A DNA stretch of 34,370 nt from Verrucomicrobiaceae bacterium (lineage in GTDB: Bacteria > Verrucomicrobiota > Verrucomicrobiia > Verrucomicrobiales > Akkermansiaceae). Under the pieces are notes generated by a model. It made no database searches, was not told the origin of the DNA, and saw nothing but the letters and a program-made list of their open reading frames with translations. The position numbers and the translations under genes are program-made. Below are positions 1-34,370 of the stretch, in pieces; position 1 is the first letter of the stretch; the number at the start of each line of letters is the position of its first letter. The stretch covers positions 1 through 34,370 of the forward strand of contig JAIYDT010000270.1 in NCBI GenBank assembly GCA_027487355.1. Reading direction: 5' to 3'.

Positions 1-471
1 GAGGAAGTCATCACCCGTGCCTACCGGGAGCAGGAGTTCGGCACCGTCCACGGCGACTACTGCTTCAACAACATCCTCTTCGATGTCGCCTCCGGCATCG
101 TCCGGCTGATCGATCCGCGTGGCAGTTTCGGGCCATCCCTCACGGGCACCTTCGGGGACTGGCGCTACGATCTTGCCAAGCTTTCGCACTCCTCCATCGG
201 CCACTACGACTACATGGTCAACGGTCTCTTCGAGGTCGTCCGGGAGGCTCCGGCCTCGTTCCGGCTCGACCTCGGCCTGCGGCCAAATGCTCCCTGGCTC
301 CAGGAAATGACCCGCTGGCTGGTCAGCGAACAAGGGGCGGACCCGCGCGAGATCTCGGTCATGACCGCCCTGCTCTTCCTTTCCATGTGTCCGCTCCACG
401 CGGACGATTCCCAACGCCAGCTCGCCTTCTTCCTGCGGGGACTGGAACTCCTCACCCAAGCACTCGACTGA
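1..471 (+). CDS. Phosphotransferase of the APH/choline kinase fold, C-terminal part (5' end outside window)
   Basis: Open from base 1 in frame 1 to the TGA at 469-471, giving 156 residues of a C-terminal half. The motif HGDYCFNNILFD (residues 19-30) is the catalytic loop of aminoglycoside/choline kinase-like enzymes, with Asp as base and Asn as metal ligand. It is followed by LIDPRGSFG, the metal-binding Asp segment. The later GDWRYDLAKLSHS stretch matches members found in capsule loci. By family it transfers phosphate from ATP to a small hydroxyl substrate, probably a sugar or polyol. The HAD phosphatase (3-bp gap) and nucleotidyltransferase downstream suggest a kinase/phosphatase/activation set for one precursor, but the substrate cannot be read from sequence. 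Confidence 0.8.
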   Translation, partial: EEVITRAYREQEFGTVHGDYCFNNILFDVASGIVRLIDPRGSFGPSLTGTFGDWRYDLAKLSHSSIGHYDYMVNGLFEVVREAPASFRLDLGLRPNAPWLQEMTRWLVSEQGADPREISVMTALLFLSMCPLHADDSQRQLAFFLRGLELLTQALD

Positions 472-474
472 CCC

Positions 475-867
475 ATGGCCCGCATCTGTCTCGATCTAGA
501 CGGCGTCATCGCCGAACTCAAGAAACCCGGTCAAACCTACCGGACCCTCGACCCCGTTCCCGGCGCCGTCGAGAAACTCCGCGCCTTCAAGGCCGCCGGG
601 CACTACCTGATCATCCAGACCGCCCGTCACATGAAGACCTGCGGAGCCAACGTCGGATTGGTCAATGCCCGCATTGCCAAGGACACCCTCGATTGGCTTG
701 AGGATCATGGCATCCCCTACGACGAGATCTACTTCGGCAAGCCCTGGGCGCAGATCTACATCGATGACAACGGCTTCCGCTTTCTGGACTGGAATGCGAT
801 CGCCGACGACGCCTCGAACCTCCCCGGAAACCGCGAGGAAATCGCCGGGGCGGGTGGGAATGTCTGA
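475..867 (+). CDS. Small HAD-superfamily phosphatase of capsule-locus type
   Basis: 130 residues. The N-terminus carries the HAD nucleophile motif DLDGVI with D7 and D9. Motif II is probably in IIQTAR near residue 49, and the C-terminal motifs are the Lys of FGKPW and the acidic pair in YIDDNG. There is no large cap insertion, so the active site should be open to a big or polymeric substrate, or act on a small phosphosugar with a partner. Proteins of this size and pattern are often annotated as 'capsular biosynthesis protein'. It starts 3 bp after the kinase stop, so the two are surely co-transcribed. Substrate unknown; a phosphosugar or phospho-polyol made by its neighbours is the natural guess. 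Confidence 0.8.
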   Translation: MARICLDLDGVIAELKKPGQTYRTLDPVPGAVEKLRAFKAAGHYLIIQTARHMKTCGANVGLVNARIAKDTLDWLEDHGIPYDEIYFGKPWAQIYIDDNGFRFLDWNAIADDASNLPGNREEIAGAGGNV

Positions 868-902
868 AGGGTCCGGCGGACGAGCTACCTTTTACGAACG
901 CC

Positions 903-1628
903 ATGAACTTCGTCATCCCGATGGCTGGACTTGGGAGCCGCTTCGTCGAAGCGGGCTACCAACTTCCCAAGCCCCTCCTCCCGGCCCACGGCAAGACCCT
1001 GCTGGAATGGAGTGTTGATTCGCTGCCACTGGAGCTGGCGACACGCCTCATTTTCGTCGGCCTCAAGGAGCACCGCGATGCCCATGATCTCGAGAACGTG
1101 GTCCGCGCGCTCTATGCCGAGTACGACCCGCAGTTCCTCTGGCTCGACCAGACCACCCGTGGACAGGCGGAGACCGTCTGGCTCGCGGGTTCCCTGATGG
1201 ATCCGGATGTCGGCTTGCTGATTTTCAACATCGACACCGCCTTCCGCTCCTCGGGCCTCGCCGATCTCCTTCGCAACTCTGATCACGATGGCGTGTTGGG
1301 TGCGTTCACCTCCACGGAGCCGCGGTTCAGTTTCGCGAGCACCGACGAGACAGGCACGGTTCTCGAGGTTCGCGAAAAATCGGTGATCTCCTCCAGTGCC
1401 CTCACCGGCCTTTACCACTTCGCCTCCACCTCCGCCTTTCTTGAGATTGCCGGATCCGCCATCGCCGCGAACGAACTGGAGAAGGGTGAGTTCTACGTGG
1501 CTCCGCTTTACAACCGCCTGATCGAACGCGGGGCACGCTTCGTGCTGGACCGCTGCGAGGAGCACTGGATTCTCGGAACCCCTGCCGAATACGAGTCCTT
1601 CCTTTCGGAACCTCCCTTGCCGCAGTGA
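903..1628 (+). CDS. Sugar-phosphate nucleotidyltransferase (NTP_transferase fold)
   Basis: 241 residues. The N-terminus MNFVIPMAGLGSRFVEAGY followed by PKPLLP is the nucleotide-binding loop (GxGxRF) plus the conserved PKP of nucleotidyltransferases. NIDTAF near residue 110 is the likely metal-binding segment. The fold transfers NMP from NTP to a sugar-phosphate or related phosphate ester. It is shorter than GlmU or RmlA and resembles the single-domain enzymes in capsule loci that sit beside a kinase and a HAD phosphatase. The base and substrate specificity are not visible. Its stop overlaps the GTG start of the next gene, which implies translational coupling. Confidence 0.8.
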   Translation: MNFVIPMAGLGSRFVEAGYQLPKPLLPAHGKTLLEWSVDSLPLELATRLIFVGLKEHRDAHDLENVVRALYAEYDPQFLWLDQTTRGQAETVWLAGSLMDPDVGLLIFNIDTAFRSSGLADLLRNSDHDGVLGAFTSTEPRFSFASTDETGTVLEVREKSVISSSALTGLYHFASTSAFLEIAGSAIAANELEKGEFYVAPLYNRLIERGARFVLDRCEEHWILGTPAEYESFLSEPPLPQ

Positions 1629-2728
1629 AGCCACCCGTCGTCACCATCACCAACTTCTGCCTGAACCACGCCGGGTATTTCGACTGGCTGGTGACGGGCT
1701 TCGGCCTGCTCCAGGAGCGCGGCCAGCTCCGCCTCCGCTTCCGGCTTCCGCCTTCGAAAACCGCCCTTCGCCACCGCTATTTCCGCTGGGGAGCCAAGGC
1801 CATCGCACCGGGTTGGGTCGCACGGATCAATGGCCCGATGTGGTGGCTGGAAGCCGAGATCGACTTCGGTGGCAAGGTCTCGAAGTTCGTGTTCGACGTC
1901 ACCGACCACGGCTACTCCTACGCCGAGTCCCTGCTTCCGTCCTGCGATCGCTATTTCAAGTGCCAGCTCCCCACCTCCTTCCCCGATCCGCTCCAGCTCT
2001 GCAAGGGAATCAGCCGGCCGATGCCGCAGGTCGTGATCGATCATGCTCACAAGGTGAAGCCTGCGATGCTGGGTCGTCCGCTCTCCCGCGCTCTTGATTT
2101 CTCGAAGAACCTGCGCCTTCTGCGGGACTGGGAAAGCAAGGCAAGCGCCCAGAAATCGACCCGTCTGTTTGCCTACTTCGGCGGCGACAGTGACCCGGAA
2201 GCTGACAATCGTCTGAAGGATTTTCCCGGGCTCTATCAGCATCCGAATCTGAAACGTGGACGACTCGTGAGATACCTTCGCGGTCTCGAACACTCCGGAG
2301 TGGATGCCCGTTTGGTGAACAGTTCCGATCCATCCCTCATCGGCCCCGCCCTTTCGGATGACGATGCCTACTCCAGGACCGTTGCATCCGCAGCCTACAA
2401 CCTCAATGTCTCCGGTCTTAGCCTGAGCCTGCCATTCCGCTTCATCGACAGCTTCCTGGTCGGTACCGGCGTGGCAACGGACTCGCTGGCCATCCACTGG
2501 TACGCCCCCTTTGATCCTGAAGAGGTCATCGAACTCGGCCCGATGGGCTACGAACTCGATCAGGACGTCGATTGGCATCGCGCCGAAACCCGCCTCAAGG
2601 AAATCGCGAATTCCAGTCCGGCCCACGATGCCGCCCGCACCGCCCATCTTCTCGATCGCTATCAGCGACTCTGGTCGCCGGAAGCCCTCGCCCGATATGT
2701 CCTCGCCAGTTGCGAGGAAACCCTCTGA
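1625..2728 (+). CDS. Unfamiliar glycosyltransferase-like protein
   Basis: 367 residues. The GTG start at 1625 overlaps the previous TGA (GTGA). No signal peptide or membrane segment is evident. I do not recognise a named family. The C-terminal third contains [20 protein letters not shown] followed by [14 protein letters not shown]. That pattern (Gly-rich turn, R-x-I/F-D, then a V-A-T-D strand) resembles the donor-binding C-terminal domain of exostosin-like or CgeB-like GT-B transferases, where an Arg and an acidic residue contact the nucleotide sugar. Its place between a nucleotidyltransferase and the rfb genes suits a transferase using the sugar activated just upstream. Function is inferred from this motif and context only. 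Confidence 0.5.
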
Positions 2729-2754
2729 GTCCAAACACCCTGTTATCCCATCCC

Positions 2755-3522
2755 ATGAAAGCCGTCATCCTTGCCGGGGGCCTTGGCACCCGCCTCTCCG
2801 AAGAAACCGCCCTGCGTCCCAAGCCGATGGTCGAGATCGGCGGTCGCCCGATCCTCTGGCATATCCTGAAGATCTACAGTGCCCATGGCATCAATGACTT
2901 CGTCATCTGTGCCGGTTACAAGGGATATGTCATCAAGGAGTATTTCGCCAACTATTTCCTCCACATGTCCGATGTCACCTTCGACATGGCAAACAACTCG
3001 ATGGAGGTCCACCACAAGAAGGCGGAGCCCTGGAAGGTCACGATCGTGGACACCGGTGACGAGACCATGACCGGTGGTCGCATCAAGCGCATCCAGCCCT
3101 ACGTGGGCGACGAGGCCTTTTGCTGCACTTATGGCGACGGCGTGGGCGATGTGGATATCACCTCACTCATTGCCGCGCACAAGGCCTCCGGTCTGGAGGC
3201 CACCCTCACCGGCGTCCAGCCACCCGGACGCTTCGGAGCATTGAATCTGGACGGCGATCAGATCGTCTCCTTCCAGGAAAAGCCCGAAGGTGATGGATCG
3301 TGGATCAACGGCGGTTACTTCGTGCTCGAACCATCGGTCTTCGCGCGCATCGCCGACGACCGCACGATTTTCGAACGCCAGCCGCTTGAGTCCCTTGCCT
3401 CCGACCGCCAGCTTGGCATCTTCCGCCACGATGGCTTCTGGCGTCCGATGGATACCCTCCGCGACAAGATCGAGCTCGAAAATCTCTGGGACGCCCGCAA
3501 GGCACCGTGGAAGGTTTGGTGA
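2755..3522 (+). CDS. rfbF: Glucose-1-phosphate cytidylyltransferase
   Basis: 255 residues, close to the usual 257. I chose the ATG at 2755: an open frame extends upstream, but it overlaps the previous gene and adds low-complexity residues, whereas [14 protein letters not shown] is the canonical N-terminus. Visible motifs are GGLGTRL (nucleotide loop), [16 protein letters not shown] (metal/CTP site) and the terminal [11 protein letters not shown] typical of RfbF/DdhA. It makes CDP-glucose from CTP and glucose-1-phosphate, the committed step to CDP-3,6-dideoxyhexoses, in the cytoplasm. rfbG and rfbH follow directly. The leader is C/T-rich (tatcccatcccatg) with no Shine-Dalgarno site. Confidence 0.96.
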
Positions 3523-3525
3523 GAG

Positions 3526-3598
3526 TGTTGAATGTTCATTGTTAAATGTTGCTTGGAAAGTATTCCCAGCAACTCATCACTCATAACCAATAACATTC
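3526..3598 (+). repeat. Degenerate 7-bp repeat tract between rfbF and rfbG
   Basis: Read in steps of seven, bases 3526-3553 are tgttgaa, tgttcat, tgttaaa, tgttgct. Bases 3571-3598 are aactcat, cactcat, aaccaat, aacattc. The tract is much more AT-rich than the flanking genes and fills almost the whole 77-bp spacer. Similar heptamer-phased tracts lie after rfbG, after rfbH and inside rfbH. I see no terminator or promoter in it. Confidence 0.7.
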
Positions 3599-3599
3599 G

Positions 3600-4706
3600 A
3601 TGTTCCACTCCACCTACTCGGGTAAATCCGTGTTGCTCACCGGACACACCGGTTTCAAGGGCTCCTGGTTGTCGCTGTGGCTCCTCCAGTCCGGAGCCAG
3701 GCTCTCCGGCTATTCCCTCGACCCGCAGCCGCACGAAGTGCTGTATGACCAGCTCGGCATCTCCGCCCGCCTGACCGCCGACCACCGCGGCGATCTGGCT
3801 GACCTCGCCAGACTGACCAGCATCATTGCGGAGGAAAAGCCGGAGTTCATCTTCCATCTCGCGGCCCAGCCACTCGTCCGGCTCTCATATGAGATCCCCG
3901 TGGAAACCTTCACCACCAACGTCCTCGGGACCGTTCACCTCCTGGAAGCCGTCCGCCGCAGCGGACATCCCTGCACCGTTGTGGTGATCACCACCGACAA
4001 GTGTTATGAAAACCGCGAGTGGCTCTACAGCTACCGTGAGGAGGATGCCATGGGCGGCCACGATCCCTACAGCGCCTCCAAAGGTGCGGCCGAGATCGCC
4101 GCAGCCTCTTACCGCCGCTCATTCTTCGATCCGGGTGGCAAGGTCGCCATGTCCACCGCCCGTGCCGGCAATGTGATCGGCGGCGGAGACTGGGCATTGG
4201 ATCGCATCGTGCCCGACTGCATCCGCGCCCTTCGCAAGGGGGAGTCCATTCCGGTCCGCAACAAGATCGCCACCCGCCCCTGGCAGCACGTGCTTGAGCC
4301 GCTGTCCGGCTATCTCTGGCTCGGCGCCGCCCTGCACGACAGCCGCGTGGCCGGATATCCGGACCATTCACCGTTCCGCTCATCCTTCAACTTCGGCCCC
4401 CGCCTGACCAGCAACCGCACGGTGGCCCAGTTGGTCGAAACCCTCATCTCCCATACCGGGGGCGATTGGACCGACTGCTCGGATCCGAATGCCCTCCACG
4501 AGGCCTCGAAGCTCAATCTCGCCATCGACAAGGCCTTTCACCTGCTCCAGTGGCAGCCGGTTTGGGATTTCGAGGAAACCTTGTTCCGCACCGCCGAATG
4601 GTATCTCGGCGAGCAGCGCGGCGAGGATCCCGCACTCTTGTGCAATCAGCAGATTGTCGCCTACGAAACCGCAGCCCAGGCCGCAGGGCTCCTCTGGGCC
4701 CGTTAA
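3600..4706 (+). CDS. rfbG: CDP-glucose 4,6-dehydratase
   Basis: 368 residues (family about 360). Extended short-chain dehydrogenase: N-terminal GHTGFKGSW (from about residue 15) is the NAD-binding glycine motif in the form specific to RfbG/DdhB. TTDKCYENREW is the characteristic active-site segment and YSASK gives the catalytic Tyr157 and Lys161. RAGNVIGGGDWALDRIVPD and RPWQHVLEPLSGYL are the substrate-binding signatures. It converts CDP-glucose to CDP-4-dehydro-6-deoxyglucose with bound NAD+. It lies between its upstream supplier rfbF and its downstream user rfbH. Assignment is firm. Confidence 0.97.
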   Translation: MFHSTYSGKSVLLTGHTGFKGSWLSLWLLQSGARLSGYSLDPQPHEVLYDQLGISARLTADHRGDLADLARLTSIIAEEKPEFIFHLAAQPLVRLSYEIPVETFTTNVLGTVHLLEAVRRSGHPCTVVVITTDKCYENREWLYSYREEDAMGGHDPYSASKGAAEIAAASYRRSFFDPGGKVAMSTARAGNVIGGGDWALDRIVPDCIRALRKGESIPVRNKIATRPWQHVLEPLSGYLWLGAALHDSRVAGYPDHSPFRSSFNFGPRLTSNRTVAQLVETLISHTGGDWTDCSDPNALHEASKLNLAIDKAFHLLQWQPVWDFEETLFRTAEWYLGEQRGEDPALLCNQQIVAYETAAQAAGLLWAR

Positions 4707-4716
4707 ACCCAAATGG

Positions 4717-4780
4717 ACTGAAACCCGAAACTCTGGAAATGCCCGAACTCCATCCGGCTGAACCCTTCAAACTGAAAACC
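4717..4780 (+). repeat. Degenerate 7-bp repeat tract between rfbG and rfbH
   Basis: The 88-bp spacer contains ctgaaac, ccgaaac, tctggaa in register at 4718-4738, then further ctgaac/ctgaaa words to about 4780 (for example actgaaaacc). The phasing decays after the first three units, so this is a weaker case than the tracts on either side of it. No promoter or terminator is recognisable. Confidence 0.45.
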
Positions 4781-4794
4781 GCCCAACCACCCCT

Positions 4795-6360
4795 ATGAAT
4801 CCTTCCGAACTCAAAGCTGAAATCCTCCGCCTGACCCGCGAATTCTCCCGCCTCACCCACAGCGCCAACCGTCCGGGTGACGATGCCGCCCACTCGCCCT
4901 TCATCCCTGGCCAGACCACCGTTCCCTATGCCGGTCGCGTTTTCAACGAGGATGAGGTCGAGGCCGCCGTCTCCGCCACACTCGACTTCTGGCTCACCCT
5001 CGGGCCCGAAGGCGAGGCGATGGAAAAGGAACTCGCCGAGTTCATGGGCGTGAAGCACTCCCTGCTCGTCAACTCCGGCTCCTCCGCCAACCTCGTGGCC
5101 TTCAGCGCCCTGACCACCCACAAGCTCCCCGAGCACAAGCGCATCCGCCCTGGCGACGAGGTCATCACCGTGGCCGCCGGCTTCCCGACCACGGTCTCCC
5201 CGATCATCCAGTGCGGCGCCGTGCCGGTCTTCATCGACGCCAAGCCCCTCACCGGAAACGCCGATTGCAGCCTGCTCGAGGCCGCCTACTCACCCGGCAA
5301 GACCAAGGCCGTGATGATGGCCCATGCCCTCGGCAATCCCTTCGAACTCTCCATCGTCCTCGCCTTCTGCAAGAAGTACGATCTCTGGCTCGTCGAGGAC
5401 AACTGCGACGCCCTCGGCTGCACCTACACGCTTCCCACTGAACTTGCCAAGGAACTCGGTCTCGACCACCTCCTCAAGATCGCCGAGAAGGGCGAGCACC
5501 CGATCATCCGGTTCTCGGAGTCCGAAAGCGGGAAACTCCTGACCGCTCCAACCGGATCGTTCGGTGACATCTCCACCCAGTCCTTCTACCCTCCCCACCA
5601 CCTCACCATGGGCGAAGGCGGTGCCGTCAACATCGTCCGCAAGCCCCCGCTCAAGACCTACGCCGAGTCCTTCCGCGACTGGGGCCGTGATTGCTGGTGC
5701 GCCTCCGGAAAAGACGACACCTGCGGCAAGCGCTTCAAGTGGCAGCTCGGTGAACTCCCGGAGGGCTACGACCACAAATACATTTACAGCCACATGGGCT
5801 TCAACCTCAAGCCGCTCGACACCCAGGCCGCCATCGGTCGCGTCCAGATCAAGCGTCTCCCCGCCTTCATCGAGGCCCGCAAGCAGAACTGGGAGCGCCT
5901 TCGCCGCGGCCTCCATGGACTGGAGCAGTACATCGACTTCGCCCTGCCCACCCACGCCACCGCCTGGATTCCACCGCAGGAAGGCTCCAACTCCGAAGTT
6001 CCAAGCTCCAGTTTCACCTGGGACGAAACCGGCTGCCGCACCGATTGTTCGTGGTTCGGTTTCAAGATCACCATCAAGGAGGATGCTCCCTTCACCCGCA
6101 CCGAACTCGCCGCCCATCTCGACGAGAACAAGATCGGCAACCGCATGCTCTTCGGCGGCAACCTCGTCCGGCAGCCCGCCTTCGTGCAGCTCCGCCGCGA
6201 CAACCCCGCTGCCATGCGCGTTTCCGGTGGGCTTCCCGGTGCTGACCGGATCATGAACCAGACCATGTTCCTCGGCACCTACCCCGGCCTCACTCCCGCG
6301 ATGATTGACTACATGGTCCAGGTCATCCGCGAGTTCGCAGCCGCGAAGGCTGCCGCCTGA
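4795..6360 (+). CDS. rfbH: CDP-4-dehydro-6-deoxyglucose 3-dehydratase (E1), with two insertions
   Basis: 521 residues; known RfbH/DdhC/AscC proteins are about 437. This is a PMP-dependent, [2Fe-2S] enzyme of the aspartate aminotransferase fold that removes the C3 hydroxyl. SFYPPHHLTMGEGG (263-276) has the His pair where ordinary aminotransferases have the PLP lysine, which is the hallmark of E1. Cluster ligands fit the family pattern: C204 in EDNCDALG, then C300, C302 and C310 in DCWCASGKDDTCGKRF (C-x1-C-x7-C). The first spacing is x95 rather than the family's x57, because about 38 residues are inserted after ALGCTY (about 211-250). A second insertion of about 25 residues precedes SWFGFKIT and contains a 7-bp repeat. 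The usual partner, E3 reductase, is not in the window. Fe-S, PMP and substrate motifs are intact, so it is probably active. Confidence 0.95.
   Translation: MNPSELKAEILRLTREFSRLTHSANRPGDDAAHSPFIPGQTTVPYAGRVFNEDEVEAAVSATLDFWLTLGPEGEAMEKELAEFMGVKHSLLVNSGSSANLVAFSALTTHKLPEHKRIRPGDEVITVAAGFPTTVSPIIQCGAVPVFIDAKPLTGNADCSLLEAAYSPGKTKAVMMAHALGNPFELSIVLAFCKKYDLWLVEDNCDALGCTYTLPTELAKELGLDHLLKIAEKGEHPIIRFSESESGKLLTAPTGSFGDISTQSFYPPHHLTMGEGGAVNIVRKPPLKTYAESFRDWGRDCWCASGKDDTCGKRFKWQLGELPEGYDHKYIYSHMGFNLKPLDTQAAIGRVQIKRLPAFIEARKQNWERLRRGLHGLEQYIDFALPTHATAWIPPQEGSNSEVPSSSFTWDETGCRTDCSWFGFKITIKEDAPFTRTELAAHLDENKIGNRMLFGGNLVRQPAFVQLRRDNPAAMRVSGGLPGADRIMNQTMFLGTYPGLTPAMIDYMVQVIREFAAAKAAA
5984..6011 (+). repeat. 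Heptamer repeat inside the rfbH coding sequence
   Basis: Four consecutive 7-bp units: gctccaa, ctccgaa, gttccaa, gctccag. They encode the Ser-rich EGSNSEVPSSS stretch inside the second RfbH insertion. The length (28 bp) and unit size resemble the intergenic heptamer tracts around rfbFGH, suggesting the same kind of sequence invaded the gene and was kept in frame. Confidence 0.6.
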
Positions 6361-6361
6361 A

Positions 6362-6431
6362 GGTCCAAAAGCCTAAAGGCAAAAAACCACCAGGCGTTCG
6401 ATGTTCGACTATCGACGTTCCGTTCTCCCAA
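6362..6431 (+). repeat. Heptamer repeat tract after rfbH
   Basis: The spacer reads in sevens as ggtccaa, aagccta, aaggcaa, aaaacca, ccaggcg, ttcgatg, ttcgact, atcgacg, ttccgtt, ctcccaa. The ttcgatg/ttcgact/atcgacg run at 6397-6417 is the clearest. It begins two bases after the rfbH stop and ends about 22 bp before the next start. Confidence 0.65.
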
Positions 6432-6453
6432 ACCCTTCCCAACCTCCACCGCC

Positions 6454-7068
6454 ATGAATCGAAATCGCACTTACGTTTCGACCGTCCTCGGAGCGCTCCT
6501 GATGCTTGGTGAATTGTCCCATGCCCAGGAGGAAACCGCCGAGCCACTCGAACTGACCCGCTTGCGGGAGCAGTTCCAAACCCGGATCGACCAGGAAATG
6601 ATCCCTTGGCGGGACAAGTACAAGAAGGAACTGCAGAAGCTGGAAGATCGTCTGGTCCAGGAGCGCCGGCTCAAGGAGGCCTTGACCGTGAAGTCCGAGC
6701 GGGAGGCCAACGGAGGCCTCTCCAGCAAGCCGCCCGCCCAGGCCGGTGCTTCTTCTGGCCTCCCCGTGCCCGATTCCACGGCGGAAGCCAGAAAGACGCT
6801 CACCGGAACCGTCTGGCTGGTGTATGCGGCCGAAGACAAGAAGCGGGAAACCCTTCTGGATGTCTACCATTTCGTGGACTCCAACAATGCCTTCGTTCTG
6901 TCGTCAAAGGGCCCCTTCGCCTGGTCTGCCAAGGCCCCCAGCGAAGTCGCCATCAAGCTCGCTGCGGGCGAGATCAAGATCACGGTGGACTATGCCAAGG
7001 CGACCAGTGTTTCCAGTTATCTTGGCAAGGACTACCTCCTCGTGCTGGCCGGTCGCCCCGGCCTCTGA
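6454..7068 (+). CDS. Secreted coiled-coil protein of unknown function
   Basis: 204 residues. A basic start (MNRNRTYVS), a hydrophobic core (TVLGALLMLGEL) and a SHAQ-type cleavage site near residue 25 give a clear Sec signal peptide. Residues of about 35-85 are charged and heptad-like (LREQFQTRIDQEM, KYKKELQKLEDRLVQERR), predicting a coiled coil. A Pro/Ala/Ser linker follows, then a C-terminal domain from about residue 115 beginning TLTGTVWLVY that looks like a small beta domain. I recognise no family. Secreted proteins with this coiled coil plus compact domain plan are familiar from Verrucomicrobiota. Its position between rfbH and ugd gives no clear role; it may be a periplasmic or envelope accessory, or unrelated. 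Confidence 0.75.
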   Translation: MNRNRTYVSTVLGALLMLGELSHAQEETAEPLELTRLREQFQTRIDQEMIPWRDKYKKELQKLEDRLVQERRLKEALTVKSEREANGGLSSKPPAQAGASSGLPVPDSTAEARKTLTGTVWLVYAAEDKKRETLLDVYHFVDSNNAFVLSSKGPFAWSAKAPSEVAIKLAAGEIKITVDYAKATSVSSYLGKDYLLVLAGRPGL

Positions 7069-7257
7069 GTGACCGTCAAGACAGCGGTTATCCCATCTGA
7101 AATCCCCTCACCATTTCTTCCCTTTGGTCGGCCCGAAGCCTGCTTTTGTCCCCTGCAATAGCAGTTCCCCCTCTTCTGGCCTGACCTTCCACCGACCATC
7201 ACCGCCCCCCGTCCCCTTGCTCTCGGCAAGGCTCAGGCGGGTCGAGTCCCTCTTCCC

Positions 7258-8646
7258 ATGAACATCAAATCCATCTGCTGCCTCGGAGCCGGCTATGTCG
7301 GCGGCCCGACCATGGCCATGATCGCCGCCAAGTGCCCCCATATCCAGGTCACCGTCGCCGACTTCAATGTCCAACGCATCGCCGCCTGGAACTCCGACTC
7401 CCTGCCGGTCTATGAGCCCGGCCTCGACGAGGTCGTCCGTTCCGCCCGCGGCCGAAACCTTCATTTCAGCACCGACATCAAGGCCGCCATCGCCTCCGCC
7501 GACCTGATCTTCGTCTCCGTCGGCACCCCCACCAAGTCCTACGGCATCGGGGCCGGTCGCGCGGCGGATCTGCGCTACATCGAGTCCGCCGCCCGCCTCA
7601 TCGCCGAGGTCTCCCAGGGCCACAAGATCATCGTGGAAAAGAGCACCATCCCGGTGAAAACCGCCACCGCGATCAAGTCCATCCTCGCCGCCAACTCCCG
7701 CGCCGACGCCACCTTCGATGTGCTGTCCAATCCGGAGTTCCTGGCAGAAGGCACCGCCGTCGAGGATCTCAGCGCCCCGGACCGCATCCTCATCGGTGGC
7801 GAAACCACCCCGGGTGGAGCCGACGCCGTCGAGGCCCTGGTCTCCGTCTATGCCAACTGGGTGCCACGCGAGCGCATCATCACCACCAATCTCTGGTCGT
7901 CCGAACTCTCCAAGCTCGTCGCCAACGCCTTCCTTGCCCAGCGCATCTCCTCCATCAACTCCATCTCCGCCCTCTGCGAGGCCACCGGCGCGGATGTCGA
8001 TGAGGTGTCGCGCGCCATCGGCACCGACAGCCGCATCGGCCCGAAGTTCCTCAAGGCCTCCGTCGGCTTCGGCGGATCCTGCTTCCAGAAGGACATCCTC
8101 AACCTCGTCTATCTCTGCGAATCCTTCGGCCTGCCGGAGGTCGCCGCCTACTGGATCAAGGTGATCGAGCTCAACGACTGGCAGAAATCCCGCTTCGTCG
8201 AGAAGATCGTCCGCACCCTCTACAACACCGTCACCGGAAAGCGCATCGCCATCCTCGGCTTTGCGTTCAAGAAGGACACCAACGACACCCGCGAGTCGGC
8301 CTCCATCGCCGTCTGCCGGGATCTTCTCCGCGAGCGCGCCCAGATCGCCGTCTATGACCCGCGGGTCGATGCCGACAGCATCCGTCAGGACCTGGTCGAG
8401 GCCGGAGTCGATCCCGAACTGATCAACACCCACCTTCAGATCTGCGATTCACCCTACACTGCCTGTGAGGGCGCCCACGCGCTTGCCGCGTTGACGGAGT
8501 GGGAGGAGTTCAGAAACCTCGATCTCGTCCGCCTCTACGACGGCATGCTGAAGCCCGCCTTCGTCTTCGATGGCCGGGCCATCCTTCCCACCGCCGCCCT
8601 CAAGGCCCACGGCTTCGAGGTCTTCGTCATCGGCAAGGGGGTCTGA
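7258..8646 (+). CDS. ugd: UDP-glucose 6-dehydrogenase, eukaryote-like type
   Basis: 462 residues, longer than many bacterial Ugd proteins. N-terminal [16 protein letters not shown] is the NAD-binding motif. [31 protein letters not shown] and [19 protein letters not shown] carry the substrate lysine and catalytic Cys275. The C-terminal domain has [16 protein letters not shown]. Many stretches ([34 protein letters not shown]) match the animal/plant form closely as I remember it. It oxidises UDP-glucose to UDP-glucuronate with two NAD+, supplying an acidic sugar, so the polymer probably contains glucuronate or a derivative. The 189-bp spacer upstream holds no feature I can identify; the leader is C/T-rich (ccctcttcccatg). 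Confidence 0.96.
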
Positions 8647-8694
8647 CCTGTCACGCCGCGAACCGGCCATTTTGTTCCCACTCAAATCCCTCCC

Positions 8695-9231
8695 ATGACC
8701 CTCATCGACGAACCATTACCCGGCGTCAAGGTCCTCAAGCCCTTCGTCTTCGAGGACGCCCGCGGAAACTTCGTGAAGCCCTTCCATGAAGGACAGCTCG
8801 CCGAGCATGGAATCTCGATGACCGTTCGCGAGGAGTTCTTCTCCACCTCCGCCAAGGACGTGCTGAGGGGCATGCATTTCCAGATCCCGCCCCATGAACA
8901 TCAGAAGCTGATCTACTGCATCTCGGGACGGGTGCTGGATGTGCTATTGGATCTGAGGAAGGGCTCGCCCACCTTCGGGCGCTCCGTGGGCCTGGAACTG
9001 TCTGCGGCCAACCATCACCTCGTCTATGTCCCGGTGGGGATCGCCCACGGATTCGCCAGCCTGGAGGACCACAGCTGCCTGGTTTACAAGACCGATGCGG
9101 TCCACTCGCCTGCGCACGATTGCGGCATTGCCTGGAATTCGTTTGGATTCGAATGGCCGATCACAGCCCCGGTGATCTCCGGACGAGACCTCACCCATCC
9201 AGAGTTCGGTGGGTTTGACTCCCCATTCTGA
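8695..9231 (+). CDS. RmlC-like nucleotide-4-keto-sugar epimerase
   Basis: 178 residues, normal for the dTDP-4-dehydrorhamnose 3,5-epimerase cupin family. The fold motifs are present: FEDARGNFVKPFH, LRGMHFQIPPHEHQKL with the catalytic base His61, VPVGIAHGFASLED and the GIAWN box. At the position where RmlC enzymes have the catalytic Tyr (YKTxxYY-x-P), this protein has YKTDAVHSP with His137. No rmlA/rmlB/rmlD is present, so the likely substrate is a CDP-4-keto-deoxy sugar from the rfb genes, as in the 5-epimerase step of ascarylose synthesis. The Tyr replacement may mean single-site epimerisation. An alternative is a dTDP pathway encoded elsewhere. Confidence 0.8.
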   Translation: MTLIDEPLPGVKVLKPFVFEDARGNFVKPFHEGQLAEHGISMTVREEFFSTSAKDVLRGMHFQIPPHEHQKLIYCISGRVLDVLLDLRKGSPTFGRSVGLELSAANHHLVYVPVGIAHGFASLEDHSCLVYKTDAVHSPAHDCGIAWNSFGFEWPITAPVISGRDLTHPEFGGFDSPF

Positions 9232-9253
9232 CCACCCGTCGCCCGGTCATGCC

Positions 9254-10246
9254 ATGAAGATTCTCGATCTGACCACCGACTCCCTGCTCCTGCCCGTTCG
9301 CTCGGCCGAGGTGGAGGTCGTCCATTGTCAGACCGGACGCGCGGTCATGCACAGCGGCTGCCCCAAGTCGCCCCCGCGCTCCGCCATTCCGAGGCTGGTG
9401 TTTGAGCTTCTGAGGGCCCGGAGATACGACTGGGTGATCGTCCCGCCCTCCCATGTCAGCTGGACCACGGGAAACGGCTTCTTCCGGCGCATCATCAAGC
9501 GAACGCTTGCCTGGTTCCTGTCCAATCCCCCGGCGGCCAGACTGGCCCGCAGACTGGTCTTTGGCCGCTCCGCGCGATTTGCGGTGACCGATTATTCCGA
9601 CCAGTTCTACCCAAGTGAGTTCGCCCTGAAATGCATCGAGCCGGCACACTATTTCCAACTGAACGTCCCGAGGGACCTGGTAGGAACCTGTTTGGGGCCG
9701 GCTCAAACCAGAATTCATTACCTTCCGACCGTGATTCAGGATGACCTGATTGATTCGTTGGTGGCGAAGCGCTCAGGAGAAGGGGAACACGATGTCTTTG
9801 TCGCTGGCACCTACCACAATGAGCAACGGGTCAAGCAGCTGGAGTCCACCCGCCTCCTGACGGAGCGGGGCTGGAAGGTTTTCGAACTCGGCGAGAAATC
9901 GTTCGGCAAGTTCACCACCGGAATCCTGGCCAGCAAGCTGTGCATGTCCGGCAAGGGGCTCGCCTATCACTGCTTCAGGCCACTCGAAGCGGCGGCTGCC
10001 GGGGCGGCACCAGTGTCACATGGGCCGGAAGAAGGAACCTATCATGACTATGTTCATGGGGAAAACTGCTTCCTTTATGACCCGAAGCTGACCCCTCCTG
10101 AAATCGCCGATTTCGTCGAGTCCATTCTCAAGGATCCCATCCGCATCCCCAAGGTCGTTGAAGGCGCCCGCGCCCTCCTCAACCAGAAGCACCGCGCATC
10201 CGTGTTGGCTGCCAATCTTCTTCGCCTCCTTCAGCAGACCGCATAA
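9254..10246 (+). CDS. CgeB-like glycosyltransferase
   Basis: 330 residues from the ATG at 9254; an earlier in-frame start at 9209 would overlap the epimerase stop and add a poor N-terminus. No membrane segment is seen. The C-terminal part HCFRPLEAAAAGAAPVSHGP with EEGTYHDYVHGENCFLY follows the R-x-x-E-A-A-A-x-G pattern of GT-B transferases related to the spore maturation protein CgeB (Glyco_trans_1_2 type), where the Glu binds the donor nucleotide. The N-terminal half is less familiar. It is probably a cytoplasmic transferase adding one residue of the repeat unit. Spacing to both neighbours is short (22 and 14 bp), so it belongs to the same operon. Confidence 0.7.
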   Translation: MKILDLTTDSLLLPVRSAEVEVVHCQTGRAVMHSGCPKSPPRSAIPRLVFELLRARRYDWVIVPPSHVSWTTGNGFFRRIIKRTLAWFLSNPPAARLARRLVFGRSARFAVTDYSDQFYPSEFALKCIEPAHYFQLNVPRDLVGTCLGPAQTRIHYLPTVIQDDLIDSLVAKRSGEGEHDVFVAGTYHNEQRVKQLESTRLLTERGWKVFELGEKSFGKFTTGILASKLCMSGKGLAYHCFRPLEAAAAGAAPVSHGPEEGTYHDYVHGENCFLYDPKLTPPEIADFVESILKDPIRIPKVVEGARALLNQKHRASVLAANLLRLLQQTA

Positions 10247-10260
10247 CTTCCTTACCCATC

Positions 10261-11157
10261 ATGTCATCTCCACGCAAAGCCATCGTTACTGGAGTAACCG
10301 GTTTCATCGGTCATCACCTGGCGACCTGCCTGATCAAGGAAGGTTGGGATGTGACCGTCATTGTCCGGGTTGGATCCTCTGACGCTCGTGTCCCTGCTGG
10401 TGCTCATCTTGCTCGGCACGACGGGTCCTCAGCCCAGATGCTGGAAATCTTCCAGCAGGCGAAGCCTGAAGTCGTCTTCCATTTGGCCTCGAAGATTGTC
10501 ACTCGGCACAGCCTCAATGATCTCGACGCACTGGTGGACTCCAACCTGCGGTTCGGGCTCCAGCTCCTGGAATCAGCCGTCACGGTGGGATGTGAACGAT
10601 TCATCAACACTGGCACGGGCTGGCAGCACTTCGAGAATCAGGAATACGATCCAGTGTGTCTCTATGCGGCGACCAAGCAGGCTTTTGAGGATCTGATCGA
10701 GTACTACGTTCGGGTCGCTGGCCTGAAAGTCGTGACCTTGAAGCTGCACGACAACTACGGTGAGGACGATCCAAGAGGGAAGCTCATGGCCTTGCTGTTG
10801 AACGCCGCTCGATCCGGCGAGTTTCTTGATCTCTCTCCCGGGGAGCAGAGAATCGACCTGCTTAATGTCCGCGATGTGGCGTCCGCCTTCATGATGGCGG
10901 ATGAGGTGCTTTCAAAGCACTCGAGCGCAACGCATCTCCGCTACATGATCAAGGCCGAGAACACGATATCGATTCGCGAGCTTGCCGAACTGATCGGCAA
11001 AGTCACCGGAAGGCCCGTCAACGCCAGATGGGGTGCCCGGCCGTATCGTGAGCGGGAGGTGATGCATCCGTCTGACCGGGGCGAGCCCGTCCCTGGCTGG
11101 AAGCAAACGTTCACGCTTGAGCAGGGAATCAAGGAGATCTGGGCGAGAATGGTCTGA
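10261..11157 (+). CDS. rfbJ: CDP-abequose synthase-like NAD(P)-dependent reductase
   Basis: 298 residues (RfbJ about 299). Extended SDR: GVTGFIGHHL NAD(P)-binding loop near residue 11, VVFHLASK, then INTGTGWQHFENQEYDP with LYAATKQAF, giving catalytic Tyr135 and Lys139. NTGT-x-WQH followed by LYAATKQAFE is the signature I associate with CDP-abequose synthase, distinct from RmlB/RfbG. LSPGEQRIDLLNVRDVA also fits. It should reduce C4 of a CDP-4-keto-3,6-dideoxyhexose to give abequose. Given the RmlC-like epimerase nearby, a different stereoisomer such as ascarylose, or a 6-deoxyhexose, is possible. It lies well downstream of rfbFGH, unlike the compact Salmonella order. Confidence 0.82.
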   Translation: MSSPRKAIVTGVTGFIGHHLATCLIKEGWDVTVIVRVGSSDARVPAGAHLARHDGSSAQMLEIFQQAKPEVVFHLASKIVTRHSLNDLDALVDSNLRFGLQLLESAVTVGCERFINTGTGWQHFENQEYDPVCLYAATKQAFEDLIEYYVRVAGLKVVTLKLHDNYGEDDPRGKLMALLLNAARSGEFLDLSPGEQRIDLLNVRDVASAFMMADEVLSKHSSATHLRYMIKAENTISIRELAELIGKVTGRPVNARWGARPYREREVMHPSDRGEPVPGWKQTFTLEQGIKEIWARMV

Positions 11158-11197
11158 GGCCCGGCATGGTTGTGGATTTCAAGGCAAGGCCCCACTT

Positions 11198-12553
11198 TTG
11201 AACAAGCTATCTCATCAAGTCGTTGGTCTTGTGCAACGATTGCTCAAGGTCGTTGGGATCGACCGGAAGGTGGGAACCGGCCTCATCGCGCGGGCGATCG
11301 GGATGGTCAGCGCACCGATTGGCTCGTTACTCACTGTCTGGAAGCTGACTGCTGAGCAGCAAGGGCTCTACTATCTCTTTGGTAGTTTGCTGGCTCTGCG
11401 GATTCTCTTCGAACTGGGGGTTGGAACCTCGGTCATCCAGGTGGCCGCCTACGCAAGGTTGCCGGTTGACGAGCGGGAGCGTGGGCCGCTCGATCCTGCC
11501 TTTGTGGCGATCGTCAACCGCTGGATGCTGAAGGTGTCCTGCTGGTATGGAGCTCTGGCGGGAATGGGAGGTGCCGCGTTCATGTCCTACCAAGGACATG
11601 GCGATTTTGGAACCATGGCGGCATGGGGGGTATTCATCACGATCGGAGCCCTTCAATTTGCCTCCGAGGGCCGTTGGGGACTAGCCGAGGGTGCTGGCTT
11701 CGTTGCTGAAGCGAATCTGCTCCGCATCAAGAACAACATCATTCAAAGCCTCTCACTATGGGCAGCACTTCTGCTTGGGGCAGGCCTGTTTTCGTTCTGC
11801 ATTGCTGCAATCATTGGTTATGCCTCCCAGGAGTATCGCTTTCGCAAGCTACATCGCTGGATGTATGCGGATCCGAAGATTCAACCGGAGGATCGGCTTC
11901 AGCATTTCCGATCCGAGCTCGTTTCGCTCATCAAGAAGGCAAGTCAAACCTATCTAACGGGATACTTCGTGTTTCAAATCCAGCAGCCCATCTGCTTCTG
12001 CCTGCTCGGTGCGGTGGAATCGGCACGGCTTGGCTTCACCCAATCGATTGGCACCACCTTCATCGGACTTCCTTCGATCTGGCTGGCAATGAACTTCCCT
12101 AAGCTGGCGCATCACATTGCGGATCAGGAGTTTCCTCAGGCAGCATCGCTGTTTCGGACCAAGTGGTCCCAACTGTGCGTGCTCGCGATCCTTGCAGGCG
12201 GCGTATCTTGGGGGACCACGCTGGTCTTGGCCTATTTTCCCAGATTCCACGACCGGCTCATGGACCCGGCGTCCACCGGGTTGCTTTACGTGGCCATGAC
12301 GGTCCAAACGATTGCCCTGGGACTGACGTATTGGCCAAGGGCGTTCAAGATCGAGCCGTTCGTGCGCATCGCCTACATTCAGATGATCCTTACCCCCTTG
12401 TTCCTATGGGTGGCAATGTCCTACATGGGCCTGCGGGGCGCGGCCATTGGGAATCTGGGCTCCTGGGTCATTGGCGTGATAGGCATTTACCTGATCTTCA
12501 AGAGCTACTGGCAGTCCCATCAGGGGGAGCAAACGATCAAGTCCACTGTTTGA
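11198..12553 (+). CDS. wzx: Wzx-like polysaccharide flippase
   Basis: About 451 residues from a TTG at 11198, preceded by aaggcaaggc. A GTG at 11231 is possible, and a TTG at 11117 would overlap rfbJ by about 40 bp and begin with a charged stretch. It is highly hydrophobic with about ten or more predicted membrane segments (for example AWGVFITIGALQFA, LWAALLLGAGLFSFCIAAII, LLYVAMTVQTIALGLTYWP) and a short loop rich in Arg/His/Lys between the halves. This layout and size fit the MATE/MOP polysaccharide exporter group that flips undecaprenyl-linked repeat units. Single-gene sequence similarity in this family is weak, so the assignment rests on topology and locus. It is slightly less GC-rich than the rfb genes. 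Confidence 0.72.
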   Translation: MNKLSHQVVGLVQRLLKVVGIDRKVGTGLIARAIGMVSAPIGSLLTVWKLTAEQQGLYYLFGSLLALRILFELGVGTSVIQVAAYARLPVDERERGPLDPAFVAIVNRWMLKVSCWYGALAGMGGAAFMSYQGHGDFGTMAAWGVFITIGALQFASEGRWGLAEGAGFVAEANLLRIKNNIIQSLSLWAALLLGAGLFSFCIAAIIGYASQEYRFRKLHRWMYADPKIQPEDRLQHFRSELVSLIKKASQTYLTGYFVFQIQQPICFCLLGAVESARLGFTQSIGTTFIGLPSIWLAMNFPKLAHHIADQEFPQAASLFRTKWSQLCVLAILAGGVSWGTTLVLAYFPRFHDRLMDPASTGLLYVAMTVQTIALGLTYWPRAFKIEPFVRIAYIQMILTPLFLWVAMSYMGLRGAAIGNLGSWVIGVIGIYLIFKSYWQSHQGEQTIKSTV

Positions 12554-12559
12554 ACGATC

Positions 12560-13579
12560 ATGCCGCCGTTTCTGACCATTGCCATTCCAACCTACAATCG
12601 CCCGGCGAGTCTGTGCGCGAGACTGGTGGAACTTCTTCCACAGGTTGGGGGAAGGCAGGATGTTGAAATCATTGTTGTCGACAACGCTTCGTCCGAGCCC
12701 TCGGAAGAGGTGATCCGAGCCCATTTTGGAGGTGAACTCCCACTGGGCCTGCTGGTGCGCCGGAATGTGGTCAACGTCGGCCTCGCGGCGAACATCTGCC
12801 GCTGCTTCGAGCACTCCGCTGGGACCTGGACGTGGATCTTGGGCGATGATGACTCAGTCTATCCGGATGCGCTGGAGCAGATTTTAAGGGCACTGGCCCG
12901 TGACTCGAACGCACCGGAACCAGCCGGACTCTATTGTTTCTCATCCGGGATTGATCGGAACGAAAGCGAATCGACCGTCCGGACGATTGATGAACTTCTT
13001 CAAGGGTTTGAGAATCATCTGAAGTTCAGCAATTTTCTTTTCATCTCTTCGAAGATCTTTCTGACCCGGGCCTTTAGGGAGCGGTCCCGTCTGGCCTATC
13101 ACTACTGTTATTCACTTGCTCCTCATCTCGCCGTCTCCCTCTCGATCCTCGACGGCGGACTTGCAGTCCGCTATGAACAAGGACTGATTGTCGACTGGAA
13201 ACAGCCCGATAAAGGACAGAAGTGGAGTTGCAACCTGGTGGCTGCCGGGCTCCCGACCTTGGCGGAGATTCACGGTGCCGGTCGGCCCGTCATGCAACAT
13301 TTGTCGGCTGGGTTGGAGTTGATGCTTTGGAAGCCCTTCCTCCGTGGAGGAGTGGATTATCTTCTCTTCGATGATGATCGCGGGCCGAACTATTGGTTCC
13401 TGATGGTCTTGAGGTTGCTGCCATTCCTGCGTGGAGGAAGGCGGATCAGTGCCTGTTTGCTGCTGGTTCTCGGGCTTGCCGTGGTGGCAATGCCGCAGTC
13501 CCGGCCAATCTTAAGGAAGCTTCTCGGAGGGTTCCGAATCCGAATGGCCGATGAAGACCTGACCAATGATCGCAACTGA
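12560..13579 (+). CDS. Glycosyltransferase family 2
   Basis: 339 residues. The N-terminal GT-A domain begins LTIAIPTYNRPASL, continues IEIIVVDNAS-type (VEIIVVDNASSEP) and has the metal/donor DXD-like motif in WILGDDDSVYP (Asp96-98). These are the standard GT2 landmarks. The C-terminal region (about 280-325) is hydrophobic and basic, with LACLLLVLGLAV-like sequence that could anchor the enzyme to the membrane. It starts 6 bp after the flippase stop. The sugar and linkage cannot be predicted. Confidence 0.85.
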   Translation: MPPFLTIAIPTYNRPASLCARLVELLPQVGGRQDVEIIVVDNASSEPSEEVIRAHFGGELPLGLLVRRNVVNVGLAANICRCFEHSAGTWTWILGDDDSVYPDALEQILRALARDSNAPEPAGLYCFSSGIDRNESESTVRTIDELLQGFENHLKFSNFLFISSKIFLTRAFRERSRLAYHYCYSLAPHLAVSLSILDGGLAVRYEQGLIVDWKQPDKGQKWSCNLVAAGLPTLAEIHGAGRPVMQHLSAGLELMLWKPFLRGGVDYLLFDDDRGPNYWFLMVLRLLPFLRGGRRISACLLLVLGLAVVAMPQSRPILRKLLGGFRIRMADEDLTNDRN

Positions 13580-13621
13580 AACGGTTGGCGAGCGTGTAAC
13601 TTTGCATCTGTTCCTTTTCCA

Positions 13622-14890
13622 ATGACTGCTCCCAAGCTCCGTGTTGCCCATCTCGTGTCGTCCGCCTCGGGAGGGGCTGCGAAGGCGGCCTATCGCCTCC
13701 ATCTGAGTCTATGCAATCACGGGGTGGACTCCCACTTTTTCGCGTGTTTGACGTCGAATCAATGGCCCGGAGTTGAGTGGTTGGATCGCTCGGGAGGAGT
13801 CTTCAGACGAGTGTGGAGGAGTGTCGAGTTTGCCGGCAAGGTCATCCTTGCCGCCACCGGGAGAAACAGGAAAGAGATCGATTTTCAGGTGATTCCCCAG
13901 GGCTATCTGGCGGGTCTGGACGCCATGGGTTTTGATCTGGTGCATTTCCACTGGGTGGATGGCTCGGTTGCCTCCCTGTCGGAACTGGCAGGCTTCCAAA
14001 CTCCAATCATGTGGACGCTTCATGACATGCGCGCGTTCACGGGTGGTTATTATTATCTTGGGAGTCATCTCACGAGATGGCTTGAATCCAAGGGGTCGCT
14101 GCCGGCCTTCGACATGGATGATCATCCCCTGATCCGGGCGGTGCTGGCGAAGAAGCGTTCGATCTACTGCGGAAAGAAGGTCGCGGCCATCGCTCCATCG
14201 CGCTGGATGGAAGACTGCGTGAGGGAGTCCGGCATGTTTCCGGATTCCTGCATCCGGCGGATTCCCTATGAGATCCCGGCGGTTCCGTGGCAGGAAGCGG
14301 ATCGAGCCGAGGCTCGGCGGGAACTGGGTCTTCCGGAGTCAGGTCGCATCATCCTGTTTGGGGCGGATTCACTGTCGTATTCCCGGAAGGGTGGGGATCT
14401 CTTGATTGAAGCGCTTTCCGGCATCGGTGCGGATCTGGTCCAAGGAGACGGTGAGATCCGGGTGGTCTCGTTTGGAGGTGGATCGATCCCGATGCTGGAG
14501 GGCATGCCCTTTGCCTATCAGGCCTTCGGTCGCATCAGCGATGAGCGACGCCTGGCGGCCTTGTATGCGGCAGCAAATGTGTTCGTTGCACCTTCCCGGG
14601 AGGACAATCTTCCGAACGTGGTCCTGGAATCCCTTGCTTCAGGAACTCCGGTGGTGGCCTTCGACATCGGCGGCATGCCGGACATGATCACCGATGGCGA
14701 GAATGGTCGATTGGTGAAACCCTTCTCGGTCGAGGGCCTTCGTGAGGCGGTTCTTGATGTGGTGGCCTGGCCGGCCGATGCGGACATGGTCCGGAAATGC
14801 AGGGACTCGGTGAAGGATCGCTTCCATCCGGACCGGCAACGGGAAGCGGTGCTTTCCTTCTATCGTGAGTTTCTTTCCAAGGGAGATTGA
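13622..14890 (+). CDS. Glycosyltransferase family 4
   Basis: 422 residues. N-terminal LRVAHLVSSASGGAAKAAYRL with LCNHGVDSHFF is the acceptor-domain start typical of WcaC-like GT4 enzymes (GGAA.AA.RLH...GVDS). FHWVDGSV and MWTLHDMRAFTGGYYY are also typical of that group. The donor-binding domain has RIILFGADS followed by KGGDLLIEAL, then PSREDNLPNVVLESLASGTPVVAFD, with the Glu residues that contact the nucleotide sugar. It is cytoplasmic and retaining by family. It ends the second block of genes; a repeat-rich gap follows. The leader is pyrimidine-rich (tgttccttttccaatg). Confidence 0.87.
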   Translation: MTAPKLRVAHLVSSASGGAAKAAYRLHLSLCNHGVDSHFFACLTSNQWPGVEWLDRSGGVFRRVWRSVEFAGKVILAATGRNRKEIDFQVIPQGYLAGLDAMGFDLVHFHWVDGSVASLSELAGFQTPIMWTLHDMRAFTGGYYYLGSHLTRWLESKGSLPAFDMDDHPLIRAVLAKKRSIYCGKKVAAIAPSRWMEDCVRESGMFPDSCIRRIPYEIPAVPWQEADRAEARRELGLPESGRIILFGADSLSYSRKGGDLLIEALSGIGADLVQGDGEIRVVSFGGGSIPMLEGMPFAYQAFGRISDERRLAALYAAANVFVAPSREDNLPNVVLESLASGTPVVAFDIGGMPDMITDGENGRLVKPFSVEGLREAVLDVVAWPADADMVRKCRDSVKDRFHPDRQREAVLSFYREFLSKGD

Positions 14891-15028
14891 GCGGATCAGC
14901 GGGTGGAGTCCGAAGTGCGCTTGTTGCCGATTCGAAGGCCTTTCTGCTGAATCAATAAACAAAAGAAATGGAATCGCAGATGGACGCAGATAAATGAGGA
15001 ATGGTGCTGATTCTAATTTTCACCCTAA

Positions 15029-15245
15029 GAGGCTGTCTGAATAAACTTAAAAGAGATTTTCAACCGCAGATGGACACAGATCGACGCAGATAAAGAACTC
15101 AGATAGGAATTCCGGAATCTGACTATTCTCTGGATTTAGTCTTTCTTTCATTCACGTCCATCTGCGTCCATCTGCGTCCATCTGCGTCCATCTGCGGTTC
15201 CATTTTCTGTATTTTCCGTGAGGCCTCCCTTTTTCAGACAGCCTC
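15029..15245. repeat. Inner inverted-repeat element, 217 bp
   Basis: It is bounded by perfect 13-bp inverted repeats: gaggctgtctgaa at 15029-15041 and ttcagacagcctc at 15233-15245. Just inside are further complementary arms: aaccgcagatggac (from about 15062) on the left and the cgtccatctg array followed by cggttcc on the right. The RNA or single-stranded DNA could fold into one long interrupted hairpin. The same acttaaa word follows both boundaries (after 15041 and after 15245), a possible trace of duplication. No transposase is encoded. Confidence 0.75.
15155..15194 (+). repeat. Four tandem copies of a 10-bp unit
   Basis: The unit cgtccatctg is repeated four times without change at 15155, 15165, 15175 and 15185, followed by cggttcc. 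It forms the right inner arm of the palindromic element; the left arm has only one to two partial copies, so the array has expanded on one side. Confidence 0.9.
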
Positions 15246-15417
15246 CGGGAACAAACTTAAATCCACCATCAGTTTCTTGAAATCCATGTCCATCTGCGTC
15301 CATTTGACCTCCGGTCTATCTCCGCTTCGTTCCGATTGCGGTTGAATTCTTCTTCAAGGGAAAACTGAGGTTGGTGCCAAGTTTAGCCATTCATTCTTTC
15401 GGCAGCGCTTTAAGATC

Positions 15418-17340
15418 GTGATCTCCTGGGCTACTTTTGATATATTTGATACGGTATTGACCCGTAGGGTGGCGCAGCCTGCGAACGTGTTTGAAATTCT
15501 GGCGAAGGAACTCCGGGAGTCGGGGATCTGGCTGCCGCCAGTCGGAGGCTTCTGCTGGTTGAGGGTTCGCGCGGAGCGTTGGGCACGGCGTGGAGCGAAG
15601 GGGGGCGATGTCACGATCGAGGAGATCTATCTGCTGCTTGCGCGATTGCTTCGCTGGTCGGAGTCGGTTCGGGAACTTGCCATGAAGAGGGAGTTGGAGC
15701 TGGAGTCATCGTTGCTTTCGGCGACTCCGCTCGGTTTGAAGTCCGTTGAGGATGCGAGAACCAAGGGTCTTCGGGTGGCATTCGTGAGCGACATGTATCT
15801 GCGCGATCACTTTCTTCGCCGTCTCCTGGAGCGGGAGGGCCTGTGGCAGGAGGGCGACTTGCTTGCGGTTTCCTGTGAATGGAAGGCATCAAAGGCAAAT
15901 GGCCGCATTTGGGAGCCGTTGCTGGCGAAGCTGGAGGTCGAATCCCATCAGGTTATGCACCGCGGAGACAATCCGCATGGGGATGTTGAATCTCCCCGTC
16001 GGGCGGGCTTGTCTTCGGCCCGGCTCGGGACGGCGGAGCCAAGCCGATGGGAGGAGGCTCCGGAAGGGTCCGGGGTGGCAGGGATCCGCGAGTATGGGGG
16101 GCTGGCTGCCATGAGCCGGTTGGCCCGTGCGGAGCGACCGGCTCCGGATGACTACTGGACCTCCTTGGGCTCTGGGGTAATGGGTCCGATGTTGGCTGGC
16201 TTTGTGAGATGGACGCTGGATCAGGCCCGCCAGGATGGGGTTGAGACCTTGTGGTTCCTTTCCAGGGATGGCTGGTTCTTCTACCAGGCGGCACAGATTC
16301 TTGCAAAGCCTGGTGATCCCCACTTGGTTTATCTCGGCATCAATCGTCGGCAACTTCAGTTGGCCCTCGGCCAAGCCCCCGGAATCGATGAGTCCAGCCT
16401 TTTCGATGGCAGTCGCGGTCATACTCTTGGATTGGTCGGTTCCCGGCTCGCCCTGGACTCCGTGGCTCTTGCGCGCTTGGCGGCTGAGCTCGGAGTGGAA
16501 GTGGCGGCAGTGCTGGATCGGATGCAGAAGGTCCGTTTGATCGAACTCCTGCTGACTCCGGAATGGGAGCGGATCCGGATGGATGGCCTGAAGCAGGCCT
16601 CCATTCCGGCGAGAGGCTACCTGGATCAGGAGTTTGCGAAGGCTCCGGGTCGGATTGGTGTGGTGGACGTCGGTTGGAAAGGGCGTTCCCAGGATTTGTT
16701 GGACGAGATCCATCAACGCTCAACACCTCTCCAGGGATACTATCTCGGGTTGACCCGCCGGCAACAGGTCGGGCCAGGGAAAAAGGGCTGGCTTTATGAT
16801 CTGGCAAGGTCCGAGGGAGCCATGGCTCTTGATCGACATGAGCGCCTGTTTGAAGTTCTGGTCGGTGGGGTGAGTGGACCTCTCCGCACTTATGTGAGAG
16901 GGGATGAGGATTGGCAGCCCGATTTCGAGACTTATGAGCGCGGAGAGTCCGCTCCGGGTCGGGAGGAGGCCCAGGCGGCGGCCCTGGCCTTCGTGGCCCT
17001 GCTGAACCAAGAGCGCTACCGCGATTGGTGTAGCCCGGAGACCTTGAAAGCCTTTGCCATCTGCAATCTGGATCGACTGTTCGAGCGTCCGACGCCCGAG
17101 GATGCCGCGCAGTTTCTGAACTGGACGATCTCCACCGACGAGGCGCATCTCGATTCCGTGCCCCTGGCACAAGGATATGATTTGCATAGGATTCGCGCCT
17201 GCCTTCAAAAAAAGGAGCCTTGGGGTTGGATCTGGCCCGGTGCCTCCTTGCGGAACTCGCCTGGATCGACCCGCTGGCTGATGCAGCTCGCCGCGCGTTA
17301 CAATCAGGCCCGTGCCGAGCGCGGGGCGTCGGCGCTCTGA
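15418..17340 (+). CDS. Large HAD-superfamily protein of the type found in glycosyltransferase loci
   Basis: 640 residues from a GTG at 15418. The start ISWATFDIFDTVLTRR holds the HAD nucleophile region (Asp8, Asp11). VAFVSDMYL (about 120) is motif II, WKASKANGRIWEPLL carries the motif III Lys, and HRGDNPHGDVESPRRAG is motif IV. A second half starts near residue 240 with ETLWFLSRDGWFFYQAAQIL followed by LGINRRQLQLA. That is the repeated pattern of the uncharacterised COG5610-like proteins seen in O-antigen and rhamnan loci. I cannot tell whether it dephosphorylates a sugar intermediate or has a regulatory or transferase role. Codon use is less C-ending than in the first 11 kb. It is isolated by two long non-coding gaps, so it is likely its own transcription unit. 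Confidence 0.75.
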   Translation: MISWATFDIFDTVLTRRVAQPANVFEILAKELRESGIWLPPVGGFCWLRVRAERWARRGAKGGDVTIEEIYLLLARLLRWSESVRELAMKRELELESSLLSATPLGLKSVEDARTKGLRVAFVSDMYLRDHFLRRLLEREGLWQEGDLLAVSCEWKASKANGRIWEPLLAKLEVESHQVMHRGDNPHGDVESPRRAGLSSARLGTAEPSRWEEAPEGSGVAGIREYGGLAAMSRLARAERPAPDDYWTSLGSGVMGPMLAGFVRWTLDQARQDGVETLWFLSRDGWFFYQAAQILAKPGDPHLVYLGINRRQLQLALGQAPGIDESSLFDGSRGHTLGLVGSRLALDSVALARLAAELGVEVAAVLDRMQKVRLIELLLTPEWERIRMDGLKQASIPARGYLDQEFAKAPGRIGVVDVGWKGRSQDLLDEIHQRSTPLQGYYLGLTRRQQVGPGKKGWLYDLARSEGAMALDRHERLFEVLVGGVSGPLRTYVRGDEDWQPDFETYERGESAPGREEAQAAALAFVALLNQERYRDWCSPETLKAFAICNLDRLFERPTPEDAAQFLNWTISTDEAHLDSVPLAQGYDLHRIRACLQKKEPWGWIWPGASLRNSPGSTRWLMQLAARYNQARAERGASAL

Positions 17341-17771
17341 GCCTCCACAGTGCCCACATCTCAGGGCGTTCCGTCAGATTCGCTGATTCCCAGACAGCGT
17401 GGACATTCTAGGACCACTCAAAACTCAGAGTTTGAGGAGATCGCGGAGGGAAAGCAATTCCGCATGCTCTCGTTGGAACCTCCTCTGATACCCCACGTTG
17501 ATCTGAACTCGTCTGTGTTCTCGGCATCCTCAGAGCCTTGCGGTCACCGAGGGTTCGATTCACCACCCTAGCTGATGGAGATTTCCTTTTATCCGCCTTA
17601 TCCCGTCCACTTGGCGGAGAATTGAATTGGTGAGTTCGTCCATGTCCGCCGCGCCTCGATTGTAGGCCCTATTCAGCATTGCTTAAGGATTCGCCACGAT
17701 CAGGAATGCCTCTGAGAGGCAATCTCGTCTTGAATCCTCCGTAATTTCGAGGGAATCTCCGTCCCAAGCCG
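17341..17771. other. 431-bp non-coding gap
   Basis: I see no supported gene here; a short open frame at 17350-17571 has no start context or recognisable protein. An imperfect inverted repeat (ctcaaaactc/agagtttgag, 17417-17436) lacks a T-run, so it is not a convincing terminator. A tRNA T-loop-like word (gggttcgattc, near 17551) has no matching stem. The gap probably contains the promoter for the polymerase gene, but I cannot name -10 and -35 boxes with confidence. Confidence 0.5.
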
Positions 17772-19367
17772 ATGAACCAAGTCAATCTCAAGGCCCTTAT
17801 CTCCGTGCTCTTCGGGCTGTCGCTGGGCTTGTACGTGATGGTGGAGGTGCTTCTGGCACGCAGCAGCTCGCTGGGGCAGCTTTATCTCTTCCTCGCGATC
17901 GGTTCGTTCGTCTTTGGTCTCACCAACCCACGGGCGGCGATGTATGCCATGCTCGTTTCAACGGTTTACATCGACGTGTTGAAGCGGCTGATGATCGTGG
18001 GCGGCAATCCGACCTTTGTGGACGTGGCCTACATTCTCGCCATCCCGCCGTTGTTGGTGGCTGGCTCGATCATCTCGGTGTTCCTCGGAGTGACGGTCGG
18101 GCGCGGAAAGATGACGAAGGACATGGTTGCCTCGTTGATCGTGTCGGTCTTCGTGGTGGTGGTGACGGTGGCAGGTACCCTGGGCTCGGGCGACTCGCAG
18201 GGACTTGGACAATTGAGCGGCATCGTCAATCAGGGCTTCTACGCCTTTCTGTTCTTCACCATTCCGGTGTTGTTTCCGACGGATGAGGAGCGGCGAAAGA
18301 TCCTGCACTTCTCCTTCCTGACCTTCATTCCCTCGGTCTTTTACATGTTCTGGCAGCGCAAGTTCGGCTATGCTGACTATGAGGTTGCCTACCTGCAGTC
18401 CGGCCTCACCATTGAAGCCAAGAATCTGGTGGAGACGATGGGGCAGGTTCGCTGCTTCTCGACCTTCAACGGTGCCGGCACGGCTTCGACCCTGCTCTCC
18501 ATCTACATTCTTTATTGTTTCGTGCCGCTTCGACCAGGCAATGGGAAGCCGACCTTCTTCCAGAGGTTTGGCAAGTGGCTGCTCGCGCCCCTGTTCCTGC
18601 TCGCCTCGTACTTCACCATCGTCCGGACCGGTTGGGCCTGTGGACTTGGAACGATCGTGGCCTTCATCTTCCTTGGAACCCGCATGCGGGCCCGTTTCGG
18701 GCTTGGGATGGTGGTCGGCCTGTTCGCCACCGTGGTGGCCCTGGCGCCGATCATGGTCCGGGACCGTTGGCTGCAGACCATCGAGTCCGAGCTTCAGCGC
18801 ATCGTCCTTGCCACCACCAACGATCCGACCTTGAAGCGCGCGGTCGTTCTCGGAACTGCTCAGGACCGGGTCCAAGGCTGGGCGAACTTGACGCAGTCTT
18901 CAGAACTCTGGCAACCCTTCGGCTTTGCCGCCAGCGGCATCAGCGTCAAGAACACCACGAACGCCGACTTCCACTGGGGCCATGACGCGCTGATCGATGC
19001 CCTGATCAAGATCGGCTACATTCCCCTGTCGCTGATCGTGGCCTTGGCCATCTTCATGGTGAAAAAGCTGTTCGGTTACATGTATTCCCTGAGTCCAACG
19101 GATCTGGCCTTCAAGAACACGCGGCTGTGCATGGCCCTGGCGTTCGGCATCCTGGTCGGAGCGATGGGCAATGGTGCCCAGTTCCGGAACTACCCGCAGA
19201 ACTTCTTTTTCGCGATCTGGCTGGCGATTCCCTTCGCGACCTACCAGTCCGCCATGAGGCAGAGACGTGAGGCACGCCAAGCTGCGAGGGAAGAGGCCAA
19301 GGCAGATCAAGCGGAAGGGAACCCAGGCCGCAGCCGCCTTCCCCATCCCAATCCCGTTTCAGCATGA
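17772..19367 (+). CDS. O-antigen polymerase/ligase-like membrane protein
   Basis: 531 residues with about 10-12 hydrophobic segments (for example LISVLFGLSLGLYVMVEVLL, MVASLIVSVFVVVVTVAGTL). A central basic-cytoplasmic and periplasmic arrangement fits Wzy/WaaL-type proteins. The segment FTIVRTGWACGLGTIVAF (about 280) matches the R-T/S-x-W/G motif of the Wzy_C/O-antigen ligase family, and the large loop after it (about 320-410) ends DFHWGHDALIDALIKIGYIPL, equivalent to the conserved 'H-x-D/N-x-(L/I)-x-x-x-x-E/K-x-G' motif. The C-terminal tail is charged (RQRREARQAAREEAKADQ). It would join repeat units or ligate them to a carrier in the periplasm. Polymerase versus ligase cannot be decided from sequence. 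Its stop overlaps the next start (ATGA). Confidence 0.8.
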   Translation: MNQVNLKALISVLFGLSLGLYVMVEVLLARSSSLGQLYLFLAIGSFVFGLTNPRAAMYAMLVSTVYIDVLKRLMIVGGNPTFVDVAYILAIPPLLVAGSIISVFLGVTVGRGKMTKDMVASLIVSVFVVVVTVAGTLGSGDSQGLGQLSGIVNQGFYAFLFFTIPVLFPTDEERRKILHFSFLTFIPSVFYMFWQRKFGYADYEVAYLQSGLTIEAKNLVETMGQVRCFSTFNGAGTASTLLSIYILYCFVPLRPGNGKPTFFQRFGKWLLAPLFLLASYFTIVRTGWACGLGTIVAFIFLGTRMRARFGLGMVVGLFATVVALAPIMVRDRWLQTIESELQRIVLATTNDPTLKRAVVLGTAQDRVQGWANLTQSSELWQPFGFAASGISVKNTTNADFHWGHDALIDALIKIGYIPLSLIVALAIFMVKKLFGYMYSLSPTDLAFKNTRLCMALAFGILVGAMGNGAQFRNYPQNFFFAIWLAIPFATYQSAMRQRREARQAAREEAKADQAEGNPGRSRLPHPNPVSA

Positions 19368-20428
19368 GGATCCTTTTGCCGATTACCCTTGATCGTTGGA
19401 GAAATCCGATCGCCACCCTGTTGCGCGCCTGCGTTGAGCAAAATCCGGACATTGAATTCCACTCGGCCTCCGGCCCCTTTGGAGAAGAGGACCGGGCCTT
19501 GGGCGAGTTGTTCTGGAGTCGGCCCAACATCCATCGTGCCACCCAACTGGAGTTGGCGAGCACGCCCTTCGACGGGGTCCACACCGCTTCCATCACCGCC
19601 CACAATCAGGCTGCGGTCGTCGCTGCTAAGCTGAGAAATCCTGGCAAATGCCAGTATCTGGCCACCGTCAATCTTCAGGTGGGGCCGGGCGATGGGAAGG
19701 ATTGGACCCTCCTGAAAATCGCCGAGAAGCTGGCGGACGGATTCATCTCAGTGAGTCAGATCGCCGGGGAGGGTGTTTCGCAGCGTTGCCCGGACCGCTT
19801 TCTCGGGGTGATTCCGAATGGATTCGATCCGGACTATTTCGATCCCTCGATCGATGATGAAGGCTGTCTTCCACCAGCCATCCGGGACCTGGAGCCAGGT
19901 AGTTTTCCCCTCTATGTGGGAGCGCTGGAGCCGAGGAAGCATCCGGAGTTTGTCGTCGAGCTGGCCCGCAAGCATCCCCAGATCACCTTTGTCGGAGCTG
20001 GCTATGTGCATCCTGAGGGCCGCCATTTTGAACCGCTGGTGAAGTCGGTGAAAAACCTGATCTGGCTGGGCCATGTCGATCGGCGGGTGATCCGGGCCCT
20101 GATGCGGCGGGCCGGAGTGTTTGTCTTTCCCTCAGAGAGAGAGGGGCTGCCGCTTTCAGTCATCGAAGCCCAAGGCATGGGGCTCAAGGTCATTGGCCAG
20201 CCGAAGACCTCGATGCCGGATTTGGTCCAGAACGGGGTGAATGGCTGGTTGATTGATCTGGCGGAGAAAGAGGCTTGGTCTGAGTCCTTGCTGGCCGCCT
20301 TGGGACCTGCGTACTCGACCCGCCTGCAAGAGGGAGTGGTGATCCGTGAAGCCACCAAGGAGCGGTTTGCCTGGGCCTCCATCGGCCGCCGCTATGGTGA
20401 GCTGTATCGCCAGATTTTCAGTCGCTGA
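19364..20428 (+). CDS. Glycosyltransferase family 4, tandem copy 1
   Basis: 354 residues; the ATG overlaps the previous TGA. Donor-domain landmarks are FLGVIPNGFDPDYFDP (the hinge and start of the second Rossmann domain), LYVGALEPRKHPE and PSEREGLPLSVIEAQGMG, with the E-x7-E motif of GT4. It lacks a signal peptide and should act at the inner membrane face. It is the same length as the next gene and shares with it MxxLLPIxLDRWRNPI, NPDIEFHS, FDxVHTAS, the 16-residue hinge motif, RRVIRAL and the C-terminal KERFxW, so the two arose by duplication. The N-terminal acceptor halves have diverged more than the donor halves, suggesting same donor type, different acceptor. Confidence 0.87.
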   Translation: MRILLPITLDRWRNPIATLLRACVEQNPDIEFHSASGPFGEEDRALGELFWSRPNIHRATQLELASTPFDGVHTASITAHNQAAVVAAKLRNPGKCQYLATVNLQVGPGDGKDWTLLKIAEKLADGFISVSQIAGEGVSQRCPDRFLGVIPNGFDPDYFDPSIDDEGCLPPAIRDLEPGSFPLYVGALEPRKHPEFVVELARKHPQITFVGAGYVHPEGRHFEPLVKSVKNLIWLGHVDRRVIRALMRRAGVFVFPSEREGLPLSVIEAQGMGLKVIGQPKTSMPDLVQNGVNGWLIDLAEKEAWSESLLAALGPAYSTRLQEGVVIREATKERFAWASIGRRYGELYRQIFSR

Positions 20429-20493
20429 ACGACCCGCCGCGCCGGGTTTCTTCGCTGCCGCCTGGCCGGAATTGGGCGGCCATCCCCATTTTC

Positions 20494-21558
20494 ATGAAAG
20501 TCCTCCTGCCCATCAGTCTTGATCGTTGGCGAAATCCGATCAGCACGCTCCAGCGGGCCTGTGTCCGATACAACCCGGACATCGAGTTTCACTCCTTCTC
20601 CAACCCGGTCTCCGACGAAGACCGCAAGGAAGGCGAGACCTTCTGGAAACTTCCCAATCTCCGCCTGCGCAAGCCAGGTGACATCCTCAAGGAGCGCTTC
20701 GATATCGTCCACACCGCTTCCTACAGTCATGGAAACTTTGGATCCTCGGTGGTCGCGAAACTCAGGGGCATGGGCAAGACCCGGTTCCTGAACACCATGA
20801 ATCTGGAGCAGCATCCGAGTCATCCGACCTGCTGGGCGAGATATCACCGGATGATCCGCTGGGTTGATGGGTTTGTGGCAGTAAGTGAAGCGGTGGCGGT
20901 GGACATCCGTCAGCGGGTGCCGGAGTTGTTTCTCGGGGTCATTCCCAATGGCTTCGATCCGGATTATTTCGACCCGACAGTGGAGGATGACGAGGCGCTT
21001 CCCGAGGAGATCAAAGCCCTGGCTCCTCACAGTTTCACGCTGACGGTCAGCGCGATCGAGGCCCGCAAGCGCCCGGACGTGCTGATCGCCTTGGCGAAAC
21101 GCAGGCCTGACGTGACGATGGTCCTGGCCGGGGCGGTGATGCCAGGGGCTGAATCCTTTGGGGCGGAGCTTGATGCCCTGCCCAACCTCATCTGGTTGAA
21201 AGGGGTTAACCGCCGTGTGATCCGCGCCCTACTGAAGCGGGCGGCGGTGTTTCTCTTTCCATCCGATCGGGAAGGCTTGCCGCTGGCATTGATCGAGTCC
21301 CTGGGCATGGGGCTTCCCGCCGTGGTGCAGGCCCGCAGCTCGATGCCGGAACTGGTCACGGACGGGGTAAACGGGCGACTCGTCGATGCGGCGGACCTCG
21401 ATGCCTGGGAGGCAGCCATGACCGGATATCTTTCGCTTGCCGAACCCGATCGAACCGCGCTGGCGGCCAGGATTCGGGCGGGGGTGAAAGAGCGTTTTTC
21501 CTGGGACGTGATCGGGGCCGCCTATGGTCCGGTGTATCGTCGGCTGGTTGAAAAGTGA
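20494..21558 (+). CDS. Glycosyltransferase family 4, tandem copy 2
   Basis: 354 residues, colinear with the previous gene without gaps over most of its length. Motifs are FLGVIPNGFDPDYFDP, LTVSAIEARKRPDV and PSDREGLPLALIESLGMG (E-x7-E), then MPELVTDGVNGRLVD. The 65-bp spacer between the copies has no feature. The start leader is ccatccccattttcatg, C/T-rich. By family it is a retaining transferase that uses a nucleotide sugar. Residues about 55-130, part of the acceptor domain, differ clearly from copy 1 (for example LEQHPSHPTCW against LQVGPGDGKDW), which supports separate acceptors. Confidence 0.87.
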   Translation: MKVLLPISLDRWRNPISTLQRACVRYNPDIEFHSFSNPVSDEDRKEGETFWKLPNLRLRKPGDILKERFDIVHTASYSHGNFGSSVVAKLRGMGKTRFLNTMNLEQHPSHPTCWARYHRMIRWVDGFVAVSEAVAVDIRQRVPELFLGVIPNGFDPDYFDPTVEDDEALPEEIKALAPHSFTLTVSAIEARKRPDVLIALAKRRPDVTMVLAGAVMPGAESFGAELDALPNLIWLKGVNRRVIRALLKRAAVFLFPSDREGLPLALIESLGMGLPAVVQARSSMPELVTDGVNGRLVDAADLDAWEAAMTGYLSLAEPDRTALAARIRAGVKERFSWDVIGAAYGPVYRRLVEK

Positions 21559-21570
21559 TGGTCCGCGACG

Positions 21571-22734
21571 ATGCGCCGAATCCTCTACATTGATCCACAC
21601 TTCTCGCTGGTCAGTCCTTCGATGAAGTCGGTGGTGAGGGCCCTGCCCCGGATTGCCGAGGATTTCGACAAGGTTGAAGTCTGGAGTGTGACCTGTGAGG
21701 TGGAGCATCCCAAACTTGAATGGGACCCGCTTTTCTGGGCGCCAAGACCCTGGCCACTGCGACTGGTCTGGACCGTGATCGCCTTTCATCTTCGGGCTTT
21801 CCTGAGGTTTGTGATCCTTCGTCAACCCCGCCCTGATATCATCCAGTGCACGGATTTCTATGCCCTGTTCTCGGACGTCATCTATGTCCATTTCCACTTC
21901 GGGCGCTATCGTGAGATCATCGAGTCCAAACCGGGTGTCATCCTGCTTTCCATTTCACGGCGGCTGATGATCTTCTTTTGTCGTGGCTTTGAAATGAGCT
22001 GCTTCAGGTGGGCACGCCCCAGGACCTGGCTGACGGTTTCTGATTCGATGAGCGGGCACCTGCGGGAACGCGAGGGATTGTCGCCCGTCGAGGTTCTTCC
22101 GAATGCCTACGATCCCAAGAGGTTTTCGTTGGCGTCCCGGGAGAGGCATCGGTCCTCCATGCGCAGCGAGCTTGGATTTTCCGAAGGGGACCTTGTGCTT
22201 GGCTTTTCGGCGCTTGGGGACTTCGAGCGGAAGGGTCTGCCGCTCCTGCTGGCGGCGGCCGACATCCTGGTTCGTGAGGGCCTGCCGATTCAGGTTCTCG
22301 TGGTGGGTGCCTCCAGTGCGGATGGAGGCACGATGGCGGATCTGGCACCTGCTGGATTTGAGTTGGATCGGATTCACGCCACCGGGAGGGTGGTCGAGAC
22401 AGAGCGATACTTCTCAGCCATGGATGCCTTTGTTTTCCCGTCCCATTGCGAATCGTTTTGTCTGGTCCTGATGGAGGCGGCCGCCATGGGGGTCCGCATC
22501 TATCCGGCCGCGTTTGACGGCCATGAGATGACCTTGGTCGAGGGCGTGAATGGGTCACGAATTCCCTGGGATGCCGAAGAGATCGCGGCGCGACTCAGAA
22601 AGGATCACGCCGAGGGACTGCTGAAGCGGGTCCACGAGGTCACAGGCCGCGCCATGGCGGACGATCAGTTCCAGGAGGCACTTGCCGGGCTTTATCAGCG
22701 CTTGATCAAGGCCCGGCCCAGCAAGTCCGCCTAG
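21571..22734 (+). CDS. Glycosyltransferase family 4
   Basis: 387 residues, 12 bp after the previous gene. The N-terminal half includes IIQCTDFYALFSDVIYVHFHFGRY. The donor half has VLPNAYDPKRF, VLGFSALGDFERKGLPLLLAAAD and FVFPSHCESFCLVLMEAAAMG, with the E-x7-E pair (ESFCLVLME) of GT4. A hydrophobic basic patch (PRPWPLRLVWTVIAFHLRAFLRFVI, residues about 61-85, shown here only as a guide) could bind the membrane interface. It is not a close copy of the two preceding GT4 enzymes. It likely adds another residue of the same repeat unit. Confidence 0.85.
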   Translation: MRRILYIDPHFSLVSPSMKSVVRALPRIAEDFDKVEVWSVTCEVEHPKLEWDPLFWAPRPWPLRLVWTVIAFHLRAFLRFVILRQPRPDIIQCTDFYALFSDVIYVHFHFGRYREIIESKPGVILLSISRRLMIFFCRGFEMSCFRWARPRTWLTVSDSMSGHLREREGLSPVEVLPNAYDPKRFSLASRERHRSSMRSELGFSEGDLVLGFSALGDFERKGLPLLLAAADILVREGLPIQVLVVGASSADGGTMADLAPAGFELDRIHATGRVVETERYFSAMDAFVFPSHCESFCLVLMEAAAMGVRIYPAAFDGHEMTLVEGVNGSRIPWDAEEIAARLRKDHAEGLLKRVHEVTGRAMADDQFQEALAGLYQRLIKARPSKSA

Positions 22735-22789
22735 AATTGAGCCAAAACCGGGCTTCTCCCTGGGAGGCTGCGGATCAGGTCTGATTCGC

Positions 22790-24400
22790 ATGTCTCATGA
22801 AACACCCGGGTCGTGTTTCGCAACATTTTCGATGCATTCCATGAGTCAGGAATTGGATCCAAACAGGGCAGGTTCCCAGCCGGGCTGGAGAGCCCTGATC
22901 GGGCTTTGGCTGCTTTGCTCCGTCCTCGGTCTGATTGCCTACAAGACGGGCAGCGTCGTGGTTGACAGCTTCCAGAGCCTCGGTGCGGTCGCAGGTGCGG
23001 CCGGGCCGGGCCGGCTGCGCTGGCCCCTGCTGGGCGGTTTCATGGGCTATGATCAGACCTGGGGCTTCCACTGGTTTGGATGGCCCTTTCTGCGCTCCCT
23101 GCTGCTGCCGCTTCTTCCCTGGAGACCGTCGACGGATTTCGCCCTCGCCTGCCTGATCTGGGGTGTAGCGGCCTGGTTGATGGCAAGGCTTGCCGAACGG
23201 CTGCGGCAGGATGGCTCCGGAATCTGGACCGGCCTGCTCGCCGCCTCGGCGCCAGGGTTCATGGCGTCGATGCAAAGTTATCGCCCGGAGATCCTGACGG
23301 CACTGGTCCTGGTGGTGGTTCTGGTGAACTGGGAGGGGAAGGGGCGGAGTTCAGTCGTCTGGAGGGCGGCGGGCCTGGTCCTGCTGCCGATGTTGCATCC
23401 TCTCGGTTCGGTCGTTCCCGGATGTTGGCTGGCCGCGACGGTCTTGCTCGATGGAAGACAGTCTGGATGGAAGGCCGCCTTTGCGCGGAACCTGCCAAAG
23501 GGCCTTTCGCTGGGGATTGGCGTGCTGCTGCTGATCGCCTGGTATGGTTTTCAACCGACGGCCTGGGCCCAGTTCCAGCTCAATGTCCGCTGCCAACGCC
23601 TGCTGGTGGAAGGCCTGGGCGCGGGATGGCTGACGTTTTTCCGATGGGGACTCGGGGGACTCTCGTCGATTTTCCTGCTGTCGCTGTTTGTCCCCGCCAG
23701 TCTGTGGGCCTTGCGCAGCGTGATGGGTGGATTTAGTCCGGCCCTGTCCTCTGGCCGTCGGCTTGAACTGCTGGCCTCGATCGGAGTCCTAGTGACGCTG
23801 GCCTTCAACATCGCCGCGAAGAATCCGAACATGCTTCACCTCGTGGCAGCGATGCCTTTGGCAGCCTGGCTTTGCCAGCGCTTCATCCAGTCGGTTTCCG
23901 GACGCTTTCCAATTTGGGTGTGTCGGGCCAGCCTTTCCGCGGTCCTGGTGTTCTTCTGGGTGTATCCGCTGCGCCAGGGATGGGCCTGCCTCCGGCATCA
24001 AGGCATCGGCTTTCGGGACGAGTTGAGCGGGGTGGTCCGGGGCCTGCCTCCGGCCGGGAGGGTGTTCATTCCGGTGGCCCTGTGGGAGGCAGTCATCACC
24101 GATCCAAGGCCAGGCACCGAGTATCGACTCTCGACCTTTCCCAACCTCCTCACCCAGACCGAACGCGCGGATTACGAGCGGACCCTCACGAAGGACGCTG
24201 AAACGGGGGATCTTGTGGTCTGGGATGCCCTCCAGGATTACGGTGGGATCTTCAATTTTGTGACGGCAACCGCCTTGAAACACCAGCTTCTGCGGCCACC
24301 GGACGACCCGGAGCACTGGGAGCGACTCGATGACAGGAACCTCGACGTGACCTATTCACGAGGACAGCCTTTGACCTTCGAGGTCTATCGGAGACGATGA
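22790..24400 (+). CDS. Polytopic GT-C-like membrane protein, copy 1
   Basis: 536 residues if started at 22790; ATGs at 22832 and 22841 align better with the second copy at 32262. About ten hydrophobic segments span most of the protein. The first periplasmic loop contains GYDQTWGFHWFGWPFLRS (Asp88 by this start), matched by FDIHWGYHWFGWPLLRS in the second copy. An acidic residue in the first loop followed by aromatic and Arg residues is the usual layout of lipid-phosphate-sugar-dependent GT-C transferases. The C-terminal soluble part has FIPVALWEAVITDPRPG, TFPNLLTQTERADYERT and GDLVVWDALQD, also shared with the copy. I do not recognise a named family. It may transfer a sugar from a polyprenyl carrier to the polymer outside the cytoplasm. 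Confidence 0.62.
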   Translation: MSHETPGSCFATFSMHSMSQELDPNRAGSQPGWRALIGLWLLCSVLGLIAYKTGSVVVDSFQSLGAVAGAAGPGRLRWPLLGGFMGYDQTWGFHWFGWPFLRSLLLPLLPWRPSTDFALACLIWGVAAWLMARLAERLRQDGSGIWTGLLAASAPGFMASMQSYRPEILTALVLVVVLVNWEGKGRSSVVWRAAGLVLLPMLHPLGSVVPGCWLAATVLLDGRQSGWKAAFARNLPKGLSLGIGVLLLIAWYGFQPTAWAQFQLNVRCQRLLVEGLGAGWLTFFRWGLGGLSSIFLLSLFVPASLWALRSVMGGFSPALSSGRRLELLASIGVLVTLAFNIAAKNPNMLHLVAAMPLAAWLCQRFIQSVSGRFPIWVCRASLSAVLVFFWVYPLRQGWACLRHQGIGFRDELSGVVRGLPPAGRVFIPVALWEAVITDPRPGTEYRLSTFPNLLTQTERADYERTLTKDAETGDLVVWDALQDYGGIFNFVTATALKHQLLRPPDDPEHWERLDDRNLDVTYSRGQPLTFEVYRRR

Positions 24401-24443
24401 CCTAGCCCCACGTTAGCCCAGATTTTCATTCTATCTCCCCCCC

Positions 24444-25457
24444 ATGGACATGAAAGCATCCCCCGGTCACCTTCCAGGTTTTGACTGGCTTCGAGCCACC
24501 TTTATCTGCATGGTGGTCCTCGCCCATTTGAATGTGTTTGAGTTTCTGGCAGCGGGCAGGCCCGATGCGGAGACATGGAATCGCCATGATGTGGCCCGCT
24601 TTCAAGTCGTCTATCTCGCCGTGCCCGGCTTTCTCCTGATCGCAGCATTTCTCCAATCGATCAAGCAACAGAGTCGGGAAACCCATGTGAAACATTTCAC
24701 CGGCCTGTTCTATCTCTATCTGTTCTGGGTTGGTGCCTGGATCCTCGCGACCCACGCCCGCCCGGAGCTCAGCCCCTGGGGGCTGATCAGCTTCGTCTTT
24801 CGTGGAGGTGGCTGGGCATTCTACTTTTTCGCCGAATTGTTGATCATCCAGGTGGTTCGCGCCCTCATCAGCAACTGGAAAGACCGATCCCTCTGGTTGG
24901 GATTGCTGACGACTCTCTTCGTGATCGCAGCTGGCTTCGCGATTCTGGTCAAGGAAGGGAAAGCCTGGACAGTCACGAGCACCTACTGGTGGCCGATTTG
25001 CTTTCTTCCGGTGCCATTCATCGCGCATCTTCTGGCCCGAAATTACTCCGGGATAGTCGATTCGACCGGGAGACTGCTGCGGGTGGTCGGGACAATGTCC
25101 CTGGTCACCGTTGCTTTCGGCATTTGCGAGTGGAGGTTCGCCGCCTCGGCAGGAACCCTTGAGGGTCGGCCCTTCCTGCCGGAATACTTGCGCATTTCTT
25201 CGGTGCTCGGCGCCTCGTGTGTGGTGCTGGCCTCATTGCGGATCCGGACAGCGCCGCGACTGGTGCGATTCATTTCCCGGAACTCGCTGGGGATCTTCTG
25301 CATCCATGTTTTTGTCCTTTCCGGAGTCTACCGGGCGATTGCCGCGCGGATCCATGATCCCTTGAGCAGCAGCCTGATCACCTGCCTCGTGATCCTGTTT
25401 GGTGGGGCATGGATCGCCGAAGTTCTTCGCCGATGCATGAAATCTCGTTTGGTCTGA
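24444..25457 (+). CDS. Acyltransferase-3 family membrane protein, copy 1
   Basis: 337 residues, about ten membrane segments. FDWLRATFICMVVLAHLN contains the R-x10-H pair (Arg17, His28) required for catalysis in AT3 proteins such as OafA/OafB. FRGGGWAFYFFAELLIIQ and SLGIFCIHVFVL are later family landmarks. AT3 enzymes carry acyl groups, often acetyl from acetyl-CoA, across the membrane to modify sugars; this one has no fused SGNH domain, so a separate partner may complete the transfer. It is followed by a related gene. The leader is a run of pyrimidines (ctatctcccccccatg). Confidence 0.85.
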   Translation: MDMKASPGHLPGFDWLRATFICMVVLAHLNVFEFLAAGRPDAETWNRHDVARFQVVYLAVPGFLLIAAFLQSIKQQSRETHVKHFTGLFYLYLFWVGAWILATHARPELSPWGLISFVFRGGGWAFYFFAELLIIQVVRALISNWKDRSLWLGLLTTLFVIAAGFAILVKEGKAWTVTSTYWWPICFLPVPFIAHLLARNYSGIVDSTGRLLRVVGTMSLVTVAFGICEWRFAASAGTLEGRPFLPEYLRISSVLGASCVVLASLRIRTAPRLVRFISRNSLGIFCIHVFVLSGVYRAIAARIHDPLSSSLITCLVILFGGAWIAEVLRRCMKSRLV

Positions 25458-25512
25458 TTCCGTTCAGTCTGGCAGAATAAGTCAGTCTCCTCGTACCACA
25501 GCCACAAGCTCC

Positions 25513-26598
25513 TTGTCTGATCGACGTCCCGTGCCCACTGCAAGTCATTCCAATCCTGCCAGTTTCAATGAATCCCAGGGCTCAAAGCGCCTCTATTTGC
25601 CGGGATTTGATTACATGCGGGTGTTTTTCATGGTTTCCGTGATCGCCGGTCACGTCAATCTGATCACCGGGCTGGCGGCTAAACGGGCGGGAGAGATCGG
25701 CCCAGGGCCAAACTTCTGGGACCATTTCTACTTTGACGTTCAGTCCACGGCCGTTCCCAGCTTCATTCTGATCTCGACCCTCCTCTTCTGCGTGAAGCCG
25801 GTCACCTGGGAATCCACCCTGAAGCGGCTCACCAAGCTCGGTTATCTTTATATCTTCTGGGCTTCAGCCTGGATTGTGCACAGCAAGCCGATCTTGAAGC
25901 CGGGAGTCCTTGGGCTGATCGAGTTGATCCTGCGCGGCGGTGGTTGGCTGTTCTATTTCATTGCCGTCCTGATCCTGATGACCCTCCTCACGGCGGGAAT
26001 TTCGGCTCTCAAAGGGCGCTGGAGGGTCCTTGGTTATGCCGCCTCGCTGGGTATGTTACTGGCGACGGTGTTGTGGGTCTCGCATGACCACCATTGGACG
26101 AAGGGCAGCTATTACTGGGTTCCGACCTGTTTCGCCCTACTGCCGTGTTTCGCGCTCTGGCTGGCACCACGAATGGAGTCCTTGATCGAGGATCGGGCGT
26201 CCCGCTTGCGACTGGCGGCCGGACTGCTGGCCTGCGGAGTGGTGGCGGCCCTGGTCGAGTGGCACTTCTCAGCTCCTGGCAGCTTGATCGACGAGAGCCG
26301 GAAATGGGTGCCGAAGCATGCAAGGTTTTCGATCCACTTCGACGCGGCGATGATCGTGGTGCTGAGTTTGGGTATCCGCTGCAAGCCGGGTTGGATCGTC
26401 TCCTTTCTGGCGAGAAACGCGCTGGGAATCTATTGCCTCCACGGCTTCATCGTCGGCGGAGTGGTCAAGGGGGTCGGCCTCGTCCTTGGTGGTCGTTTCC
26501 CCGCCCTGCTTCTTCCCCTCGGCATTGTGGCAACCGTGTGCGTCTGCTCGTTGGGGGCGGAGTTCCTGCGCCGGGCCTTTCGTGAAAGGCTGGTTTGA
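25513..26598 (+). CDS. Acyltransferase-3 family membrane protein, copy 2
   Basis: 361 residues from a TTG at 25513; a GTG at 25531 is equally possible, since neither has a Shine-Dalgarno site. FDYMRVFFMVSVIAGHVN again has R-x10-H (Arg36, His47 from the TTG). LILRGGGWLFYFIAVLILM and ALGIYCLHGFIVGG match copy 1 (FVFRGGGWAFYFFAELLII, SLGIFCIHVFVLSG), as does TKGSYYWVPTCF against TSTYWWPICF. The two are tandem paralogues. Different acyl donors or acceptor positions on the polysaccharide are likely. The 55-bp spacer holds nothing recognisable. Confidence 0.84.
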   Translation: MSDRRPVPTASHSNPASFNESQGSKRLYLPGFDYMRVFFMVSVIAGHVNLITGLAAKRAGEIGPGPNFWDHFYFDVQSTAVPSFILISTLLFCVKPVTWESTLKRLTKLGYLYIFWASAWIVHSKPILKPGVLGLIELILRGGGWLFYFIAVLILMTLLTAGISALKGRWRVLGYAASLGMLLATVLWVSHDHHWTKGSYYWVPTCFALLPCFALWLAPRMESLIEDRASRLRLAAGLLACGVVAALVEWHFSAPGSLIDESRKWVPKHARFSIHFDAAMIVVLSLGIRCKPGWIVSFLARNALGIYCLHGFIVGGVVKGVGLVLGGRFPALLLPLGIVATVCVCSLGAEFLRRAFRERLV

Positions 26599-26677
26599 AC
26601 CTTCCTAGCCCAATCTGCGGAAGATCCAGCTTGAAACCACGCTGGATTCGTTCAGTCTGCTATTCCCGGCAATTTGA

Positions 26678-28807
26678 GTGCCAGACTTTCAAGCATTGCT
26701 TCCCCTACAGCTCGTGAACACCCTTTTAAGATTCAGCTTATGGCTGTCTCTGCTCGTGGCCTGCCCACTGCGAGCGCAGACCGCCTCGATCCTGGTGGAT
26801 TTCGGGTCCAGCTCGACCACGACCGCGTCGCCAGATGGTAATGGCAGGCATTGGAATAATGTGACAGACGGTGTTTCTGGAACGGTTCTTTCAAGCTTGG
26901 TGTCTTCAAGCGGATTTGCATCCGGAATGTCCTTGTCGGTCTCTGGATTTCAGGGAGTGAACACCAACGGCACGACCGTCCCGGACTCGGCGGCGCTTGG
27001 GCCTCTTGCCGTATCCTCCGCCACTCAGGATTCCTTTTATGTGGAACTGAACAACGTGCTGACGGTCACCCTCGGCAATCTTCCCCCCACCGGGCTGTTC
27101 AGGATCACCTTGTTCGGATCGCGTGACATTTCTGAATCAAGAAGCACGCGTTACGATGTGACAGGCCTGACGACCGAGACGGCGGTGCTGGCCACAAGTG
27201 GGCCCAGCCTTGGGATCTCGCCACGGCCTGACGCCAATCGCGCAGGCTCGGTGATCGTGGACAACATCGTTCCCACCGCCGACGGAAAGATCAGGATCGA
27301 GGTTCGTCGCAATGGATTGTCTTTCGGTTACCTTGGTGCCCTGCGCTGTGAAATCCTGACTCCAGTCAATTTTCCGCCTTCGGTCTCCAACTTGCTTCTA
27401 ACAGGCTCTTCCCGTGTAGGCTCAACGTTACGGACGGCCTGCACCTTCGTTGACCCGGATGGCGACCCCGAGGGTCAGACGAAATTCGTGTGGGAGCGGG
27501 CAAGCTCGCCTGGTGCCACCGGGATCGTCATCTCGGGTCCCGCAGGGGGAGTATCCACCTTTACCCTCCGACCTGAGGACCAAGGCGCTTATGTTCGCTG
27601 CGGCGTCACTCCGGAGGCGAGCTCCGGATTCCTTGTTGGCCAGACCCAGTACACCCCGTGGCTCGGCCCGATCAAGGCGGCGGGCGTTCTCACCACGTAT
27701 CACATTGGCAACAGCTTCACCCGCTGGACGAGCATCCCGCAGCAATTGGCGAACCTGAGCGTGGCGGAACCCAATCCGGCTTTGTTCGGAATGCAGCTGA
27801 CCGATGGGCAGTCACTTCAGTATCATTGGGACACCGGAACCCGCACGGGCCCCGGACCCATGCTCGGCTCGCGCTCACGGGAGGAGATTTCGACCGCCAG
27901 TTGGGACGTGCTGGTGCTCCAGCCCTTCAGCCAGGAGTGGCAATCGTGGTCAATGCCGGGGTTCACCGATTATGCCCGCCGGTATTACCAGTTGGCGGAT
28001 GCCGCCGGTACCCAAGTTTATCTCTATGCCTACTGGCCCTGGCAGTCGCAGACGCTTTCCACGCAGACGGCGATCAACGCCGCCTTTGAACAAGTCCGCA
28101 GTACCATCAGCCAGTCGGGCAGCAAGCCCGCCCTGATCATCCCGAGCGGTCAGGCGCTAAAGGCGGTGATCGACGCCTGCGGAAGCGGTCCGTTGCTCGG
28201 CTACAATCGGAGTTCCTTCTACCTGGATGACCGTCATCCAAATGCCTTGGGAGGTTATGTGAGTGCCTTGGCGCACTATGCGACCATTTACAAGAAGACC
28301 CCCGTTGGTCTACCCGCCCGGACCCTGACTCCGGACGCCAACGGTGGCCTGGTGCCGCTTCCCACCAACGTGGCGACCCGGATCCAGCAAATTGTGTGGG
28401 GAGTAGTCGGTACTTATCCGAACTCGGGGGTGGTGGCACCCGTCGAGATCCTGCCACCGCCGCCACCGCCGCCGGTGTATGTGACCCATTCTTCTTCGGG
28501 GCCGAATCCTGAAACACTGGCTTTCGCCTTCGGAATCGGGGCGGATGGCCTGACTCCACTCCCGGGAAGTCTCCCGCATTGCGTCGAGGGCACGAATCCG
28601 GAGGATTTCTCCGTCGAGTACGCGATTCGCCCCGAGGCGGAGGCCGCTGGAGTGACTTGGACGCCCGAGTGGTCGGCGAACCTGCGCCAGTGGACCGCCG
28701 CCCAACCGCAGTCCACGACGATTGTCAGGACTGGGAACACGGTCCGGGTTTCCTGGCCGAGGACCAGCGAGTGGCGCTTCCTCAGAATCTACGTGGTGCG
28801 TCCCTGA
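26678..28807 (+). CDS. Large secreted SGNH-hydrolase-type protein
   Basis: 709 residues from a GTG at 26678; a GTG at 26714 would still leave a signal peptide. The signal is LLRFSLWLSLLVACPLRAQ, with cleavage near residue 34. Residues about 37-225 form a beta-rich domain opening with ILVDFGSSS, like the carbohydrate- or surface-associated modules seen in Verrucomicrobiota. Residues about 230-330 resemble an Ig/cadherin-like domain (FPPSVSNLLLTG, DPDGDPEG). The hydrolase core begins TYHIGNSFTRW (Ser346 in the GNS block) and ends with YLDDRHPNALGGY (Asp517/His520, the DxxH block). A run of seven prolines then links to a C-terminal beta domain ending WRFLRIYVVRP. By family it may deacylate the surface polymer. 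No PEP-CTERM anchor is seen. Confidence 0.8.
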   Translation: MPDFQALLPLQLVNTLLRFSLWLSLLVACPLRAQTASILVDFGSSSTTTASPDGNGRHWNNVTDGVSGTVLSSLVSSSGFASGMSLSVSGFQGVNTNGTTVPDSAALGPLAVSSATQDSFYVELNNVLTVTLGNLPPTGLFRITLFGSRDISESRSTRYDVTGLTTETAVLATSGPSLGISPRPDANRAGSVIVDNIVPTADGKIRIEVRRNGLSFGYLGALRCEILTPVNFPPSVSNLLLTGSSRVGSTLRTACTFVDPDGDPEGQTKFVWERASSPGATGIVISGPAGGVSTFTLRPEDQGAYVRCGVTPEASSGFLVGQTQYTPWLGPIKAAGVLTTYHIGNSFTRWTSIPQQLANLSVAEPNPALFGMQLTDGQSLQYHWDTGTRTGPGPMLGSRSREEISTASWDVLVLQPFSQEWQSWSMPGFTDYARRYYQLADAAGTQVYLYAYWPWQSQTLSTQTAINAAFEQVRSTISQSGSKPALIIPSGQALKAVIDACGSGPLLGYNRSSFYLDDRHPNALGGYVSALAHYATIYKKTPVGLPARTLTPDANGGLVPLPTNVATRIQQIVWGVVGTYPNSGVVAPVEILPPPPPPPVYVTHSSSGPNPETLAFAFGIGADGLTPLPGSLPHCVEGTNPEDFSVEYAIRPEAEAAGVTWTPEWSANLRQWTAAQPQSTTIVRTGNTVRVSWPRTSEWRFLRIYVVRP

Positions 28808-28892
28808 GGCGGATGGTCACCGGGACGAAGTTCCCAGGGCTCCTGCGCTAGGGATCGTTGAATGGCAAAGCCGCGCTAGATGGGGAGAATTT

Positions 28893-29016
28893 GAACCGCC
28901 AAGACGCCAAGAGCGCCAAGGAAACTTCGAATGAGTGCCTCTGAAACCAGTTTCACTCCCCGCATCGCAATTTTTCATCGGTTTGACTTGGCGACCTTCG
29001 CGTCTTGGCGGTGAAA
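28893..29016. repeat. Inverted repeat with CCGCCAAGACGCC core
   Basis: The 323-bp gap 28808-29130 has no gene. It contains a left arm at 28893-28921 (aaccgccaagacgcc then aagagcgccaagg) and a right arm at 28987-29016 (cttggcgacc then ttcgcgtcttggcggtg). The outer 13 bp (accgccaagacgc) pair perfectly, and the rest is partly matched around a loop of about 65 bp. Words of this type are dispersed intergenic repeats in several PVC genomes. It might act as a bidirectional terminator-like structure, but there is no T-run. Confidence 0.75.
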
Positions 29017-29130
29017 AAGCTCTTTGTTCCGGATTTTGCCATGATCCCTCCCAAGTGCAGGGACCCTGACGAAGTTCCCTACCGCATGGGTTGACCCCTG
29101 CGTCATTTTCCGGATGATCCGGTCCCGATC

Positions 29131-30594
29131 ATGTTGTTCAATTCTTGGGAATTCCTGATCCTTCTTGGGATCACCTTTGCGGTTTACTACGCCCCCTGGA
29201 GCACAGGGCGCCATGGCAAGGCCTGGCAGGTGACCATCGCCCTCCTCGCGAGCGTGATCTTCTACGGTTGGGAGGATCCGAGGTTGTTGGGACTGCTGGC
29301 GGTTTCCTGTGTCGGAAACAGCATTGCCACCGCTAGGATCATTCTCCACAAGGTCAACGGGGATGAGGTTCGAGTGCGCCGCTGGGTAAGGCTGGCGGTG
29401 ATCCTCAACCTGGCCCTGCTTGGCGTCTTCAAGTACGCCCCGTTCCTCGCCGGCATGCTCGGTGGTCTCCCCCCCGGCTGGGTCGCCATGTTGAAGGCGA
29501 TCCCGCTGCCGATCGGAATCTCGTTCTACACCTTCCACGGCATCAGCATGATCGTGGACGTGGCTCGCGGCGAGGTGACTCGGGAAAGCGATGCGATGGT
29601 TTCCAAGGGAACGAGGTTCGCCAAGGGTGTCCGTGACATTGGCTTCTACCTGTTGTTCTTCCCGCAGCTCGTGGCGGGTCCGATCGTCAAGGCGAAGCAG
29701 TTCTGGCCGCAGATCGCCGCCAAGCGCCTCGCCGATGTCGATTGGCGGAAGGTGGTTCGATCGCTGATCATCGGGTATTTCCTGAAAATGGTGGTGGCCG
29801 ACAATCTCGCCGAGCAGACAGTGACCCTGACCAAACCCTGGATCACGCTCGCCTCCGGGGCGGATCTGGCGATGCTCCTCTATGGCTACAGCCTCCAGAT
29901 CTTCGCCGACTTCGCCGGCTACTCGCTGATCGCCATCGGGCTGGCCGCGATGTTTGGCTACACGTTTCCGATCAACTTCAATTTTCCTTATCTATCCACC
30001 AGCATCACCGAGTTCTGGCGGCGTTGGCACATGTCGCTTTCCGCCTGGTTGCGTGACTATCTCTACATCCCACTCGGAGGAAACCGCAAGGGTGAGGCCC
30101 GCACGTATCTCAACCTGTTCCTCGTGATGTTCCTCGGAGGACTCTGGCACGGGGCGGAGTGGAAGTTCGCCCTGTGGGGCACACTCCATGGGCTTCTGCT
30201 CGGGATCGAGCGATTCTGTTTCCGCAAGGTCACCCGCGAACAGGCCGCCCAGCCACGCTCCTTCCTCCGTGCGGCCCTGGGGTGGGCCTACACCTTCCAT
30301 GCTGTGACACTGCTTTGGCTGACCTTCCTGATGCCGGACCTCCATCAGATTGAACTCTATCTGAAGGGCTTGCTCGCTCCCGGAAAACCTGTCGGTCCAG
30401 TGGTGTTCGGGGTCACGATCTTTGGTTCCGCCGCCATCCTTTATCACCTGCTCGGCTGGGTCTCGGAGCACCGGAAGGAATGGCTCACCCGCTTCAAGAC
30501 CAGTGGGCTGGAGGCGGTGGCGCTTGGTGTCATGCTGTTCCTGACGCTGACCAATTCCGGTGCCCCCCAGGGCTTCATCTACTTCCAATTCTAG
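29131..30594 (+). CDS. MBOAT family O-acyltransferase, AlgI-like
   Basis: 487 residues, typical of AlgI/DltB/PatA-type proteins. It begins MLFNSWEFLILL, a common AlgI-like opening, and has about 11 membrane segments. Signatures are PKLVAGPI-like FPQLVAGPIVKAKQFWPQ, FAGYSLIAIGLAAMFGY, then FWRRWHMSLSAWLRDYLYIPLGGNRKG (His300). The catalytic LGGLWHGAEWKFALWGTLHG has His340 and His353. MBOAT enzymes pass an acyl group across the membrane to a polysaccharide. The gene lies 8 bp before an AlgJ/AlgX-like SGNH protein, the usual two-component arrangement for polymer O-acetylation. Confidence 0.95.
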   Translation: MLFNSWEFLILLGITFAVYYAPWSTGRHGKAWQVTIALLASVIFYGWEDPRLLGLLAVSCVGNSIATARIILHKVNGDEVRVRRWVRLAVILNLALLGVFKYAPFLAGMLGGLPPGWVAMLKAIPLPIGISFYTFHGISMIVDVARGEVTRESDAMVSKGTRFAKGVRDIGFYLLFFPQLVAGPIVKAKQFWPQIAAKRLADVDWRKVVRSLIIGYFLKMVVADNLAEQTVTLTKPWITLASGADLAMLLYGYSLQIFADFAGYSLIAIGLAAMFGYTFPINFNFPYLSTSITEFWRRWHMSLSAWLRDYLYIPLGGNRKGEARTYLNLFLVMFLGGLWHGAEWKFALWGTLHGLLLGIERFCFRKVTREQAAQPRSFLRAALGWAYTFHAVTLLWLTFLMPDLHQIELYLKGLLAPGKPVGPVVFGVTIFGSAAILYHLLGWVSEHRKEWLTRFKTSGLEAVALGVMLFLTLTNSGAPQGFIYFQF

Positions 30595-30601
30595 TCCGAC
30601 C

Positions 30602-31498
30602 ATGGCCCAGGAACCCTCCACTTCCCGATTCACCCTGGCCCTCCTGCTGAGCCTGACGGGCTGCTTTGGCGTCCAGGCGCTTGCCTTTTTCGGGCTCAAT
30701 CTCGCGACCGGCAAAACCGAGTCGAACTACTACAGCACCTTGAGCCGGTTCCAGGGGGCGATCGCGCCGGGAGCGGAGATCGCGCTTTCCGGATCATCAA
30801 TCTCGGGCCGACTGCCGGGACGTGAGTTCGGGAATCCCGAAGTGGCCAATCTCGGATCGGATGGTGGATCGCCGCTGGATGGACTGACCCTCCTTTCCGA
30901 AGGAGTGGTGGGCCGACCGAAGTGGCTTGTCGTCGAGATCAACACGGCTTTCAACAGCCTCGGCTTCGCGGACACTCCCGCTGTCGAGGGATCGAGGGGG
31001 CCTTGCTTCAAGATCGGCGGAAAAGTGCCGCTTCTCGGTGCCTCCAGCCGGCCAACGGGGATGCTCTATGGCTATCTGCTGGGAAGGCGCTGGAAAGGGG
31101 TGGCCGAGCCTTTCGCCCTGAAAGAGGTCCCCTCGCCTTTGCCTCCGTCACCTCTGGAGCAGGCGCAACTGACAGACCTGCAGAAGGAACGAATCCAGCT
31201 TCTCACCGAAGGCATCCTCAAGGCCCGGCAGAATGGAGTCCGTGTGCTGCTTGCCCGCTACCCGGCAGGTCCGATGAAGCAGCGCCAGATCGATGAAATC
31301 CAGACCGTGGCCGCCAGGATTCACGAAAAGACGGGTGTGCCCTTCCTCGATCTGGAATCCCAGATTCCAAGAGCCCAGTTGACCTTTACGGATTCCGTCC
31401 ATCTCGGGCCGGAGTCGGCTGCCAGGATTCTGGCAACCCTTCGGAATGCCTGCGTGCAGTTGACCCCAACCATTCCCGAATCGATTTCCCAACCATGA
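30602..31498 (+). CDS. AlgJ/AlgX-like SGNH acyltransferase partner of MBOAT
   Basis: 298 residues from the ATG at 30602; the open frame continues upstream but would overlap the MBOAT gene. One N-terminal hydrophobic segment (FTLALLLSLTGCFGVQALAFFGL) would act as a signal anchor, leaving the rest periplasmic. LSGSSISGRLPG carries the probable nucleophile Ser65 or Ser66, and FTDSVHLGPESA supplies Asp264 and His267 of the SGNH triad. Proteins of this plan receive the acyl group from the MBOAT protein and pass it to the polymer. Its ATGA overlap with the next gene indicates translational coupling. Confidence 0.75.
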   Translation: MAQEPSTSRFTLALLLSLTGCFGVQALAFFGLNLATGKTESNYYSTLSRFQGAIAPGAEIALSGSSISGRLPGREFGNPEVANLGSDGGSPLDGLTLLSEGVVGRPKWLVVEINTAFNSLGFADTPAVEGSRGPCFKIGGKVPLLGASSRPTGMLYGYLLGRRWKGVAEPFALKEVPSPLPPSPLEQAQLTDLQKERIQLLTEGILKARQNGVRVLLARYPAGPMKQRQIDEIQTVAARIHEKTGVPFLDLESQIPRAQLTFTDSVHLGPESAARILATLRNACVQLTPTIPESISQP

Positions 31499-32265
31499 AA
31501 ACCGCCCTGATCGGCTACACCGGCTTTGTGGGAGGAGTGCTGCACCAGGCGCTTCAGCCCGATCACCTGTTTCGCTCCACCAACATCGACGAGATTCGTG
31601 GGCAGTCGTTCGACCACATCATCTGCGCCGGGGTCCAGGCGATGAAATGGTGGGCAAACCTCCATCCGGAGGAGGATCGCGCAGGAATCAATCGACTGCT
31701 GGAGCCTCTGGCCGAAGCAAAGGCGGAGCGGTTCACCTTGATCTCATCGATCGATGTTTATCCATCCCCGCGCGGTGTCGATGAGTCAACGGTGATCGAT
31801 CGGACCGGGCACCACGCCTATGGACTGCATCGTCTGGAGGTTGAGGACCGGATCCGGGAGTTGTTCCCGAGGGTGGCCATTCTGCGGCTTCCCGGACTGT
31901 TCGGACCGGGTTTGAAGAAGAATGTCATCTTCGACCTGATCCATGACAACGGTCTCGACAAGGTTCATCCGGACGGAGTGTTCCAGTACTATGACACCCG
32001 TCGATTGGCGGCCGACATCGAAACGGTCTGGTCGAACGGGATTGAGCTTCTGAATGTTTCCTCCGAACCGCTGGGCACTTCCGAGATTCGCGATCACTTT
32101 TTCCCTGGGAAGGAACTCGGTGGCCAGGGTCCGGCCCCTGCCAGCTACGACATGCGTTCGCTTCATGCTCCTCACTGGGGCGGAAATGGCGGCTATCTTT
32201 ACTCACGGGAGCGGATGCTCGGGGATCTTGGCGACTGGCTGGCTGAATCGGGATCGATCGGATGA
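31495..32265 (+). CDS. Short SDR-type sugar-nucleotide dehydratase/epimerase-like protein
   Basis: 256 residues, much shorter than RmlB or GalE (about 330). The N-terminus ALIGYTGFVGG is a Rossmann glycine motif. FTLISSIDVYPSPRG holds the usual Ser/Thr strand, and HAYGLHRLEVED holds the catalytic Tyr109, but the expected Lys four residues later is Arg113. LRLPGLFGPGLKKN is typical of the extended SDR group. It probably binds NAD(P) and acts on a sugar nucleotide or sugar acid; the Lys-to-Arg change leaves activity uncertain. It overlaps both neighbours by 4 bp, an ATGA at each end, so it is part of a tightly coupled operon. Confidence 0.7.
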   Translation: MKTALIGYTGFVGGVLHQALQPDHLFRSTNIDEIRGQSFDHIICAGVQAMKWWANLHPEEDRAGINRLLEPLAEAKAERFTLISSIDVYPSPRGVDESTVIDRTGHHAYGLHRLEVEDRIRELFPRVAILRLPGLFGPGLKKNVIFDLIHDNGLDKVHPDGVFQYYDTRRLAADIETVWSNGIELLNVSSEPLGTSEIRDHFFPGKELGGQGPAPASYDMRSLHAPHWGGNGGYLYSRERMLGDLGDWLAESGSIG

Positions 32266-33890
32266 GAAGCCCTGGTAGTTCCATCGAGGTCTCTCTCCCT
32301 GGTTCCCGCAGTGATGTGGTGACTTGGGGGATGTGCCTGGGAATGGGACTTGCCTGGTTGGCCCTCTCGATGTGGGTGGGATGGTATGCCGTTTCACCCG
32401 GGTTTCCGGATGGCTTCCAGAGCACGGGTGCGGCCCTTGGCGGGGCCGGTGGATTTGGCTGGCCGTTTGTGGGTCAGTTCGAGGGATTTGACATTCACTG
32501 GGGCTATCATTGGTTTGGCTGGCCTCTGTTGAGGTCCTGGCTCCTGCCGCTTTGGTCGTGGTCGCCGATGGGGGACGCGCTCGCCCTGCACGGGTTGAGG
32601 CTGTTGACGGCGGGATTGGTGGCCTGGAAGGTTGCCCAGATGGGCGGCGGAAGGGCTGCGGTGCTGGTGGCTTTCGGGACGGTGATCCTCCAGAAAGGCT
32701 GGTTCTGCAGCATGGCCTTCCTGTTTCGGCCGGAGACACTGGCCGCCCTGACTTTGTGGTTGGCTGCCAGTCCGCTGTTGGGAGCCAACAGCTGCCTGCG
32801 GCGGGTGAAGGTTGAGACCGCATTCTCCATCATCGGATTGGTGGTATCCCCCCTGATCCATCCGCTGGCCGTTGCGGCGACAGGATTGATCGCGGTATTC
32901 GGGATCTGGACCGCAGTCCGTCGGGAAAGTGCCACCTGGGTTCGGGCGATTGGCCGCTGGGGACTCCCCTCATTGATCGGAGTGGTGTTGCTCGCGGTCT
33001 ATTACGGATCCAGCTCGATCCGCATGGAGCAACTGCTGGACACCCTGGCGACGATGTCGCTGGTGAAGAAGACTCCTTTCCAAGCCCTGTTCGGACTCGT
33101 TGCGGACGTCAAGAACCTGTTCCTGACCTGGCCCTGCGCGTTGTTCCTGGCCTTGATGGGCTGGCTGGCACTGCGAAAGGAAAGCCGGGCCTCGGTTCTC
33201 GCTGTTGGGGTGCTATTGCCAGTCACCCTCCTCGGTTTGTGTTTTTTGTATCTGGTCGCAGGCGGACATCCCAACACCGGACACGCAGCGGTGATGGCCC
33301 CATTCATGGGTTGGCTGGCCGGCATCCTGGTCGAACTGACCCGCAAGGCGAGTGGAGCCTGGCTGACTCGGTCGATGCTGGTCGGACAGCTCGCGTTCTG
33401 TGCGGTCCCGCTGTTCCTGGCGGCGTCAGCCTTCATGGTCGAGCCGCCGCGATCAGCGCGCGGGGTCGCCGTCAAGGCGATGGACCAAGCCTTGGCCCTG
33501 ACGACTGGCCAGGTTTTCATCCCCCTCAGCCTGTGGGAAGCGGCGGCGGTGCGGTCGCCGGACGAGCGGCGAAGGATTCGATTCGAAACTTTTCCAAACT
33601 ATGCAGTCCTTGATCGCCGGGCCGATTACGAGCGTCAGGTGATGGTCGGTCTTCAGCGGGGAGATGTCTTGGTGACCGACTCGATGGCCGGGCCCCAGCC
33701 CGATCCGGTGAATGTGCTGCCGTGGGCCCGTTCGGCAGTCCTACAGGGACAAGGAGGATGGGAAAAGCTTGCGGAGTTTGGCGCAGTGGAGACGGCCACG
33801 GTCCGGTTGGGCCCTGTGCGACGCCGGGAAATGCAGATTGGCAACCTGACGATTTTCAGGCGACTCGTCTCCGGGGCGCTGATTGAGTGA
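32262..33890 (+). CDS. Polytopic GT-C-like membrane protein, copy 2
   Basis: 542 residues, about ten membrane segments, and clearly homologous to the protein at 22790-24400. Shared features in order are FQSTGAALGGAG against FQSLGAVAGAAG; FDIHWGYHWFGWPLLRSWLLP with Asp77 (shown only as the first 20 residues would be FDIHWGYHWFGWPLLRSWLL); FRPETLAALTL against YRPEILTALVL; FIPLSLWEAA and TFPNYAVLDRRADYERQ near the end. It may be a polyprenyl-sugar-dependent transferase or a polymer modification enzyme. Presence of two copies in one locus, one beside GT4 genes and one beside an SDR and an isomerase, suggests two distinct acceptors. The start overlaps the SDR stop. Confidence 0.62.
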   Translation: MRSPGSSIEVSLPGSRSDVVTWGMCLGMGLAWLALSMWVGWYAVSPGFPDGFQSTGAALGGAGGFGWPFVGQFEGFDIHWGYHWFGWPLLRSWLLPLWSWSPMGDALALHGLRLLTAGLVAWKVAQMGGGRAAVLVAFGTVILQKGWFCSMAFLFRPETLAALTLWLAASPLLGANSCLRRVKVETAFSIIGLVVSPLIHPLAVAATGLIAVFGIWTAVRRESATWVRAIGRWGLPSLIGVVLLAVYYGSSSIRMEQLLDTLATMSLVKKTPFQALFGLVADVKNLFLTWPCALFLALMGWLALRKESRASVLAVGVLLPVTLLGLCFLYLVAGGHPNTGHAAVMAPFMGWLAGILVELTRKASGAWLTRSMLVGQLAFCAVPLFLAASAFMVEPPRSARGVAVKAMDQALALTTGQVFIPLSLWEAAAVRSPDERRRIRFETFPNYAVLDRRADYERQVMVGLQRGDVLVTDSMAGPQPDPVNVLPWARSAVLQGQGGWEKLAEFGAVETATVRLGPVRRREMQIGNLTIFRRLVSGALIE

Positions 33891-33903
33891 ACCAGATCTG
33901 ATC

Positions 33904-34370
33904 ATGAGAGACCTTTCCGTATCCCACATTGCCTGGCCTCCCGAACGTGAGGAGGGGATGCTAGAGATCCTGCAAGCGAAGGGGATATCGACCCTCGAAC
34001 TGGCACCGCTGCGAGCCTTTGGAAATCCCCTGCTGGCCGAAGAAGCGGAGGTCAGGGCGAAGTCCGAGTGGCTGCGCGAACGCGGCTTCCGGGTGGGCTC
34101 ATTCCAGGCCTTGTTGTTCGGAGCGGAGGGAGTCAACTTGTTCGAGGACGAGGCTTCCCGCAGCCGGATGAAGGAGTGGCTGATCGCCGTCGGCAGGGTG
34201 GCGGGCTGGTGCGGAGCGGGTCCAATGGTGTTCGGCTCGCCAAAGAACCGTCTGAAGGGAGCGATGAGCCATGCCGAGGCCGTGGCCAGCGCTGTGCCGT
34301 TTTTTCGGGAAGTGGGCGACGCGTGCGCGGGCTTTGGATCCTGTCTGGTGATGGAGGCGAATCCAGAGGC
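33904..34370 (+). CDS. TIM-barrel sugar phosphate isomerase/epimerase (3' end outside window)
   Basis: The frame opens at the ATG at 33904, 13 bp after the previous stop, and runs to the window end, giving 155 residues and a partial codon. MRDLSVSHIAWPPE opens like the first strand of xylose-isomerase-like (AP_endonuc_2) barrels. ILQAKGISTLELAP is the second strand and helix with a family-typical Glu. GFRVGSFQALLFGAEGVNLF is the third strand, FGSPKNR follows, and the last visible part CLVMEANPE supplies a metal-binding Glu. Such proteins isomerise or epimerise small sugars or keto acids. With the SDR two genes upstream, it could make an unusual monosaccharide. Confidence 0.82.
   Translation, partial: MRDLSVSHIAWPPEREEGMLEILQAKGISTLELAPLRAFGNPLLAEEAEVRAKSEWLRERGFRVGSFQALLFGAEGVNLFEDEASRSRMKEWLIAVGRVAGWCGAGPMVFGSPKNRLKGAMSHAEAVASAVPFFREVGDACAGFGSCLVMEANPE

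Follow-up and report, generated by a model that had tools for sequence, protein, structure and literature searches.

Paralogous membrane proteins of predicted GT-C fold form a previously unmodelled family in a Verrucomicrobiaceae polysaccharide cluster

Several families of membrane proteins with the GT-C fold have been described. ArnT, the Und-P-aminoarabinose transferase, belongs to the ArnT/PMT_2 family (Pfam PF13231, CAZy GT83). The eukaryotic Pmt proteins (GT39) are responsible for protein O-mannosylation, and STT3, PglB and AglB make up GT66. The fold is also found in PIGU, a subunit of the GPI transamidase that is not a glycosyltransferase. In GT-CA enzymes, the catalytic base is an Asp at the tip of helix JM1, which is D58 in PimE and has equivalents in ALG6, ArnT and PglB (PMC12041525). 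Precedents for three-component systems with GT-C transferases are GtrA-GtrB-Gtr of Shigella and Salmonella and the Citrobacter GT136 system (PMC11127046).

The locus compared here with these systems lies in a window of 34,370 nucleotides, which is contig JAIYDT010000270.1 (assembly GCA_027487355.1, positions 1-34,370, forward strand) of a Verrucomicrobiaceae bacterium. Two open reading frames predicted in its polysaccharide cluster were both found on the + strand, intact and with an ATG start. Protein A (536 aa) is encoded at 22790..24400 and protein B (542 aa), with the same predicted architecture, at 32262..33890. The two are paralogs, with 29% identity over 497 columns (BLASTP, E=3e-30). 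A recent duplication is excluded because the genes are too diverged at the DNA level, where the longest blastn match is 55 bp at 76%.

Sequence searches with A and B left every Pfam and NCBIfam model below cutoff, and a PDB sequence search with A, B and the family profile stayed below cutoff throughout. The best Pfam match of A was STT3 (PF02516), at a sub-threshold E of 0.033 (14.2 bits; cutoff 24.5). No member of the family was listed in the Pfam search for ArnT/PMT_2 (PF13231) or PMT (PF02366) at the curated cutoffs, and the plasmid records searched held no match. A text search of the open-access literature found no description of the family formed by A, B and a third paralog, C, although absence is not proven thereby. 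The original prediction that the family is unrecognised was thus upheld in the Pfam, NCBIfam and PDB sequence searches, none of which gave a confident match to a described family. A and B belong to a previously unmodelled sequence family within the known GT-C fold class. Their earlier designation as the strongest candidate for an undescribed component should be toned down, as the fold class and the type of pathway are well known.

The assignment to the GT-C class comes from predicted structures. AlphaFold2 models were built from a 10-row alignment and reached a pLDDT of 77.9 and pTM of 0.81 for A, and a pLDDT of 72.0 and pTM of 0.76 for B, in which residues 48-71, part of the first periplasmic loop, lie under 50. 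The model of A, with TM helices assigned by our own reading of its helix list, has 11 TM helices and a periplasmic C-terminal alpha/beta part. Helices 57-68 (JM1) and 97-104 (JM2) lie between TM1 (32-53) and TM2, and a further helix pair (256-287) lies between TM7 and TM8. The short predicted cytoplasmic loops of A are richer in Lys/Arg than the predicted periplasmic ones. Against the PDB, all 20 Foldseek matches of A and all 12 of B at E<=0.001 were GT-C proteins. In the VIA comparison, A matched Pmt1-Pmt2 6p25_B (Z 21.6, 358 aligned, 4.7 A), yeast OST 8age_A (Z 20.6, 441 aligned) and ArnT 5f15 (Z 19.9, 437 aligned). For B, structural ranks 1-49 were GT-C-fold entries (Z 20.0-12.3) and rank 50 was unrelated (Z 5.3). 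The matches of the two proteins include PMT, STT3/PglB/AglB, ArnT, Emb and ALG enzymes. The GT-C-like fold first proposed for A and B is therefore borne out by the models, whose strong matches were limited to GT-C-fold proteins, and there is strong modelling support for both as GT-C-fold membrane proteins. The helix order TM1-JM1-JM2-TM2..TM7 of A, together with GT-CA members as the strongest matches, may point to the conserved GT-CA module of seven TM helices with JM1 and JM2.

The GT-C reading gains independent sequence support from profile-profile comparison, because the family profile matched 13 PMT_2 proteins of related genomes at 96.1% (hhalign, E 2.8e-9) and unrelated membrane-protein controls stayed at or below 3%. 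The aligned block spans only 72 columns, TM2-TM4, with the RPE motif inside. Against control profiles from the same cluster, the family gave 1.7% (acyltransferase-3), 0.1% (Wzy-like) and 0.1% (MBOAT), and PMT_2 against acyltransferase-3 gave 2.9%.

The segments claimed to be shared by A and B (WG.HWFGWP.LRS, RPE, the FIP.-LWEA segment, TFPN and RADYER) are all common to both. Across all six frames of the window, the first of these is present just twice, as WGFHWFGWPFLRS in A (residues 91-103; 23060..23098, + strand), in periplasmic loop 1 around helix JM2, and as WGYHWFGWPLLRS in B (residues 80-92; 32499..32537, + strand). The RPE of A (residues 165-167; 23282..23290, + strand) is at the predicted periplasmic end between TM3 and TM4. 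HWFGWP, put forward as a signature, marks subfamilies A and B but not C, which has WGHHWPGW, or a distant member, which has WGLNWPGG. Conservation was scored on a 15-member alignment in the numbering of A. Thirteen residues are invariant in 15/15 members: D59, W91, G92, W95, G97, R165, E167, P200, N347, R409, W432, P451 and E463. Q62, S63, H94, W98, P166, H203 and H350 are altered solely in the distant member. The leading Asp of the predicted D-x-x-WG motif (D88 in A) varies among members, and D88 was rejected as a catalytic residue for that reason.

The invariant Asp59 of A (codon 22964..22966, + strand) starts JM1 right after TM1, and Asp50 of B (codon 32409..32411, + strand) is its equivalent. 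From this placement, the two residues would occupy the GT-CA catalytic position and are candidate bases. The model of A resembles the plan of ArnT, in which an Asp in the first extracytoplasmic loop is catalytic (PMC7801869). Possible roles of R165/E167, H203, N347 and H350 are suggested by conservation and predicted side of the membrane. A match to the GT-C fold is not proof of catalysis, since PIGU is also matched by both models (Z 14.8 for A, 13.6 for B). One or both of A and B could be non-catalytic proteins, for example PIGU-like assembly subunits, but the Asp at the catalytic position, R165, E167 and N347 are kept in all 15 members, including one of ~23% identity. Catalytically dead paralogs usually lose such invariant residues, and we regard a non-catalytic role as very improbable.

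ArnT shares several features with A and B. The GT-C fold is common to them (Z 18-20 over 397-437 residues), and the predicted architecture also agrees in JM1 and JM2 within periplasmic loop 1, an Asp at the catalytic position, additional helices that separate TM7 from TM8, and a C-terminal domain in the periplasm. A candidate partner synthase in the cluster is related to ArnC. In contrast to ArnT, A and B have no Pfam PMT_2 match and show 10-12% identity in the structural alignment. ArnT has 13 TM helices and a D-E pair, whereas A has 11 predicted helices and the family has DS/DG along with its own WG-x-HW-x-GW and RPE motifs. In structure, both models are matched best by Pmt1-Pmt2 and Pmt4 (Z 19-22, ~350 residues). 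Unlike the eukaryotic Pmt proteins, A and B are encoded in a bacterial polysaccharide locus, and the alignment ends before the C-terminal part.

The structural match of A to STT3/PglB/AglB reaches the C-terminus. These GT-C proteins are among its best structural matches and STT3 is its weak best Pfam match, so that A and B might instead be oligosaccharyltransferase-like and transfer an Und-PP-glycan to protein, or act as alternative polymerases or ligases. A related locus, G822, adjoins an exosortase gene, and sorted surface proteins are therefore likely. However, the WWDYG of STT3 is not conserved in the family, the STT3 score is below cutoff, and the structural matches are equally strong to monosaccharide transferases (PMT, ArnT). 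A similar string in A, WDALQDYG, was considered as an STT3 signature and rejected, as it is not kept in subfamily A and is absent from B. A role as polymerase or ligase is further opposed by gene content. The cluster already has a Wzy_C ligase, on contig C158 (see below), and a separate candidate Wzy-type polymerase, to which the family profile has no similarity. The latter was singled out by its position and appearance as a polytopic protein of 531 aa (17772..19367, + strand) without a Pfam or NCBIfam match. Taken together, these alternatives are unlikely.

The neighbouring genes fit the preferred reading of A and B as periplasmic transferases that decorate a polysaccharide. The window encodes GT2 and GT4 enzymes and the CDP-sugar enzymes glucose-1-phosphate cytidylyltransferase, CDP-glucose 4,6-dehydratase and RfbH, the last three all above NCBIfam cutoffs. 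The genes given below with window coordinates are all on the + strand. A GT4 glycosyltransferase gene (21571..22734) lies directly upstream of A and an acyltransferase 3 gene (PF01757; 24444..25457) directly downstream, followed by a second acyltransferase 3 gene (PF01757; 25513..26598). A large secreted-looking protein is encoded between these and an MBOAT O-acyltransferase gene (PF03062; 29131..30594). Next are a putative SGNH/GDSL-like partner of MBOAT (30560..31498; weak match, below cutoff) and an NAD-dependent epimerase-like protein (31495..32265), whose gene runs 4 bp into the start of B and serves as a marker of the conserved locus. A TIM-barrel isomerase-like gene after B is cut by the contig end, so that the window contains its 5' part (33904..34370; Pfam run on the L015 homologue).

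The cluster continues on contig C158 of the same genome, the first 119 bp of which are identical to the last 119 bp of the window. The join is supported by a close relative (L015), where B, the isomerase-like gene directly after it and, further on, the genes for the DAO-type protein and the second GT2 share one contig. On C158, the isomerase-like gene is completed, and genes follow for a DAO-type oxidoreductase, two GT2 enzymes, a GtrA-like protein, a GT4 enzyme, an EPS_sugtrans initiating transferase (WbaP type) and the Wzy_C ligase (O-antigen ligase type); several of these were assigned by Pfam through their homologues in L015, L017 and L018. One GT2 (L043:1842-2840) is GtrB/ArnC-like, with PDB matches over residues 7-307 to GtrB sll0501 (E 1.9e-35) and ArnC (8.5e-23), and the second is like AglJ and dolichyl-phosphate hexose transferases. 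The GtrA-type protein (L043:3646-4170; PF04138 GtrA_DPMS_TM, 1.4e-11) is a candidate flippase. Via the 119-bp join, the A/B cluster thus contains a homologue of polyprenyl-phosphate sugar synthases and a candidate flippase. Because of the fold, the invariant Asp at the JM1 tip and these GtrB/GtrA-type genes downstream, use of polyprenyl-phosphate sugars, which was part of the original prediction, can be inferred. From fold class and neighbours, A and B likely use Und-P-sugars outside the cytoplasm.

As a guess, the most economical acceptor is the polysaccharide of the cluster; a lipid or protein is also possible. An action on lipid A, another envelope lipid or a glycolipid, as with ArnT or PimE, would agree with ArnT being among the closest structures for both proteins and with the GtrB-like GT2 resembling ArnC as well as GtrB. 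The A and B genes are, however, deep in a polysaccharide cluster beside GT4, acyltransferase and MBOAT genes, and the presence of A, B and C varies between related loci, which fits decoration enzymes better than modification of a core lipid. We consider a lipid acceptor quite unlikely.

The family is narrow and its homologues are rare in the samples taken. They were found in 2/190 genomes of the order sample (the window's own genome included), in 3/388 of the phylum sample and in 11/384 of the class sample, where six of the matches are short and marginal (E 3e-4 to 8e-3). Two of these six (L029, L031) resemble classical PMT_2-type GT-Cs, which is consistent but by itself no evidence. The genome-contig collection held six family loci, labelled as Verrucomicrobiaceae or Akkermansia MAGs, and two more (G818, G857) were reached via the neighbouring epimerase gene. 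The distant member (G257, L021:10053-11588) comes from another order of the same class, and a search of that order returned only G257 and a fragment in G684. In a maximum-likelihood tree of 15 members, three subfamilies were resolved, B and C with full and A with moderate support (69/86); placement of the distant member is unsure. The original count of two copies is correct for the window, and A and B are the sole members in their own genome, but the family is larger. Relatives carry the third paralog, C, located between the NAD epimerase gene and B, so that the window holds two of three paralog types. G107 has A, C and B; G764 and G818 have C and B in the stretches read; and G813, G822 and G857 have A.

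Among the loci that share the epimerase gene, eight contain A, B or C. Four others (G118, G838, G871, G867) have none of these genes in the ~20 kb read and keep the GtrB/GT2 pair or parts of it. A, B and C therefore have the appearance of variable decoration enzymes added to a core that is better conserved. These four loci also refute the idea that GtrB/GT2 occurs solely together with A/B/C, and they leave a strict one-to-one pairing with GtrB without support.

Like the Gtr and GT136 systems, the cluster brings GT-C transferases together with a synthase of polyprenyl-phosphate sugars and a candidate flippase (PMC11127046). It differs in that a locus encodes several GT-C paralogs along with two candidate synthases and in that its GtrB/GT2 part also occurs without A/B/C. 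A and B have no Pfam match to the described Gtr transferases, and the comparison with GT136 (the Citrobacter pentofuranosyltransferase ORF12) is at the level of gene content. A and B are probably two subfamilies of GT-C (GT-CA-like) periplasmic transferases that use Und-P-sugar donors to decorate the polysaccharide of the cluster, a surface polysaccharide, with single sugars. By homology, the GtrB/ArnC-type GT2, the second, dolichyl-phosphate-hexose-synthase-like GT2, or both would load a sugar onto undecaprenyl phosphate in the cytoplasm, and the GtrA-type protein may aid the crossing of Und-P-sugar through the membrane. A and B would then take the donor from the membrane, with Asp59 (A) or Asp50 (B) activating the acceptor hydroxyl. 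R165/E167, H203 and N347/H350, all predicted to face that same, periplasmic side, are candidate ligands of the donor or its phosphate. Each paralog may add a different sugar or linkage, before or after polymerisation. A more far-reaching proposal is a multi-donor periplasmic decoration system, in which dedicated GT-C paralogs of the new family, two or three of A, B and C, receive their donors from two Und-P-sugar synthases, the paralogs perhaps act as Pmt1-Pmt2-like heteromers, and paralog gain and loss alters the surface glycan among related bacteria. It is conceivable but doubtful.

To conclude, A, B and C extend the GT-C enzymes by an unmodelled family and leave the known picture of Und-P-sugar use unchanged. 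In annotation that relies on Pfam or NCBIfam, these genes would go unnamed. For bacteria with little-studied surface glycans, A and B offer concrete predictions of catalytic residues and partner genes. With their variable presence among related loci, the paralogs are a reasonable test case for the diversification of surface decoration.

A third type of paralog of the GT-C-fold membrane proteins A and B, type C, is encoded in three related loci between the NAD-dependent epimerase-like gene and B (L017:8359-9876; L018:8403-9929; L082:11908-13563, minus strand). The window lacks C, and the start of B is overlapped there by 4 bp of the epimerase gene. The B homologue on contig 11 of the relative G107 (L018:9929-11302) was found to carry an in-frame TAG after 458 codons, behind which coding sequence is still recognisable. 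Either the gene itself is broken or the stop codon is a sequencing error. In the same neighbourhood, further polytopic proteins that match no Pfam family are encoded at L089:12637-14337 (minus strand; genome G867) and L017:12537-13946. Their first loops give them the look of distinct GT-C-type proteins, which perhaps fill the same role. The cluster is also present in MAGs labelled ‘Akkermansia muciniphila’ (L017, L018 and L020), a label that may be a naming error.

Related loci also retain a large protein of 709 aa (window 26678-28807) at 43-88% identity, for which the Pfam search returned only sub-threshold matches (DUF4886 and IG_AIR9). Just past the ligase end of one related cluster lie an exosortase and an EpsI-like protein (L088:811-2546; genome G822). 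The window’s own genome has two exosortase-family matches, both on other contigs.

The genes encoding glucose-1-phosphate cytidylyltransferase, CDP-glucose 4,6-dehydratase and RfbH (window 2755-6360) all exceed the NCBIfam cutoffs and suggest a polysaccharide with a CDP-linked 3,6-dideoxyhexose. With two acyltransferase-3 genes (window 24444-26598) and an MBOAT and SGNH-like pair (window 29131-31498) in one cluster, several O-acylation steps are expected.
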